Below, in pieces: positions 1 to 64,000 of a stretch of DNA of 64,000 bases. The translations under genes were made by a program, and so were the position numbers. The notes under the pieces are model-generated. The model was not told the DNA's origin and did not search any database. It saw nothing but the letters and a program-made list of their open reading frames with translations. How positions within the stretch are numbered: the stretch's first letter is position 1; every line of letters starts with the position of its first letter. The stretch is from an uncultured Desulfobulbus sp. (GTDB lineage Bacteria; Desulfobacterota; Desulfobulbia; Desulfobulbales; Desulfobulbaceae), in the NCBI RefSeq assembly GCF_963665445.1, contig NZ_OY762276.1, forward strand, positions 3,175,501 through 3,239,500. The letters are read 5' to 3'.

Positions 1-54
1 CTCGCCTTATCGACAACCGGCCCTGCCGACAACCCCTTGATCAAACGACAATGA
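1..54 (+). CDS. possible C-terminus of an upstream gene (partial)
   Basis: The first reading frame is open from the window edge and stops at TGA 52-54, which overlaps the hemE ATG as ATGA. No Shine-Dalgarno sequence is visible before hemE, so translation coupled to an upstream gene would make sense. Only 17 codons can be seen, so the product cannot be identified and the open frame may be chance. Confidence 0.3.
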   Translation, partial: LALSTTGPADNPLIKRQ

Positions 55-1076
55 ACGACACCTTTCTCCAAGCCTGTCGAGGCGAACGCACCGCCTACAC
101 CCCGGTCTGGTTCATGCGCCAGGCGGGCCGTTATCTGCCCGAGTACCAGAAAGTTCGCGGCAAGGTCAGCTTTCTTGAACTGTGCAAAACGCCGGAACTG
201 GCCGCCGAGGTCACCCACCAGCCGATCGACATCTTCGACTTTGACGCCGCCATCCTCTTCTCCGACATCCTTATCCCCATGGAGGCGATGAACCTGGAGC
301 TGGCCTTTCACGAGGGCAAGGGACCGATCTTTGCCCATCCGGTGCGCAGCCAGAAGGCGGTGGACGAGCTGGTGGTACCCATCCCCGAGGAGACCATGCC
401 CTTTGTCCTTGAGACCATTCGCCTCCTGCGCAACTCGCTCAAGGTGCCGTTGATCGGTTTTGCCGGGGCGCCCTTTACCCTGGCCACCTACCTGATCGAG
501 GGCGGCAGCTCCAAGGTCTTTTTGAACACCAAGAAGATGATGTTCCAGGAGCCCAAGCTCTATCACAACCTCATGGCCAAGATCACCGCCTGCACCAGCG
601 CCTACCTCCAGGCCCAAGCCAGGGCCGGCGCCCAGGCCCTGCAGATGTTCGACTCCTGGGTCGGCATTCTTGCGCCCCAGGATTACGAAGAGTTTGCCCT
701 GCCCTACGTCAAATCGATCATCTCCGACCTGCGGGCGGTGACCGATGTGCCGATCATCTACTTTGCCAACAACGGATCCACCCTCACCCGCCTGACCACC
801 ACCGTTGGTGCCGATGTCCTTGGCTTCGACTGGCGCCTGCCCATCGGCGATGCGATCGCACGCGCGGGCAACCATGCGGTCCAGGGCAATATCGACCCGA
901 TCGCCCTCTTCCTTCCCCAGCAAAAACTGGAAGCGCGGATCAGGGCCATGCTTACCGAGGCCCGCGATGCCAAGGGCTATATCTTCAACCTCGGACACGG
1001 CATCCTTCCGGAGACCCCTCCGGAGCAGGTCCGGATCGCGGTTGATGCGGTGCACCGTTTCAGCGGCAAGCCCTGA
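51..1076 (+). CDS. hemE: uroporphyrinogen decarboxylase HemE
   Basis: Cytoplasmic enzyme that removes four carboxyl groups from uroporphyrinogen III to give coproporphyrinogen III in tetrapyrrole synthesis. The N-terminal signature PVWFMRQAGRYLPEYQ, which holds the arginines that bind substrate carboxylates, is intact at residues 18-33. The GFAGAPFTLATYLIEG segment near residue 138 and the C-terminal FNLGHGILPETP motif near residue 314 are also family hallmarks. The length of 341 residues is normal. The ATG overlaps the stop of a possible upstream frame and has no clear ribosome binding site. An HD-domain gene follows after 18 bases. Confidence 0.97.
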   Translation: MNDTFLQACRGERTAYTPVWFMRQAGRYLPEYQKVRGKVSFLELCKTPELAAEVTHQPIDIFDFDAAILFSDILIPMEAMNLELAFHEGKGPIFAHPVRSQKAVDELVVPIPEETMPFVLETIRLLRNSLKVPLIGFAGAPFTLATYLIEGGSSKVFLNTKKMMFQEPKLYHNLMAKITACTSAYLQAQARAGAQALQMFDSWVGILAPQDYEEFALPYVKSIISDLRAVTDVPIIYFANNGSTLTRLTTTVGADVLGFDWRLPIGDAIARAGNHAVQGNIDPIALFLPQQKLEARIRAMLTEARDAKGYIFNLGHGILPETPPEQVRIAVDAVHRFSGKP

Positions 1077-1094
1077 AACCTTCCGCAGTCTGCC

Positions 1095-1667
1095 ATGGAC
1101 ACCCCGCTTCCTCGCCCCTCGCTCCATGAGTGCATCCGCCTCATGGATCAGTACGCCATGCTCGACAACATTCGCCACCACTCCCTGGTGGTGGCACGGC
1201 TGGCTGCCCAGATTCAGGAAGGGTTGAGTACCTTTGCGCCGAACCACGCCCAGGCCGACCGCAACCTGGTGATCAGCGGGGCCCTCCTCCATGATATCGC
1301 CAAAACCCCCTGTCTGAACAGCACCTGCGACCATGCCAAGGTCGGCGGAGAGATCTGCCGCAGCCACGGCTATCCTGAGATCGCGGCCATTGTCGAGCAG
1401 CATGTCCTGTTGTGGGAGTACGAACCCGGCCGTTATGCGGACGGGATCTTCACCGCCCGGGAAATCGTCTACTACGCCGACAAACGGGTGCGCCACAATA
1501 TGGTGGTCAACCTCGACCAGCGGCTGGAGTATATTCTTAAGCATTACGGTAAGGGCAATCCAACCCGTGAAGCACTCATCCGCGAGAACTTTGAGAAGTG
1601 CCTCACCTTTGAGCAGTACCTGTTTCACTGGCTCCCCTTTGCCTCTGCTGACCTGGGCCGCTTGTAA
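1095..1667 (+). CDS. HD-domain metal-dependent phosphohydrolase
   Basis: A 190-residue soluble protein with one HD domain: an early histidine in HHSLVV (about residue 35), the metal-binding pair in GALLHDIAKT (about residue 62), and a later DHAKVGGEI histidine followed by EQHVLL. Small stand-alone HD proteins of this kind are nucleotide or phosphate-ester hydrolases, and the substrate cannot be told from sequence. It lies 18 bases after hemE and 21 bases before a PAS gene, so the three probably share a transcript. No link to haem synthesis is proven. Confidence 0.8.
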   Translation: MDTPLPRPSLHECIRLMDQYAMLDNIRHHSLVVARLAAQIQEGLSTFAPNHAQADRNLVISGALLHDIAKTPCLNSTCDHAKVGGEICRSHGYPEIAAIVEQHVLLWEYEPGRYADGIFTAREIVYYADKRVRHNMVVNLDQRLEYILKHYGKGNPTREALIRENFEKCLTFEQYLFHWLPFASADLGRL

Positions 1668-1688
1668 TCCTGAACAAAACGAGACCCG

Positions 1689-2036
1689 ATGAACACCACT
1701 TCCTTTGACTGGGCAGAACACTACCCGGCTGCAGTCAGCGTCTGCGATAGCGAAGGCACGATCGTGGCCATGAACCAGAAGGCGGCAGCGATGTTTGCCA
1801 AATCCGGCGGCATGAACCTGATCGGTGCAAGCCTCTTTAGCTGTCATCCGCAGCCGGCCAACGACATCATCCGCGCACTGCTTGCCGAGCAGCGGGCCAA
1901 CACCTATTGCATTGAAAAAAACGGGGAACGGAAACTGGTCCACCAGGTCCCCTGGTATGATCAGGGCCACTTTGCCGGACTGGTGGAAACGGTGATTGCC
2001 CTGCCGGCCGAGGTGCCGACGAAAAAGCGGGGGTAA
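1689..2036 (+). CDS. stand-alone PAS-domain protein
   Basis: A 115-residue protein that is almost entirely one PAS fold: the opening YPAAVSVCDSEGTIVAMNQ strand-turn-strand, a helical middle, then a closing strand GLVETVIALPA. There is no output domain, transmembrane segment or signal peptide. It would act as a small ligand or redox sensor, or as a binding partner for another PAS protein. Two cysteines (about residues 19 and 56) are present but do not form a recognised motif. It is the last gene of the hemE cluster, and no clear terminator follows. Confidence 0.7.
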   Translation: MNTTSFDWAEHYPAAVSVCDSEGTIVAMNQKAAAMFAKSGGMNLIGASLFSCHPQPANDIIRALLAEQRANTYCIEKNGERKLVHQVPWYDQGHFAGLVETVIALPAEVPTKKRG

Positions 2037-2105
2037 ACCTTCTCGCTACAGTAACGGGCGCAAACCACGGCTAAGTTCTCCATCTAGTCAAAATAACTCC
2101 ATTCC

Positions 2106-2133
2106 TTGACAGCCTGGAGCGGCAGAGTATACT
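2106..2133 (+). promoter_or_regulatory. sigma-70 promoter of the vWA/OmpA gene
   Basis: A perfect -35 box TTGACA (2106-2111), a 16-base spacer and a -10 box TATACT (2128-2133, five of six consensus bases). It sits about 70 bases before the start codon at 2201, in the gap after the hemE cluster. Confidence 0.75.
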
Positions 2134-2200
2134 CAACGTCAAGAGTTCACTCACCTTCTTCCCTTCCAGCCTTCAAACAGGTCGACGCAGGAGCCGCCCT

Positions 2201-3277
2201 ATGAACGATTGCCGAACCGTACTCGCCGCCTTGTTTCTCCTCTTGCTGACAGCCGTTGCCGCCGTGGCTGCCCCGGGCCAGCAGGTGCCCTCTCCGGGCA
2301 ATGGTTATGATGTTGCCGAGGGCCGCTACATCCGCATGGCGCATAACTTCTTTGTGTTCTACGATCCGACCACGGCCATGGATGTCCCCTACAGGGATAC
2401 CGGCATGACCCGCATCGAGGCGCAGAAATACATCCTCGATAAAAGCAACGCCTCGCTGCCGCAGCTCAACTGGCAGGCCGGACTGTATCCGCACTGGAAG
2501 GGCGAGCTCTGGCTGCCCGGATCGCCCATGGCCTTCAAGCCCTATTACCGACTCCACAATTACAAAAAGCCCGAGTTTGCCGAGGCCATTGAACAACTGC
2601 CCACCAGGCCGCAGAGCCCGCCTATGCTGCAGACCGGATTGATGAAGCTCGAGCATTTACTGGGCCTTCCCGGTCGCACCGAAATTTTCCTCTTCTCCGA
2701 CGGCCAGCACATGACCTATCCGGGCATGGAGCCGCAGCCGCTCGACGAGGCCAGACTGCTTGCGAGCAAGTTCGACATCTGTTTCAACATCGTCTCCAGC
2801 GCAACCACCAACAAGGGACGGCAGCTGCTGGATAATATCGCCGCAGTCAACTCCTGCTCGCAGGTGATCGACTTCGATACCGCCTTTGCCCACCCGGAAC
2901 ACCTTTTCGGCAAACTGTACATGGACACCGGCGGCAAGGGATTTGGCAATATTCTCTTTGACTTCGACAAATCCTTTATCCGCCGCGAGCACTACGGTCA
3001 GTTGGATACGCTTGGTCGAATGCTGCACGACAACCCCAATGTCTATGTGGTTCTCTCCGGCTTCTGCGACTCTATCGGCAGCGAAAGATACAACATCGGC
3101 CTGTCGCAAAGGCGGGCCAAAAGCGTGCGCCGCTATCTCCAGAAAAAATTTGCCATCAAGTCCGACCGCGTCCTCCTCTACTGGTACGGCTATGCCAATC
3201 CCGTAGCCTCCAACGCCACGGCACAGGGCCGCCAACTCAACCGGCGGGTCACGATCGTCCTGCGCGGGCAGCCCTGA
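2201..3277 (+). CDS. exported vWA-like/OmpA-family protein
   Basis: A 358-residue envelope protein. Residues 1-24 form a signal peptide with a likely signal peptidase I site after AVA and no lipobox cysteine. The middle resembles a degenerate von Willebrand A fold: a first strand NFFVFYDPTTAMD, where the metal site DxSxS is altered, and a later strand EIFLFSDGQ. The C-terminal part (about 245-356) is an OmpA-like peptidoglycan-binding domain with GFCDSIGSERYN, LSQRRA and NRRVTI, keeping the aspartate and arginine that grip diaminopimelate. A GGAG sequence lies 7 bases before ATG. It is followed by a metallo-hydrolase gene after 23 bases. Confidence 0.82.
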   Translation: MNDCRTVLAALFLLLLTAVAAVAAPGQQVPSPGNGYDVAEGRYIRMAHNFFVFYDPTTAMDVPYRDTGMTRIEAQKYILDKSNASLPQLNWQAGLYPHWKGELWLPGSPMAFKPYYRLHNYKKPEFAEAIEQLPTRPQSPPMLQTGLMKLEHLLGLPGRTEIFLFSDGQHMTYPGMEPQPLDEARLLASKFDICFNIVSSATTNKGRQLLDNIAAVNSCSQVIDFDTAFAHPEHLFGKLYMDTGGKGFGNILFDFDKSFIRREHYGQLDTLGRMLHDNPNVYVVLSGFCDSIGSERYNIGLSQRRAKSVRRYLQKKFAIKSDRVLLYWYGYANPVASNATAQGRQLNRRVTIVLRGQP

Positions 3278-3300
3278 TAGAGATCAGCGGAGGAGTAATC

Positions 3301-4686
3301 ATGCAACTCACCTTTCATGGAGCCGCACAAAATGTCACTGGTTCCTGCCACCTGGTGGAATGTGCGGGCAAGCGGATACTCATCGACTGTGGTCTCTATC
3401 AGGGCGGACGTGAGGTGGATGAGGAAAACCGCAACGATTTCGGCTTTGATCCGGCGGCCATTGACTACCTCCTGCTCACCCATGCCCACCTCGATCATTG
3501 CGGCCGTATTCCCCTGCTGCATCGGCTCGGTTTCCGCGGCAAGGTGCTCAGCACCGGCGCGACGCGCGAACTGGCCCGACTGGTCCTGCTCGACTCGGCC
3601 CGCATTCAGGAAGAGGAGGCCCGCTACCGCAACTACAAGGCCAGCAAACGCCGCAACCAGCCGGCGGTCAAGCCGCTCTACGACACCCTGGACGCCCTCA
3701 ATTGCCTGGACGGCTTTGTTGGCATCGCCGCCTACAACAGGGCCCACGAACTCGCCCCAGGTATCAACGCCACCTTTTACGAGGCCGGGCATATCCTCGG
3801 TTCGGCCTGTATTTTTCTCGAACTCAGCGAAGGCGGACAAAAAAAACGCGTCCTCTTCTCCGGTGACCTCGGCTATGACGGCCGCGCCATTCTCCCCGAC
3901 CCGGCAATACCGCCGCAGGCCGATATCGTGATCATGGAGAGCACCTACGGCAACCGGCTGCACAAGCGGCTCGCCCCATCAATCGACGAGCTCTACCAGG
4001 CCATCAACACCACCATCAACCGTAACGGCAACGTACTGATCCCCAGCTTTGCCCTGGAACGAACCCAGGAGATTCTCTACTATCTGCGCGAAGGCATCGA
4101 ACAGGGTCACCTGCCCCGCCACCTCCCGGTCTATCTCGACTCGCCCATGGCCATCTCCGCCACCCAGATCTTCCGCCACCACCGCGAATGTTTTGATGAG
4201 GAGACCTGGGCGGTGATCAATGCCGGAGGGGACCCCTTTGCATTGCCCGGGCTTGCAATCGTGCGCGACACCGCCGAATCGATGGCGCTGAAAAATGTGC
4301 GAGGTGCGGTGATCATCGCCGGCTCCGGCATGTGTACCGGCGGCCGCATTCGCCACCACCTGCGCCACAATCTCTGGCGCCGGGAATCATCGGTAGTTTT
4401 TGTCGGCTATGCGGCCGGGGGCACGCTGGCTCGCCGTATTATCGAGGGAGAAGAGGTTGTGCGGGTACTGCACGAAGAGGTCGAGGTCAACGCCGAGATC
4501 TACACCATCGGAGGGTTCTCCGCCCATGCCGACCAGGAGGAACTCCTGACCTGGCATGGACGAACCGGCAAGCCCGACTGCACCTTCCTTGTCCATGGCG
4601 AACTGGAGGCCATGCAGGCCCTTGCCGGACACATACGCGAGACCACGGTGGAGATGCCGAGACTGCACCAATCCTTTGTCCTCTAA
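3301..4686 (+). CDS. MBL-fold beta-CASP ribonuclease-like protein
   Basis: A 461-residue cytoplasmic protein of the CPSF73/RNase J-like metallo-beta-lactamase superfamily. The zinc motif THAHLDHCGRIP is at about residues 60-71, the further ligands are in GHILGSA (about 164) and SGDLGYDGR (about 186), and VIMESTYGN follows. The beta-CASP insert carries SGMCTGGRIRHHL (about 341) and the closing GFSAHADQEEL (about 406). These residues imply a working two-zinc RNA endo/exonuclease, but the cellular substrate is unknown. The start has a strong GGAGGAG site. It is cotranscribed with the OmpA-like gene and is convergent with the next gene. Confidence 0.9.
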   Translation: MQLTFHGAAQNVTGSCHLVECAGKRILIDCGLYQGGREVDEENRNDFGFDPAAIDYLLLTHAHLDHCGRIPLLHRLGFRGKVLSTGATRELARLVLLDSARIQEEEARYRNYKASKRRNQPAVKPLYDTLDALNCLDGFVGIAAYNRAHELAPGINATFYEAGHILGSACIFLELSEGGQKKRVLFSGDLGYDGRAILPDPAIPPQADIVIMESTYGNRLHKRLAPSIDELYQAINTTINRNGNVLIPSFALERTQEILYYLREGIEQGHLPRHLPVYLDSPMAISATQIFRHHRECFDEETWAVINAGGDPFALPGLAIVRDTAESMALKNVRGAVIIAGSGMCTGGRIRHHLRHNLWRRESSVVFVGYAAGGTLARRIIEGEEVVRVLHEEVEVNAEIYTIGGFSAHADQEELLTWHGRTGKPDCTFLVHGELEAMQALAGHIRETTVEMPRLHQSFVL

Positions 4687-4731
4687 AAAAACAGGCTGCG
4701 AAGTACAGGCTCGCCCCCCAACCTTCGCGTT

Positions 4732-5217
4732 TCACATCGGGTAGGCTGGATTTTCGGCCTTGGGTGGGGTTGGTTGGGCCGGCTCTGCAGGGGCCTGCGG
4801 GGGCGCTGCAGCCGGTTGTTCAGGCGCAGTGGCCTCATGAAGAGCTGCCTTTCCCTTGTGCCAAAGCCTTTCGGTTTCATCCTTGGTGGCCTGCCAAGCC
4901 TTCTTCGATTTTTCTTCCACCGTGTCGTAGGTTTCCCTGGAACCGGACTTGGTCTTTTCCCAGAGCTCGCCGGAACCATGCTTGAGACTGTCCCAGGCGG
5001 ATCCAACCGAGTCCTGGGTCGCATCGACCACCGCACCGGTCGCCTCCGTCACCTCATACCCGGCGGTCCCCCATTTGCTCTCATTGTGTGCGGACGGCTC
5101 TTGCGCCTTCACAACCTCCTGGCCGTGCTCAGCGGCCTCATTCTCGGCCCACGCTGCATAGCCCGGCGCAAGAAGAATGCTCGCTCCAACCAGACCCATG
5201 ATCTGCATCATTTTCAT
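4732..5217 (-). CDS. exported LEA/apolipoprotein-like helical repeat protein
   Basis: A 161-residue protein with a signal peptide ending near GYAAWA. The mature part is charged and rich in Lys, Glu, Thr and Ser. From about residue 58 to 125 it has irregular 11-residue-like repeats with regularly placed Trp and Tyr (WDSLKHGSGELWEKTK, ETYDTVEEKSKKAW), as in LEA-type and apolipoprotein-like amphipathic helices. The last 30 residues are Pro/Ala-rich. The start at 5217 has GGAG 7 bases upstream; an upstream in-frame ATG at 5247 has a poorly spaced site. Its function is unknown. A periplasmic or surface role, perhaps stress or membrane binding, is inference. Confidence 0.6.
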   Translation of the reverse strand: MKMMQIMGLVGASILLAPGYAAWAENEAAEHGQEVVKAQEPSAHNESKWGTAGYEVTEATGAVVDATQDSVGSAWDSLKHGSGELWEKTKSGSRETYDTVEEKSKKAWQATKDETERLWHKGKAALHEATAPEQPAAAPPQAPAEPAQPTPPKAENPAYPM

Positions 5218-5231
5218 TGATACGCTCCATT

Positions 5232-5390
5232 GAATACGTTTATTCATCCTGCAAAGAGCAACGCTGAGGGGTATTGGTATTGCAAATTTCGCCATTCCAC
5301 CCTATTTTCATTTGTTGTCTTCGGATACAGGTACCTATTCTCACATCGACGTCACCGTTTGTACGGTATACAGTTTGTCCTCTCGGACAA
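5232..5390. promoter_or_regulatory. divergent control region with three inverted repeats
   Basis: The 218-base gap between the divergent helical-repeat gene and the efflux operon holds three perfect short dyads: GAATA-4-TATTC (5232-5245), ACCGT-4-ACGGT (5354-5367) and TTGTCC-4-GGACAA (5375-5390). The last two are 7 bases apart and flank a TATACA sequence that could be a -10 box. They could be operators of an efflux repressor, but no regulator gene is adjacent. Each alone could be chance. Confidence 0.35.
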
Positions 5391-5435
5391 TGGACCAATA
5401 GGTTCCCCCCCATTACATCGGAAAAAAAACACCTC

Positions 5436-6776
5436 ATGACATCTTCCAAGCGTACGCCGTGGTTTGTTGCTGTATTTTTCAGCCTGCTTCCCCAGGTCGT
5501 TGGGGCCGCTCCTGCTGACAAGATTCCCTTAACCTGGTCTGTTCAGGCAGCTGTCTCCTATGCCCTGGCCCACAATCCCGATTCCCGCGCCGCACTGCAA
5601 AGAATAATGGCTGCCGAGGCGGATCTCAAGGCCGCCCATTCCGCTTTTTATCCCCAGTTGGGAATAGCGGTGGAATACAGCCGGACCAACAATCCGATGT
5701 ATTCGTTTGGCAACATACTCAATCAGGGCATGTTCACCAACAGTATTGATTTCAACGATCCCGGCACCACCGACTCCCTCCAGGCCAAGGGAATCCTTCA
5801 GTACCGGCTGTACAACGGTGGCCGCGATGTTGCCGCGGTGGATGCGGCGGAAAATCGCGGCCATGCCAGCACCCTGGACAACGAGGCCGTTCGCCTGCAG
5901 CTCGAATACAATGTGGTCCGTGCCTTTTGCAGTATTGTCCAGGCCGGCGAGGTGGTACTGGCCCGCCAATCCGCCCTGGAGGCCATCTCCGCATCCCTGG
6001 CCGTTGCCCGGGCCCGGTTTGAGGAAGGCAGCCTGCTCCAGGAGGAGGTGCTCAACCTGGAAGTGCAGCAGTCGCGTGCCCAGGAGCAGTTGATCCAGGC
6101 CAGGCACAGTCTCAGCCTTGCCCAACGGGGATTCCTCCGCCTGCTCGGTATTCGTGGAGAAAAAGTGCAACTCGATCCCCAGGCCTCACCAATCCAGGAG
6201 ATTCCGGCTGATCCCGATATTGACAAGCGACCGGAGTTGAAGTCCATGGCCGCGCAGATCAAGATGCTTGAGGCCATGGTTCGGCAGGCAAAGGGCGGCT
6301 ATGCTCCAACCGCTGACCTCTTTGGTTCGTACCAGGCGGAAAAGGGTACGGAGCTCGACGATGGATCCGGCACATCCTGGACCACCGGCATTCGCCTCAA
6401 CTACACCCTGTTCAACGGCGGACGTACCGGTGCCGAGGTGGAGCGGGCCGAGGCAAACCTGCGTGAGGCCAGGGAGCAGTTGCACAAGCTGGAACTGGCC
6501 TTTAACCTGGAAAAGGAACAGGCCGTTCTTGCCCTCAATCAGGAGGAGCAGCGGCTCAAGGTCACCCAGAAGATGGTCGCTTCGGCCCGGGAAAGCGCCC
6601 GCCTCTCCCGATTCCGCTTCAAAGAAGGGGTGGTGCTCTCCTCCGAACTGATCGATACCGAAAATCGTCTCACCGATGCCCTGCTCAGCCACAGTCTTGC
6701 AACGGCTTCACGAAAAATTGCCGTTGCCGACCTGCGCCGCGCCGTTGGTCTTCACCAATTCAGCCAAGGAAAGTGA
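5436..6776 (+). CDS. TolC-family outer membrane efflux channel
   Basis: A 446-residue outer membrane factor. It begins with a signal peptide ending near QVVGAAPA and then shows the two-fold repeated alpha-helical barrel pattern of TolC/NodT proteins, with TDSLQAKGILQYRLYNGGRD in the first half and GIRLNYTLFNGGRTGAEV in the second. It would span the outer membrane and periplasm and dock with the adaptor and pump encoded next. The frame is open further upstream, but the leader-like sequence fits a start at 5436. Its stop overlaps the adaptor region, showing a tight operon. Confidence 0.9.
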   Translation: MTSSKRTPWFVAVFFSLLPQVVGAAPADKIPLTWSVQAAVSYALAHNPDSRAALQRIMAAEADLKAAHSAFYPQLGIAVEYSRTNNPMYSFGNILNQGMFTNSIDFNDPGTTDSLQAKGILQYRLYNGGRDVAAVDAAENRGHASTLDNEAVRLQLEYNVVRAFCSIVQAGEVVLARQSALEAISASLAVARARFEEGSLLQEEVLNLEVQQSRAQEQLIQARHSLSLAQRGFLRLLGIRGEKVQLDPQASPIQEIPADPDIDKRPELKSMAAQIKMLEAMVRQAKGGYAPTADLFGSYQAEKGTELDDGSGTSWTTGIRLNYTLFNGGRTGAEVERAEANLREAREQLHKLELAFNLEKEQAVLALNQEEQRLKVTQKMVASARESARLSRFRFKEGVVLSSELIDTENRLTDALLSHSLATASRKIAVADLRRAVGLHQFSQGK

Positions 6777-6778
6777 TC

Positions 6779-7813
6779 ATGGCCAGCCTTCATCTGTTTT
6801 CATTCGCGCCCCTCTCTGTTCTTGCTCTCTGCTGCCTGCTGGCGGGGCCAATTGACGCCGCTGAGCAGCCAAGCGGAACTCAAGCCGAGACTTCCGTCAA
6901 GGTCGCCCAGGCGCAGCTGCAGGAGCTTCCCGCCCTGATCGAGGTGGCCGGCACCCTGCAGGCCAAGGAAAGTGCCGCCATTGCCGCCAAGGTGACCGGG
7001 ATTGTCACCAAGATCCCGGTGATTCTCGGGTCATCGGTGAAGGTCGGCGATCTTCTGGTGGAAATTTCTGCAGGTGAAATTGGGGCCCGGCTCAGCCAGG
7101 CCGAGGCGCAACTGGCTCAGGCACGGCGCAATCTTGAGCGGGAACAGAATCTGCTCAAAAAAAATGCCTCCACCGCGGACACGGTCAAGAGCATGCGCGA
7201 TCAATACAACATAGCCCTTGCCGGCTACAACGAGGCCAAGAGCATGCTCGGCTACACCGCCATCACAGCTCCCTTTGCCGGTGTCGTCACCCGCAAGATG
7301 GTCAACAGTGGTGATCTGGCCACCCCGGGTACGCCCTTGCTCTATCTGGAGAACAACCGGCAACTGCAGGTTCGTTCGGCGGTACCGGAGAGCCTGGTAT
7401 TGCAGATCCATACCGGTGACCGCTTGATGGTCAGGGTGGACGCCGCCCAGGTATTGGTGCAGGGCACGGTGGTTGAAATCGCCCCTGCGGCCGATCCTGC
7501 ATCGCGCACCGCACCGGTGGTGATCGATCTGCCCGACCACCCGGACCTGCGCTCCGGTCAGTTTGCCCGGGTCCAGCTGCCCGGTGCCGGTACCAGGGGG
7601 CTGCTTGTTCCTGCAAGCGCGGTGGTCCCCGTTGGTCAGATGGACCGGGTCTTTGTGATCAAGGAGGGACGCGCCCATCTGCGCCTGGTGCGCACCGGCC
7701 TGAAGCACCAGGGGATGGTGGAAATTCTTTCCGGTCTGAGCGCGGGGGAGACGGTGGCCATCTCCGATAATCGCTTGCTCAAAAACGGCCAGCAGGTACG
7801 GGTTCAGCCATGA
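6779..7813 (+). CDS. RND efflux periplasmic adaptor (membrane fusion protein)
   Basis: A 344-residue HlyD/AcrA-type adaptor linking the inner membrane pump to the TolC-like channel. An N-terminal signal sequence is followed by a lipoyl half-motif ([20 protein letters not shown]), a helical hairpin (about 95-150), the second lipoyl half ([20 protein letters not shown]) and beta-barrel domains. AAGGA lies 8 bases before ATG 6779, better placed than the GTG at 6773. The stop overlaps the pump start by four bases, so translation is probably coupled. Confidence 0.92.
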
Positions 7814-10800
7814 GTGATCAGCAACCACTTCATCCCGGTTTTGCCGGACGGCTGGCAGCGACCTTTGTCGGCTCCAAACTCACCCTGATCGGCCTGGTGG
7901 CCTCGCTGCTGCTGGGATTGTTGGCCCTGGCGCAACTGCCGCGTGAAGAGGAACCCCAGATCAAGGTACCGATGATCGATGTCATGGTGGCCATGCCCGG
8001 TGCCACGCCCAAGGAGGTGGAACAGCGGCTGGCCATCCCCATGGAAAAGCTGCTCTACGAGCTGCCCGGGATCGAATACATCTACTCCACCTCCATGCCC
8101 GGCAGATGCCTGCTGATCGCCCGCTTTTACGTGGGGGAGGATTTTGAAAAATCCATTGTCAGCCTTAACCAGAAGCTGCAGACCAACTTCGACCGTATCC
8201 CCCATGGCGTATCCCAGCCCCTGATCAAGCCGCACACCATCGATGATGTGCCCATCCTCGCGTTGACCCTCCACTCCAAGGTCTATGACCACTCAACCCT
8301 GCGCCGTCTGGCAGCCCAGGTCGACGATGCGGTCAAATCCATCTTCGAGGTGGCCGAGACCAAAGTGATCGGCGGCAACCGCAGGCAGCTGCGGGTCCAG
8401 TTCGATCCGCTTTTGCTCACTGCCCGCAACCTGAGCCCGGCGGATTTGGTACGCCATCTGCAGGAGGCCAATCGCCAATCCTTGTCCGGGACCCTGCGTG
8501 CCGAGAACCATGAGATCCTGCTGCAGACCGGTACCTTTTTGACCTCCGCCAAAGAGGCCGGACGAATCGTCGTCGGGGTGCATGGCGGCAAGCCAGTCTA
8601 TCTTGACGAGGTGGCCACCATCGTCGACGGCCCTGAAGAGCCGCAGTCCTATGTGCTGTTCGGCGCTCGCGAGGGCAACCCCGAGGCCGCGGTGACCCTG
8701 TCGGTGGCCAAGCGCCCGGGCGCCAATGCGGTGCATGTGGTGGAGACCGTACTGCACAAGGTGGAGAGCCTCAAAGGCACCCTGATTCCGCCGGAGATCG
8801 AAGTGAGCATCACCCGCGACTACGGGGAGACCGCTGCGGAAAAATCCAATGAACTGCTCTACCACATGGGGATCGCCGTTTTCGGTGTGGCCCTCCTGAT
8901 CCTGCTCTTTCTCGGCTGGCGCGAGTCGATCATCGTCCTTTTGGCGATCCCCTCGACCCTGTCGCTGACCCTGCTGCTCTTTTATCTCTACGGCTATACC
9001 CTCAACCGCATCACCCTCTTTGCCCTGATCTTCTCCATCGGCATCCTTGTGGACGATGCCATTGTCGTGGTGGAGAACATCGTCCGCCACATGCGTTTGC
9101 CCGAGAACCGGCAGGCCTCGCTCAAGGACATTGCGGTGGCCGCGGTGATTGAGGTCGGCAATCCGACGATCCTCGCCACCTGGGCGGTTATCGCCGCCAT
9201 CCTCCCCATGGCCTTTGTCGGCGGGCTGATGGGCCCCTACATGCGGCCAATCCCCATCGGTGCCTCGGCCGCCATGGTCTTTTCCCTGCTGATCGCCTTT
9301 ACCGTGACCCCCTGGGCCGCCATCCGCATCCTGCGCAAGCCCTCAGGCACGACTGCCAGCCAGAGTCACGACCCGGATCATGCACCGGATGACTGGTTCA
9401 CCCGGCTCTACCACCGAATCATGGATCCCCTGCTTGCCCATGCAGGCTGGCGGCTGATCTTCTTTGCCTCCATCATCGGCATGCTGCTCATCTCCTGTTC
9501 CCTGGTCTACTTCGGCAAGGTCAGGGTGAAGATGCTGCCCTTTGACAACAAGTCCGAATTCCAGATCGTGCTCGATATGCCCGAGGGCTCCCCCCTGGAA
9601 CAGACCACCCGGGTTGCCCTGGAGATGGCCGAGGTGATCGGCAGGGAACCGGAGGTGGTCAACTACCAGGTCTATGCCGGCACCGCCTCGCCTTACAACT
9701 TCAATGGGCTGGTGCGCCATTATTTCCTCCGTTCCGGAGCCACCGTTGCCGATATTCAGGTGAACCTCAAGGCCAAGGGTGAGCGTGACAGCCAGAGCCA
9801 TGCGATCGCCAAGCGGGTGCGCCCGGAAATCGCCGAGATCGCTGCCCGGTACGGCGCCACCGTGGCGGTGGCCGAGGTGCCGCCCGGTCCCCCGGTGCTG
9901 CAGACCCTGGTTGCCGAGATCTACGGGCCTGACGACGTCAGCCGCCTCGCCCTGGCCACCAAGGTGAAGGAGATCTTTTCCTCAACCGATGGAGTGGTGG
10001 ATATCGACTGGTACCGGGAGAGCGAACGGAGCAAACTGGTGCTGACCGTGGATAAGGAGAAGGCGGCTCTCAACGGCCTTTCCGAGGCGGAAATCGCCCA
10101 GGCCATCGACATGGGCCTTTCGGGAAAATCGATCGATCTGTTCCACCAGCCCCGTGACAAGGAGGAGATCGAAGTCCTCCTCCAGCTGCCGCAGGCCCAG
10201 CGGGCCCGAATCGACAACCTGCTCAACATCGCCCTGCGGCCCGCCGCCAATCCGCAGGCGCCGCTCATTCCCCTGCGCGAATTGGTACGGGTGAGTGAGC
10301 AGCCGGTGGAGCAGCCCATCTACCGCAAAAATCTCAAACCGGTGCTCTATGTGACCGGGGATGTGGCCGGTGCCGCAGAAAGCCCGGTCTATCCGATCCT
10401 GGAGATGAACAAAAAGCTCCAGGCCCTCAGTGGTGACCAGTTCGGCGGTCTGGCTGGCCCGATCACTATCTACAACCTCAACCAGCCCTTTCTCGAGCAG
10501 CAGCCGTCGATGAAGTGGGACGGTGAGTGGCATATCACCCTGGAGGTCTTCCGCGATCTCGGACTGGCCTTCTGCGTGGTCATGGTGCTGATCTACATGC
10601 TCATGGTCGGCTGGTTCAAGGACTACATCATCCCCCTGGTGGTGATGGCGGCGATTCCCTTCTCGCTGATCGGCATCCTCCCGGCCCACTGGGGGTTAGG
10701 CGCCTTTTTCACCGCCACCTCGATGATCGGCTTCATGGCCGGAGCGGGTATCGTGGTGCGCAACTCGATCATTCTGGTCGACTTTATCGAGCTGCGCCTC

Positions 10801-11034
10801 AGCCACGGTCTGCCGCTGGCCGAGGCTGTGGTCGAGGCCGGTGCGATCCGCTTTCGTCCCATGCTGCTCACCGCGCTGGCAGTGGTGGTGGGCGCCTCGG
10901 TCATCCTGGCCGACCCGATCTTCCAGGGGCTGGCCATCTCGCTCATGTTCGGCGAGATCGCCTCGCTTTTGATCAGCCGCATGGCCGTGCCGGTGCTCTA
11001 CTTCATGGTGCAGCAACGAAAACAGGGTGCCTGA
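7810..11034 (+). CDS. RND-family efflux permease
   Basis: A 1074-residue inner membrane proton/substrate antiporter of the AcrB/HAE1-type superfamily. An N-terminal transmembrane helix (about 22-42) is followed by a large periplasmic loop, helices 2-6 (about 350-510) with the fourth-helix acidic motif [17 protein letters not shown], a second periplasmic loop, and helices 8-12 (about 920-1065). The length is normal. The substrate (drug, solvent or metal) cannot be assigned. Members with this divergent [16 protein letters not shown] start are usually called acriflavin-resistance-like. It is the last gene of the three-gene operon. Confidence 0.93.
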
Positions 11035-11039
11035 AAACC

Positions 11040-11090
11040 ACAACAGGGGCGTCTGTGAGCACACAGACGCCCCTGTTGTTTCCCCCTCTT
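11040..11090. terminator. strong intrinsic terminator, probably bidirectional
   Basis: A perfect 18-bp stem (11040-11057 with 11062-11079) around the loop AGCA, followed on the plus strand by a T-rich stretch and on the minus strand by TTTT within GGTTTTC. It lies between the convergent efflux operon and hybrid kinase gene, so it probably ends both transcripts. Confidence 0.85.
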
Positions 11091-11101
11091 GATGGAAAAC
11101 G

Positions 11102-12721
11102 TCAGCTTTTATTGAGGACCGAACGTATCACCGGCGCCAGATCGTGGAGGGAGACCGGTTTCATCATGAACTCGCGGATACCGGCCTTGCTCACCCGCTC
11201 CGGCGAGAGCGCCGAACTGTACCCCGAACAGAGGATGATCGGTAATTCCGGCCGCAGGGTCAGCATGCTACGGGCAATCTCGAACCCGGTCTTTCCGGGC
11301 ATGGTTTGGTCGGTGATGACCACATCAAAACCCTGGGGATTCTTCTCAAAGGTCATCAGAGCGGTGTTACCGTCGTTGCACACCGTAATTTTGTAACCGA
11401 GCTGTTCGAGAAACCCCTTGAGATAATCAGCCACCATTTGCTCGTCATCCACCACCAGGATCGATTCGCTGCCCCCCACCAGGGACTGCGACCGCTGCTG
11501 TTCCTGCGATGTTTCGATTCCGGTCACCACCGGAAAGTACACCTGGACCGTGGTTCCTTCCCCTCGGGTGCTCTCCACCAGGATTCGCCCCTCGTGGCTC
11601 TCGACAATGCCATGCACCACGGCCAACCCCATGCCGGTTCCCTTGCCGCTGGGTTTGGTGGTGAAGTAGGGTTCGAAAATACGTTCCAGATTGGCCGGAT
11701 CGATGCCGCAGCCGTTATCCTTGACCGAAATTTTAATCCACTCCCGTTCACCCTGGGACTCCGGGATGGCTTTTTTCACCGGCTCCAAACTGAGGACGAT
11801 GACCCCGCCCTTGTCCTCAACCGCATGAAAGGCGTTGGTGCAGAGGTTCATCACCACCTGATGCAGTTGGGTGGGGTTGGCAAGGATAACCCGGTCAGTG
11901 GCAGCAATCTTTTCCTGAATGGTAATGGTCGAGGGAATGGTTCCCCGCAGGAGCTTGATCACCTCCTTGAGCAGCACTCCGGGTTGGAGCAGAATGCGCT
12001 TGGTGGTCTCCTTGCGGCTGAAGGCCAGTATCTGATTGACCAATTCCGAGGCCTTGCCGCCAGCCTTGAGAATCTGCCGAATTTCCCGCTGCAGGGCGAT
12101 ACCCGGCGGCAATTTCAACAACGCCAGTTCGGCGTATCCCAGGATCGCAGCCAACAGATTGTTGAAGTCATGGGCAATGCCACCGGCCAGGGTGCCGATG
12201 GCAGCCATCTTCTGCGACTGGCGCAACTGCTCCTCAAGCTGTCGCTGACGTCGAATCTCGGAGAGTTGATCACTGAGATCGCGCACCAACTCCAGGGTGC
12301 CGAGGCGTTGTCCCTGGTCATTATTGATTTCGTTTTCCATGGTCTCGCCAAGGAATACACTGCCATCCTTGCGCATGAACCTGCGGCTCCAGGCAGTCGG
12401 GAAATCGTCATGACGGAACTTTTCGCCACCCTTTTCGTAGAGCATGGTCTGCGGCTGCCCAACCAACTCCTCTTGGGCATAACCGAACATGCGGCACAGG
12501 GCGGGATTGGCCTGCTTGATCTCGCCGGAGGCATCCATCACCACCACCCCATCGGGAATACTGTTGAGGGTGGAGAGGAAAAAAATCCTCTGTTCGTCGA
12601 GATCACGGATCTTCGCCCTCAATTCGGGGTAATAACTTTTACGGATCGATCGTTCCCCCAGACCGACAATCGCGTCCCTCAGTTCATCCCTGTTGTCTCC
12701 ACTACCGGAGTGATGAGTCAT
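11102..12721 (-). CDS. PAS hybrid histidine kinase with C-terminal receiver
   Basis: A 539-residue soluble sensor kinase. A PAS domain occupies about residues 48-155. The dimerisation/phosphoacceptor domain has its histidine in GGIAHDFNNLLAAILGY (about 187). The ATPase domain shows the N box LCTNAFHAV, DNGCGID, FEPYFTTKPSGKGTGMGL and the G boxes. A receiver (about 420-537) has VVDDE, the acceptor aspartate in VVITDQTMPGKTG and the switch lysine in MMKPVS. There are no transmembrane segments, so it senses a cytoplasmic cue. It starts 3 bases after the alcohol dehydrogenase stop, so the two are cotranscribed. Confidence 0.92.
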   Translation of the reverse strand: MTHHSGSGDNRDELRDAIVGLGERSIRKSYYPELRAKIRDLDEQRIFFLSTLNSIPDGVVVMDASGEIKQANPALCRMFGYAQEELVGQPQTMLYEKGGEKFRHDDFPTAWSRRFMRKDGSVFLGETMENEINNDQGQRLGTLELVRDLSDQLSEIRRQRQLEEQLRQSQKMAAIGTLAGGIAHDFNNLLAAILGYAELALLKLPPGIALQREIRQILKAGGKASELVNQILAFSRKETTKRILLQPGVLLKEVIKLLRGTIPSTITIQEKIAATDRVILANPTQLHQVVMNLCTNAFHAVEDKGGVIVLSLEPVKKAIPESQGEREWIKISVKDNGCGIDPANLERIFEPYFTTKPSGKGTGMGLAVVHGIVESHEGRILVESTRGEGTTVQVYFPVVTGIETSQEQQRSQSLVGGSESILVVDDEQMVADYLKGFLEQLGYKITVCNDGNTALMTFEKNPQGFDVVITDQTMPGKTGFEIARSMLTLRPELPIILCSGYSSALSPERVSKAGIREFMMKPVSLHDLAPVIRSVLNKS

Positions 12722-12724
12722 AGA

Positions 12725-13885
12725 CTAGAACGCCTCCTCAAAAATCGCTTCGATATCTGCCAACTCCAGCCGGCGTGGATTGGTGACCATACAGGGATCG
12801 GCCAGTGCCTTACGCGATAACAGGGGAATATCCTCCAGCTGCACCCCGCGCTTACTCAGGCCGGATATAAAACCGAGTTGTTCCTTAAAGCGCTGAATGG
12901 CATCGAAAATAGCCTGGCAACGATCCTCCTGGGGCAGCTCAGCCACCGCCACATTAAAGATCTCGCCGATCCGGTCGTATCGTTCGGCAGCGGCCTCATA
13001 GTTATATCGCATGACCACATCCAACAGCAGGGTGTTGCATTCACCGTGGGGCAGGTCGAGCAGGCCCCCCAGACTGTGGGCCAAGGCATGAACAGCGCCT
13101 AGGCTGGCATTGGAAAAGGCCAACCCCGCCTCCAGGCTCGCCAACATCATCTGTTCCCGTAGGTCAATATCATCCAGCTTCTCAACAACCAGGGGCAGAT
13201 ATTGATGAATCAGACGAATGGCTTCCAGGGCATGAATATCGGTCAACGGGGAGTTGGCAGAACTGACATAGGCCTCAACCGCATGGACCAGGGCATCCAT
13301 GCCGGTACACAAGGTCAGGTGACGATCCATGGTCAGGGTCAGGCCTGGGTCGAGCAAGGCCAAATCCGGGACCACGGTTTTGCTGATGATGGCGATCTTG
13401 ACCTTGTCGGTGGTGTTGTTGATGATGGCAAACTGGGAGACGTCGGCCGAGGAGCCGGAGGTGGTGGGCACACAGATCAGCGGTGGCCCAGGAATTTCAA
13501 CGTTATCAACCCCTTGAAATTCCAAGATATGTTTGTTGTTGGCAGAGACGATGGATACTCCTTTAGCGCAATCCATCGGACTGCCGCCGCCCAGAGCAAT
13601 GATGATGTCACACTTGGCTTGCCGGTAGAGCTCGGCCGCCTCCATCACCTCGCTTTCCCGGGGATTGGGACTGACCCGATCGTAGACAACGGACTGAACG
13701 CCAGAGTCGGAAAGAATCGTTTGCGCCCGCTCGAGAATCCCGGCGGCGACGATGCCCTGATCGGTCACGATAAAAACCCGCCCGGCACCGAAGTTCAGGG
13801 CGAACCGCCCCAGGAGCTCAATGGCGCCGTCTCCGAAAATGATTTCCGGAGCAAGAAATTTCCGTATGTTCAACTCAGTCAACAT
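12725..13885 (-). CDS. iron-containing alcohol dehydrogenase
   Basis: A 386-residue group III NAD(P)-dependent alcohol dehydrogenase, cytoplasmic, interconverting an alcohol and an aldehyde or ketone. The nucleotide motif GGGSPMDCAKG is near residue 98. The metal ligands are visible in DALVHAVEAYVSS (Asp and His, near 195) and in HALAHSLGGLLDLPHGECN (two His, near 265-280). A strong G-rich ribosome binding site precedes the start. The substrate is not deducible; ethanol, butanol or a lactaldehyde-type compound is possible. The hybrid kinase follows at once. Confidence 0.93.
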   Translation of the reverse strand: MLTELNIRKFLAPEIIFGDGAIELLGRFALNFGAGRVFIVTDQGIVAAGILERAQTILSDSGVQSVVYDRVSPNPRESEVMEAAELYRQAKCDIIIALGGGSPMDCAKGVSIVSANNKHILEFQGVDNVEIPGPPLICVPTTSGSSADVSQFAIINNTTDKVKIAIISKTVVPDLALLDPGLTLTMDRHLTLCTGMDALVHAVEAYVSSANSPLTDIHALEAIRLIHQYLPLVVEKLDDIDLREQMMLASLEAGLAFSNASLGAVHALAHSLGGLLDLPHGECNTLLLDVVMRYNYEAAAERYDRIGEIFNVAVAELPQEDRCQAIFDAIQRFKEQLGFISGLSKRGVQLEDIPLLSRKALADPCMVTNPRRLELADIEAIFEEAF

Positions 13886-14209
13886 GGGTCTCCCCTCCCC
13901 CTGAACACTTCAGACATGGTATGACTTGAATAAAGAGAACTTCCATCACGACCAAGACCTGCCTACAATTTCTGCAAGAGAACACCTTAGAGGGTATTAC
14001 CCGATAACTCATGAGAAAAACAGGCAATTGCCATTATCCTAACGTGGCCTGGACAATAATTATTCAAGATTCCCAAGAGCCTTGTCTGTTCGTATCCTAT
14101 GTGAAAAAATCTGCTGCGTCAAACACCTTTGTACCTGTTCTTCCCTCTAAAGAAAACAAATGGTTATTGGTCAGCTCTTCCACAGCGGGATCGCTCGTCC
14201 ACGCCCCTG
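13886..14209. other. 324-base non-coding gap upstream of the alcohol dehydrogenase
   Basis: No credible gene is seen on either strand. The gap holds three short palindromes 110-150 bases upstream of the dehydrogenase start: GGGTA-T-TACCC (13992-14002), CTCATGAG (14008-14015) and GGCAATTGCC (14023-14032). They could be protein-binding sites, but short palindromes like these also occur by chance. No convincing -35/-10 or -24/-12 promoter was found. Confidence 0.3.
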
Positions 14210-14668
14210 TTACCTCCGCGAATTTTGCGCAACATCCGTCGGAGAAAACGGGATTCCGAAACGATCCTGGCCCAGGAGATGAATACTGTCGCGGCCAAAG
14301 AGTTCGAGAAAGCTGGAATCTGCCAGCGTACAGCGGAACCCTCGGCAGGTGCGGGGACGATAGTGGTAAATTGCGCATTGATACCTGCCATTCACCTTGC
14401 GTAGAAAGACGCAGCCCTTGTCATCGGGATGGATCATGTACACCTTGCCTGCCGTCAGGGCTTCCGCCTCCAGTTGCTGCATGGATTTATGGCGAAGCTG
14501 CGCCAGGGTAATGTCGATACCGACATGACCGCCCATCTTGCGGATAAAATCCACCTCATCGGGCTGAAGAGGGATCCTCCGGTACGATTTACAGCAGGTC
14601 CCGCATTGGCGGCACTCGGCGAAGATGGTCTTCAGGGTTGTTTCATCAGGGATAACGTTTTTGCTCAT
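14210..14668 (-). CDS. YkgJ-family cysteine cluster protein
   Basis: A 152-residue protein of the YkgJ/Fe-S-oxidoreductase-like cysteine cluster family, thought to bind zinc or an iron-sulphur cluster. The cysteines are in CRQCGTCCKSYRRIPL (about 20-35), KGCVFL, YQCAIYHYRPRTCRGFRC (about 105-122). There is no signal peptide or membrane segment. It starts 38 bases after the HDAC-like gene and is probably the last gene of the chemoreceptor-GNAT-HDAC transcript. The biochemical activity of this family is not established. A second, longer member lies at 44691-45455. Confidence 0.82.
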   Translation of the reverse strand: MSKNVIPDETTLKTIFAECRQCGTCCKSYRRIPLQPDEVDFIRKMGGHVGIDITLAQLRHKSMQQLEAEALTAGKVYMIHPDDKGCVFLRKVNGRYQCAIYHYRPRTCRGFRCTLADSSFLELFGRDSIHLLGQDRFGIPFSPTDVAQNSRR

Positions 14669-14706
14669 TTCCTTTTCCCGAAACTGTCAATAAAACCATT
14701 GTGAGC

Positions 14707-15738
14707 TCACAGCGTCCAAAAGGCGTGCAGTGGATGCTGCTCGAGTATCTTGGCCCCGCGATCGGAGTGGCTGACTCCTGGACGTTTCCCGGGGGGCAGG
14801 AGCAGGCTGTCCACCGTGGCCAGCACCGATGATTCAAGGCTGAGAGGATTGTATCCGCCTTCAAGAATAAAGAGCAGGCGATCATTGCAGGCTTCATGCG
14901 CTAGAAACTTCAACAACTCCGTCACCACCCCGTACCACTGCGTGGTTAGGAGAATGCGGCTGATGGTGTCGTCCTTATGCGCGTCATACCCGGCAGAAAC
15001 CAGGATGATCTGTGGCAAATACTGTTCAACCACGCTCCCGAGAACCCTGCTGAGCAGATAGAGGTACTCCTGGTCGGCAAACTGCTGATGAACCGGCAGG
15101 TTGATGGTATACCCCCGCCCCCTGTCCGCCCCTATCTCCTGCGCCAGCCCGGTAAAGGGAAAGAGTTTTTCCTGATGGATCGAGCAGAACAGGACCTGTT
15201 CGCTTTCATAAAAAACAGCCTGGGTACCGTTGCCGTGATGGACGTCGAAATCGATGATCAGAATCCGCTGCAGGCCATAAACCCGCCGCAGATACTGGGC
15301 CGTGATCGCCACATTGTTGAACAGGCAAAATCCCATGCCCCGTCCAGGTTCGGCATGATGCCCCGGAGGCCTGACAAGGGCAAATCCGTAATCAATGGTA
15401 CCGCTGAGAATCTGGTCGGCGAGTTCGAGGCAGCCTCCGGCGGCCAGAGCTGCCGTATAGAGACTCTGCTCCATGAGATAGGTGTCCCGATCATAGGAGT
15501 ACGGATCATGGAGATTCACATGCTCGCGCAGTTGCTCCAGGTAAAAGCTTGAATGCACCGCCTCGATGTCGGTTGTTGACGCCTCACGGGGACGGAAGAT
15601 GGAAAAGCGATCCCGGTAGCGTTCCGATTCCAGCCTCTGGTAGAGGCCCCGGACGCGGGCGGCATTCTCCAACGAGTTCAAAGGGATGCCATGATCGAAA
15701 TATCTTCGATCAAAGAGGATTCCCCGTGCCTTATGCAT
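14707..15738 (-). CDS. histone deacetylase-family hydrolase
   Basis: A 343-residue zinc amidohydrolase of the HDAC/acetoin-utilisation/acetylpolyamine amidohydrolase superfamily. The catalytic histidine pair is in RPPGHHAEPGRG (about 134), the zinc ligands in IDFDVHHGNGTQ (about 170) and in AGYDAHKDD (about 257), and the late LEGGYN motif (about 300) carries the transition-state tyrosine. All look intact. It would remove acetyl or other acyl groups from lysine, polyamines or small amides. The start at 15738 overlaps the GNAT stop by 8 bases; 15762 is an alternative start. Confidence 0.9.
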   Translation of the reverse strand: MHKARGILFDRRYFDHGIPLNSLENAARVRGLYQRLESERYRDRFSIFRPREASTTDIEAVHSSFYLEQLREHVNLHDPYSYDRDTYLMEQSLYTAALAAGGCLELADQILSGTIDYGFALVRPPGHHAEPGRGMGFCLFNNVAITAQYLRRVYGLQRILIIDFDVHHGNGTQAVFYESEQVLFCSIHQEKLFPFTGLAQEIGADRGRGYTINLPVHQQFADQEYLYLLSRVLGSVVEQYLPQIILVSAGYDAHKDDTISRILLTTQWYGVVTELLKFLAHEACNDRLLFILEGGYNPLSLESSVLATVDSLLLPPGKRPGVSHSDRGAKILEQHPLHAFWTL

Positions 15739-16294
15739 AGTGATACTGGTAGATGGGTTCATTGATGAAGCGCTGCCATTCCAGACGATACAGATATCCC
15801 TGCCGCTGTACCTGCTGATCGGTATACGGCAGGGCCTGAATGAGCTCGAAGCCAAGTTTTTGCAGACAGCGCTGTTGGGCCTGATTGTTGATATCGGTAT
15901 ACATCTCGACCCGGCGAATGTTGAGCCGATCAAAAAGAAACAAAATCAGGTACTTTTGCGCCTCGGTGCCGTATCCCTTTCCGCGCAGCTCCGGATTGGC
16001 GAGCTTAAGGGCCATCACCGCCGTATTGGGATCTTCGGGACGCATCCAATACTGAATGGTGCCCAACGGGGTCCCATCCCGAAGTTCCATGAGAAAACTC
16101 TTGTTTCGTTTGCTCCAGAGCATTCCTGATTTGATCTGTGCCTCAAGGGTCTCCACCGTGTGGTGCTCCGGGGTCAGATAGGAACCATAGGCAAGCGGAT
16201 CCTTGCTCCACAGGGCCAGAAGCGGCGCATCGAAGACCTCGATGCGCCGCAGCAACAGACGGATGGTGAAGATCTTGTTGCCGAAGATGGTCAT
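15731..16294 (-). CDS. GNAT-family N-acetyltransferase
   Basis: A 187-residue RimJ/RimL-like acetyltransferase (GNAT_3 type). It opens with TIRLLLRRIEVFDAPLL, and the acetyl-CoA binding motif A is ELRGKGYGTEAQKYL (about 108-122). The family signature IRRVEMYTDINNQAQQRCLQ follows, with LGFELIQ after it. It would transfer an acetyl group to a protein N-terminus, lysine or small amine, and the target is unknown. The gene overlaps the HDAC-like deacetylase and follows the chemoreceptor after 63 bases. Confidence 0.88.
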   Translation of the reverse strand: MTIFGNKIFTIRLLLRRIEVFDAPLLALWSKDPLAYGSYLTPEHHTVETLEAQIKSGMLWSKRNKSFLMELRDGTPLGTIQYWMRPEDPNTAVMALKLANPELRGKGYGTEAQKYLILFLFDRLNIRRVEMYTDINNQAQQRCLQKLGFELIQALPYTDQQVQRQGYLYRLEWQRFINEPIYQYHYA

Positions 16295-16305
16295 AGTTTC
16301 TGCTG

Positions 16306-16342
16306 CCCGACGTATCGGGCCATGTCCCCAAGGCCATGGCCC
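16306..16342 (-). repeat. two overlapping hairpins between chemoreceptor and GNAT genes
   Basis: CCCGA-4-TCGGG (16306-16319) and GGGCCATG-10-CATGGCCC (16317-16342) share three bases and cannot form together. There is no T-tract, so they are not a simple terminator. They may tune or process the mRNA between these genes. Confidence 0.4.
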
Positions 16343-16357
16343 ATCCCTGCGACTTCC

Positions 16358-19300
16358 TTACTTGGTCATGTTGTTCACCGCGTTCTGCAGTGAACTGCTC
16401 GAAGCCATGAGCCGATCAAGTGCGTTGACCGTATCGACGACCGACTCCTGAACCGTTTCGGTGGTGCGACGGTTATCACCGGCCGATTTGACCACGGTCT
16501 GGATCTGCTCCATAACCTTCTGCCCGTGATCCGCCAAGGTGGCTGCCCGTCCGCTGACATCGTCGATGGAGGAGGAAATGGTCATGATCCCGGTGGAGAT
16601 CTCCTCCATGGCATTGAGCGCGGTGTTGATGACCTTGGAACCGTCATCCAGCATGCGCATGCCGTCCTGCATGGCGGTGATGGTCTGGCGGGAGTCATTC
16701 TCCACCATCTTGACGATATTGGAAATATCCACCGCCGAACGCGAACTGTTTTCCGCCAGCTTGCGCACCTCGTCGGCCACCACTGCAAATCCACGGCCGG
16801 CATCTCCGGCACGGGCGGCCTCGATGGCGGCGTTAAACGCCAGGAGGTTGGTCTGGGAGGCGATCTCCTTGATGATATCGACAAAACCGCCGATTTTTTC
16901 CACCTGGGAGACCAGGGTGGCCACCATCTCATTGTTCTGCTGCATGGAGCGGTTGATCTGCTGCATCTTCTCGCCCGCCTCCGCACCGGCCTTGCGACCG
17001 TTTTCCGCCTCATGCGACATGGAACCGGCCAACTGGTTCACCTTTTCGCTGACCCCGAGCATTTCGCTGGAGGAATCCAGCATCCGGCGAATGGTGGTTT
17101 CCGAGGCATCCAGACGCACGACCTCCTGATCGATCGACTGGTTCATGACCTGCATCTCCTGCTTGACCTGTTCCATCCGCTGCTGGGAATCCGCCACCAG
17201 GGCCGCCACCTCGCCGCTGGCCTGGCTCACCAGCTGCTCGACCTCGGATTCGGCGCTGACATCAAGGACAAACTCCAGGGCCCCCTTGATATTGCCCTTG
17301 GCATCCTTGATCGGCGCACCGGTGTATTTGATTGGAACCTCGCGTCCGTTGATATGGGCAACCGTCTTGGCGGAGATAACCTGATCCGTCTGCATGGCCT
17401 GATTGCAGGCACAGTGTTCGGTCCGGCAATGGCCGCTGTTGAACAGGCTGTAACACTTCCTGCCGATCAATTCGTCCGCGGGCGAACCCAGGGCCTGAGC
17501 CCCTGCCGGGTTGATGAAGGTGATCGAAAAATCGGTATCAATGGAGAAGATCGGCGTGGGAATGGCATTGAGATTCTCAATCTTCTCATTGGCCTCCTGG
17601 CGCTGGCGTGCCTCATCGGTGATATCGAGCACAAATTCGAGTGCGCCGGTGATATTGCCCTTGGCATCCTTGATCGGCGCGCCGGTGTACTTGATCGGCA
17701 TGATCATCCCGTCACGCGGCCGGGCAATGGTCTCATCGCTGACCACGCTGTCGGTTTTCATCGCCCTGTTGCAGGCACATTTCTCGGTCTGGCAGTGCGG
17801 CGTCTTGAACAGGTCAAAGCACTTGCGGCCGATGGCACTGTCCGGCGTCAATCCGACGGCAGCCGCACCGGCAGGATTGATGAAGGTGATGGCGTAATCG
17901 GTGTCGATCGACATGATCGGCGTGGGAATGGCGTTGAGGTTCTCGATCTTGGTGTTGGCATCGTGCCGCTGACGGGCCTCTTCGGTGATATCGAGGATAA
18001 ACTCGAGCGCCCCCTTGATGTTGCCCTTGGCATCCTTGATCGGTGCGCCGGTGTACTTAATGGGCACGATCACCCCTTCGCGCGGCCGGGCGATGGTTTC
18101 CTCGGTCACGATGCCGTCGCTCTTCATGGCCTGGGTGCAGGCGCAGCGCTCGGTCCGGCAATGGGGGGTGCGGAAGAAATCGTAACATTTCTTGCCCACC
18201 ATCTGATCAGGGCTCAGGCCAACCACCGCCGCACCGGCAGGGTTCATATAGGTGATGGTGAAATCGGTGTCGATCGACATGATCGGCGTGGGGATGGCAT
18301 TGAGATTCTCGATCTTCTCGTTGGCCATCTGCTGTTGCTTGCTCTCCTCGGTGACATCGAGAATGTACTCAAGCGCCCCCTTGATGTTGCCCTTGGCATC
18401 CTTGATCGGTGCGCCGGTATACTTGATCGGAACGATCACCCCGTCGCGCGGCCGGGCAATGGTCTGCTCGCTGATAACGCTGTCGGTCTGCATCGCCCTC
18501 AGGCAGGCGCATTTCTCGGTCTTGCAGTGCGGCGTCTTAAACAGATCAAAACACTTCTTGCCCACAGCCTCATCCGGCGTCAACCCGGCAACCGCCGCAC
18601 CGGCCGGGTTCACGAAGGTGATGGTGAAATCGGTGTCGATCGACATGATCGGCGTGGGAATGGTATTGAGGTTCTCGATCTTTTCCTCGGCCAGTTGCTG
18701 CTGCCTGGTTTCATCGGTGACATCGAGGACATACTCAATGGCTCCAACAATGTTGCCCTTGGCGTCCTTGATCGGCGCGCCGGTATACTTGATCGGAACG
18801 ATCACCCCGTCGCGCGGCCGGGCAATGGTCTGCTCGCTGATGACGCTATCGGTCTTCATCGCCCGCATGCAGGCGCATTTTTCGGTCTTGCAGTGCGGCG
18901 TCTTGAACAGGTCAAAACACTTCTTACCCACTGCCTCATCCGGCGTCAATCCCGCCACTGCCGCACCTGCTGGATTGATGAAGGTCACGGTGAATTTATC
19001 GTCGATCTCCATAATCGGCGTGGGAATCACGTTGAGATCGGTCTCCATCTGCCGCAGCCGCGCCTCCAGCTTCTTTTCACGGCTGATATCGCTCATGGTC
19101 ACCAGGGTCCGGGCTTCTTCCCCTCCAAGGGGACGGGCTATGGAACGAAAGTAGCGGATACCTCCGCCATTGTTCTGGATCCCTTCGGTGCTGACCTCTT
19201 TGCTCAGCCTGGACGCCTTTTCCACCGTGCAGTCCTTGGTGCCGCAGAGATGGAGATTGCAGGTTTCCTCACAGGTCATCTTGCCGATTACCTGGGCTGC

Positions 19301-19438
19301 TGTCAGCTGAAAGGTGTCGTAAAATGCCTGGTTGGCCCAGGTGATCGTCCGCTTGCCGTCCACCATGAACCCTGGCTCGTTCCAGGACTCGAGAATCCCC
19401 ACATCCATACCGACAGGTGTTTGTGCTGCTGTTGCCAT
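16358..19438 (-). CDS. soluble chemoreceptor with six PAS domains and Cys motifs
   Basis: A 1026-residue methyl-accepting chemotaxis protein without any transmembrane segment. PAS domain 1 (about 10-130) has Cys56, 60, 65 and 70. Five further PAS units (135-744) repeat every 122 residues, each with the cysteine pattern C-x8-C-x4-C-x-C (first copy Cys174, 183, 188, 190). A coiled-coil signalling domain (about 745-1026) carries the conserved hairpin tip [20 protein letters not shown] (from about 863). No C-terminal CheR/CheB-binding pentapeptide is present. GGAGG lies 5 bases before ATG 19438. The cysteines could bind a metal, cluster or haem, or respond to redox state. It is cotranscribed with the triple CheW gene. 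Confidence 0.95.
17207..19036 (-). repeat. five in-frame 366-bp PAS repeats
   Basis: The IPTPI codons of the five repeats begin at exactly 366-base intervals; the plus-strand landmark TCGGCGTGG is at 17551, 17917, 18283, 18649 and 19015. Long stretches such as [17 protein letters not shown] are identical in all five copies, showing expansion by unequal recombination or recent conversion. The copies differ in a few residues around the cysteine motif and are most diverged in the fifth. Confidence 0.93.
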
Positions 19439-19452
19439 TGTTGCCTCCATTA

Positions 19453-21012
19453 TCAAATCATATCCCTTGCCATATCTTGCTGTTCACTGGAGCTTTGCAG
19501 ACCGTCTGCACAGCCACCCGCCATCAACGCCTCCTCCGCTTGGCCTTCCCCCTCAGAAATCTGCAGGTGGTTGCGAAGGATATTGGCGACATTGACAACC
19601 AGTACATGTTCTTTGAGCCCCTCATCGTTGATGAATTCGATCAAACGATCCAGGGTGTCCTTCTTGGATTGCAGCTCGGGCCGCAATGAAGGCGTGGTAT
19701 GAAATTTTTCCTGTTTATAGATGGTGATGATTTCATCGACCAGCAGAGCGACCAGGTTGCCGCCCGCCCTGCCGATGATCAGTTTATCCTCTTGAGCCAA
19801 TGCCCGGCTGGCCACATTGTGCTCGGGACAGCTGTAGAAGGTTCTCAGACTCATGACCGGCACCACCCGCCCCCGCAGGTTGATGATTCCCTGCACCAGC
19901 CCCTGCTCGCTGGTGAGCTGAATGAGATCGCCGCAGTCGATAATTTCCTGCACATCCTTGAGCTCAATGGCATAGTGTTTGCCGATAGCGAAGATCAGGT
20001 AGCAATGCTCGGTAATGATATGCCGGGCCGAGGGCTCATCCTCGACATTGCTCGCCTCGACATTGCGCCGCAACCGGGCCATGGCGCTTATTTTGTCGAT
20101 CTGGGAACTGATCAAGCCCTGCACGTTGAGCAGCATGATGTTGTTGAACTGCGGCGTTGAACAGACGCCCTGAAGATGGGGCAGATGCTGTCCGGGGATG
20201 GGCATGATCTCATCTTCGGCCACCACCAGGATCTGGTGCACCTTGTCGACAATCAGGCCAAAAGAGAGTGCGTCCGAGTGCATCACCAGGATGCGGGTGT
20301 CCTCGGTGGGCTTGAGATCCTCCTCAACGGAACAGCCCAGCAGGATGGCACTGCAGAGCACGGGGATGGTCTGGCCGCGCAACTGCAGTGCCCCCTGCAC
20401 CTTGCCGCTTTTGAAGGTCTCGTCGATGTTGGCAAAAAAGCAGATCTCCCGCGCCTCGGCAACGGGAATGCCGTAGATCTGGTTCCGACAGGAATAGAGG
20501 ACGAACTGGTGGTAACGCCGCGGCCTGGTCGATACGGACTCGGCCTGGCCCTCAAAACCATCGTCCATGTCCGAGGATTGGGGAAAGAGACGCTGGAGGT
20601 CGATCAGTTCAAGGGTGCGCCGCCCTTCATCCAGCTTGATCAGATCGGTGATCACGGTTTCCTCGGTCAGCAAAAACGAGGGAAGATGCTCGATCGATTG
20701 CAGGCCAACCCGCAATACATCACGAATATCCTCCACCAACAGCCCATAGCGTTTGCTACGGACCTGGATCACTGCCACCTTGGCATCGTTGCCGTAGTCG
20801 GTCTGGGGGAGAGCCAGTCGTTTTTTGAGATTGATCACCGCAATGACGTCCCCCCGCAGGGGCATGATCCCTTCCAGGAAAGGTGCACCGGTTGGCAGGG
20901 GCTGGATCGAAACGCTGAGCGGCAGGGCTTCCACCACCTGTTCCGCCGGCAGGGCAATTTCAATACCCGCCTGGCGATCGAGTATAAACGAGGCAAAAAG
21001 CTGTTCCTTCAT
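19453..21012 (-). CDS. triple CheW-domain scaffold protein
   Basis: A 519-residue cytoplasmic protein made of three CheW-like modules (about 1-150, 177-320 and 340-495). Each has the beta-barrel order ending in a GxxxLRGxxxPV-type strand: [29 protein letters not shown] and [15 protein letters not shown]. CheW domains couple chemoreceptors to the kinase CheA; three in one chain could crosslink receptor arrays. No receiver domain is fused, so it is not CheV. AGGAA lies ahead of ATG 21012; a TTG at 21033 is less likely. It lies just upstream of the chemoreceptor gene in the same transcript. Confidence 0.9.
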
Positions 21013-21059
21013 TTCTGACTGTTTCCTCAGCAAAAAAAGCCTTTGTGGATTCCGACGGA

Positions 21060-21461
21060 TTACAAGGTTTGAGGGCTCACATATTTCGGACGCATGCTGC
21101 GCGCCGCCAGGCGGTTGAGCACCGCTTCGATTTCGCTGAAATCGCTGTCCTGGTAAGCAATAAAGCGAGGCCGCAACTGATGTGCGGAGGCCACGGTTTC
21201 GACCTCGGCATTAGGCAGGATGAGAATGAAAAACACCTGCTCCAAACGAAAACGAAAAGGAGACAGACACTGCAGGTCGTTTGTGCAGGTGGCCTGAAGC
21301 ACCACGGCCTCCGGCAAGGGATCCGGAGTCTGGAAATGACGCAACAACTCTCCCATGTTCCAGCAGTCGGTCAGAGACTCCAGGTTGGGCAACGCCTTGA
21401 TGGAATCCTTGAGCCGTTCCCCGCTCTCTGTATGTTTCGCTGTAAACAACAGCACGTTCAT
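21060..21461 (-). CDS. pseudo-receiver-like small protein
   Basis: A 133-residue protein I do not recognise as a named family. Its strand-helix order (MNVLLFTAKH, EAVVLQATC, FFILILPNAEV, RPRFIAYQD) looks like a response-regulator receiver fold, but the acidic pair, the phosphoacceptor aspartate (Gln or Ala there) and the switch lysine are absent. If it is a receiver it cannot be phosphorylated in the usual way and would act by binding. GGAG lies 8 bases before ATG 21461. It is the first gene after the sigma-54 promoter and precedes the triple CheW gene by 47 bases. Confidence 0.6.
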   Translation of the reverse strand: MNVLLFTAKHTESGERLKDSIKALPNLESLTDCWNMGELLRHFQTPDPLPEAVVLQATCTNDLQCLSPFRFRLEQVFFILILPNAEVETVASAHQLRPRFIAYQDSDFSEIEAVLNRLAARSMRPKYVSPQTL

Positions 21462-21515
21462 AGTATTTTCTCCGCTTGTTCTCACAGATCCCGAACTGTT
21501 CACGTTCTCATCCAA

Positions 21516-21530
21516 GCAAAAGATGGGCCA
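21516..21530 (-). promoter_or_regulatory. sigma-54 (-24/-12) promoter
   Basis: On the minus strand the sequence TGGCCC-N5-TTGC, with GG and GC exactly 12 bases apart, matches the RpoN consensus TGGCAC-N5-TTGC with one mismatch. The start codon of the pseudo-receiver is about 55 bases downstream of the -12 element. An NtrC-type activator gene ends 225 bases upstream. Confidence 0.72.
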
Positions 21531-21547
21531 TCAGACCGATACTCGAC

Positions 21548-21570
21548 AAAAAAGGAAAAATCTCTTTTCC
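21548..21570 (-). terminator. weak intrinsic terminator after the sigma-54 activator gene
   Basis: On the minus strand a 6-bp stem (GGAAAA/TTTTCC, loop of five) is followed directly by six T residues. It lies between the activator gene and the sigma-54 promoter, so it could insulate the two transcripts. The stem is short. Confidence 0.45.
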
Positions 21571-21625
21571 CCCAAGGACTCCGTCCCGAAGGCGGTCCAT
21601 GAACAGAGACCGGCCCCCTCTCATC

Positions 21626-21662
21626 TGTACACTTTTATGAACATTGTTCTGGAAAGTGGACA
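21626..21662. promoter_or_regulatory. extended dyad, candidate activator binding site (UAS)
   Basis: A 37-bp dyad centred on 21644: 14 of 18 symmetric positions pair, including an inner GAACA-T-TGTTC and outer CACTTT/AAAGTG arms. It is about 115 bases upstream of the -24 element, the usual distance for an NtrC-type enhancer. No T-tract follows on either strand, which argues against a terminator. Confidence 0.6.
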
Positions 21663-21755
21663 GGAAAGGGAAAGGCAATCATTGAGACAGGGAGACCCCT
21701 CAGGCCTCGTGATGCAGCGGCGGAGAACAGTTGACAGACACCGCCGGATGACGAA

Positions 21756-23138
21756 TCAGGCGTCGGCGTACTTTTTGATGAGTTGATACAGACGGGTGCG
21801 GGAGAGTCCGGAAAGACGTCCGGCCTCCATGACGTTGCCCTCGCTGTGGCGCAGGAGGCGTTGGGTATAGTCGCGTTCAAAGGCATCCTTGGCATCCCGC
21901 CAGGCGGGAAGAAAGGTCCTCTCAGCAAAAGGCGGCGAAGCGACAGGCGCCTGCCGTTGGACATTGGCCCGGGCATGGGCCGTACGAATATGGACCGGCA
22001 GATGTTGGGTGAATAGAACCGGGGAATACACGGCCTGGGCAAAGGCGGATTCTATGGCCTGGGAGAGTTCGCGCACATTGCCCGGCCAGTGATAGCTGCA
22101 GAGCAACTCCATCACCTCGGGCAAACATTCCTTGGGTTCCTGGCCGTAGCGCTGGACCGAACAGTTGAGGAAATGTTCGGCCAACAGGGGAATATCTCCG
22201 TCACGTTCGCGCAAGGGCGGCAGGTGAAGGCTCAGGCCTCGAAGCCGGTACAACAGGTCCTCACGAAACAGGCCGTCTCTGGTCATGGCGGCCAGATCTC
22301 GGTTGGTGGCACAGATGAGACGAAAATCCGAACAACATTCCTCCTGACTGCCCACGGGGCAAAAGGCCCGTTCCTGGAGGACGCGAAGAAAACTTTTCTG
22401 GGTGGCCAGAGGTAACTCGCCGATTTCGTCGAGAAACAGCGTGCCCTTGTCGGCGTGACGAATAAGACCGCGATTGGCCCGGTCCGCGCCGGTAAAGGCG
22501 CCTTTGACGTGGCCAAAGAGTACCGATTCGACCAGCTGCTCGGGCAAGGCCGTACAGTCGACCACCACGAAGTTCCCCTTTTTCCGCCTGCTGTTGGCAT
22601 GGATCGCGCGAGCGAAGGCCTCCTTGCCCGTTCCGGACTCACCGGAAATGACTACGCTGGCATCGGCGGCAGCGGCATTGGCGAGGATCTCCAGACATCG
22701 GATGAAACGGGGACTTTCCCCCACCAGCTGGTCACGCTCCATCGCCTCGACCACCGCTTTCTGGCCACGCACCGCCTGACGGTACTGCAGCGCCCTGGCC
22801 AGGGGGAGCGCAAGTTCCTTGATGATGGAATTCTTCTCCAGATAGCACCAGGCACCATGACGGATGGCCATTTCCGCGCCATCCGGATCGCCCTGAGCGG
22901 TGATGATGATCACCTGGGGCTCAGAAGGGACTGCACGAAGCTGATCGATACTTTTCAAGCCGTTGCCATCGGGCAGGTAGACATCAAGGAGAATAATGTC
23001 AAAATCACCGTTCACCGCAGTCCGCACCCCTTGAGCCAGGGAATGGACCGCCTGCGATTGATGATGCAGGCTTTCGAGTTTGTCGGCCACTGTTTCTACC
23101 AACAGGGCGTCATCATCGATGATGAGAATCTTCGCCAT
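21756..23138 (-). CDS. NtrC-family sigma-54-dependent response regulator
   Basis: A 460-residue transcription activator. The receiver domain (1-120) has an acidic pair at 8-10, phosphoacceptor Asp52, Thr80 and Lys102. The AAA+ domain (about 138-370) has Walker A GESGTGKE (166-173), the sigma-54 contact loop GAFTGA (213-218), Walker B TLFLDEIGE and an arginine-rich sensor region. A Fis-type helix-turn-helix is at 436-457 (MEAGRLSGLSRTRLYQLIKK). All key residues are present. It has its own sigma-70 promoter and sits next to a -24/-12 promoter and a dyad, so it probably activates the pseudo-receiver/CheW/chemoreceptor transcript. The cognate kinase is unknown. Confidence 0.94.
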   Translation of the reverse strand: MAKILIIDDDALLVETVADKLESLHHQSQAVHSLAQGVRTAVNGDFDIILLDVYLPDGNGLKSIDQLRAVPSEPQVIIITAQGDPDGAEMAIRHGAWCYLEKNSIIKELALPLARALQYRQAVRGQKAVVEAMERDQLVGESPRFIRCLEILANAAAADASVVISGESGTGKEAFARAIHANSRRKKGNFVVVDCTALPEQLVESVLFGHVKGAFTGADRANRGLIRHADKGTLFLDEIGELPLATQKSFLRVLQERAFCPVGSQEECCSDFRLICATNRDLAAMTRDGLFREDLLYRLRGLSLHLPPLRERDGDIPLLAEHFLNCSVQRYGQEPKECLPEVMELLCSYHWPGNVRELSQAIESAFAQAVYSPVLFTQHLPVHIRTAHARANVQRQAPVASPPFAERTFLPAWRDAKDAFERDYTQRLLRHSEGNVMEAGRLSGLSRTRLYQLIKKYADA

Positions 23139-23295
23139 GACAATATTGCTATCTTAGTAAGAAGTCTGCCGCCTAAAAGCAGGTATCGAGAAATCAGTCT
23201 GTTGCGAGAATGAACGACAGTCTGGTTTGTCGGCCCTGAGGCCGGGAAAAATTGGCAATGCCCTTCACACCTCTTTTTACACTCGTATCTTTCCT

Positions 23296-23324
23296 ATTAC
23301 ATAGTGTGTTCCAATAGTTGTCAA
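23296..23324 (-). promoter_or_regulatory. sigma-70 promoter of the sigma-54 activator gene
   Basis: The minus strand has TTGACA, a 17-base spacer and TGTAAT (five of six). The -35 box overlaps the stop codon of the upstream gene. The leader to the activator ATG is about 150 bases long and contains a small CGGCC-4-GGCCG hairpin (23231-23244). Confidence 0.75.
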
Positions 23325-23959
23325 GGAAACAAAAGACGACCGATGGTCGTAAGCAGCAATCTGCGGTCGATGGGTTTGCAGAGCAGTGCCTTGACAGGGC
23401 AATGGCGGATCTCCTGTGTAGTTATGCCGTTTCCATACCCGGTCATGAGGACCACAGGCAGTTCCGGCCGCAGCTGGTGCAGCCGCTGGCACAGTTCCAC
23501 CCCATTGCAGCGTGGCATATCAAAATCGGTCAGCACCAGATCATAGGCATCGCTTTTCGCCAGGAGATGTTCCATGGCCGTAACACTGTCGGTCAGCACC
23601 TCCACATCCAGTCCATGTTTGCTCAGATAGCGGCGGAGAATCTCCAGCACATCCGGCTCATCGTCCACAATGAGAATCCGCCCCTGCAGCGGACCTGTTG
23701 GTTCCTGCTGCTCTTGCTTCGGAAGTGCGCGCAAAAGGTTGTTCGGCAGGGTCGCTTTCCGGCCGCGGATTTTTTCCACCAGTTCCTCGCCACGGCGGCA
23801 GGCCGCCACCATCCGTTGCAGACGGCGGTGCACCTGCTCTCCTTCAGGCCCGTCCTCGGCAATCATCTCCGCGTTGGCAATGATAATGCTGAAAATATTT
23901 GTAAAGGCATGTCCATCCTCGCTACTCAGACAACTTGCGGCGGTCGGCTCTTGGCTCAT
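23321..23959 (-). CDS. orphan DHp-receiver protein without ATPase domain
   Basis: A 212-residue protein. Residues 13-75 align by eye with the histidine-kinase dimerisation helices (GHAFTNIFSIIIANAEM against the AHDFNNLL-type box), with the histidine at position 17. No ATP-binding domain follows. A complete receiver takes up about 92-210 (VDDEPD, acceptor Asp in LTDFDMPRCNG, MTGYG, LCKPID). The residue after the histidine is Ala rather than Asp/Glu, and Asn is kept at +4, a pattern linked to loss of kinase but not phosphatase activity. The start at 23959 is preferred; the frame is open to 24061. Confidence 0.75.
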   Translation of the reverse strand: MSQEPTAASCLSSEDGHAFTNIFSIIIANAEMIAEDGPEGEQVHRRLQRMVAACRRGEELVEKIRGRKATLPNNLLRALPKQEQQEPTGPLQGRILIVDDEPDVLEILRRYLSKHGLDVEVLTDSVTAMEHLLAKSDAYDLVLTDFDMPRCNGVELCQRLHQLRPELPVVLMTGYGNGITTQEIRHCPVKALLCKPIDRRLLLTTIGRLLFP

Positions 23960-24217
23960 CGATGTACTCTTGGGGTAGAAGATAGTCTTGAATTTCCCTG
24001 ACAGCAGCAAACAGGGTTCCGGGATAAACCGCCCTCTGTCACCGTAACTGCCGGTTACCATGGACAGAGGAAAGCTGTGCGATCACCAGGTCATTTTAGC
24101 ATGCATTTAAGGGGGGCTGCCGGATTTCACCCTTTTTTTCCCCGGAAGCATCGCTGGCACCACCTCCAGGGGAAACAAGCGACACCTACGGGACGAGATT
24201 TGTCCGCAGGAACCCTT

Positions 24218-24225
24218 GTTCTTGT
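24218..24225. repeat. left 8-bp target site duplication of the IS66 element
   Basis: GTTCTTGT directly before the left inverted repeat; the same eight bases occur at 25939-25946 directly after the right inverted repeat. Eight bases is the normal duplication length for IS66 elements. Confidence 0.93.
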
Positions 24226-24267
24226 GTAACTATTCAGCTCACCATGCTGAATTTGTTAAAAAAGTGC

Positions 24268-24296
24268 TTGACATGGTTTTCGGTTAAATTTTGTAT
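24268..24296 (+). promoter_or_regulatory. inward promoter in the left end of the IS66 element
   Basis: A perfect TTGACA (24268-24273), a 17-base spacer and a weak -10 TTGTAT (24291-24296). A second -10-like TATAGT is at 24460. Between promoter and gene are the hairpins TAAAAT-TTCG-ATTTTA (24434-24449) and GTGTC-5-GACAC (24464-24478). Confidence 0.5.
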
Positions 24297-24494
24297 TTTC
24301 CAGTGCGATTGGCAAACTGCCCAATTCCCCCCATTGAAGCACCGCTACGGCCTTTTGGTGCATGTTGATCGAGGGCACGCGGCAGGCGGATCGCAGAAAA
24401 AATTACAAACCGTCCCAGGGGCAGTTTTGGGACTAAAATTTCGATTTTAAAACCCGTGGTATAGTGTCGGCAAGACACAAACACGGGGGTTGGA

Positions 24495-25934
24495 GTGACA
24501 ATCGATAACATCAATGTAGAAGAGACAATCCAGCGGGTTACCAGCTTGATAGCCGCTGAGCAGGATCTTTCACCGGCGCTGAAAAGCAGCCTGGAAGTTC
24601 TGTTGCTCTTGGTTTCATTGTTGTTGAATCGCCTTGGTCTCAATAGCAAAAACAGTAGCAAGCCGCCGTCGACCGATCCTTTCCGCACTAAAAAACCTCG
24701 TTCTGCGAGTGGTCGCAAACCCGGCGGTCAGCCTGGTCATGCTGGAACGACACTGAGACCTGTCAGTGATCCCGATATCATCAAGGAGATTGTTATCGAT
24801 CGCAGCCTGCTTCCCCCTGGGCGCTATCGCAGCAGCGGCCACGAGGCACGCCAGGTCATTGACCTGGACATCACCACCCTGGTGACCGAATGGCGTGCCG
24901 AGATCGTGGTGGATGAACAGGGCAGACGTCATGTCGCACCGTTTCCGGAAGGGATCACCAGGCCGGTACAGTATGGCATCGGCGTGAAGGTCAATGCTGT
25001 GTATATGTCGCAGTTCCAGATGGTGCCATATAATCGGATCGAGGACCACTTCCTGGAGCAGATGGGTATTCCGGTCAGTAGCGGTTCCATTGTCAATTTC
25101 AACCGTGACGCCTTTGATCGTCTGGCCTTCTTCGAGCAGTGGGTGCAAAAGGCGTTGCAACAAGAGGACTTGCTTCATGTCGACGAGACAGGGATCAACA
25201 TCGGTGGCAAACGATGCTGGCTGCATAATGTTTCCAGTCTTGGGTTAAGCCATTTCGCTCCCCATGCAAAACGGGGCGGTGAGGCAATAGAGTCCATCGG
25301 TATCCTCCCAGGTTTCCACGGGATACTCTGCCACGATCATTGGAAACCCTATTTCCATTACGGCCGGGTTCATGCCTTGTGCAATGCGCACCATTTGCGT
25401 GAACTGGAACGGGCCTGGGAGCAAGATGGTCAACAATGGGCCCAGCAGCTCAGCCTGCTGCTCAAGGAGGCCAATGAGATGGTCCATGGCGCTGGCGGAT
25501 GTCTCGATTCCGCCACGGCAGAGCAGTACAGGGTGCGATATCGAGAACTCTTGCAACAAGCCGAACTGGAATGCCCGGCACCGGCCCCTAAGCTCAACAA
25601 CGGAAAACGGGGACGAATAGCCAAATCGAAATCCAGAAACCTGCTGGAGCGATTACAGAGCTTTGAAAACGACGTTCTTCGGTTCTTGGACGATCCGCTG
25701 GTGCCTTTCACCAATAACCAGGCAGAAAATGACCTGCGGATGATCAAGGTGCAGCAGAAGGTGTCAGGGTGCTTCCGTTCAATGGAAGGTGCAGAGACTT
25801 TCTGCCGTATCCGTAGCTACATCACGACCTGTAGAAAACAAGGCATTACTGCGTCCAAAGCACTGCGCTTACTCTTCCAGGGCAGATGGCCCGATTTTAT
25901 GAGTACGCTTGTGGTTTCGGTTTGCGCTGAATAG
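24495..25934 (+). CDS. IS66-family transposase
   Basis: A 479-residue DDE transposase. It begins with a leucine-rich helix, then the basic SKNSSKPPSTDP segment (about 55-66) typical of IS66 TnpC. The catalytic residues are visible as Asp in LLHVDETGIN, Asp in LCHDHWKPYF and Glu in NNQAENDLRMIKVQQK, followed by the C-terminal IRSYITTCRKQG region. It starts with GTG after a G-rich site and appears undamaged, so the element may be active. Confidence 0.95.
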   Translation: MTIDNINVEETIQRVTSLIAAEQDLSPALKSSLEVLLLLVSLLLNRLGLNSKNSSKPPSTDPFRTKKPRSASGRKPGGQPGHAGTTLRPVSDPDIIKEIVIDRSLLPPGRYRSSGHEARQVIDLDITTLVTEWRAEIVVDEQGRRHVAPFPEGITRPVQYGIGVKVNAVYMSQFQMVPYNRIEDHFLEQMGIPVSSGSIVNFNRDAFDRLAFFEQWVQKALQQEDLLHVDETGINIGGKRCWLHNVSSLGLSHFAPHAKRGGEAIESIGILPGFHGILCHDHWKPYFHYGRVHALCNAHHLRELERAWEQDGQQWAQQLSLLLKEANEMVHGAGGCLDSATAEQYRVRYRELLQQAELECPAPAPKLNNGKRGRIAKSKSRNLLERLQSFENDVLRFLDDPLVPFTNNQAENDLRMIKVQQKVSGCFRSMEGAETFCRIRSYITTCRKQGITASKALRLLFQGRWPDFMSTLVVSVCAE

Positions 25935-25946
25935 TTACGTTCTTGT
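25926..25946. repeat. right inverted repeat and right target duplication of the IS66 element
   Basis: The 13-bp right end (25926-25938) is the exact complement of the left end, and GTTCTTGT (25939-25946) repeats the left flank. The right end overlaps the last codons of the transposase gene. Confidence 0.92.
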
Positions 25947-26292
25947 TTACTTCCAGCGCGAGAATGGCTATGCTGCACGCCTGTGAGAGGCGGGCTGCCT
26001 GTGAGATAAGCCGTACCAGTTCTGTCAATTTTCATCCGTACGCACCCTCCAGTTCCCAAGTGTTTGCCAAGGTTGCCCTGTCTGACCAAGATATTCAATC
26101 AACAATCCGCTGACCAACGTCCGATCTCCTTTCCAATCGCTGTTCCACGAAAAATTTTCGGGTTTTGCCCAAGCCCTGGCTCGGCAACAATCCACACCGC
26201 AAATACCTGGCACAAATACAGTGAGTTACCAAGCAAGGAACGTCGTTTTTTGCCGCTTGTTGCCAAAACGACCAAAGTGACTGCCCGAGAAA
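25947..26292. other. 346-base non-coding gap between the IS66 element and rlmKL
   Basis: No credible gene and no convincing promoter for rlmKL was found. It contains a short AT-rich palindrome around CGAAAA-A-TTTTCG near 26147-26165. It was joined to the region 23960-24217 before the insertion, forming one divergent intergenic region of roughly 600 bases. Confidence 0.3.
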
Positions 26293-28509
26293 ATGAGTAT
26301 GCATCGTCTTCGCCCGACTGCCCGTAAGAAAAAAAAGCAACCCCTGCAATTCACCGCCACCTGTGGTTCCGGCCTGGAAGAACTGGTCGGTGAAGAAATC
26401 GCTGCCTTTGGCGGAGCGACCATTGAATCACGTCCCGGTGCGGTCAGTTGGACCGGCAGCCTGGAAAGCGGCTATCGCGCCTGCCTCTGGTCGCGCTTTG
26501 CCTCGCGTATTCTGCTGGAACTGGCACGATTCGATGCCCCGAATACCGATGCGCTCTACACCCATGCCAGCAACATCCTCTGGGACGACCATTTCACGAT
26601 CAAGTCGACCTTTGCGGTGCACACTACCCTGGTGAACGCGGCCATCAGCCACAGCCAGTATGCCTCCTTACGGATCAAGGATGCCATTGTCGACCAGTTC
26701 CGCAAACGCTTTGGCAAGCGGCCCGATGTCAATCCCCTCAATCCCGACATACGCCTCAACCTGCATATCCAGGGAACCGGCGCTTCACTCTCCCTGGACC
26801 TCTCCGGCGACAGCCTCCATCGCCGCGGCTATCGCACCGGAAGCGGCGAAGCGCCGCTCAAGGAAACGCTGGCCGCAGCCATTGTCCGTCTCTCGGGTTG
26901 GCTCGAACGGGTGGAGCAGGAACCGATCCTCCTTGATCCCATGTGCGGCGGCGCCACCCTGCTGATCGAGGCGGCCCTGATGTACAGCGACAGCGCACCC
27001 GGTCTGCTGCGCAAGACCTTTGGCTTCATGGGCTGGAACAAGCACGATCCGCAACTCTGGGAACGGCTGGTCGAAGAGGCCCTTGACCGCGAAGGTCAGG
27101 GCCTGCCGGAAACCTGGCCGCAATTCATTGGCTTTGACGCCGATCCCAAGGTGGTGGCTGCGGCCCGGAAAAACGTGATCGCTGCCGGCCTGCGCGATGT
27201 GATCGTGGTGAAGCAGCGGCAACTGGCCCGGCTGCAGTGCCCCGGCCCCCAGGGCTGTATCCTCACCAACCCGCCCTACGGCGAGCGGCTTTCGGAAAAA
27301 GAGGCGGTCAAGTACCTCTACCGCTGTCTTGGACGAACCTTTCAAAGCAACTTCGCCGGCTGGAATCTCGGTTTTTTCACCGCCAATCCGGATATCGCGG
27401 AAATGGTTGGGGTGCAGTGGCAGGAGCGGTACCGCCTGTTCAACGGGCCGATCAAATGTCAGTTGATGGTCGGCAGCGAGAGCCGTCTCAAAGACCGCGA
27501 ACCCACCACCTGGACCACCACCCCGCTGCCAGCCGGTACGCCGGGTGAAGATCTGGCCAACCGGCTGATCAAAAATTTTCACTATTTCTTCCCCTGGACC
27601 CAGACTGAGGGTATCACCTGCTTTCGCCTCTACGACAGCGACATCCCCGAATTCAATCTGGCCATTGATTTCTATGAGGAATGGATTCACGTGCAGGAGT
27701 ACGCCCCGCCAGCCTCCGTGGATGGTGCCAAGGCCGAGGAACGGTTCAATCTGGCGCTGCAGGTGATCCGCACCGTGTTTGACGTGCCGCGCAGCCGCAT
27801 TTTCATCAAGACCCGGCAAAAACAAAAAGGGGCCAAGCAGTATCAGAAAAAATCATCCAGCATGGGCAACCTTTTTGAGGTGCATGAGGGCGGCGGCCGT
27901 TTCCTGGTCAACTTCACCGATTATCTCGACACCGGCCTCTTTCTCGATCATCGCACCACCCGCGCCCGGTTGCGGGAACTGACCCAGGGCAAGACCTTTC
28001 TCAATCTCTTTGCCTATACCGGCTCAGCCACCGTGTATGCCGCCATGGGCGGGGCCACCTCAACCACCACGGTGGATGTCTCCGAGACCTACCTGGAGCG
28101 GGCGCAGGCCAACCTCGCCCTCAATGGATTCGGCGGGCCGCTGCATCAGGTGGTGGCGGCAGACTGCCTGGACTGGCTCAAGCAGTCCAATGACCGCTTC
28201 GGGGTGATCTTTCTCGACCCGCCGACCTTCTCCAACTCGCGCCATCGCAAACAGACCTTCGATATTCAGCAGGATCATGTACAGCTCATTCGCCAGACCA
28301 TGATCCACCTGGCCAAGGCAGGGGTGCTGATCTTTTCGACCAACTTTCGCAAATTCAAGCTCGACCCCACCCTGGAGGAGCAGTTTGATGTGCGCGAGAT
28401 CAGCGAGGAGACCGTCCCCTTTGACTTCAAACGCAACCAGCGCATCCACCGCTGTTGGGAATTACGTCATCCCTTTAACCCCGCTGATGGCGGGACAGAG
28501 GTTTTTTGA
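26293..28509 (+). CDS. rlmKL: fused 23S rRNA methyltransferase RlmKL
   Basis: A 738-residue bifunctional enzyme that methylates G2445 (N2, RlmL part) and G2069 (N7, RlmK part) of 23S rRNA (E. coli numbering). The N-terminal THUMP RNA-binding domain (about 15-160) is followed by the RlmL Rossmann domain with LLDPMCGGATLLIEAAL and the catalytic ILTNPPYGERL (about 317). The RlmK half has DTGLFLDHRTTR, LNLFAYTGSATVYAAM and VIFLDPPTFSNS (about 636). The length equals that of the gammaproteobacterial fusion. It overlaps the Nudix gene by one base. Confidence 0.95.
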   Translation: MSMHRLRPTARKKKKQPLQFTATCGSGLEELVGEEIAAFGGATIESRPGAVSWTGSLESGYRACLWSRFASRILLELARFDAPNTDALYTHASNILWDDHFTIKSTFAVHTTLVNAAISHSQYASLRIKDAIVDQFRKRFGKRPDVNPLNPDIRLNLHIQGTGASLSLDLSGDSLHRRGYRTGSGEAPLKETLAAAIVRLSGWLERVEQEPILLDPMCGGATLLIEAALMYSDSAPGLLRKTFGFMGWNKHDPQLWERLVEEALDREGQGLPETWPQFIGFDADPKVVAAARKNVIAAGLRDVIVVKQRQLARLQCPGPQGCILTNPPYGERLSEKEAVKYLYRCLGRTFQSNFAGWNLGFFTANPDIAEMVGVQWQERYRLFNGPIKCQLMVGSESRLKDREPTTWTTTPLPAGTPGEDLANRLIKNFHYFFPWTQTEGITCFRLYDSDIPEFNLAIDFYEEWIHVQEYAPPASVDGAKAEERFNLALQVIRTVFDVPRSRIFIKTRQKQKGAKQYQKKSSSMGNLFEVHEGGGRFLVNFTDYLDTGLFLDHRTTRARLRELTQGKTFLNLFAYTGSATVYAAMGGATSTTTVDVSETYLERAQANLALNGFGGPLHQVVAADCLDWLKQSNDRFGVIFLDPPTFSNSRHRKQTFDIQQDHVQLIRQTMIHLAKAGVLIFSTNFRKFKLDPTLEEQFDVREISEETVPFDFKRNQRIHRCWELRHPFNPADGGTEVF

Positions 28510-29012
28510 TGCCCCCCTCCAATCCGGCCGAGGAGATCGTGACCATCGTCGATGAGCAGGACCAGCCCATCGGTGCGGTGGCACGTAAAATCATGCGCCA
28601 ACAACGGCTCATCCATCGGGCCTCCTACATTCTGGTGTTCAACACCGCGGGCGAACTCTTTATCCAAAAACGCAGCAAAATCAAGGATTTCTATCCAGGT
28701 TACTGGGATCTGGCCGCAGGCGGGGTGGTGTTGGAGGGGGAGAGCTACGAGGAATCGGCCAAACGGGAACTGCGCGAGGAACTAGGCATCGGCGGCGTCA
28801 AACTTCGCCCGCTCTTTGACCAGTATTATGAAGATGCAAGCAACCGGGTCTGGGGGCGCATCTTCGCCTGCACCAGCAACGGTCCCTTTACCCTGCAAAA
28901 GGAAGAGATTGATTACGGTCGCTTCATCGGCCTCGCGGAAATCGAAGCCCTCAATCAAGTGGAACCGGTGACTCCGGACGGCATGGAGTTGCTCAAACGT
29001 CTGCCACGCTAA
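28509..29012 (+). CDS. Nudix hydrolase (YfcD-like)
   Basis: A 167-residue hydrolase of nucleoside diphosphates linked to another group. The full Nudix box (G-x5-E-x7-RE-x2-EE-x-GU) begins at GVVLEGE (about residue 76) and ends in REELGIG. The flanking EQDQPIG, HRASYILVF and FYPGYWDLAAGG resemble the E. coli YfcD/isopentenyl isomerase-like branch. The ATG overlaps the rlmKL stop (TGATG), so the two are translationally coupled. The substrate is unknown. Confidence 0.88.
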   Translation: MPPSNPAEEIVTIVDEQDQPIGAVARKIMRQQRLIHRASYILVFNTAGELFIQKRSKIKDFYPGYWDLAAGGVVLEGESYEESAKRELREELGIGGVKLRPLFDQYYEDASNRVWGRIFACTSNGPFTLQKEEIDYGRFIGLAEIEALNQVEPVTPDGMELLKRLPR

Positions 29013-29024
29013 CGTTGTTATTGC

Positions 29025-29053
29025 TTGGTGAACCCTCCAATCTGCCCTATACT
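29025..29053 (+). promoter_or_regulatory. sigma-70 promoter before the EAL/HDOD gene
   Basis: TTGGTG (29025-29030), a 17-base spacer and TATACT (29048-29053, five of six consensus bases), 38 bases before the start codon. Confidence 0.55.
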
Positions 29054-29090
29054 GCGCCTATATTCCTTTTGCTGCTGTACTTGAGGCGCC

Positions 29091-30293
29091 ATGCATGTTC
29101 ATATAGCCCGGCAACCCATCTTTGATGCCCACAAAAAAATTTTTGCCTACGAGTTGCTCTTTCGCGAGTCCCAGGGGCTGCAGCTGGGGGAACTGAGCGG
29201 CGACCGCGCCACCACCAGCCTGCTCTCCACCGCCTTTCTCACCGAAGGGATCGACAAAATATCCGGCAAGCGTCCCTGTTTCATCAACTTCACCGAAAAT
29301 CTTCTCCTCCGGGAGATTGCCCCCACCTTTCCCAAAAACAAGATCATCGTCGAAATTCTCGAGGACGTCTCGCCCACTCTCGAGGTCCTTGCCGCCTGCA
29401 GACATCTCTCCGACCTGGGCTATGTTCTCGCGTTGGATGATTTTGTCTATACAAAAAACCTGCTGCCGCTGATCGAGCTGGTCAATATCATCAAAATCGA
29501 CTATCGCCTCTCAACAGGCGATGAGATCGAGCGGATGATGTACCGACTCAGAAGGTTCAGCCTCCGCTTTCTGGCCGAAAAGATAGAGACCTACGAGGAA
29601 TTCAATCACGCCCACAAGCTTGGGTTTCATTACTTCCAGGGATTTTTTTTCGCAAAACCCGAAACCCTGCGTATCACCGAAATTGCCTCCAACAAGATCA
29701 GCCTGATCAATCTGCTCACGGAGATCAACAAGGCACAGACCACCGTGGACCAGCTTGAAGCCATCATCGGGGCCGATGTCGCCATCTCCTTCAAACTACT
29801 TCGCTATGTCAACTCCGCCTTCTTCCATCTGCTCAAGGAAGTCGACTCCATTCGCCAGGCCATCGTCTACTTAGGCGAACAGGAAATTCGCCGTTTCGTG
29901 ACCCTGGTGATCGTTTCCGAACTGGCTGCGGACAAGCCGACCGAACTGGTCCGGCTGTCGATCATTCGCGCCCGCTGGTGTGAACTGCTGGCGGAAAACA
30001 GCCCGCGCAGGGAGAGCAATGAATGCTTTCTTCTTGGCCTTTTTTCGCTCATCGATGCCATCCTCGACAAACCCATGGATCAGGTGGTGGCCATGCTGCC
30101 TCTTTCCGATCAAATCAAGGAAGCACTCACCCGAGGGCAAGGTCCCTGCGCCCCCTTTCTCCAGACCATGCTCAGCTACGAACAGGGCAAATCCAAGGAG
30201 TGCCTCCAGCTTCTGCGGCTGATCAAGGTCGATCCGGACAAGGTCTATGATTTTTACCTGGAAGCGGTGCAGTTCTCCTCAATCGTCGATTGA
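29091..30293 (+). CDS. EAL/HDOD signalling protein (YuxH-like)
   Basis: A 400-residue cytoplasmic protein with an N-terminal EAL-type domain (about 1-195) and a C-terminal HDOD domain (about 200-390). The opening ARQPIFDAHKKIFAYELLFR is typical of this two-domain family. Several EAL metal or catalytic positions look kept (FINFTEN, IIVEILED, ALDDF, IKIDYR, LAEKIET), so cyclic-di-GMP binding or hydrolysis is possible, but many family members are inactive. The HDOD part lacks the metal-binding HD pair, as expected. GAGG lies 4 bases before ATG. Confidence 0.88.
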   Translation: MHVHIARQPIFDAHKKIFAYELLFRESQGLQLGELSGDRATTSLLSTAFLTEGIDKISGKRPCFINFTENLLLREIAPTFPKNKIIVEILEDVSPTLEVLAACRHLSDLGYVLALDDFVYTKNLLPLIELVNIIKIDYRLSTGDEIERMMYRLRRFSLRFLAEKIETYEEFNHAHKLGFHYFQGFFFAKPETLRITEIASNKISLINLLTEINKAQTTVDQLEAIIGADVAISFKLLRYVNSAFFHLLKEVDSIRQAIVYLGEQEIRRFVTLVIVSELAADKPTELVRLSIIRARWCELLAENSPRRESNECFLLGLFSLIDAILDKPMDQVVAMLPLSDQIKEALTRGQGPCAPFLQTMLSYEQGKSKECLQLLRLIKVDPDKVYDFYLEAVQFSSIVD

Positions 30294-30316
30294 CCCCCCC
30301 TTTTGCTCAAAGCACG

Positions 30317-31033
30317 TTATGCAAGAATCGTCTTTCCTTGCCAGAGGGTAAACAGGCGATTGATGCCCGAAGTGGCAAGTGTCGCCATCTCCAGGAACAA
30401 CTCAGGTTTGAACGGCACCCCCTCGGCGGTGGTCTGAACCTCGATCCAGCGGCCATCGCCGCACATCACAAAGTTGGCATCCACATCGGCCGCGGAATCC
30501 TCGCTATAGTCAAGATCCAGGACCGGCTGACCGCAAACCACGCCCACGCTCACCGCGGCCACCGGCAACAGGGGCGGCAAGGCCGCCATCTGGCCACCCT
30601 CCACCATCCGTTGCAGGGCCAACCGCAGGGCCAGCGCCCCCCCGGTAATCGAGGCGCAGCGGGTACCGCCGTCGGCGTTGAGAACGTCGCAATCCACCCG
30701 CAGGGTATGTTCGCCCAGGGCCCGCAGATCGACCATCATCCGCAGGGAGCGGCCGATCAACCGCTGAATCTCCAGGGTCCGCCCGGACTGCCCGGAAACC
30801 GCCTCACGTCGTCCTCGGCTATGGGTGGCGCAGGGCAGCATGCCGTACTCGGCGGTGATCCAGCCCTGTCCCTTGTCCTTGAGAAACGGCGGCACCTTTG
30901 TCTCCACCGTCACCCCGCACAGCACATGGGTGTTGCCCATCTTGATGAGAACGGAACCGTCGGCGTGCGACTGCACCCCGTATTCCAGACTGACCGGGCG
31001 CAGACAATCGGCCGGGCGTTGACGTGGAAGCAT
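30317..31033 (-). CDS. rph: ribonuclease PH
   Basis: A 238-residue phosphorolytic 3'-5' exoribonuclease that trims tRNA 3' ends and forms a hexameric ring. The family motifs [33 protein letters not shown], the substrate-binding [25 protein letters not shown] region (about 85-110) and DADFVMC-like [10 protein letters not shown] are present. The ATG at 31033 has GGAG 6 bases upstream; the longer frame to 31132 would overlap the preceding gene. It is the last gene of the rel-Smr-rph group and is convergent with the EAL/HDOD gene. Confidence 0.95.
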
Positions 31034-31073
31034 ACTCTTCTCCAAAACAATGATGCTGATGGCAGGGGGAAAT

Positions 31074-31514
31074 CTACAAAATAACCACGGTGATACCGGG
31101 ATTGGCGTGATTGAGGTCGCGGTGGTCGGCAAGAAAGGGGTATTGGCGCAGCAGCTGACGGCCCCGTTTGGAACGTCCCTCGAACTGCTCGCCGCAAATC
31201 AGATTTTTAATCCGCCCCTGGTGCTTGTAGTAGTGCAGCTGGTGGAGAACCGCCTCCTTGATGGCGCCGCCGGTGCCACTGGAGCCGTATCCGTGAATCA
31301 GGGTCAGCACCTTGCATCCAAGGCCCTGGCTGATGGCCAGCTCGCTGTCCAGATGACTCAGGGCCTGCTGCACCAACGGCTTGCCCCGCTCCAGATTGAC
31401 CTGGCGATGGAGCATGCCGCTGGCTTTGATGCCCTCGGTCTGACAGGGGGCACCGCAAAAGGGGCAGGTCCTGTGACCGAACCGAACCTCATTGCCGCAG
31501 ACCGGACAGAGCAT
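31074..31514 (-). CDS. zinc-ribbon plus Smr-like domain protein
   Basis: A 146-residue protein with an N-terminal zinc ribbon (CPVCGN and CPFCGAPC) and a C-terminal Smr-like domain with the nuclease-family motif [18 protein letters not shown] (about 77-94). Smr domains are DNA or RNA endonucleases in MutS2 and in some stand-alone proteins. The ribbon suggests nucleic-acid or ribosome binding. A GTG at 31538 is an alternative start. It lies 26 bases after the rel stop and 40 before rph, which suggests an RNA-related role. Confidence 0.65.
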
Positions 31515-31540
31515 AGGGGAGAGAACCTCGGAATCCACCG

Positions 31541-33706
31541 CTACTTGCGGCGGACTTCCATGACCTCGGGCATCTGCAGAAGGTGCTGCTGCAATCGCTG
31601 GAGCTGCGCCAGGTTCGCCACCTCGATGAGTACATCGAGCTCGGCAAAATTTTCCACCGTGGTGCGGGCATTGAGTTCGACGATATCGGCGTCATCGGCG
31701 CTGATGGTACCGCTGATATCGGCCAGGAGATTCTTGCGATTCTCCGAACGAATCAAAAGCCCCGCACGGTAGGTGCTATTCCGTGTGCCAGCCCAGGAAA
31801 CGTCGAGCCAGCGCGCCGGATCCGTGGCCTGCAGATTCTGACAGTCGGCCTTGTGCACCGAGACCCCGGAACCGGTGGTGATGAAACCGATGATGGCGTC
31901 ACCGGGAATGGGATGGCAACACTGGCTGATCTTGATCAGCATACCGTCGACCCCGTCGATATCGATGGCGGTTCTGGCCTGCGGGACGTTTTTCGCCGCC
32001 TCGGTGGCCCGCTTGGCGCGCTCGACCATTTCCGCGATACGCCGTTTTTCCTCGGCCTCACGGAACTCCTCGGGCTGCAGGGTGCGCAGCAGGTGGGGCA
32101 CGGTGATCGACCCGCTGCCCACGCGAATGAGCATGTCGTCCAGGGTGTGGCAGTTGAGGTTCTTCAACAGCAGTCTGAGATGGCCACTCTTCAACAGGCC
32201 GCGCAGGTTGGCATCGTACTTCTTCAGTTCCCGCTCGCAGATCTCCCGGCCCAGCTTAAGCGAGCGTTCCCTTTCCTCGCGGCGGAGGTACTGACGAATG
32301 CGGGTGCGGGCCCGGCTGGTCTTGACCAGCTGCAGCCAGGCGCGGCGGGGATGCTGATTTTTCTGGGTGAGGATCTCGACGATATCGCCGCTCTGCAGCT
32401 TGTGCTTGAGCTGGACGATCTGCCCGTTGACCTTGGCGCCGACGCAGGTATCGCCCACCTCGGAATGAATCGAGTAGGCAAAATCGATCGGGGTGCTGCC
32501 GTGTGGCAATTCGCGCACCTCGCCGGTGGGCGTCAGGGCAAAGACATCGGGCTCGAACAGCTCACCCCGCACCGACTCCATGAACTCGCTCGGATCCTCG
32601 ACCTCCTGCAGCGACTGCACCAGCCGTTTGAGTTCCTTGAACAGGCGGGCATCACCGCTGGTGATCTTCTGCCCCTCCTTGTAGGCCCAGTGGGCGGCAA
32701 CACCTTCCTGCGCCACCCGGTCCATCTCCTCGGTGCGGATCTGAATCTCGATAAACTGGTCGTGGGGACCGGAGACTGTGGTATGGAGCGACTGATAGTT
32801 GTTGGACTTGGGTGCGCTGATCCAGTCCTTGATCCGGCCGGGAACCGGGGTCCAGTCGGCATGGACCGTTCCCAGCGCCTGGTAGCACTCCTTGACCGAG
32901 CGGACAATGATGCGAAAGGCGACCTTGTCGTAGACCCGCTCCAGAGGAATACGCTGGGCCACCAATTTTTTGTAGATGGAATAGAGATGCTTGGGACGGC
33001 CGATGATCCGCACCGGCACGATCTTGGCGGCCTTGAGTTTCTGATGGAGGATGGTGATCACCTCGTCCACATAGCCCTGACGCTCGGCCAGGGATGATTC
33101 CATGTGGGCTGCGAGATCGGCGTACTCGACCGGAAGCAGGTAGCGGAAGGCCAAATCCTCCAGTTCGCGTTTGAGCCACTCGATACCGATGCGGCTGGCC
33201 AGCGGCGCATAGAGATCCATGGTCTCCCGCGCCTTGGTCCGTCGCTCATCCTCGCCCACCGCATCCAGGCTGAGCATATCCTGGAGGCGGTCGGCCAGCT
33301 TGACCAAGAGCACTCGAATATCCGCGCCCATAGCCAGCAGCAGCTTGCGGATGTTTTCCGCCTCATGGGCCAGGTGCGAGTCATAGCGGACGTTGGTGAT
33401 CCTGGTGGCGCCGTCGACGATGTTGGCCACCTTCAGACCGAACTTCTTGTGCAGTTCCTCCAAGGTGGCCACATGCTCTTTGAGCGTGCCGTGGAGCAAT
33501 CCGGCGACAATGGTGTCAAGGTCCAGACGCATCGAGGCCAGGGTCGAACCGACGGCCAGGAGATGGTCGATATAGGGATCGCCGGTCGCATAAAACTGAC
33601 CGGCGTGTCGCTCTTGAATAAACTCCCAGGCCGTCTGGAGCGGCGTCAGATCAACGCCGCTGAGGTACCCTGAGGCCAGAGAGTGTAAAGGTTTGATATC
33701 CGACAT
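31541..33706 (-). CDS. RelA/SpoT-family (p)ppGpp synthetase with degenerate hydrolase site
   Basis: A 721-residue protein with full long-RSH layout: HD domain (about 25-185), synthetase (about 230-350), TGS (about 395-455), and a helical/zinc-finger region with a C-terminal ACT domain (about 640-720). Synthetase residues are kept (GRPKHLYSIYKK, VYDKVAFRI, KSNNYQSLHT, IEIQIRT), and the loop motif is RIKD, as in bifunctional enzymes. In the HD domain His34 and His72 and Asp139 remain. The essential Asp after His72 is Gly73, the following Glu-Asp pair is Lys76-Glu77, and the ADRLHNM box reads ADRLQDM. It probably makes but cannot degrade (p)ppGpp. Confidence 0.92.
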   Translation of the reverse strand: MSDIKPLHSLASGYLSGVDLTPLQTAWEFIQERHAGQFYATGDPYIDHLLAVGSTLASMRLDLDTIVAGLLHGTLKEHVATLEELHKKFGLKVANIVDGATRITNVRYDSHLAHEAENIRKLLLAMGADIRVLLVKLADRLQDMLSLDAVGEDERRTKARETMDLYAPLASRIGIEWLKRELEDLAFRYLLPVEYADLAAHMESSLAERQGYVDEVITILHQKLKAAKIVPVRIIGRPKHLYSIYKKLVAQRIPLERVYDKVAFRIIVRSVKECYQALGTVHADWTPVPGRIKDWISAPKSNNYQSLHTTVSGPHDQFIEIQIRTEEMDRVAQEGVAAHWAYKEGQKITSGDARLFKELKRLVQSLQEVEDPSEFMESVRGELFEPDVFALTPTGEVRELPHGSTPIDFAYSIHSEVGDTCVGAKVNGQIVQLKHKLQSGDIVEILTQKNQHPRRAWLQLVKTSRARTRIRQYLRREERERSLKLGREICERELKKYDANLRGLLKSGHLRLLLKNLNCHTLDDMLIRVGSGSITVPHLLRTLQPEEFREAEEKRRIAEMVERAKRATEAAKNVPQARTAIDIDGVDGMLIKISQCCHPIPGDAIIGFITTGSGVSVHKADCQNLQATDPARWLDVSWAGTRNSTYRAGLLIRSENRKNLLADISGTISADDADIVELNARTTVENFAELDVLIEVANLAQLQRLQQHLLQMPEVMEVRRK

Positions 33707-33746
33707 GGTAACGCTGTTTCCAATTTATGGGGGCATGCCCCCGGCA

Positions 33747-35459
33747 TCAGGAAAGGGCCTGGCGAACTTGGTCGGTCAGGAAGGCAACGACCTCCTCAGT
33801 TGTAAAGAGCTGAGTCTCTCCGCTCTTGCGGCTGCGTACTTCCACCTTGCCCTCTTTTTCAAAGGTTTTCCCCACGGTCAAGCGGTAGGGAATGCCGAGC
33901 AGGTCGGCATCGTTAAATTTCGAGCCGGGCCGCTCGTCGCGGTCATCGAGGAGGACCTCCAGCCCCTGTTCCTTCAGGGATCCATAGAGCCCCTCCGCAG
34001 CCTGGATAAAACTCTCGTCCTTGGGGCCGAGGTTGAGGATAATGACCTGAAACGGGGCCAGAGGAACCGGAAAGATAATCCCCTTGGCATCGTGGTTCTG
34101 CTCGATGGCCGCCGCCACCACCCGACTGACGCCGATGCCGTAGCAGCCCATGATAAAGGGTTTTTCCTGGCCGTCGCTGTCCTGGAAGCGGGCCTCCATG
34201 GCCTCGGAATATCTGGTCCCGAGCTTGAAGATATGCCCGACCTCGATCCCCTCTTTCAGCCCGAGCGAGCCGCCGCAGTGGGGGCAACGGTCTTCCATGG
34301 TGATCTGGCGGAGGTCGCCAACGATGGCGGGCTTGAAATCCCGCTCCGGATTGACCCCGGTGAGATGGCAGCCCTTTTCGTTGGCACCGGCCACGGCATT
34401 GACCATCCGCATCACCTCCTGATCCGCCACCGTCTTGAGGTGCAGGTCAACCGGCCCGAGATAGCCCACCGGCAGGCGGGTCTGCTGCCAGACAAGATCC
34501 TCCTCCAGGGGCTCGACATCGTTGGCGCCCAACAGATTCTTCAACTTGACGGTCTGCACCTCGCGGTCGCCGCGGACAAGGGCCGCAACCACCTCGCCGT
34601 CGGCGAGGTAGAACATGGTCTTGATCACCTCCCTGGGGGCAACACCAAGAAACTGGGCCACCGTCTCCACCTTCTTCTTTCCGGGGGTGGGCACCTTGGC
34701 AATGGGCTGGAGCGCAACATCGCAAGGCTCTGCCGCGGGCAGGGCAATGGCGGCCTTCTCCACGTTGGCGGCATAGGAGCACTCGTTACAGATCACCAGG
34801 GTATCCTCGCCGGTTTCCGCCAGGACCATGAATTCATGGGAAGAGGAGCCGCCGATGGCACCGCTGTCGGCCTCGACCGCACGGAAATCCAAGCCGCAGC
34901 GCTCAAAGATGCGAAAATAGGCCTGGCGCATGATCTCATAGCTCGCACTGGCGCCGGCGTCGTCGATATCAAAGGAGTAGGCATCCTTCATCACGAACTC
35001 ACGACCGCGCATCAGGCCGAACCGGGGCCGGATTTCATCGCGGAACTTGGTCTGAATCTGGTAGAGATTGATCGGCAGCTGCCGATAGGACTGGAGCTCG
35101 CGCCGGGCGATGTCGGTGACCACCTCTTCGTGGGTCGGCCCGAGGCAGTAATCTCGTTCGTGACGATCGCGAAAGCGCAGCAACTCGGGCCCGTATTTTT
35201 TCCAGCGGCCCGATTCCTCCCACAGATCTCCCGGTTGCACCATGGGCATGAGGATCTCCTGGGCGCCGGCACGGTTCATCTCCTGACGGACGATTTCGGT
35301 GACCTTCTGCAGGGCAAGAAAGCCCATGGGCAGGTAGGTGTACATCCCCGAGGTCAGTTTACGGATGAATCCGCCCCGCACCAGGAGTTGGTGGCTGACG
35401 ACCTCCGCCTCGGAGGGCGTTTCCTTAGTGGTGGGTAAAAGCATCTGTGAGTAACGCAT
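33747..35459 (-). CDS. proS: prolyl-tRNA synthetase (bacterial type)
   Basis: A 570-residue class II synthetase that charges tRNA-Pro. It has the N-terminal catalytic domain with GMYTYLPMG and [20 protein letters not shown], motif 2 around [20 protein letters not shown] (about 138-157), and the YbaK-like editing insert (about 225-385). Motif 3 is in [14 protein letters not shown] (about 440), followed by the anticodon-binding domain. A possible zinc ribbon RCPHCGG is in the insert region. Length and layout are standard. It sits between ispG and rel. Confidence 0.96.
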
Positions 35460-35488
35460 GTAAAATCTCCGCTTCCAAATATGATGGC

Positions 35489-35577
35489 TTCGTCAAAAGT
35501 CAAAGGTCCGAATGTCACGCATCGTAAAATCAGTAACTTACAAAGCTCGACACGTCATTCTCGGACCTTGGGACGAA
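35489..35577. repeat. imperfect long inverted repeat between proS and ispG
   Basis: Arms AAGGTCCGA (35503-35511) and TCGGACCTT (35561-35569) are perfect complements, extended by ATGtCACG/CACGTCAT with a small indel, and an outer TTCGTC (35489) pairs with GACGAA (35572-35577). The 89-base unit could fold as one hairpin and resembles a non-coding dispersed (REP or MITE-like) element. Only one copy is in the window. Confidence 0.55.
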
Positions 35578-35616
35578 AATGACCGATATAGGTTCAAAGG
35601 GGGGAAACTTGGCTTC

Positions 35617-36702
35617 TTATTGCCGCTGTTTCCATTCCCCTTCCAATTTTTCCAGTTCTGCAAGAAAGACCGTCAAGAGATCCGCCTCGGGAACCTTTTT
35701 ATAGATCTCACCCTTTTTAAAGAGGATGCCGACGCCATTGCCCCCGGCAATACCGATATCGGCCTCGCGCGCCTCTCCGGGCCCGTTGACCACGCAGCCC
35801 ATGACCGCGACCTTGATCGGGCTCTCCATCGTCTGCAGTGTGCGCTCCACCTCCTCGGCCAGCGAGAAGAGATCGATCCGGGTTCGGCCGCAGGTGGGGC
35901 AGGAAATCATCTCCGGGCCGCGCTCGCGTATACGCAGGGAACGAAGCAGTTCATAGGCGACCCGGATTTCCTCCACCGGATCGCGGGTCAGCGAGATGCG
36001 GAAGGTGTCGCCGATGCCTTCGGAGAGGAGAATACCCAAGGCAACGCTCGACTTGACCGTGCCGGCAATGAGCCCGCCGGCCTCGGTGACGCCGAGGTGT
36101 AGCGGGTAATCGGTTTCCTGGGCCAGCCGCCGATAACCGGCAATGGTGGTCAGGGTGTCTGAAGACTTGATCGAAATCTTGATCTGATCAAAGCCCTGCT
36201 CCTCCAGCAACCGTACATTGGTCAGCGCACTGGCAATGAGCGCGTCCGGGTGTTCAGGGGTGGGATAGCCGAACTGGTGCAGCAGCCCCTTTTCGATGGA
36301 TCCGGAGTTGACGCCGACCCGAATGGGTACCCGGTGCATCTTGGCCGCAGCCACCACCCGGGCCAGTTTCTCAGGCCCGCCGAGGTTGCCCGGATTGATG
36401 CGGATCCCCTGGGCACCGTGTTCCATGGCGGCAACGGCCAGGCGTGCATCAAAATGGATATCGGCGATCAGGGGGATGGTGATCTGACTGCGGATGGCCG
36501 TGATGGCTTCCGCGGCGGCCATATCCGGCACGGCGACCCGAATGATTTCACATCCTGCCTGTTCGAGGCCATGGACCTGGGCGACCGTGGCCGCCACATC
36601 GCTGGTCAGGGTGTTGGTCATCGACTGGACAACAATGGGAGCGCCATCGCCGATGGGCACATTCCCCACCAAGATGCGTCGCGTCTTTTTGCGTTTGATC
36701 AT
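35617..36702 (-). CDS. ispG: 4-hydroxy-3-methylbut-2-enyl diphosphate synthase IspG
   Basis: A 361-residue iron-sulphur enzyme that converts MEcPP to HMBPP in the non-mevalonate isoprenoid pathway. It has the TIM-barrel start VQSMTNTLTSDVAATVAQ, ADIHFDARLA and NPGNLGG, and the cluster cysteines in SCPTCGRTRIDL and MGCVVNGPGEA. The ATG at 36702 has AGAGG 6 bases upstream; the longer frame to 36789 is less likely. dxr and uppS of the same pathway lie upstream in the same gene series. Confidence 0.96.
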   Translation of the reverse strand: MIKRKKTRRILVGNVPIGDGAPIVVQSMTNTLTSDVAATVAQVHGLEQAGCEIIRVAVPDMAAAEAITAIRSQITIPLIADIHFDARLAVAAMEHGAQGIRINPGNLGGPEKLARVVAAAKMHRVPIRVGVNSGSIEKGLLHQFGYPTPEHPDALIASALTNVRLLEEQGFDQIKISIKSSDTLTTIAGYRRLAQETDYPLHLGVTEAGGLIAGTVKSSVALGILLSEGIGDTFRISLTRDPVEEIRVAYELLRSLRIRERGPEMISCPTCGRTRIDLFSLAEEVERTLQTMESPIKVAVMGCVVNGPGEAREADIGIAGGNGVGILFKKGEIYKKVPEADLLTVFLAELEKLEGEWKQRQ

Positions 36703-36899
36703 GGGTGTCCTCTCACTGCTCATAAGATGAAACAGACCTGCCCCCTGCTCCAGGGCTGGACCCGGCCGAGCAGATTCCGGTTCGGACATGCGTCAGCAGC
36801 GCTCTCGCATGACTCTTCCCTAAAAGGGGGACATCATACACGAGAAGGTGGCCCGGCGGCAAAGAGCAAATGAGTGCGGTCGGCGGTACAGGAACTTTT

Positions 36900-37610
36900 T
36901 TATCGCCGGGGAGGACGCTGCAGGCTGAGTTCAGCCTCCGAGGCGCGCACATACAACGGCACCAGATTGTCCTCTGGGCCCCCCTCCTGGCGGTCGAGCT
37001 CGACAGCCGCGCTGAAACCGATGGCTGCCGCCCGGGGATGCAGCAGCGAAGAGAACACCAGCTGCACCTGATCATGCTTGCACAGTTGCTCGGCACAGGC
37101 CGGAACTCCCGGCCCAATCACCAGGGTCGGCTCTTTGATGCGCTGTTCGAGCTGTTCTGCGGAAAGGACCGCAAAAGGCGAGGTGCGAACCCAATCATCG
37201 CCGCTAAAACAGTAGCGCGCTGCGTAGACCTGCTGTTTGCGCGCATCCAGGATCAGATAGATGGGCAACGAGGTGGGGGTGAGCTGCCGGGCAAGGCCGT
37301 CCAGGGTGGGTACGCCGATCAGGGGGCAATTGGCGGCGCGAGCGATCCCCTTGGCGGCTGCCATGCCGATGCGCAGACCGGTGAAGGAGCCCGGGCCCTG
37401 GCTCACCGCCACCGCATCGAGATCATTCCAGGTGACCTCCAGGGTTTCCATCATCCCTTTCACCGATCCCAACAGGCGGCGTGAATGGGTGATCTCAGGC
37501 TGCAGGGTGTACTCGCCCAGGACCTTGCCCGTGCCGGCCTCACCGCGGGTGAGGGCAACGCTGCCGCAGCCGGTGGATGTTTCGATGGCCAGAATCAGGA
37601 CATCAGCCAT
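36900..37610 (-). CDS. tsaB: tRNA threonylcarbamoyladenosine synthesis protein TsaB
   Basis: A 236-residue ASKHA-fold protein that partners TsaD in making t6A37 in ANN-decoding tRNAs. The opening ILAIETSTGCGSVAL and the motif GPGSFTGLRIGMAAAKGIA (about 72-90) are diagnostic. It lacks the metal-binding histidines of TsaD, as expected. The start overlaps the end of rseP by 16 bases, so expression is coupled. A 197-base gap separates it from ispG. Confidence 0.93.
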   Translation of the reverse strand: MADVLILAIETSTGCGSVALTRGEAGTGKVLGEYTLQPEITHSRRLLGSVKGMMETLEVTWNDLDAVAVSQGPGSFTGLRIGMAAAKGIARAANCPLIGVPTLDGLARQLTPTSLPIYLILDARKQQVYAARYCFSGDDWVRTSPFAVLSAEQLEQRIKEPTLVIGPGVPACAEQLCKHDQVQLVFSSLLHPRAAAIGFSAAVELDRQEGGPEDNLVPLYVRASEAELSLQRPPRR

Positions 37611-38680
37611 CGTTTCACCAGGCGGAGAATGTCATTGTAAAACACAAACACCATCAGGGTGCCGAGAATGGCGATACCGATCTTCTGGCTGATCTCCATG
37701 CTCCGCTCCCCGAGGCGGCGGCGCCTGATGGCCTCAAGCGATAGAAACACCAGGTGACCGCCGTCGAGCACGGGAATGGGAAGGAGGTTGAGAATCCCGA
37801 GGTTGACGCTGAGCAGCCCCATGAAATAGAGCAGATTCATCCAGCCGGCCTCCATCTGCTGGCCGGCCATCTCGGCGATACGGATCGGGCCGCCGAGTTC
37901 ACTGGCGGGAATCACCCGCTGGATCATCTTGACGATGCCCATGACCGTCAGGTAACCCAGATTCCAGGTCTGGACAAAGGCCGCCTGACAGGACTGGGCG
38001 ATGGAGGCATCCACGTAGCGGATCTCTTCGCTGCGGACAATACCGAGCATGTAGCGCTTGCCGACCACCTCGCCAAAGAGGTTTTTGACCTCCTGCATGT
38101 TGGGCTGGCCACTGAACTGGAGTTCCTCGCCGTTGCGCAGGACCTGAAGGCTGACCTCCCTGCCCTCGCTTTCCTTGACTGCATCGGAGACCTGGTTCCA
38201 GGAGGTGACCGCCTGGCCGTTGATACGTTGAATTTCATCACCGGTTTTCAGCCCGATCTCCTGCGCCACCGAGCCGGGATAGATTTCACCGATCCTGGTC
38301 GAATCGACCGGTTCGGGCATGCCGGCAAAGATGAACATCAGGAAAAACAGGACCACGGCGAAGAGCAGGTTAAACAACGGACCACCAAAGACAATGCCAA
38401 ACCGTTGCCAGATGCTTTTATGGGAAAAGGAGCGGGCTCTGTCGTCGGGGGTGACCTCATCATCGGCATGTTCACCGTACATCTTGACATAGCCGCCCAG
38501 GGGAAAGGCGCTGATCAGGTATTCAGTTTCACCGTAGGTCCGCCCGAACACCTTGTGACCAAAACCCAGGGAGAATTTCAGGACCTTCACGCCAAAGAGT
38601 TTGGCGAACAGGAAATGGCCCAGTTCGTGGACAAAAATCAAGACACCGAGAACGAGAATAAACGAAAAGACAGAAACCAT
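37595..38680 (-). CDS. rseP: RIP metalloprotease RseP/site-2 protease
   Basis: A 361-residue inner membrane zinc protease that cuts transmembrane anti-sigma factors or signal peptides. The catalytic HELGHFLFAK is in the first transmembrane segment (about 18-27), and the third ligand motif is in IPVLDGGHLVF (about 305). One PDZ domain (about 115-195, SVAQEIGLKTGDEIQRINGQ) lies between, and there are at least three hydrophobic segments. AGGA is suitably placed before ATG. It follows dxr after 164 bases. Confidence 0.94.
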   Translation of the reverse strand: MVSVFSFILVLGVLIFVHELGHFLFAKLFGVKVLKFSLGFGHKVFGRTYGETEYLISAFPLGGYVKMYGEHADDEVTPDDRARSFSHKSIWQRFGIVFGGPLFNLLFAVVLFFLMFIFAGMPEPVDSTRIGEIYPGSVAQEIGLKTGDEIQRINGQAVTSWNQVSDAVKESEGREVSLQVLRNGEELQFSGQPNMQEVKNLFGEVVGKRYMLGIVRSEEIRYVDASIAQSCQAAFVQTWNLGYLTVMGIVKMIQRVIPASELGGPIRIAEMAGQQMEAGWMNLLYFMGLLSVNLGILNLLPIPVLDGGHLVFLSLEAIRRRRLGERSMEISQKIGIAILGTLMVFVFYNDILRLVKRWLMS

Positions 38681-38708
38681 AGAAATCCTGGAAAGGTGTG
38701 TCGTTCTT

Positions 38709-38773
38709 GCAAAAAGCCCTCAGGGAGGAAGAATGCGCTCCGTGCCCCTGTCGGAACAAGGCCGGCTTTTTGC
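38709..38773. repeat. 10-bp inverted repeat in the rseP-dxr gap
   Basis: GCAAAAAGCC (38709-38718) and its exact complement GGCTTTTTGC (38764-38773) are separated by 45 bases. It may bring together a long-range hairpin in the mRNA between dxr and rseP. It is not a standard terminator because the loop is long. Confidence 0.4.
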
Positions 38774-38844
38774 TCAGTTGATCTGCGGGCGTTTTCAGAC
38801 AGCGCCCAGGGCTGCAAGCAAAACTCCTTAAAGCCGTCCTGGGC

Positions 38845-40002
38845 CTACAGGATGCCAATCGCCTGACCGGCTGCGATACGAGCGGCCTGGTCTGCAGCAA
38901 GTATTGCCTCAACATCGAGCTCATCCCCCTGAGGGGACGCGGCCAAGCTGAGTTCGACCACACGGGCAATATCGAGAAAACCGATTCGCCCCTGGAGAAA
39001 GGCGTCGACCGCTACCTCGTTAGCCGCGTTCAGCACTGCCGGGTGAACCCCGCCTGCGGCCAGGGCATCAAAGGCCATCTGCAATGCTGGAAAGCGAGCC
39101 AGATCCGGCTGCTCAAAACTCAGATCGCTGCATTGCGACAATGTAAGTCTGGGCAAGTTCAAGGGCAAGCGTTTGGGATAGGTCAGGGCATAGCCAATGG
39201 GAATACGCATGTCCGGAATACCCAGTTGGGCGACCACCGAGCCATCCTGGTATTCAACCAGCGAGTGTACAATGGATTGAGGATGGACGACCACCTCGAT
39301 GCGCTCAGGTTCAACGCCAAAGAGCCACCTGGCCTCGATTACTTCCAACCCCTTGTTCATCAAGGTTGCCGAGTCGATGGAAATCTTCCGTCCCATGGAC
39401 CAGTTCGGGTGGGCAAGGGCCTGTTCGGGTTCAGCCTGCTTGAGGGCGTCTACACTCCAGGTGCGAAAAGGGCCCCCAGAGGCGGTGAGAATCAACTTGG
39501 AGACATCCTCGTTGCGCCCGGCTTCCAGGGCCTGGAAGATGGCGCTGTGTTCGGAATCAATGGGCAAGAGCCGGACCTGGTGCGCCTGCGCCTCCTCCAT
39601 CACCAGCCGTCCAGCCATGACCAGGGTCTCCTTGTTGGCCAGGCCCACATCCTTGCCAGCGCGAATGGCGGCCAGGGTGGGAAGGAGGCCGACGGCGCCG
39701 ACAACGGCGGTCACCACCATGTCCGCGTCGGCCAGAGTGGCCACGGCGCTGTTCCCTTCGATTCCGCAGAGGATGCGGGAACGGTAAGCCCGCGGCAGAA
39801 GTTGCGCAAGCGGGGCGACCAGGTCGGGGTTGCCGATGGAAACGCATTCGGGCGCAAATTCCTGGACCTGCTGGCTCAACAGTTCGATGTTGCTTCCGGC
39901 GGACAGGCCAACAATACGAAACTGATCGGGAAACTGGCGAACAATGGCCAGGACATTGGTACCGATTGAACCGGTGGACCCAAGAAGTGCAATTCGTTTC
40001 AT
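38845..40002 (-). CDS. dxr: 1-deoxy-D-xylulose 5-phosphate reductoisomerase
   Basis: A 385-residue NADPH-dependent enzyme that forms MEP, the committed step of the non-mevalonate pathway. The Rossmann motif [15 protein letters not shown] is at the N-terminus. The substrate and metal-binding segments [12 protein letters not shown] (about 150), [29 protein letters not shown] and [17 protein letters not shown] are intact. Its start overlaps the cdsA stop (ATGA). Confidence 0.97.
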
Positions 40003-40796
40003 TGAAGGACGTTGAAAAAGAGCAAATAATAGAGCACGGGCCCAGTGAGCAGAAGGCTGTCAACACGATCAAGGAGACCGCCGTGCCCCAAAAGCACGGT
40101 TCCGGAATCCTTGACGCCAACGGAACGTTTAATCAGCGATTCGGTCAAGTCACCGGCGATACCGATCACGATAAGCACACTGCTGCCCAGCAAGAGCAGG
40201 AGTGGGTCGGCCGATTGCGGCAAAAACAGATTGATGAGTTCAGCAGCAAGAACCCCGGTCAAGATGCCGCCGATGCCACCAGCGACCGTTTTTTTGGGAC
40301 TGATCAGAGGAAAGAGTTTGCGGCGGCCAAAGGTCTTGCCGGCATAGTAGGCCCCGGTGTCTGAGCCGGCTATCATCGCAATGAACAGAATGAGCCAGTA
40401 CGGCCCCTGGGGGAGGAAGCGGATCAGGACCAGGTGCGCCAGGCTGACGGAAATATAGAGGGTGGCAAAACCGGCACAACTGAGGTAGCGCAGTACATCC
40501 TCAACCTTGCCATAGCCGTGCAGGGCCAAGGCGACAACCGCCAACAGCGAACCGAAGATCCCCGCTGGCAGCAGGGCAATCTGCCCGTTGAACACGGCTA
40601 CCATCGGCAGCAGACAGGCACCTATGGTGACAAACAAACGAAGACCTGCGATAAAACCGCAGGTCATACGAAAAAATTCATGCAGGGCGATGGCAGCGCC
40701 CATCAGTCCGACGAACCAAAAAAGCACAGAGGAGCCCATAAAGAGCAGCAAAAACCAACAAACCACCATCAGCAGGCCAGGGATCACACGATTCAT
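39999..40796 (-). CDS. cdsA: phosphatidate cytidylyltransferase CdsA
   Basis: A 265-residue polytopic inner membrane enzyme that makes CDP-diacylglycerol from phosphatidic acid and CTP. It has about seven hydrophobic segments and the family signature near the C-terminus, [20 protein letters not shown] (about 214-233), with [18 protein letters not shown] upstream. It follows uppS after 6 bases and overlaps dxr by 4. Confidence 0.94.
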
Positions 40797-40802
40797 CGTT
40801 CT

Positions 40803-41543
40803 TTACGTACCGCTGAGTTGGGCTCCGGTTCTCCCGAACCGACGTTGTCGTTGGGAAAAATTGTGCAGGGCGGCAAGGAATTGGTCTTTATGAAAATCAG
40901 GCCATTTGGTCTCGGTGAAATACAGTTCCGCGTAGGAGGCCTGCCAGAGGAGGAAATTGGAGAGCCGGTTCTCACCGCCGGTGCGGATAAGGAGATCCGG
41001 ATCAGGCTGCCCGGCAGTGAAGAGGCGATCACTGATCGCTGCTTCGTCAAGATCGGCGGGATCGAGTACACCATCCCGACAATCCCGGGCGATCTGCCTG
41101 ACCACCTCCAGCAACTCTGAACGGCCGCCATAGTTCAAGGCAAGATTCAGGGTCAAGCCAGTGCAGGATCGCGTCTGTTCGATGCTCTCCAAGAGGATGC
41201 GACGAACATCTTCCGGAAGCCTTTGGGGAAAGCCCAAACAGTTGAGCCGAATATCATTGCGCAGCATGGTCCGCAATTCGGCCTGAAGATAGGTTTTCAA
41301 CAGCCCCATGAGGCCGCTTACCTCGCCGGCGGGACGCTTCCAGTTTTCGGTGGAAAAGGCATAGAGGGTGAGATAGCCGATCCCAAGGGACCGTGCCACC
41401 TCAACAATTTCACGGACGGTGTCAACGCCGGCTTTATGGCCGAACAGCCTCGGGCGATGACGTTCTTCTGCCCACCTTCCGTTGCCGTCCATGATAATGG
41501 CAACATGCCGGGGTATGGTACAGTCTGCTTCTTGGATCTCCAC
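40803..41543 (-). CDS. uppS: undecaprenyl diphosphate synthase
   Basis: A 246-residue cis-prenyltransferase that builds the C55 lipid carrier for cell wall synthesis. The opening IIMDGNGRWAEERH (about 17-30), GHKAG, YAFSTENWKRP (about 75) and the C-terminal LLIRTGGENRLSNFLLWQ (about 192-209) are the conserved blocks. It lies between frr and cdsA in the common order frr-uppS-cdsA-dxr. Confidence 0.96.
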   Translation of the reverse strand: MEIQEADCTIPRHVAIIMDGNGRWAEERHRPRLFGHKAGVDTVREIVEVARSLGIGYLTLYAFSTENWKRPAGEVSGLMGLLKTYLQAELRTMLRNDIRLNCLGFPQRLPEDVRRILLESIEQTRSCTGLTLNLALNYGGRSELLEVVRQIARDCRDGVLDPADLDEAAISDRLFTAGQPDPDLLIRTGGENRLSNFLLWQASYAELYFTETKWPDFHKDQFLAALHNFSQRQRRFGRTGAQLSGT

Positions 41544-41570
41544 AGTGACAAGTATTTCGTGCAGGGCTGA

Positions 41571-42128
41571 TCAGACAGCCATCACTTCCTTTTCTTTGCC
41601 GCTGGTAATTTCGTCGATTTGGGCGACAAAACTATCAGTGGCCTTTTGCGATTCGTCCTGAAGGCGGAACATGTCGTCCTCAGAGATTTCTTTGTCCTTT
41701 TTCAACTTTTTGAGGGTTTCGTTGGCTTCCCGGCGAACATTGCGCAGGGCAATCTTGTGTTCCTCTCCAAGTTTTTTCACCTGCTTGACCAACTCCTTAC
41801 GACGATCTTCGGTCAACGGTGGGATAGTGAGGCGAATCACGTTCCCATCGCTGCTCGGGGTCAATCCGAGATCGGAGGCAAGGATGGCCTTTTCGATGGC
41901 AGGCAGGACCTGCGGATCCCAGGGTTTGATCGCAATCATGTTGCTTTCAGGAATGGTGAGTGCACTCACCTGGTCTAAGGTCATCTGCGAGCCGTAGGCA
42001 TTGACCTTGATGCCATCAAGCAGGGACAAAGTGGCGCGCCCGGTCCGAATTTTCACAAGATCGCGCTTGAGGGCCTCGATGCTTGAGGCCATTTTTTCAT
42101 TCAACTGGTCGATAATGGCGTTGGACAT
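41571..42128 (-). CDS. frr: ribosome recycling factor
   Basis: A 185-residue two-domain factor that splits post-termination ribosomes together with EF-G. It shows the conserved IRTGRATLSLLDGIKVNAYG (about 27-46), ALTIPESNMIAIKPWD and LTEDRRKELVKQVKKLGEEH blocks. GAGG is well spaced before ATG. It is separated from pyrH by a 59-base gap that contains a GC-rich hairpin. Confidence 0.97.
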   Translation of the reverse strand: MSNAIIDQLNEKMASSIEALKRDLVKIRTGRATLSLLDGIKVNAYGSQMTLDQVSALTIPESNMIAIKPWDPQVLPAIEKAILASDLGLTPSSDGNVIRLTIPPLTEDRRKELVKQVKKLGEEHKIALRNVRREANETLKKLKKDKEISEDDMFRLQDESQKATDSFVAQIDEITSGKEKEVMAV

Positions 42129-42147
42129 AATTTCCTCTTACACGGAG

Positions 42148-42179
42148 CACCCCCGATCAGGTTTGACCGAGCGGGGGTG
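42148..42179 (-). repeat. GC-rich hairpin between pyrH and frr
   Basis: CACCCCCG (42148-42155) pairs with CGGGGGTG (42172-42179), and inner GGT/ACC and TC/GA pairs extend the stem. No T-tract follows on the minus strand, so it is more likely an mRNA-stability, processing or attenuation structure than a terminator. Confidence 0.55.
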
Positions 42180-42187
42180 TCAAGGAT

Positions 42188-42895
42188 TCAATTGGTGATC
42201 AGCGTTCCCACATCTTCTCCGGTAACCGCTTTGACGATATTGCCGGGCTTTGTCATGTCGAAGACAAAGATCGGCAGGTTGTTGTCACGGGCAAGGGAGA
42301 TTCCTGCGGCATCCATGATTTTGAGATCATCGCGCAGGACAGTGGAAAAGGTGAGGGTATGATAACGCACAGCATTGGCATCCTTTTCCGGATCCCGATC
42401 ATACACCCCATCAACCCTGGTGGCTTTCATAATGACATCGGCCTTGATTTCCAGGGCACGAAGCACGGCGGCGGTATCGGTTGTGAAGTAGGGATTACCG
42501 GTACCAGCGGCAAAGATAACCACCCTTTTATGTTCCAAATGATCGAGGGCTTTCAGTCGCTCATAGGCTTCGCAGACATTGAGCATGGTGATGGCGGACA
42601 TAACCTTGGTGGGGATATCCAGATTTTCAAGTCCATCCTGGACGGCAAGCGAATTCATGACCGTCCCGAGCATCCCCATGTTGTCGGCGGAGCTCCTGTC
42701 CATACCACTGGCAGCTCCGGCAACACCGCGAAAAATATTCCCCGCCCCTATCACAAGGGCGAGTTCGATTTTGAGGTTATGCAGCGCCTGAATTTCCTGG
42801 GACAAGTACTTGATGACCTCAGTGCTGATGCCGTAGGGCCGATCCCCCATCAGGGCTTCACCACTGATTTTCAAAAGAACTCGTTTGAATTTCAT
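42188..42895 (-). CDS. pyrH: UMP kinase
   Basis: A 235-residue hexameric amino-acid-kinase-fold enzyme that phosphorylates UMP. It has the N-terminal VLLKISGEALMG, GAGNIFRG (about 55), GTGNPYFTTDTAAVLRALE and VDGVYDRDPEKD (about 165). The ATG at 42895 is preceded by GAGGAG; the frame extends to 43003 but would overlap tsf. It is in the standard rpsB-tsf-pyrH-frr order. Confidence 0.97.
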   Translation of the reverse strand: MKFKRVLLKISGEALMGDRPYGISTEVIKYLSQEIQALHNLKIELALVIGAGNIFRGVAGAASGMDRSSADNMGMLGTVMNSLAVQDGLENLDIPTKVMSAITMLNVCEAYERLKALDHLEHKRVVIFAAGTGNPYFTTDTAAVLRALEIKADVIMKATRVDGVYDRDPEKDANAVRYHTLTFSTVLRDDLKIMDAAGISLARDNNLPIFVFDMTKPGNIVKAVTGEDVGTLITN

Positions 42896-42980
42896 TTCGC
42901 AGCTCTCCTCGTCACTTCTTTTTCCCACATTTCTTCCATGGGTACTCTTTTCGACGCCCTCTCGGAGATTTGGGGAGGAC

Positions 42981-43571
42981 TTAGCCGATTTGAAAACGGG
43001 CAAACTGCTTCACAGAGATGTTCTCACCCATCTTGGCGACAAGTTCATTGAGCAGGTCTTGAATGGACAGATCCGGATTCTTGACGAATTTCTGCTCCAG
43101 CAGACAGATCTCAGCGAGGTATTTCTCCATCTTGCCGGAAACGATTTTTTCGACGATCTGCTCAGGTTTGCCTGAGTCAAGGGCCTGTTTAACATAGATT
43201 TCTTTTTCGCGCGCTACCAATTCAGCAGGAACATCGTCACGGTTGATGGCAACCGGGTTGACCGCGGCGATATGCATGGCGATATCTTTGGCAAAAGCCT
43301 TGAAATCATCCGTTTTGGCAACGAAATCGGTCTCGCATCCGACCTCTACCATGACGCCGAGTTTGCCGCCAGCGTGAATGTAGCATTCGACAACGCCTTC
43401 TTTGGTCTCTCGGTCGGCACGTTTTGCGGCAACAGCTAATCCTTTTTGGCGCAGCAGGTCAACGGCCTTTTCCATGTCACCATCGGTTTCGGTGAGGGCC
43501 TTTTTACAGTCCATCATGCCGGCATTGGTCTTATCCCGCAGTTCCTTTACCATTTGACTTGTAATTGTCAC
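42981..43571 (-). CDS. tsf: elongation factor Ts (short form)
   Basis: A 196-residue nucleotide exchange factor for EF-Tu. It has the N-terminal UBA-like domain with KELRDKTNAGMMDCKKAL and the TDFVAKTDDF motif (about 78) that inserts into EF-Tu. At under 200 residues it is the short form found in many deltaproteobacteria and Gram-positives, against about 280 in E. coli. A GTG at 43571 has the best spaced AAGGAG; an ATG at 43577 is possible. Confidence 0.96.
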   Translation of the reverse strand: MTITSQMVKELRDKTNAGMMDCKKALTETDGDMEKAVDLLRQKGLAVAAKRADRETKEGVVECYIHAGGKLGVMVEVGCETDFVAKTDDFKAFAKDIAMHIAAVNPVAINRDDVPAELVAREKEIYVKQALDSGKPEQIVEKIVSGKMEKYLAEICLLEQKFVKNPDLSIQDLLNELVAKMGENISVKQFARFQIG

Positions 43572-43628
43572 AGTCATTCTCCTTCGTCAACGTGCATCAA
43601 AGCACATATCGTAGTCAACAGTATACGC

Positions 43629-43664
43629 AAAACCGACAAAGAAGCCAGGAGGCCACTTTGTCGG
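43629..43664 (-). terminator. attenuator-like hairpin between rpsB and tsf
   Basis: CCGACAAAG (43633-43641) pairs perfectly with CTTTGTCGG (43656-43664), with a small inner GCC/GGC pairing, and four T residues follow on the minus strand. It could lower tsf expression relative to rpsB. Confidence 0.5.
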
Positions 43665-43701
43665 CTGATTTCATCGGGAATCCAAAAGAAGGGGAGGGGA
43701 A

Positions 43702-44478
43702 TTATTCCTCTTCGACTTTTGCGGCGAGGTCTTCCTCGGTTCCGCTGCTCATGGCGGCCTCAAGGTCATCGATGTCAGCGGGTGTTTCTTCACCGCGACG
43801 TGATTTCCCTTCAAGAACAGCCTCAGCCATCATGGAGGAGATCAATTTGATCGCGCGGATCGCATCGTCATTACCAGGAATGATGTAGTCTATGCCGTCG
43901 GGATCACAGTTGGTATCGGTCAAGGCGATGACCGGAATGCCAAGTTTCACGGCCTCGCCAATGGCGATGTCTTCGTTTTTGGGGTCAACCACAAAAAGCA
44001 CATCCGGAAGGGTGCGCATGTTCTTGATACCGCCGATGTTCCGGTCCAGTTTCACCCGCTCCTTTTCCATCATGAGGATTTCCTTTTTGGGGAAGCGGTT
44101 GATGGAACCGTCGGCCTGCATGGTTTCAATCTTTTTCAGACGATCGACGGAATGTTTGATGGTCTGAAAATTGGTGAGCATTCCGCCAAGCCAACGGTGG
44201 TTGACAAAATACATCCCACAACGCTCGGCCTCTTCCTTGATAATGGCCTGGCCCTGACGTTTGGTGCAAACGAAAAGTACGTTGCCGCCTTCACCGACGA
44301 TGTCAGCCAGAGCGGCATAGGCCTTTCTGAAAAGCTTCATGGTGATATCGAGGTTGACAATGTAAATTCCATTGCGAGGACCGTAGATATACGGTTTCAT
44401 CTTGGGATTCCACCGCCGGGTCTGATGCCCGAAGTGCAGACCGGCTTCCAACATTTGACGCATGTTAACTGCTGCCAT
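43702..44478 (-). CDS. rpsB: 30S ribosomal protein S2
   Basis: A 258-residue small-subunit protein that bridges the head and body of the 30S subunit and helps recruit S1. It opens with [26 protein letters not shown]-type sequence and has the second signature [19 protein letters not shown] (about 158). The acidic C-terminal tail ends in Glu residues. AGGAG is 5-6 bases before ATG. It is the first gene of the rpsB-tsf-pyrH-frr series. Confidence 0.97.
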
Positions 44479-44516
44479 GTTCTCTCCTGATTAAATTTTG
44501 GTTAAACCTCCATCCT

Positions 44517-44591
44517 GTCGGCCGATTTCACGGGAAGTGAAACACCTGGACCTAATCGTCAGGATGTGTGTAGTGGGGCACGGCAGTGCCC
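44517..44591 (-). promoter_or_regulatory. rpsB leader with two hairpins, candidate S2 autoregulatory region
   Basis: The leader RNA of rpsB can form GGGCAC-4-GTGCCC (44576-44591) and TTTCAC-5-GTGAAA (44526-44542). The segment 44517-44536 reappears almost unchanged at 43660-43680 between rpsB and tsf (one substitution and one inserted base). S2 is known to repress its own operon in E. coli; a similar role here is inferred. Confidence 0.45.
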
Positions 44592-44612
44592 TATGTTACA
44601 GCCAAACTCGTA

Positions 44613-44641
44613 ATACTAGCACGATGGCATCATATTTACAA
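44613..44641 (-). promoter_or_regulatory. sigma-70 promoter of rpsB
   Basis: The minus strand has TTGTAA (44636-44641), a 17-base spacer and an extended -10 TGC-TAGTAT (44613-44618). Transcription would start about 130 bases before the rpsB ATG, leaving room for the leader hairpins. Confidence 0.7.
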
Positions 44642-44690
44642 GTGTGTCGCTTCCTATTTGATAGATTATCCGCAATTAAACCGGCAAACC

Positions 44691-45455
44691 CTATTTGCGG
44701 ATCAGCTGTCTTCTTCCGCCGAGCACAAATTCGAGCCAGCGAAACCCGAATTGAAGCAAGGCCTCGTCATCACGCTCGATACGCCTTCTATCGTCCTTGG
44801 TCAGTTTGAATTGCGCTATAATATTTTCCTTAACCGTATAGGAACGGAAGTCATCGATATTATAGCAGGCCATGAAGGCCAGACGTTGGTACGGACCTGC
44901 TTTTCCCTCGCCCGCCCAAGGATTGGAAGCAAAAAAAGCATCGAGTTCAGCCCACATGTCGTTGATCGAATTGCATTGGTGCAGGTTCTGGTCGCGCTCC
45001 CACTGCCGCACCGTATAGGTGCGCTCCTCTAGATGCCCCTTGCAGTAGGGATGATGGGTGAGAAAATAATGAATGCGAAGAGGTTGCCCTTTGCCGGTAC
45101 TTTCAAGTCCTCGTTCGAGGGGATAGGTACGACAGGCTGTAGGCCGGTTCGCGTATACCGTGCACCCCTGGTCACTGAGAAAAGGGCAGGAGGCAGATTC
45201 GTCGTCCAACAGTTTGAGTTTGAGACCGGGAAAAAACGGGTGACTCCCCTCGCAGATGATGGTGAATCGTTCAAGGACTTCGGCGCTCCGTAGACCGAGC
45301 TGTTTTTTGAGCAGCAGAATATCGTAGGGATAGAGATGAAGATTGACATTACGACAGCAGGTAAGAAAACACGAAACCCCGGGATGGCAATGAAACCGAA
45401 AAGGATCTTTCCCGACCTGCTCACGATCAGAAGGGATTAAATTTTGGTAATCCAT
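44691..45455 (-). CDS. YkgJ-family cysteine cluster protein, long form
   Basis: A 254-residue cytoplasmic protein of the YkgJ/Fe-S-oxidoreductase-like family. Its cysteines lie in CHPGVSCFLTCC (about 23-34), and CPFLSDQGCTVYANRPTACR (about 88-107) is the second conserved block. They probably bind zinc or an iron-sulphur cluster. The C-terminal half is helical and family-specific. There is no clear ribosome binding site before ATG 45455; a TTG lies 6 bases upstream. It sits alone between the rplQ terminator and the rpsB promoter. The activity is unknown. Confidence 0.8.
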   Translation of the reverse strand: MDYQNLIPSDREQVGKDPFRFHCHPGVSCFLTCCRNVNLHLYPYDILLLKKQLGLRSAEVLERFTIICEGSHPFFPGLKLKLLDDESASCPFLSDQGCTVYANRPTACRTYPLERGLESTGKGQPLRIHYFLTHHPYCKGHLEERTYTVRQWERDQNLHQCNSINDMWAELDAFFASNPWAGEGKAGPYQRLAFMACYNIDDFRSYTVKENIIAQFKLTKDDRRRIERDDEALLQFGFRWLEFVLGGRRQLIRK

Positions 45456-45560
45456 AGACAAAACTTACAATCGATTGGTCAAGAATTCCTAAGACCACGT
45501 TCAAGTGGAAGGACAATGAGAAGGCTGTGGATGCACGCAGTTCACGCCTGGGATACAATA

Positions 45561-45601
45561 AAAATGAAAAAAAAAGCTGGTATGAGGATTCATACCAGCT
45601 T
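45561..45601 (-). terminator. intrinsic terminator of the ribosomal protein operon
   Basis: A perfect 12-bp stem (45574-45585 with 45590-45601, loop GGAT) is followed on the minus strand by a long T-rich tract with only one interrupting base. It lies 35 bases after rplQ. Confidence 0.92.
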
Positions 45602-45635
45602 AACGACCAACGTACGCTTGACGGAGTGAAGCCTC

Positions 45636-46022
45636 TTACTCTGCCTGGGCTTCCTCGACTTCTTCCTGATATTCAACCAGCTCAAGAATAGCCATGGGTG
45701 CGGCATCACCGGCGCGATTCCCGGTACGAATGATACGGGTATATCCGCCCTCGCGGTCAGCATACTGACTGCTCAACTCATCAAACAACTTGGCAACAAC
45801 TTCTTTGGAGCGTATGTAGGACAAGGCCTGCCGACGAGCATGCAGGTCACCACGTTTGCCCAAAGTAATCATTTGTTCTGCGACACGCCGTGCTTCTTTT
45901 GCCTTGGGCACTGTGGTTACAATCCGCTCCTGATCGAGCAGGGAGGTCACCATATTGCGCAGCATTGCCTCACGGTGCGATGATGTCCGGCCAAGTTTAC
46001 GACCTGCTTTTCTATGTCTCAT
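45636..46022 (-). CDS. rplQ: 50S ribosomal protein L17
   Basis: A 128-residue large-subunit protein near the exit tunnel. It begins with [20 protein letters not shown], the L17 signature, and has the family block [20 protein letters not shown]. The C-terminal ten residues are acidic. It is the last gene of the alpha operon, 50 bases after rpoA and just before the terminator. Confidence 0.97.
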
Positions 46023-46072
46023 GGTCCTGTCCTTTTGTCTCTCAAAGAGTTATCTCTCTAAAACTGTACGGA

Positions 46073-47113
46073 TTACTCTTCCAGTTTTTCTTCTCGTTTA
46101 TCGGGAGCTACCCAACCGTCGTATTTCATGCCCAAGGTGAGATTATGTTCGGAAAGAAGTGCTTTAATCTCATTGAGTGATTTGCGACCAAAGTTCTTGG
46201 TCTTCAGCATCTCAGCGTCCGTCTTGTTGACAAGCTGGCCGATGTACTGAATCTGGGCATTTTTGAGGCAATTTGCCGATCGCACGGAAAGTTCGAGGTC
46301 TTCGACATTTTTATCGAGGAACGGTGGATAGGCTTTACCGTCGTCATCCTCATCCGAACTTTCGGGGGCCTTGGCGATCTCCTCATTAAAGTTAATGAAG
46401 ATGGTCATCTGCTCCTTCAAGATCTTGGCGGCATAGGCGAGTGCGTTTTGTGGCTCGACACTGCCGTCCGTCTCGATTTCCATGGTCAACCGGTCATAGT
46501 CTGTTTGCTGCCCTACGCGAGCCTGGCTGACGACATACTGGACGCACACTATGGGCGAGAAGGAGGCATCAACCGGAATCACCCCAATCGGCTGCCCCTC
46601 TTTCTTGTTGTGCTCGGCTGTCACGTAGCCCTTTCCCCAATGCACTTCCAATTCTGCGCGGAAGGTCATATCACTGGTCAGGGTACAAATGAGGAGGTCA
46701 GGGTTCATGACCTCTACGTAACCGCCGCCATTGATATCACCGGCAACAACCTTTCCAGGCCCCTGCTTCTCGATCAAGACGGTCCGTGATTCGGGGCCGT
46801 TGAGTTTGAGCCGCACCTGCTTGAGGTTGAGAATAATTTCGGCGACATCTTCGTGGACACCATCAACGGTGGTGAACTCGTGGAGGGCGTCGTTTAAACG
46901 AACACTGGTTATCGCCGCACCACGAATCGAGCTCAACATAATTCGCCGCAGCGAGTTGCCGATGGTTGTTGCAAAACCACGCTCGAGGGGCTGACAGACG
47001 AATTTCCCGTAGTGCCTCGAGAGCGATCCTTCGTCGACTTCGAGTTTTTCCGGGGAAATTAGGCTATGCCAGTTTTTGTAAAAGGGATTGTCGTCCCGGA
47101 TTTCTTGTGCCAT
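46073..47113 (-). CDS. rpoA: RNA polymerase alpha subunit
   Basis: A 346-residue subunit that nucleates RNA polymerase assembly. The N-terminal domain (about 20-235) has [19 protein letters not shown]. An acidic linker SSDEDDDGK is followed by the C-terminal domain (about 265-330), which binds UP elements and activators ([27 protein letters not shown]). It is slightly longer than the E. coli protein because of the linker and tail. Confidence 0.98.
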
Positions 47114-47133
47114 GCAATACCTAACGATTAAAG

Positions 47134-47763
47134 TTACTTGGAATACAACTCAACAATAAGTTGTTCCTGAATTGGCATCGTTATTTCTTCGCGATTTGGC
47201 AACGCTTTGACTACACATTGGAATTTCGCCTGATCAAGCTCGAGCCAACTCGGCAGCCCTCGGCGGACAGCACCCTCGAGATTGTCGATGATCACCTCGT
47301 TCTTCTGGTGTTTCTCCTTCAGGCTAATAACGTCTCCGGCCTTGACCTGGTACGAGGGAATATTGACCTTTTTCCCGTTTACCAAGAACAGATCGTGGCG
47401 GACCATCTGACGGGCCTGATCACGGGAACTTGCGAAGCCGCAACGGTAAAGAGCGTTGTCGAAACGACGCTCAAGCATGATCAGCAAAATCTCACCGGTT
47501 ACACCTTTAGCCCGGTCAGCTCTCTCGAAATACCGACGGAATTGTGCCTCAAGCATGCCGTACATCTGCTTAACTTTTTGTTTTTCGCGCAACTGAACGG
47601 CATAATCCGAAACCTTGCGGAATTTGTTCTGTCCATGTTGCCCGGGAGCAAAGGAACGACGTTCAAAGGCGCACTTGTCCGAATAGCAACGGTCACCTTT
47701 GAGAAACATCTTGAGATTTTCACGTCTGCACAGCCTGCAGGATGCGCCTGTATATCTAGCCAA
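47134..47763 (-). CDS. rpsD: 30S ribosomal protein S4 (zinc-binding form)
   Basis: A 209-residue primary 16S rRNA binding protein. It carries the N-terminal four-cysteine zinc site [20 protein letters not shown] with a further DKC (about 9-31), and an S4 RNA-binding domain around [20 protein letters not shown] (about 98-117). S4 is a usual translational repressor of the alpha operon in other bacteria. It is followed by rpoA after 20 bases. Confidence 0.97.
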
Positions 47764-47828
47764 CTTTTACCTCCAAATAGTATCCGATATGATCTCTGAC
47801 TGGGGAACGGATAGACGAATGTTGAGCG

Positions 47829-48227
47829 TCATACTCTTCTTCGCTTAGGTGGTTTGCACCCGTTGTGAGGAAGCGGGGTAACATCGACGATACGGCTCAC
47901 GTCAAGATCAACACTGGTAAGTGCACGCAACGCTGCCTCACGACCAGGACCAGGACCTTTTACCCGAACCTCTACCTTGCGAAGGCCATGTTCCTTGGCT
48001 TTGGAAACGGCATCGTTCAGTGCGTTTTGCGCAGCAAACGGAGTGGACTTTCTTGAACCTTTGAATCCAAGGACGCCAGCACTTGACCAAGAGATGGTGT
48101 TCCCCTGCCGATCGGAAACAGTGATAACGGTGTTATTGAATGTTGAATAGATAAAAACTATCCCCTCGGGAACATTTTTTTTATCTTTTTTCTTAACTTT
48201 TGTATTGACCTTGCCTGCTTTAGCCAT
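47829..48227 (-). CDS. rpsK: 30S ribosomal protein S11
   Basis: A 132-residue platform protein of the small subunit. It has [20 protein letters not shown], the family signature [19 protein letters not shown] and the C-terminal [22 protein letters not shown] is 5 bases before ATG 48227; the frame extends four codons to a TTG. Confidence 0.97.
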
Positions 48228-48271
48228 AACGACTCCCAATTACTCTTCAGTCAGAACAGTGCGTGTGATAG

Positions 48272-48640
48272 TTATTTCTTACGAACAGCTGCACCGCGTC
48301 TGGGACCCTTCCGAGTGCGGGCATTCGTTTTTGTTCTTTGACCCCTGACAGGTAGTCCGCGACGGTGGCGACGGCCGCGGTAGCAGCCGAGGTCCATAAG
48401 ACGCTTGATATCCATGGACACCTCACGCCGCCGATCGCCTTCTACTACGTATTCACCTTCGATAACTATACGAATACGGTTTACATCATCGCCGCTCAGA
48501 TCATCGCTGTTCATCTGATAAGGAAGATCGACCTTATCGAGAATTTGGCGAGCAGTCGTTAATCCAATGCCGTAAATATAGGTCAAAGCTCGATCCATGT
48601 GTTTGTTGCGTGGCAGGTCCACACCAGCTATACGTGCCAA
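48272..48640 (-). CDS. rpsM: 30S ribosomal protein S13
   Basis: A 122-residue head protein that contacts the 50S subunit and P-site tRNA. It opens with [20 protein letters not shown] and has the basic tail [18 protein letters not shown]. It is preceded by rpmJ and followed by rpsK in the standard order. Confidence 0.97.
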
Positions 48641-48687
48641 ATCCGTGCTCCTCTTATCAGAATCTTGCTAGATTATTAACGACGGAA

Positions 48688-48801
48688 TTATCCTTGCCGT
48701 TGTTTGTGTTTCTTGTTTGTACAATTCACCCGGACAACGCCTTTCCGCTTCAAGATCTTGCATTCGCTACAGATCTTTTTTACTGACGAACGTACTTTCA
48801 T
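48688..48801 (-). CDS. rpmJ: 50S ribosomal protein L36
   Basis: A 37-residue protein read directly from the minus strand: [20 protein letters not shown], then [17 protein letters not shown]. It contains the C-x2-C...C...H zinc site of the C+ form. It lies between infA and rpsM, its usual place. Confidence 0.95.
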
Positions 48802-48821
48802 GTTTCACCCCAAATAATTTA

Positions 48822-49058
48822 TTATTTTTTCCCCTTCCCACCTTTGGCTCGGAAGGTCACTCTTCCGCGAGTCAGGTCGTAGGGCGACAGTTCAACGGTG
48901 ACCCGATCGCCGGGAAGTATTTTAATGTAGTGCATACGCATCTTTCCGGAGATATGCGCAAGAACCTTATGTCCATTATCAAGTTCAACTTGAAACATGG
49001 CGTTAGGTAAAGGTTCAATGATTGTGCCTTCGACTTCGATGGCGTCTTCTTTTGCCAT
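48822..49058 (-). CDS. infA: translation initiation factor IF-1
   Basis: A 78-residue OB-fold factor that binds the 30S A site during initiation. It matches the family at [39 protein letters not shown] and [10 protein letters not shown], with a short Lys/Gly-rich tail longer than in E. coli. A promoter lies just upstream in the gap after map. Confidence 0.96.
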
Positions 49059-49096
49059 AAGGTATTGCTCCCAGAAATAGACGAGCAGAAATTTTG

Positions 49097-49127
49097 ATTA
49101 TATATCGAACTAATGCCGAATTATCAA
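49097..49127 (-). promoter_or_regulatory. internal sigma-70 promoter before infA
   Basis: The minus strand has TTGATA (49122-49127), a 17-base spacer to TATATA (49099-49104) and a perfect TATAAT overlapping it (49097-49102, spacer 19). It lies in the 85-base map-infA gap and would give extra transcription of infA to rplQ. Confidence 0.6.
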
Positions 49128-49143
49128 GCGTTTTTGTTCTAAA

Positions 49144-49947
49144 TTAGTCTTTTGTAAGTATTCCGGCCTCTTCTGGTGGACGATCACTTAAGATCAGAGG
49201 CCCGTTTTCGGTTACCGCTACCGTGTGCTCGAAATGAGCAGAGGGTTTGTGATCCGCAGTGATAACCGTCCACTGATCTTTGAGGATTTTCACCTTGGCC
49301 ACACCAAGGTTCACCATGGGCTCAATGGCAAGAACCATCCCAGCCTTGAGTCGTGGAGAGGCTTGTCGTTGCACGTAATTGGGGATTTCCGGTGGTTCGT
49401 GCAAGTTGGCCCCTATGCCGTGGCCGACAAACTGGCGGACTACAGAGAAGCCGTGTGATTCGCTATAGTTCTGAACCGCACGAGAAATATCGGAAATACG
49501 GTTACCGATCACGGCCTGTTCGATCCCCTTCATCAGGGCTTCGCGGGTAACATCCAATAGCAACTGCACCTCGGCTGGAATTTCACCAACAGCGACAGTG
49601 ATTGCGGAATCTCCGTAAAAGCCCTGGTACAGTGTGCCAAAATCAAGGGATATAATATCTCCCCTTTTCAGGTGCCTGGACTTGGATGGAATGCCGTGAA
49701 CGACCTCTTCATTCACGGATGCGCACAGGCTACCAGGGAATCCTTTGTATCCTTTGAAAGCAGGAACCGCACCGTGGTCCCTGCAGTATTCCTCAGCCAT
49801 TTTGTCTAATGCATGGGTTGTTATCCCTTCAGTGATGCGAGATCGAAGAAGATCAAGAACCCCGGCCACAATTCGATTGGCCCGATGCATGATTGCAATC
49901 TCATCAGGCGTTTTCAGAGTTATGGCATTTTCACTGGCTATCACCAC
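49144..49947 (-). CDS. map: type I methionine aminopeptidase
   Basis: A 267-residue two-metal enzyme that removes the initiator methionine. The metal ligands are visible as Asp in ISLDFGTLYQGFYGDSAIT (two Asp), His in VGHGIGANLHEPPEIPNY, Glu in VLAIEPM, and a late Glu in FEHTVAVTENGPLIL. The GTG at 49947 or the next GTG at 49944 is the start; the second is better spaced from GAGG. It follows secY at once. Confidence 0.96.
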   Translation of the reverse strand: MVIASENAITLKTPDEIAIMHRANRIVAGVLDLLRSRITEGITTHALDKMAEEYCRDHGAVPAFKGYKGFPGSLCASVNEEVVHGIPSKSRHLKRGDIISLDFGTLYQGFYGDSAITVAVGEIPAEVQLLLDVTREALMKGIEQAVIGNRISDISRAVQNYSESHGFSVVRQFVGHGIGANLHEPPEIPNYVQRQASPRLKAGMVLAIEPMVNLGVAKVKILKDQWTVITADHKPSAHFEHTVAVTENGPLILSDRPPEEAGILTKD

Positions 49948-49954
49948 AACCTCA

Positions 49955-51253
49955 TCACCGTCCCTTTCGACCGGATTTGAGAAACCCGTCGTAGTTCCTC
50001 ATGATCATATGGGACTCAATTTGAGAAATAGTATCAATGGCGACCCCCACAACGATCAATAGGGCGGTACCGCCAAAGTAAAAGGGAACACTCAATTTAC
50101 TGATCAAAAGTGTCGGCATGACACAGACCGCGCTGAGGTAAATAGCCCCAACAACCGTTAATCGCGTCAAAACAAAATCAAGAAACTCAGAGGTCTTCTT
50201 GCCCGGGCGTATTCCAGGGACAAAGCCTCCGTTCTTCTTGAGATTTTCAGCGACGTCATCTGCCTTGAAGGTGACCGCTGCATAAAAAAAGCAGAAGAAA
50301 ACAATCATTGCGATGAACATGAGATAATAATACACAGTGCCTGGTGAAAAGGCAGCTGAGACCCTTTGCACCCAATCAATCTGCACAAACGAACCAATCG
50401 TCGCCGGAAACATCATGATTGATGAGGCAAAGATTGGCGGTATGACGCCGGAAACATTTATTTTTAGGGGCAAATGGGAGGACTGGCCTCCATAGACCCG
50501 CCGACCGACAACTCGTTTGGCATATTGAATCGGGATCCGCCGTTGCGAGGTTTCTATAAAGATAATAAAGCCAACCACAGCAAACATCATGGCAATGATG
50601 ATCGGGACAAAAATAAGCGACAACTCACCCGATTTGATCAACTGTATCGTATTGCCAACAGCGGAAGGCATTCGAGCGACGATACCGGAAAAAATGATGA
50701 GTGAAATTCCGTTGCCAATACCACGCTCTGTCATCTGTTCACCCAGCCACATGATAAAAGCGGTTCCAGAGGTAAGCGTAATGACGGTGAGCAGTTTAAA
50801 CTGCAGCCCAGGATCGATAACAACCGGGATCCCATTGGGGCTGGTCATCCCTTCGAGGCCGGATGCAATAAAAAATCCTTGAATGAGGGAAAGCAGGACA
50901 GTTCCGTAGCGTGTATACTGGGTGATCTTTCTTCGACCAGCTTCCCCCTCTTTAGAGAGCGTCTCCAACTGTGGTATGACGACTGTGAGCAGTTGGATGA
51001 TGATGGAAGCCGAAATGTAGGGCATGATGCCCAGAGCGAAGATGGAGAACTTTTCCAGTGCACCGCCAGAGAACATGTTGAACATGCCAAAGAGGGTGCT
51101 GGCATTTTTGGCAAAAAAGGCAGTGAGTGCCTCTCCATTAATCCCAGGGGTCGGAATCTGGACCCCCATGCGATAGACCAAAAGCATAAAGAGAGTGAAG
51201 ATCACTCTCTTTCGCAGTTCAGGTATGCTTGCGGCACTGAATAGACCTGCCAT
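49955..51253 (-). CDS. secY: protein translocase subunit SecY
   Basis: A 432-residue ten-helix channel of the Sec translocon in the inner membrane. The signatures LGIMPYISASIIIQLL (helix 2, about 72) and MWLGEQMTERGIGNGISLII (about 163-182) are conserved, and the cytoplasmic loop IQYAKRVVGRRVYGGQSSHLP follows. It sits in the normal place between rplO and map. Confidence 0.97.
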   Translation of the reverse strand: MAGLFSAASIPELRKRVIFTLFMLLVYRMGVQIPTPGINGEALTAFFAKNASTLFGMFNMFSGGALEKFSIFALGIMPYISASIIIQLLTVVIPQLETLSKEGEAGRRKITQYTRYGTVLLSLIQGFFIASGLEGMTSPNGIPVVIDPGLQFKLLTVITLTSGTAFIMWLGEQMTERGIGNGISLIIFSGIVARMPSAVGNTIQLIKSGELSLIFVPIIIAMMFAVVGFIIFIETSQRRIPIQYAKRVVGRRVYGGQSSHLPLKINVSGVIPPIFASSIMMFPATIGSFVQIDWVQRVSAAFSPGTVYYYLMFIAMIVFFCFFYAAVTFKADDVAENLKKNGGFVPGIRPGKKTSEFLDFVLTRLTVVGAIYLSAVCVMPTLLISKLSVPFYFGGTALLIVVGVAIDTISQIESHMIMRNYDGFLKSGRKGR

Positions 51254-51256
51254 GCA

Positions 51257-51694
51257 TTACACCTCGACAGTTCCACCAGCTGCTTCTATCTTCTCCTTCG
51301 CACCCTGGCTTACTTTGTCTACCTTTATGGTCAGTGACTTCTGAATCTCGCCATTGGCCAGGATTTTTACAAGAGTATCGGGTTTGATGATGCCAGCTTC
51401 AACCAGAGTGGCGTTGTCGACAACAGTCCCGTTTTCAAAGCGATTCAGGTGATCGAGGGTCACAATAGCGAATTCTTTCTTGAACAGATTGTTGAAGCCC
51501 CGTTTCGGTAAACGACGATGCAACGGCATCTGCCCACCCTCGAAACCGGCTCGCATGCTGTAACCAGATCGTGCCCTCGCGCCCTTGTGTCCACGTGCGG
51601 CAGTCTTGCCCCTGCCGCTTCCCGGACCACGTCCAACTCTCTTTCTGTCCTTACGAGCACCCTCGCTGGGTGCCAAGGTATTCAATTTGAGCAC
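51257..51694 (-). CDS. rplO: 50S ribosomal protein L15
   Basis: A 145-residue late-assembly protein. The glycine/arginine-rich N-terminal extension [20 protein letters not shown] and the C-terminal [20 protein letters not shown] region are typical. GGAGG lies 7 bases before the GTG at 51694, which is preferred over the TTG at 51700. Confidence 0.97.
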
Positions 51695-51696
51695 GA

Positions 51697-51876
51697 TCAA
51701 TCCTCCATCTTAATCAGATGTTGAACCTTGTTCAACATACCGCGCAATTCAGGCGTGTCTTTACGGGTCACGGTTTTATAAAGTTTTGTCAGGCCTAATC
51801 CAACCAAGGTAGCACGGATGGATTTCGGACTGCCGATACCACTTTTAACCTGGGTAAACGTTACTGTTTTGTCCAT
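51697..51876 (-). CDS. rpmD: 50S ribosomal protein L30
   Basis: A 59-residue protein. [20 protein letters not shown] and the [10 protein letters not shown] strand match L30. GGGGG is 8 bases before ATG 51876. It lies between rpsE and rplO in the spc operon order. Confidence 0.95.
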
Positions 51877-51896
51877 TACAAAAACCCCCAAAAACC

Positions 51897-52409
51897 TTAA
51901 GCTACAAGCTCAGCGACTGGTTTGTTGCGCAGCTTGGCGATCTGCTCTGCGCTTCTCAGACGTCGTAATCCGTCCATGGTAGCCTTGACCAGGTTGTGCG
52001 GATTGTTTGATCCAAGGCATTTGGTCAAAATATTCTGCACACCGGCAGCTTCGAGCACGGCTCGAACCGCTCCACCAGCAATAACGCCGGTACCATCGGA
52101 AGCAGGTTTCAGCATGACGGAACCGGATTTGAATTTACCGACGACGTCGTGAGGAATAGATACGTTGGTCAGGGCAACGAGTTTCATATCCTTGCGTGCC
52201 TGCTCGATCCCCTTACGGATCGCCTCGGGAACCTGATTGGCTTTGCCTAAGCCGTATCCGACGCGGCCATTACCGTCACCGACAACGACAATTGCACTGA
52301 AACTAAACCGGCGACCGCCTTTAACAACCTTGGCCACGCGATTTATATAGACTATTTTCTCGATGAGCTCTTCCTGAATTCCTTCTTTAGCTCGCTTAAA
52401 TTCAGCCAA
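51897..52409 (-). CDS. rpsE: 30S ribosomal protein S5
   Basis: A 170-residue accuracy-related protein. The N-terminal double-stranded RNA-binding fold has [20 protein letters not shown] and [20 protein letters not shown]; the C-terminal domain has [19 protein letters not shown] and [17 protein letters not shown]. Confidence 0.97.
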
Positions 52410-52457
52410 GAAACACCCCCGTTGTTAAATTTGATCCACTTATGAGAAGCGTTTTGA

Positions 52458-52823
52458 TTAAAATTGCAGCCCGCCTTCGCGGGCACCGTCTGATAGGGAT
52501 TTAATACGGCCGTGGTAAAGATACCCTCCGCGGTCGAAAACCACCTTTTCGATGCCTGCAATTTTCGCCTTCTCCGCAATCATCAGACCGACTTTTTTGG
52601 CTTGGTCACATTTGTCGCCGGCCGATTGCACGTCAAAATCTTTGTGTTCGGTCGACATGGAAACCAAGGTCTTATGCTGGGTATCGTCGATAATTTGCGC
52701 GTAGATGTGGCGGTTGCTGCGAAATACACATAAACGGGGCCGTTCGGACGTGCCGGAGATTTTGACGCGAATTCGCTGAACCCGTTTTATTCTTGCCGTT
52801 ACTTTTTGATTAGTTTTGGCCAT
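52458..52823 (-). CDS. rplR: 50S ribosomal protein L18
   Basis: A 121-residue 5S rRNA-binding protein. It has [20 protein letters not shown], a basic N-terminus and the C-terminal [20 protein letters not shown] signature. Confidence 0.97.
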
Positions 52824-52847
52824 GATCGGTTCTTTTAGTGTCAGAAT

Positions 52848-53390
52848 TTATTTTTTACCGCCGGCCTTGCCGACTTTACGTACGATATGCTCGTCAAAAT
52901 AACGAATACCTTTTCCCTTGTAGGGTTCAGGCTTCCGGATTGCACGAATCTGGGCGGCAGTCAGACCGATAAGTTCCTTATCAATGCCTTCAAGGGTAAT
53001 GGAATTATCCTTGTCAACAGTTGCCGAGATACCGGCTGGAAGAGCATAGTCAACGGGGCTGGAATAGCCGACATTGAGGGTCAAAGTGCTCCCGCTCACG
53101 TTCGCGCGGTAGCCAACGCCCTCAACCATAAGTTTTTTGGTGAAGCCCTGGTCGACACCAATAACCATGTTGTTCACTAAAGACCGAGTCATTCCCCAAA
53201 AAGCGAGAACTGTTTTACTTGTTCCCTTAGGATTGAAAACCAGGGTATTCTCCTGTTCAACAATCTCAATCTCCGGACGTACATCACGCTCAAGGCTGCC
53301 TTTCTTTCCTTGAACCTTGATATGTGTTCCTTTTATTTCAACCTTAACCCCATTGGGGATCGGGATCGGCTGTTTTCCAATTCTGGACAT
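52848..53390 (-). CDS. rplF: 50S ribosomal protein L6
   Basis: A 180-residue two-domain protein near the factor-binding site. It opens with SRIGKQPIPIPNGVKVEIKG, has VEGVGYRANVSGSTLTLNVG in the first-second domain junction and the C-terminal signature PEPYKGKGIRYFDEHIVRKV. Confidence 0.97.
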   Translation of the reverse strand: MSRIGKQPIPIPNGVKVEIKGTHIKVQGKKGSLERDVRPEIEIVEQENTLVFNPKGTSKTVLAFWGMTRSLVNNMVIGVDQGFTKKLMVEGVGYRANVSGSTLTLNVGYSSPVDYALPAGISATVDKDNSITLEGIDKELIGLTAAQIRAIRKPEPYKGKGIRYFDEHIVRKVGKAGGKK

Positions 53391-53422
53391 TAGGGTCTCC
53401 TTTATTCAGCAAAATTCGTTAA

Positions 53423-53821
53423 TTACCAAACTTCGCACAGCAACTCACCACCGATATTCTGCTCACGAGCCTGCTTATCGGTAATAACGCCCTTGGAAGT
53501 TGTCAGGATCCCAATGCCCAAACCGCTCATCACGGAGGGAATTTGGTTGGATCGTTTGTACTGCCGATAACCGGGTTTGCTGATTCTACGGATACCCGTT
53601 ATTACCAGTTCGTTGTGCGGTCCATACTTAAGGTCGATCTTCAAGGTGCCTTGGGGGCCTTCCTCACTGACCTGAAAGTCAGTGATATACCCCTCTTCTT
53701 TCAACACCTTGGCGACATTGGCCTTCAGTTTGGACAGTGGCATCTCAACTGAACTGAAACGCGATTTGTTTGCATTTCTAATTCTTGTCAGCATATCTGC
53801 CAACGGGTCACTCATAGACAT
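53423..53821 (-). CDS. rpsH: 30S ribosomal protein S8
   Basis: A 132-residue primary rRNA-binding protein and the usual repressor of the spc operon in other bacteria. [20 protein letters not shown] and the C-terminal [20 protein letters not shown] are conserved. GAGG lies 9 bases before the ATG at 53821. Confidence 0.97.
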
Positions 53822-53863
53822 TGAATAAATCCTCTTAAAAAAAATGGCTTTGTATGAGTATGA

Positions 53864-54049
53864 TTACCAACTCGATTTTGTCACGCCGGTGATCTCTCCT
53901 TGAGAGGCCAGCTTGCGGAAACATAATCTGCAAATGCCAAATTTGCGGTAATAAGCACGTGCCCGCCCACACAAAGGACAACGGTTGTAACGCCGTACTT
54001 CAAATTTCGGGGTACGCTGAGCCTTGGCTATTAAAGATTTTTTTGCCAC
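53864..54049 (-). CDS. rpsN: 30S ribosomal protein S14, zinc-binding type
   Basis: A 61-residue type Z S14 with the four-cysteine zinc site [20 protein letters not shown] (residues 24-43). The short length separates it from the long, zinc-free form of enterobacteria. Confidence 0.97.
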
Positions 54050-54092
54050 AGAATCCTCCTAGAAAGCTACGCTCTGCAACTGGTGTAAGGAA

Positions 54093-54635
54093 TTATTTTT
54101 TTCTAAAGGGCATTCCAATAGCATCAAGCAAAGCCTTTGCCCCTTCATCAGTTTTTGAAGAAGTGACAATTGTCACGTTCAATCCGCGGATCTTATCGAG
54201 CTTGTCGTAATCAATCTCCGGAAAGATGATGTGCTCAGTAATACCCATAGAGAAGTTACCACGACCATCAAAGCCTTTAAACGATACACCGCGGAAGTCA
54301 CGTACCCGAGGCAATGCGACGTTGATCAGTTTTGAGAGGAAATCATACATCCGATCCTTACGCAAGGTGACGCGAGCGCCGATCGGCATTCCCTCGCGCA
54401 ACTTGAAGGTGGCGATGGATTTCTTGGCACGCGTTACCACAGCTTTCTGGCCGGCGATCATGGTAAGTTCATTGGCAGCGCTCTCAACCACCTTGGGATT
54501 TTGAACAGCTTCACCGAGTCCCATGTTGAGAACGACTTTCTCAATGCGCGGGATATCCATGACATTGCCGATACCCAGCTGTTGTTGCAGCGCAGGTCTA
54601 ATCTCTTTTTCGTATTGTTCTTTTAATGTGCCCAT
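54093..54635 (-). CDS. rplE: 50S ribosomal protein L5
   Basis: A 180-residue 5S rRNA-binding protein. [20 protein letters not shown], the family block [20 protein letters not shown] and [20 protein letters not shown] are present. Confidence 0.97.
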
Positions 54636-54661
54636 TCTTTACTCCGTAAGCGAGAATGCCG

Positions 54662-54997
54662 TCATTGAGCTGATTCGATGGTAGCTTTGCACTTTTTGCA
54701 AATGCGAACTTTGGTGCCGTCATCAAGGATCTGCTTACCGACACGAACAGTCTCGGCGCATTCGGGGCACACCAGCATGACATTAGAAATATGAATGCCA
54801 GCTTCTCTTTCAATTATTTGTCCGGATTGGGTGGCATCGGTCGCTTTCTGGTGCTTTTTCACCATGTTGATGCGCTCGACGACTACGCGGTTCTTCTCAC
54901 GCTCAACACGCAACACCTTACCGACTCGGCCTTTATCTTTTCCAGCGATGACTTCTACTTTGTCATTAACGCGTAAATTGCATTGACCTTGACGCAT
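54662..54997 (-). CDS. rplX: 50S ribosomal protein L24 with zinc ribbon
   Basis: A 111-residue assembly-initiator protein. The KOW motif is [20 protein letters not shown]. The C-terminal part carries a four-cysteine ribbon (VCPECAET and ICKKCKAT), present in many but not all bacterial L24 proteins. Confidence 0.97.
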
Positions 54998-55038
54998 ATC
55001 GTAATCCCCTAAATTTCGTTAGGTAAATGAGGAGGAGT

Positions 55039-55407
55039 TTATAATACTTCAGGAGCAAGGGAGATTATTTTCATGAAGCCAAGTGATCTCAGTTCACGAG
55101 CAATAGGTCCAAAAATACGCGTTCCAATGGGTTCACCATTGTTAGCAAGCAGTACGGCAGCATTCTCATCAAACCGAACCGACGTATCCTCCGGACGTTT
55201 GATAGCCTTGACTGTTCGCACGACAACGGCATTAAGAACATCCCCTTTCTTTACCTTGGCATGGGGAATAGCTTCCTTTACCGTTACAACAATAATATCA
55301 CCAATACGTGCATAGCGTTTTCCGGTGCCACCGAGCACTCTGATACAGAGTACTTTTTTTGCACCGGAATTATCGGCTACATTCAACACGGTTTCAGTTT
55401 GGATCAT
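55039..55407 (-). CDS. rplN: 50S ribosomal protein L14
   Basis: A 122-residue protein on the subunit interface. [20 protein letters not shown], the signature [20 protein letters not shown] and the C-terminal [20 protein letters not shown] are present. Confidence 0.97.
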
Positions 55408-55466
55408 GACCTCACCCGATTATCTTCTCGATTCGTATCTTAAGCTGATTATTAGGCGCTATGGAG

Positions 55467-55721
55467 TTATACAGCACGCTCTACAATGCTTCGAACCAGC
55501 CATCTTTTTCTTTTGGACAAAGGACGGCATTCTTCGATGATAACCAGATCACCGATTTGGCAATCGTTAGATGCGTCATGAGCCATATATTTGACTTGTT
55601 GCCGAATATATTTCCCATACAACTTATGGGGAATTTTTCGCTCGACAAGAACTACGACACTTTTGTCCATTTTGTTACTGACAACAAAGCCTTGCCGCGT
55701 TTTTTTTACATTTTCGCTCAT
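55467..55721 (-). CDS. rpsQ: 30S ribosomal protein S17
   Basis: An 84-residue OB-fold primary binding protein. It has [20 protein letters not shown] and [20 protein letters not shown]. The ATG at 55721 is preferred over a TTG four codons upstream because MSENVKK is the usual start. Confidence 0.96.
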
Positions 55722-55749
55722 TGTATTTTCCAAGTCTAAAATTAATCAG

Positions 55750-55947
55750 CTACGCTGCTTGGTTTTGTTTTTCAGCAAGGATAGTTTGTATTCTAGCAAT
55801 GTCCTTACGGAGTTGATTGAGTTTAGCAGGATTTTCAAGACGGCGGATGCCATGTTTAAAACGGAGTTTAAACATATCTTCGCGAGTCTCTTCTTCCTTC
55901 TTCAGCAAGTCTTCGATGGCTAAACTTCTCAGATCTTTCGCTTTCAT
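55750..55947 (-). CDS. rpmC: 50S ribosomal protein L29
   Basis: A 65-residue two-helix protein at the tunnel exit. It begins with [20 protein letters not shown] and has the signature [19 protein letters not shown]. Its start overlaps the rplP stop by four bases. Confidence 0.96.
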
Positions 55948-56360
55948 ATCACTTTACTCTTACTGATCAAAGTCGTGGGGAAAGGAAGTTTATAGCTGGC
56001 GAGCCTCAGGGCCTCCATGGCCAGCTCCTCAGGAACTCCTTTCAGCTCATACAGGATGCGACCGGGACGGATGGTAGCCACCCAATACTCCGGAACACCT
56101 TTACCCTTACCCATACGGGTTTCAGCAGGCTTTTTGGTAATAGGTTTATCCGGAAAGATCCGGATCCAGAGTTTACCGCCACGCTTGACCTTGCGGTTGA
56201 TGGCAATACGGGCAGCTTCGATCTGTTGAGCAGTCATTCGGCCACAGCCGACAGCCTTGAGCGCATAATCGCCGTAAGCCAATTCGGCGCCGCGAAGGGA
56301 GACGCCGTCCATTCTTCCTTTAAACTGCTTTCTATGTTTAATTTTACGTGGACTTAACAT
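55944..56360 (-). CDS. rplP: 50S ribosomal protein L16
   Basis: A 138-residue protein near the A site. [20 protein letters not shown] at the start and the signatures [20 protein letters not shown] and [14 protein letters not shown] are conserved. Confidence 0.97.
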
Positions 56361-56401
56361 AATTCAGCTCCTTAGAAATTCATCGGGCTCGGAAGTTTGG
56401 T

Positions 56402-57067
56402 TCAGTTAGCTGCGACCTGGCTTTCTCCGACGGTCTCGGTATCGGCCAGTACTTCGCCCTTGAATATCCAAACTTTAACGCCAATGATTCCGTAAGTGGT
56501 TTTTGCTTCGGCGGTTCCGTAGTCGATATCGGCGCGCAGGGTGTGCAGCGGTACACGACCTTCCTTGAACCATTCGGTTCGTGACATCTCAGCGCCACCA
56601 AGACGACCGGAACAGGATATTTTAATGCCCTGTACACCAAACCGAAGAGCCGAATTGATCGATTTTTTCATTGCCCGACGAAAAGCAATTCGCCGTTCGA
56701 GCTGGGTGGCAATATTCTCGGCTACCAGTTGTGCATCGGCCTCAGGACGACGCACCTCCTGGATATCGATAAAGCAGCTCCGTTTGAACTTCTGTTCCAG
56801 ATCCTTTTTCAGACCTTCGATCTCTGAACCTTTCTTACCGATAACGATACCAGGGCGGGCTGTGAACAGTTTGACCTTGATCTTTTCACCGGTGCGCTCA
56901 ATGATAATGCGAGCGACACCAGCGTGGTATAGACGTTGTTTCAGATATTTGCGGATCAGCTGATCTTGGTGCAGATTATTTGCATAGTCCTTGTCAGCGT
57001 ACCAAATGGATTCCCAAGAGCGTGTAATATTAATACGCAGTCCGATGGGATTTACTTTTTGTCCCAA
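56402..57067 (-). CDS. rpsC: 30S ribosomal protein S3
   Basis: A 221-residue mRNA entry-tunnel protein. [20 protein letters not shown] opens it. The KH domain has [20 protein letters not shown], and the C-terminal domain has [20 protein letters not shown]. Confidence 0.97.
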
Positions 57068-57111
57068 GATAACCCTCCGTTCCCTCTGCTAATATTCAAA
57101 AAAATGTGAAT

Positions 57112-57444
57112 TTATGCTTCGTCGACGATCACAGTGATGTGACTGGACCGTTTCAGAATACGGGTAGCACGCCCTTGGGCCCTTGGGCTGAAACGCTTAA
57201 GCATCGGCCCACCATCTACCGTGATTTCTTTTACATACAGGCTGTCAACATCCACAGAGTCACGCTGGTCTGCGTTGGCAACAGCGGATTCAAGGACCTT
57301 GCGAATGATTTGCGCAGCCTTTTTGGGCATGAACCGCAGGGTGGTGACAGCGGTGTCGGCCTTCATTCCGCGTATGACGTCTGCGACCAGACGTGCTTTT
57401 TGCGGAGAGATACGTATATATTTTGCGACGGCTTTCGTTTCCAT
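57112..57444 (-). CDS. rplV: 50S ribosomal protein L22
   Basis: A 110-residue protein lining the exit tunnel. [20 protein letters not shown] and the C-terminal [20 protein letters not shown] are conserved. GGAG is 8 bases before ATG 57444; a GTG three codons upstream overlaps the ribosome binding site. Confidence 0.97.
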
Positions 57445-57483
57445 CGTGTTCACTCCTCAGGATCGTTCCTGCAAGATCTATTG

Positions 57484-57759
57484 TTACTTACGGCCTTTCT
57501 TATCAGCTGCGTGTCCGTAGTAGGTGCGAGTCGGTGAAAACTCTCCCAACTTGTGGCCAACCATGTTTTCGGTGACATACACGGGGATGAATTTGTTGCC
57601 GTTATGGACAGCGAAAGTGAGGCCCACCATTTCAGGCAAAATGTCTGAACGACGGGACCACGTTTTGATAACTTTACGTGAACCTGTTTCTTGGGCCTGG
57701 GTCACTTTCTTCATCAGATGATCATCGACGAAGGGACCTTTTTTTATAGATCGAGCCAT
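57484..57759 (-). CDS. rpsS: 30S ribosomal protein S19
   Basis: A 91-residue head protein. [20 protein letters not shown] and the C-terminal [20 protein letters not shown] are diagnostic. Confidence 0.97.
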
Positions 57760-57777
57760 TCCTAGTATCTCCGTGTA

Positions 57778-58599
57778 CTATTTCCGTTTATTGACGATAT
57801 CGCGATCAGAAGCCTTCGGCTTTCTGGTTTTATACCCCTTGGAAGGCATACCCCAAGGTGAACATGGATGACGTCCACCAGAGCTCTTTCCTTCACCACC
57901 GCCCATGGGATGGTCAACGGGGTTCATCGCAACACCGCGTACAGACGGACGGATACCTTTCCATCGTGAACGTCCGGCTTTACCTAATTTTTCGCTTCCA
58001 TACTCTGTATTGCCCACCTGACCGATACACGCTCTGCAGTCCTTGTGGAACTTGCGAACCTCACCGGAGGGCAATTTAACCATGACCTGGCTGCCATCCT
58101 TTGCCATCAGCTGAGCCGCAGCACCTGCGGAGCGAACCAACTGTGCTCCCTTACCGATTTTCATCTCGATATTGTGAATGACCGTACCCAGAGGGATATT
58201 GATCATCGGCAGACAGTTGCCCACTTTGATATCAGCGTTGGCGCCGGCAACAACAGTGTCGCCTACAGCGATACCGTTGGGGGCGAGAATGTAGGCTTTT
58301 TCACCGTCGGCATAGGTCAGCAGCGCCAGGTTCGCGGAACGATTGGGGTCGTATTCGATGGCGGTTACCTTAGCCGGTACCTGCTCCTTGTTCCGCTTCC
58401 AGTCGATGATTCTGTATTTGCGTTTATGACCACCCCCTTTATGGCGCGCCGTGACGCGGCCGTAGGTGTTGCGCCCACCGGTTTTTTTCAGTGTCGCGGT
58501 CAGTGATTTTTCCGGCTCTTTATTCGCCAAAAAGTCCTGACGTACAGAGACGTGATGACGGCTTCCAGGTGATGTCGGTTTATGGATTTTGATAGCCAT
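57778..58599 (-). CDS. rplB: 50S ribosomal protein L2
   Basis: A 273-residue protein needed for subunit joining and peptidyl transfer. [35 protein letters not shown] and the catalytic-region signature [20 protein letters not shown] are intact. Confidence 0.98.
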
Positions 58600-58643
58600 T
58601 TCTCTTCCTATTATCGCAGCAGACGAAACTTATTGATCGCAAA

Positions 58644-58934
58644 TCAAAGCTCGTCAAGGAAATCGATTTTCCCTTCTGACAAGGTGATATATGCTTTTTT
58701 CCAATTACTGGTGACCCCGGCGGAACGTGCGCCAACACGCTTCCGCTTTCCTGTCATATTCGCCGTTGCAACCTTGGATACGGTTACATTGAACAGGCTC
58801 TCGACGGCCTTTTTGATTTCGATCTTGTTGGCCCGGCGATCTACCTTGAAAACGACTTTAGACTCGGTCTCTTGCAGAAAATTGCCCTTTTCAGTCAGGC
58901 ACGGGCTTTTGATTACTTCGTAGACTACTTTCAT
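58644..58934 (-). CDS. rplW: 50S ribosomal protein L23
   Basis: A 96-residue tunnel-exit protein that docks trigger factor and SRP. It has VIKSPCLTEKGNFLQE and the KVVFKVDRRANKIEIKKAVE signature. Its start overlaps the rplD stop by four bases. Confidence 0.96.
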   Translation of the reverse strand: MKVVYEVIKSPCLTEKGNFLQETESKVVFKVDRRANKIEIKKAVESLFNVTVSKVATANMTGKRKRVGARSAGVTSNWKKAYITLSEGKIDFLDEL

Positions 58935-59554
58935 ACCAGTACCCTCTCCTCAATTTTCGCAAGACTGGATTGGATAAGCATCAGTTTGGAATGTTTAAGA
59001 ATATCGTAAACATTCAGCCCTTCGACAGGTAGTACGGTGTAACCGACTGCATTTCGGGAGGACAGGCTGATCTGATCGTCAACCCCTTCAGTGACAACCA
59101 GGCAGTTGTCGAACTGAAATGTGTGCATCACCTGAACAAAATTTTTGGTTTTAATTTCCGGCAATTCAAATTTATCGACGACAACCAGGTTGCCTTCCTG
59201 ATTACGGGCGCTCAGCGCCATTTTCAATGCCAGGCGTTTAACCTTTTTCGGCATGCTGTAGCTATAATCGCGAGGCTTGGGACCAAAAACGGTTCCACCG
59301 CCGCGCCATACTGGGGAGGTGCGGCTACCGGCACGAGCACGACCAGTCCCTTTCTGCCGCCAGGGTTTCGCCCCACCACCGCGAACCTCACCGCGGGTTT
59401 TGGTGCAGGCATTGCCGCTGCGACGATTGGCCCGCTGCATGCAAACAACTTCGTGAAGAATGCCGGTGTTAACTTCTACGTTGAAGACAGAATCGTTAAG
59501 CTCGACTTCACCGACTTTTTCTGCTTGTGTGTTTAGAATTTCACAAACTGCCAT
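58931..59554 (-). CDS. rplD: 50S ribosomal protein L4
   Basis: A 207-residue tunnel protein, and a repressor of the S10 operon in E. coli. The extended loop [20 protein letters not shown] (about 67-86) followed by PVWRGGG is conserved. No obvious L4-type leader was recognised before rpsJ. Confidence 0.97.
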
Positions 59555-59581
59555 GAGAATCTCCTTAAAAGCAGTCCAGGA

Positions 59582-60214
59582 TCACGCTTTTGAATAGATA
59601 TTGACTACTCCGTTCTTTGCTCCTGGTACAGTCCCGCGAACGAGCAAAACGTTGTCTTCCGTACGTATGTCAACAACTTTCAGATTTTTCTGAGTGATAG
59701 TTTCGTTACCCATCTGGCCAGGCAATTTTTTTCCCTTGAGAACACGGGAAGGATACGCGCTGCAGCCGATGGAACCCGGTGCGCGATGAAAGTCTGAACC
59801 GTGAGTCTTACGACCACCACTGAATCCGTGCCGACGAATTACGCCCTGAAAGCCACGGCCTTTGCTTTTACCGGTGATGTCTATCATTTCCCCTACAGAA
59901 AAGATTTCAGAAAGGGTGATTTCCTGGCCAACTTCGTAGGCCTCCGGATCAGTGATTCTGAACTCTTTGATGTGGTAAAATGCCTTCCCCCCAGACCGCT
60001 TAAAGTGACCTGCTTCAGGTTTGTTCAAGCGCGAGGCTTTCTTCTCGAGAAAACCGATCTGTATGGCGTTGTATCCTTCTTTTGCTACAGTTTTTTTCTG
60101 CAGCACAGTGCAAGGGCCTGCTTCGATGACCGTAACCGGGATTGATCGGCCGTTCTCATCATAGACCCGAGTCATACCCAATTTACGTCCTAATATTCCT
60201 TTTGTATTCGGCAT
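59582..60214 (-). CDS. rplC: 50S ribosomal protein L3
   Basis: A 210-residue assembly-initiating protein. GILGRKLGMTRVYDENGRSI starts it, and the family signature around KGRGFQGVIRRHGFSGGRKT with RAPGSIG follows. The ATG at 60214 with AGG 7 bases upstream is preferred over the longer frame. Confidence 0.97.
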   Translation of the reverse strand: MPNTKGILGRKLGMTRVYDENGRSIPVTVIEAGPCTVLQKKTVAKEGYNAIQIGFLEKKASRLNKPEAGHFKRSGGKAFYHIKEFRITDPEAYEVGQEITLSEIFSVGEMIDITGKSKGRGFQGVIRRHGFSGGRKTHGSDFHRAPGSIGCSAYPSRVLKGKKLPGQMGNETITQKNLKVVDIRTEDNVLLVRGTVPGAKNGVVNIYSKA

Positions 60215-60289
60215 CTGTCTACCTGGAGTCAATTCTTAATCACTTAAAGCGATTATAATTTGATCGATCAGTTTCTGCTGAGCCAACAA

Positions 60290-60604
60290 TCAGGGAAGCT
60301 TGATTTCCACGTCGACTCCAGCGGAAAGTTCCAGCTTCATAAGGGAATCGATGGTTTGTTGTGTCGGCTCAAGAATGTCGAGCAGTCGGCGGTGGGTCCG
60401 CATCTCGAACTGTTCACGGGATTTCTTATCCACGTGGGGTGACCGCAGAACTGTAAACTTGTTGGTACTCGTAGGCAGCGGAATCGGTCCGACCACGGTG
60501 GCCCCGGTCCGTCTGGCTGTATCTACGATTTCTTTGGTGGACAGATCAAGGAGCTTATGATCATACCCTTTTAATCGTATACGAATTTTATCTGCAGGAA
60601 TCAT
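60290..60604 (-). CDS. rpsJ: 30S ribosomal protein S10
   Basis: A 104-residue head protein also used in transcription antitermination (NusE). [20 protein letters not shown] and the signature [20 protein letters not shown] are present. It starts 10 bases after tuf, so the S10 operon is fused to fusA-tuf here. Confidence 0.97.
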
Positions 60605-60614
60605 AACTCTCCTT

Positions 60615-61805
60615 TTATTCGATAATTTCGGAAACTACACCGGCGCCTACGGTGCGGCCGCCTTCACGGATAGCGAAGCGAAGACCGACTTCCATAGCGA
60701 TCGGGGTGATCAGCTCGCCGGTAACATGGACGTTGTCACCGGGCATAACCATCTCTACGCCTTCCTCAAGAGTGACCACGCCGGTTACGTCGGTGGTACG
60801 GAAGTAAAACTGGGGACGGTAGCCATTGAAGAACGGGGTATGACGCCCCCCCTCTTCCTTGGTCAAAACGTAGGCCTCAGCTTTGAACTTCTTGTGCGGG
60901 GTAATGGAACCGGGTTTGGCCAGTACCTGTCCGCGAACGATCTCCTCGCGTTTTACACCGCGCAGCAGTGCGCCGATGTTGTCGCCGGCCTGACCTTCGT
61001 CAAGCAGTTTGCGGAACATCTCGACACCGGTGCAGGTGGTTTTGGCGGTCGGGCGGATACCGACGATCTCAACCTCGTCGCCGACGTGAATAACGCCACG
61101 CTCAACACGACCAGTGGCCACGGTACCGCGACCGGAGATGGAGAAGACGTCCTCAACCGGCATCAGGAAGGGTTTGTCGACCGCACGCTCGGGCTGGGGG
61201 ATGTAGCTATCGACCGCAGCCATCAGGTCCCAGATGCATTTGGCCTTGTCCGCGTCATCCGGGTTCTCCAGAGCGAGCAGGGCTGATCCCTGGATGATCG
61301 GGATGTCGTCACCCGGGAAATCGTACTTGTCGAGCAGCTCACGGAGCTCCATCTCAACCAGCTCGATCAACTCTTCGTCGTCCACCATATCGCACTTGTT
61401 CAAGAAGACGACCATGGCCGGCACACCAACCTGACGGGCGAGCAGGATGTGCTCACGGGTCTGGGGCATGGGGCCGTCAGTGGCGGCGACAACCAAAATC
61501 GCACCGTCCATCTGGGCGGCACCGGTGATCATATTCTTGATGTAGTCGGCATGGCCGGGACAGTCGACGTGTGCGTAGTGGCGAGTCTCGGTCTGGTACT
61601 CGACGTGCGCAGTGGCGATGGTGATACCACGCTCTTTTTCCTCGGGAGCCTTGTCGATTTCACTGAAATCGGTAAAATTGGCCATTCCCTTGGTGGACAG
61701 GACACGGGTAATTGCCGCAGTCAGAGTGGTCTTGCCGTGATCGATGTGACCGATTGTTCCTACATTGACATGCGGCTTTGTCCGCTCAAATTTTTCCTTC
61801 GCCAT
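60615..61805 (-). CDS. tuf: elongation factor Tu
   Basis: A 396-residue GTPase that delivers aminoacyl-tRNA. The P-loop [10 protein letters not shown] (about 18-27), switch motifs [15 protein letters not shown] and [12 protein letters not shown], and the guanine motif NKCDMVDD are intact, followed by the two beta-barrel domains. GAGG is 8 bases before ATG 61805. Only one tuf gene is in the window. Confidence 0.98.
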
Positions 61806-61834
61806 CTCATGCACCTCAAATCGGGCTATACTCG

Positions 61835-63913
61835 TTATACGCCTTTAATTTTGTGAATAATCGTTTCAGCTCTCTTTGCGGGGATCATCGCAAATTCGCT
61901 AAAAATCATGGTAAATGTTGCTCTGCCCTGGGTTGCCGATCGGAGGTCCGTTGAATAACCGAACAACTCGGCCAAGGGAGCCTTGGCCCGGACCACCTGC
62001 CTGCCCTGCTCAGCCTCAACCCCGTTCACCTGAGCACGCTTTTTGTTGAGGTCGTTGATGACATCGCCCAGGTAGTCTTCCGGGGTCACGACCTCTAGAT
62101 TCATAATCGGCTCCATCAGGACCGGAGCCGCCATGCCGACAGCCTTGCGGCAGGCCATGGTTCCAGCCACACCGAATGCCATTTCGGTTGATTTTTCCTC
62201 ATCAAAGGAACCGCCAATCAACCGTACGATCACGTCCAACATCGGGTAGCCGATGATTGGCCCGCTATCGAGACTGTCAAGGATACCTTTTTTAATCGCC
62301 TCGATGTAGAGTGCGGGGATCTGTTTCTCATCCACACAGGATTCGAATACTTTTCCGCTGCCCTTCTCGCCGGGGAGGACCTCAAGCTCAACGTGTCCGT
62401 ACTGTTCCTTTCCGGTGCCCATGGTTTCAAACCTACCATCAGCCTGTGCCGAGGTGGTTATTGTTTCCCGATAGGCAACCTGTGGCTTTCCTATGTTGGC
62501 CTTGACCTTGAATTCTCGGACGAGCCGGTCAACAATAATCTCGAGATGCAGTTCGCCCATCCCGGAGATGATAGTTTGCCCGGTCTCTTCACTGACCGAA
62601 ATCTTGAAGCTGGGATCTTCCCAGGCAATTTTTTCAAGACTTTCGGCAAGCACGCCTTCGTCGGCCTTAGTCTTGGGTTCTATGGCGATCCCAATGACAG
62701 GCTCCGGAAATTCGATTGACTCCAGAACGATGTAATCGCCGTTTTCACACAGCGTATCGCCTGTTCGCGTGAACTTGAGCCCCACGATGGCACCGATATC
62801 GCCGGCACCGACGTGATCAACCTCTTCACGCTTGTTTGCGTGCAGTTTCAGCAGTTTCGAGATCTTTTCAGTCTTCCGCTTTGTTGGGTTAAAGACCTTT
62901 TCGCCGAGTTTCAGTTCGCCTGAATACACGCGGATAAAGGACAGATGACCAACATAGGGATCACTTTGCAGCTTGAAAGCCAAGCCACAAAATTTTTCGC
63001 TCCTCTCGGGTTTGCGGATAAGCGGCGCACCGTCCTTATCCGTCCCCTCAACAGGGGGAACATCAACGGGTGAAGGCAGGTACCAGGTGATGGCATCCAA
63101 CAGAGGTTGAACCCCTTTGTTCTTGAATGCGGAACCACAAAGTACCGGCACAAGATTCAGATTGATCGTTGCCTTTCGCAACGCCGCTCTGATTTCACCG
63201 GGAGCGATCTCTTGATCGTTTAAAAATTTTTCCATGACGCTTTCATCGAAGTCGGCCAACTTCTCGACTAGCGCCATCCTCGCGGCCGAAGACTCTTCTA
63301 CATGTGCATCCGGTATTGCCTGAACGCTGACCTGCTGCCCCTTTGATTCTTCATCAAAGATCAGCATTTTTTGTTCAACGACATCGATAACCCCGACAAA
63401 CTGATCTTCTGCACCAACTGGCAGGGTAACGGCGACCGGGGAAGCTCCTAGGCGGCTTTCCATCTGATCGAGGCATCTGCGAAAGGAGGCCCCGATGCGG
63501 TCCATCTTGTTGACGAAGGCAATCCGTGGGATGCGGTAGTGATCAGCCTGCCTCCAAACTGTCTCAGACTGAGGCTCCACCCCGCCGACTGCGCAAAAAA
63601 CAGCGACAACCCCATCAAGTACCCTAAGACATCGTTCCACTTCGACGGTAAAGTCGACGTGGCCAGGTGTGTCGATGATGTTGATCTGGTAGTCGGCCCA
63701 CCAACAGGTCGTGGCAGCCGATGTGATCGTGATGCCCCTTTCCTGCTCTTGCTCCATCCAGTCCATGACGGCGGTGCCATCGTGAACTTCGCCGATCTTG
63801 TGTGATCGACCGGTGTAATATAGGATTCGTTCAGTGGTTGTTGTCTTCCCAGCGTCAATATGGGCCATTATGCCGATATTGCGCACACTCGATAATGGTT
63901 CCTCACCAGCCAC
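61835..63913 (-). CDS. fusA: elongation factor G
   Basis: A 692-residue translocase GTPase. The P-loop [15 protein letters not shown], switch [22 protein letters not shown] and NKMDRIGA are in the first domain; domains II-V follow, ending [20 protein letters not shown]. The final segment ([13 protein letters not shown]) differs from the usual HYEEVP-type ending but the length is normal. It starts with GTG. It directly precedes tuf, as in the str operon. Confidence 0.97.
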
Positions 63914-63935
63914 GGTTGAACACCCTATATTAAAT

Positions 63936-63991
63936 TCACTTTTTCAAGTATTCATGAAAAAGTGACCGATGTTGATACTCCAACACGGTCA
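63936..63991 (-). terminator. two hairpins upstream of fusA, the distal one terminator-like
   Basis: TGACCG-(A)-TGTTG / CAACA-CGGTCA (63963-63991) is followed on the minus strand by five T residues and could terminate the upstream transcript. A second perfect 11-bp stem (63936-63946 with 63955-63965) uses those same T residues in its arm, so the two compete. Confidence 0.5.
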
Positions 63992-64000
63992 CCCTGTCAA
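63972..64000 (-). promoter_or_regulatory. candidate sigma-70 promoter of fusA
   Basis: A perfect TTGACA at the window edge (63995-64000), a 17-base spacer and TATCAA (63972-63977, four of six). Transcription would begin near 63965, about 50 bases before the fusA GTG. It overlaps the terminator-like hairpin. Confidence 0.5.

Follow-up and report, generated by a model that had tools for sequence, protein, structure and literature searches.

Within the 64,000-nucleotide stretch of Desulfobulbus DNA analysed here (the window), the gene of a soluble methyl-accepting chemotaxis protein (MCP) lies in a cluster of genes on one strand. The order is receiver protein, NtrC-type regulator, a protein of 151 residues, triple CheW, array MCP, GNAT acetyltransferase, HDAC-type deacetylase, PF03692 protein and iron-containing alcohol dehydrogenase, with a PAS hybrid kinase after the dehydrogenase end. 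Handles beginning with L and G denote loci and genomes.

23321..24061, minus strand: protein of 246 residues with a C-terminal receiver domain (PF00072); homologues lie upstream in several loci
21756..23138, minus strand: NtrC-type response regulator with receiver and sigma-54 AAA+ domains and a weak Fis helix-turn-helix match (Pfam)
21060..21515, minus strand: cluster protein of 151 residues, with homologues in L026, L027, L028, L032, L070 and L071
19453..21033, minus strand: protein of three fused CheW domains (three stretches of PF01584), directly upstream of the MCP
16358..19438, minus strand: soluble MCP of 1026 residues with six Cys-bearing PAS domains (open reading frame, Pfam and hydropathy)
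19064..19438, minus strand: first, diverged PAS domain of the MCP (residues 1-125), Cys 56, 60, 65 and 70, core C56-x8-C65-x4-C70
18692..19063, minus strand: array unit 1, C174-x8-C183-x4-C188-x-C190
18326..18697, minus strand: array unit 2, motif C296-C312
17960..18331, minus strand: array unit 3, motif C418-C434
17594..17965, minus strand: array unit 4, motif C540-C556
17228..17599, minus strand: array unit 5, the most diverged, with a one-residue deletion, motif C662-C678
16496..17032, minus strand: MCP signalling domain, residues 803-981, without Cys (PF00015, E 2.3e-37)
15731..16294, minus strand: GNAT acetyltransferase (PF13302)
14707..15738, minus strand: HDAC-type deacetylase (PF00850, E 6.5e-94)
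14210..14668, minus strand: CxxCxxCC protein, a putative zinc or iron chelator (PF03692)
12725..13885, minus strand: iron-containing alcohol dehydrogenase, next in the same-strand run, with homologues in L026, L062, L070 and L092
11102..12721, minus strand: PAS hybrid histidine kinase adjoining the run (PAS, HisKA, HATPase_c and Response_reg)

An IS66-type transposase gene (24495-25934) adjoins the upstream end of the cluster. Elsewhere in the window are an RND efflux operon with OEP, membrane-fusion and AcrB-type genes (5274-11034) and an ordinary region (46073-63913, ten frames scanned) with ribosomal protein, SecY, RpoA and EF-G genes.

The reading frame of the array MCP begins with an ATG at 19438. 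Its signalling domain scores 128.9 bits against the Pfam cut-off of 34.6, the Pfam scan found no HAMP domain in the protein, and the highest 19-residue Kyte-Doolittle mean is 1.26; the protein therefore has no membrane anchor and is soluble, as the earlier note had proposed. Its input region gives six PF00989 and five PF08448 stretches. All 24 cysteines lie in this PAS region and none in the signalling region, at residues 56, 60, 65 and 70, then at 174, 183, 188 and 190, the latter pattern returning at +122, +244, +366 and +488, so the claim of 24 regularly placed cysteines in an unanchored protein stands. The pattern C-x8-C-x4-C-x-C has five exact matches, each 122 residues from the next, and Tandem Repeats Finder reports a period of 366 (4.2 copies, 79% matches, score 1730), in agreement with the exact 366-bp repeat described before. 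The description of the five PAS repeats as near-identical is correct for their spacing but not for their sequence, since units 1-4 share only 63-77% of their residues and 69-81% of their nucleotides. A gapped alignment gives 67% identity between unit 5 and unit 2; ungapped identities for unit 5 are too low because of its one-residue deletion. The first PAS domain had been credited with another cysteine spacing, which is true of its fourth cysteine, C60, but C56-x8-C65-x4-C70 is the same three-Cys core as in the array. The conserved unit is therefore three cysteines, present in six copies in the window protein.

Conservation of this core was assessed in relatives drawn from named genomes by Cys-free peptide patterns (PIKDAKGN plus a linker pattern), which gave at least 80 matches at no fewer than 76 distinct loci. 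The 69 loci compared comprise 67 close relatives among the matches listed (L026-L092), the window and L016; nine distant PAS proteins (L093-L101) were left out of the counts. In several cases two loci belong to a single assembly (such as L032/L062 and L027/L092), so the genomes are fewer than the loci. The nearest named relatives among the matches listed are Desulfobulbus rhabdoformis (L026, 90% on a unit) and D. elongatus (L070, 82%). With cut units and units containing N left aside, 246 of 259 complete units, from 67 loci, matched the unit profile at better than 1e-30 and were taken as array units, with a mild bias in that the profile was built from Cys-bearing units.

Among the matches listed, C-x8-C-x4-C is present in 246 of 246 array units, and in 12 of the 13 complete units outside the array class. 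Other columns are likewise 100% conserved across the 246 units (for example P14, D21, N30, G46, A68, T94, D100, G103, G107 and E110), so the Cys invariance is due in part to constraint on the unit as a whole. The fourth cysteine is found in 184 of these listed units and replaced by V, I, L, T or A in the other 62. The set C-x8-C-x4-C-x-C is complete in all five window units, as first described, but the strict four-cysteine site drawn from it does not hold among relatives; as to loss of cysteines in orthologues, three of the four are kept in every one of the 246 units counted. A His precedes C2, the second cysteine of the core, in 223 of the 246, and each of the 23 units without it is the last available unit of its array (among the matches listed). 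The first PAS domain carries the core in 48 of 50 listed frames, window included, that have at least 90 residues preceding the array (exceptions L072 and L080), and it is absent from four frames (L083, L085, L086 and L089).

Three of these frames among the matches listed, L083, L085 and L086, also have no fourth Cys in any unit and no PF03692 gene, a pattern that could perhaps reflect one lineage; the cut array L089 likewise has neither a first PAS nor a fourth Cys. A link between the fourth Cys and the PF03692 gene is a lead only, with counter-cases on both sides: L036 and L038 have no such gene, yet three units of each carry the fourth Cys, while in the cut arrays L079 and L090 the gene is present but none of the complete units has this Cys.

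Such a pattern of ligands can be read in more than one way. Cys3His is a common zinc site, and a structural zinc might stiffen the E-F region of each domain while the PAS pocket binds a small organic ligand as the signal; every copy of such a structural site is expected to retain all four of its ligands. Some array units are without the fourth Cys and some without the His, and we regard this explanation as unlikely, even though a review lists the WalK PAS domain with a Zn ligand in a table (PMC8534201). The variable fourth ligand and the His loss in 23 last units also count against the metal or Fe-S reading favoured below. In relatives of Desulfobulbus, the three invariant thiols, with a His nearby in most units, might instead serve a metal-free switch, in which disulfides or persulfides of C1, C2 and C3 would alter PAS packing in an oxidising or sulfide-rich cytoplasm. 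According to the accessible part of PMC6456745, the kinase AccS of Azoarcus needs Cys for quinone-linked redox sensing, a precedent weakened in that these Cys may lie outside a PAS domain of the array type. Three invariant residues with a frequent His, moreover, are no less suited to a metal site than to a single disulfide, and the thiol switch appears to us a real but minor possibility.

The place of the cysteines in the PAS fold bears on the same question. In a sequence alignment (E 1e-4), C1 falls on the adduct Cys of the LOV domain 6rhg (PDB), which would put it near the PAS ligand pocket and make a sensing role plausible. By the usual PAS layout, C2, C3 and C4 presumably lie in the E-F loop and helix F. 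LOV domains have the consensus GxNCRFLQ around the adduct Cys of helix E. A LOV photoreceptor was considered and rejected: the position of the Cys is common to both, but its context is GKKCFDLF here and GRNCRFLQ in 6rhg. That difference also weakens the broader idea of a flavin or haem PAS domain in which the cysteines are incidental, despite the LOV adduct position of C1 and the FAD, FMN or haem often held by PAS folds, as stated in the accessible part of PMC10468136. Since the Cys core is kept in all array units among the matches listed, and the array MCP has no CXXCH (0 matches), we hold this idea to be very improbable. In its covalent c-type form, haem, which the earlier note had included among its candidates, was rejected on the same absence. 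Nor does the protein qualify as a CZB zinc chemoreceptor, the Pfam scan showing no CZB match at E 0.001.

The core is not confined to the array. In the genome of the window, C-x8-C-x3-C occupies the same PAS position in the sigma-54 regulators L002, L108 and L109 (L109 by eye), and it recurs in two Cys-PAS sigma-54 activators of another genome, G034 (L020 and L024). L024 carries four tandem Cys-PAS units before the activator and is a second Cys-PAS array, with another output. C-x8-C-x4-C, whether or not the fourth Cys follows, is carried in other genomes of the order by the 4HB-HAMP-PAS MCPs L119 and L123, by the GAF histidine kinases L120, which has HAMP, and L129, and by the PAS-STAS protein L136. 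It is also present in the MCPs L147, L148, L149 and L151 of the family set around a Halochromatium metagenome-assembled genome (MAG), and in two units of L155, whose frame ends in an MCP-like region and which belongs to the phylum set of a Myxococcota MAG. A search for the cysteine pattern in PAS-MCP proteins, which the earlier note had put forward as a check, finds the three-Cys core in L119, L123, L147, L148, L149 and L151. As the core, or its C-x8-C-x3-C form, recurs with MCP, histidine kinase, sigma-54 AAA+ and STAS outputs, it marks a wider PAS subtype, and the array in the window is an extreme case of this widespread Cys-PAS subtype. Association with four kinds of output domain is as expected of a sensor module.

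The array itself has a narrower distribution. In the order, 71 of 257 genomes match at E 1e-30 or better and 42 reach 1e-45, which we took as the threshold for the array itself; in a draw from the phylum, 9 of 395 genomes reach 1e-45, the window's own counted in. Of the 116 genomes in the set around the Halochromatium MAG, four match at 1e-25, with array strength only in that MAG; three of 188 match in the set around the Myxococcota MAG, which is itself at array strength, and G854 stands at 2.3e-46. The Halochromatium and Myxococcota MAG contigs may reflect transfer or mis-binning.

The gene cluster is conserved together with the receptor. Neighbours were counted by tblastn (E 1e-6) in loci with enough flank among the matches listed, window excluded. 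The gene directly upstream of the array MCP is a triple-CheW homologue in each of the 48 testable loci, the GNAT and HDAC genes lie downstream in 42 of 43 each (L080 is without both), and the PF03692 gene is present in 34 of 39 (missing in L036, L038, L083, L085 and L086). A homologue of the NtrC-type regulator lies upstream of the array in a number of loci; the HTH_8 match of the regulator in the window, at 19.8 bits, is under its cut-off of 22. The 151-residue protein has no Pfam or NCBIfam match at E 0.001. At the place of the hybrid kinase, G001 has a frame of 546 residues that is PAS-like as judged by eye. The HDAC frame opens at 15933, its likely Met being at 15738, with an 8-base overlap with the GNAT gene. 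Relatives of the HDAC protein in the PDB are bacterial HDAC-like amidohydrolases and HDAC6 (E 1e-50 to 1e-57 per domain); those of the GNAT protein are weak, the best being an aminoglycoside 6'-N-acetyltransferase at E 1.4e-5, and carry no information on its substrate. Scans of the cluster gave 4 sigma-54 promoter hits against 5.77 expected, no excess over chance, and nothing firm for sigma-70 promoters (11 promoter-like sites, 6.9 expected) or terminators (13 terminator-like sites, 11.0 expected).

No CheA gene was found in the cluster, and no CheR or CheB domain among the genes scanned around the locus. The window's genome has two PF02895 (CheA) matches, at 1.70 and 1.84 Mb, with the cluster at 3.19 Mb; coupling of the receptor to either of these genes, about 1.5 and 1.35 Mb away, is assumed. 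All 42 array-bearing genomes of the order have a CheA match, compared with 203 of 257 overall (199 above the family cut-off), a co-occurrence with a hypergeometric probability of 1.8e-5, uncorrected for kinship. The presence of a CheA match in every array-bearing genome supports a chemosensory role.

The earlier note had taken the array to be recently expanded or in the course of homogenisation. Repeat number does vary between relatives: of the matches listed, 35 reading frames are complete, and 2, 7, 19, 5 and 2 of these have 3, 4, 5, 6 and 7 units, respectively. Among the matches listed, the closest relative of an array unit is in another genome in 188 of 246 cases and in the same protein in 58. 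All five window units have their closest relative in another genome, at the same array index in four of them; for unit 4 this relative is in the cut array L062, where the index is inferred. Window units are about 81-94% identical to congener units, which is above the identity among the window units, and recent expansion of this array is thereby contradicted. The six-unit array of L018 (933-1670, G010) does contain a recent duplication, its units 2 and 3 being 94.6% identical in nucleotides.

Homogenisation fares better, in part. At sites with the same residue, the window units have a codon identity of 0.64, compared with 0.49 in a shuffled null (maximum 0.592 of 500). Between species, it is 0.53-0.55 for like-placed units (0.58 for L016 versus L026) and 0.50-0.56 for the MCP region. 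The values expected from codon usage alone are 0.51 for the window gene and 0.43-0.44 between species, which leaves an excess of 0.13 within the window and of 0.10-0.15 between species (0.10-0.11 for the like-placed units at 0.53-0.55), nearly the same. Other arrays vary, their corresponding pairs of values being 0.49 and 0.43 (L016), 0.47 and 0.44 (L026), 0.54 and 0.44 (L048), 0.58 and 0.45 (L037) and 0.70 and 0.55 (L018, recent duplicate included). That the excess is nearly equal within and between species, although the window units differ more in protein, is consistent with some DNA exchange, for which these sequence comparisons provide modest evidence; with codon usage taken into account, they do not bear out strong homogenisation. 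Nei-Gojobori dS is 1.25-1.93 between like units of the window and L016 and 0.47-1.04 among window units 1-4, and dN runs opposite to dS in the same comparison; the dS values are near saturation and uncorrected for codon usage, and we give them no weight.

Taken as a whole, the array MCP probably senses the redox state of the cell or a metal. The explanation that we favour, with somewhat better than even confidence, is a cytoplasmic metal or Fe-S receptor for redox state or oxidants, with one three-thiolate site per PAS domain and output through CheW and CheA. In this mechanism the input would be a rod of six PAS domains, in each of which alignment places C1 where helix E begins, C2 in the E-F loop, mostly beside a His, and C3 at helix F; a fourth Cys, where present, follows C3 by two residues. 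The site would most likely hold a metal or Fe-S cofactor and respond to cytoplasmic redox state or to oxidants such as O2, NO or reactive sulfur, and the changes would travel via the PAS linkers to the MCP hairpin. From there the triple CheW may act as a dedicated adaptor that relays the signal to a CheA encoded at another place in the genome and on to the flagellar motor; the NtrC-type regulator of the cluster is perhaps a further target. With the unit repeated, each receptor would have several sites, which would raise the signal or grade the response. Within this reading, an Fe-S cluster appears the likelier occupant, with zinc or mononuclear iron a substantial second option. Fe-S is our first choice by analogy, because three fixed Cys, together with a fourth ligand that varies and a His in most units, are reminiscent of cluster sensors whose ligands are mixed, of which IscR is one, and because a PAS domain with a [4Fe-4S] cluster is known in NreB. 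A more elaborate proposal would make the cluster a self-contained redox chemosensory branch, in which an Fe-S (Cys3 or Cys3His) PAS rod is wired through the triple CheW while the acetyltransferase and HDAC adapt or gate it by reversible acetylation of receptor, CheW or CheY; as a whole we consider this distinctly unlikely.

No description of the Cys motif or the cluster was found in the literature searched, whose coverage is mostly outside subscription journals, nor in the accessible parts of PMC10468136, PMC13104023, PMC6456745, PMC8534201, PMC7666581, PMC12871147 and PMC3460858. The earlier note had not noticed that the six PAS domains all share the three-Cys core, nor had it mentioned the His close by, the breadth of the family or the conservation of the cluster. 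The conserved cluster points to a chemosensory branch undescribed in that literature. If the three-Cys PAS domain binds a cluster or a metal, a cofactor could be assigned to a PAS subtype of chemoreceptors, kinases and sigma-54 regulators. The link between receptor, fused triple CheW and an acetyltransferase/deacetylase pair is conserved across families, and across phyla if some metagenome bins are right, and acetylation in chemotaxis becomes testable in a culturable genus.

The nearest likenesses to the array MCP are found within the Cys-PAS family. L119 and L123 (4HB, HAMP, PAS and MCPsignal), L147 and others have the same C-x8-C-x4-C-x-C PAS domain feeding an MCP output, as in this example from L123: CYDHFKTSDCKTDRCAC. 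These membrane MCPs differ in having a periplasmic four-helix bundle, HAMP and one or two Cys-PAS domains in place of a 122-residue array. The Cys-PAS sigma-54 activators (L002, L108 and L109; L020 and L024) likewise have tandem or single PAS domains with the same Cys position, but their C2-C3 spacing is one residue shorter, their output is AAA+ and those read have no His before C2. Among characterised sensors, NreB has the motif C-x2-C-x11-C-x2-C. The window protein has no CxxC and its Cys steps are 9, 5 and 2 in the units and 4, 5 and 5 in the first PAS domain, so that membership of the NreB type was rejected. The accessible parts of PMC10468136 and PMC8534201 describe NreB of Staphylococcus as holding a [4Fe-4S] cluster in a PAS domain for O2 sensing. 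TlpD, in the part of PMC12871147 available, is also a soluble chemoreceptor with a metal-binding sensor domain, but this is a Zn-binding CZB domain and not a PAS array. GSU0582 and GSU0935 of Geobacter, as presented in the accessible part of PMC3460858, resemble the array MCP in joining a cofactor-bearing PAS fold to an MCP; they are periplasmic and carry c-type haem, whereas the array MCP has no CXXCH and bears its candidate sites in a soluble PAS array.
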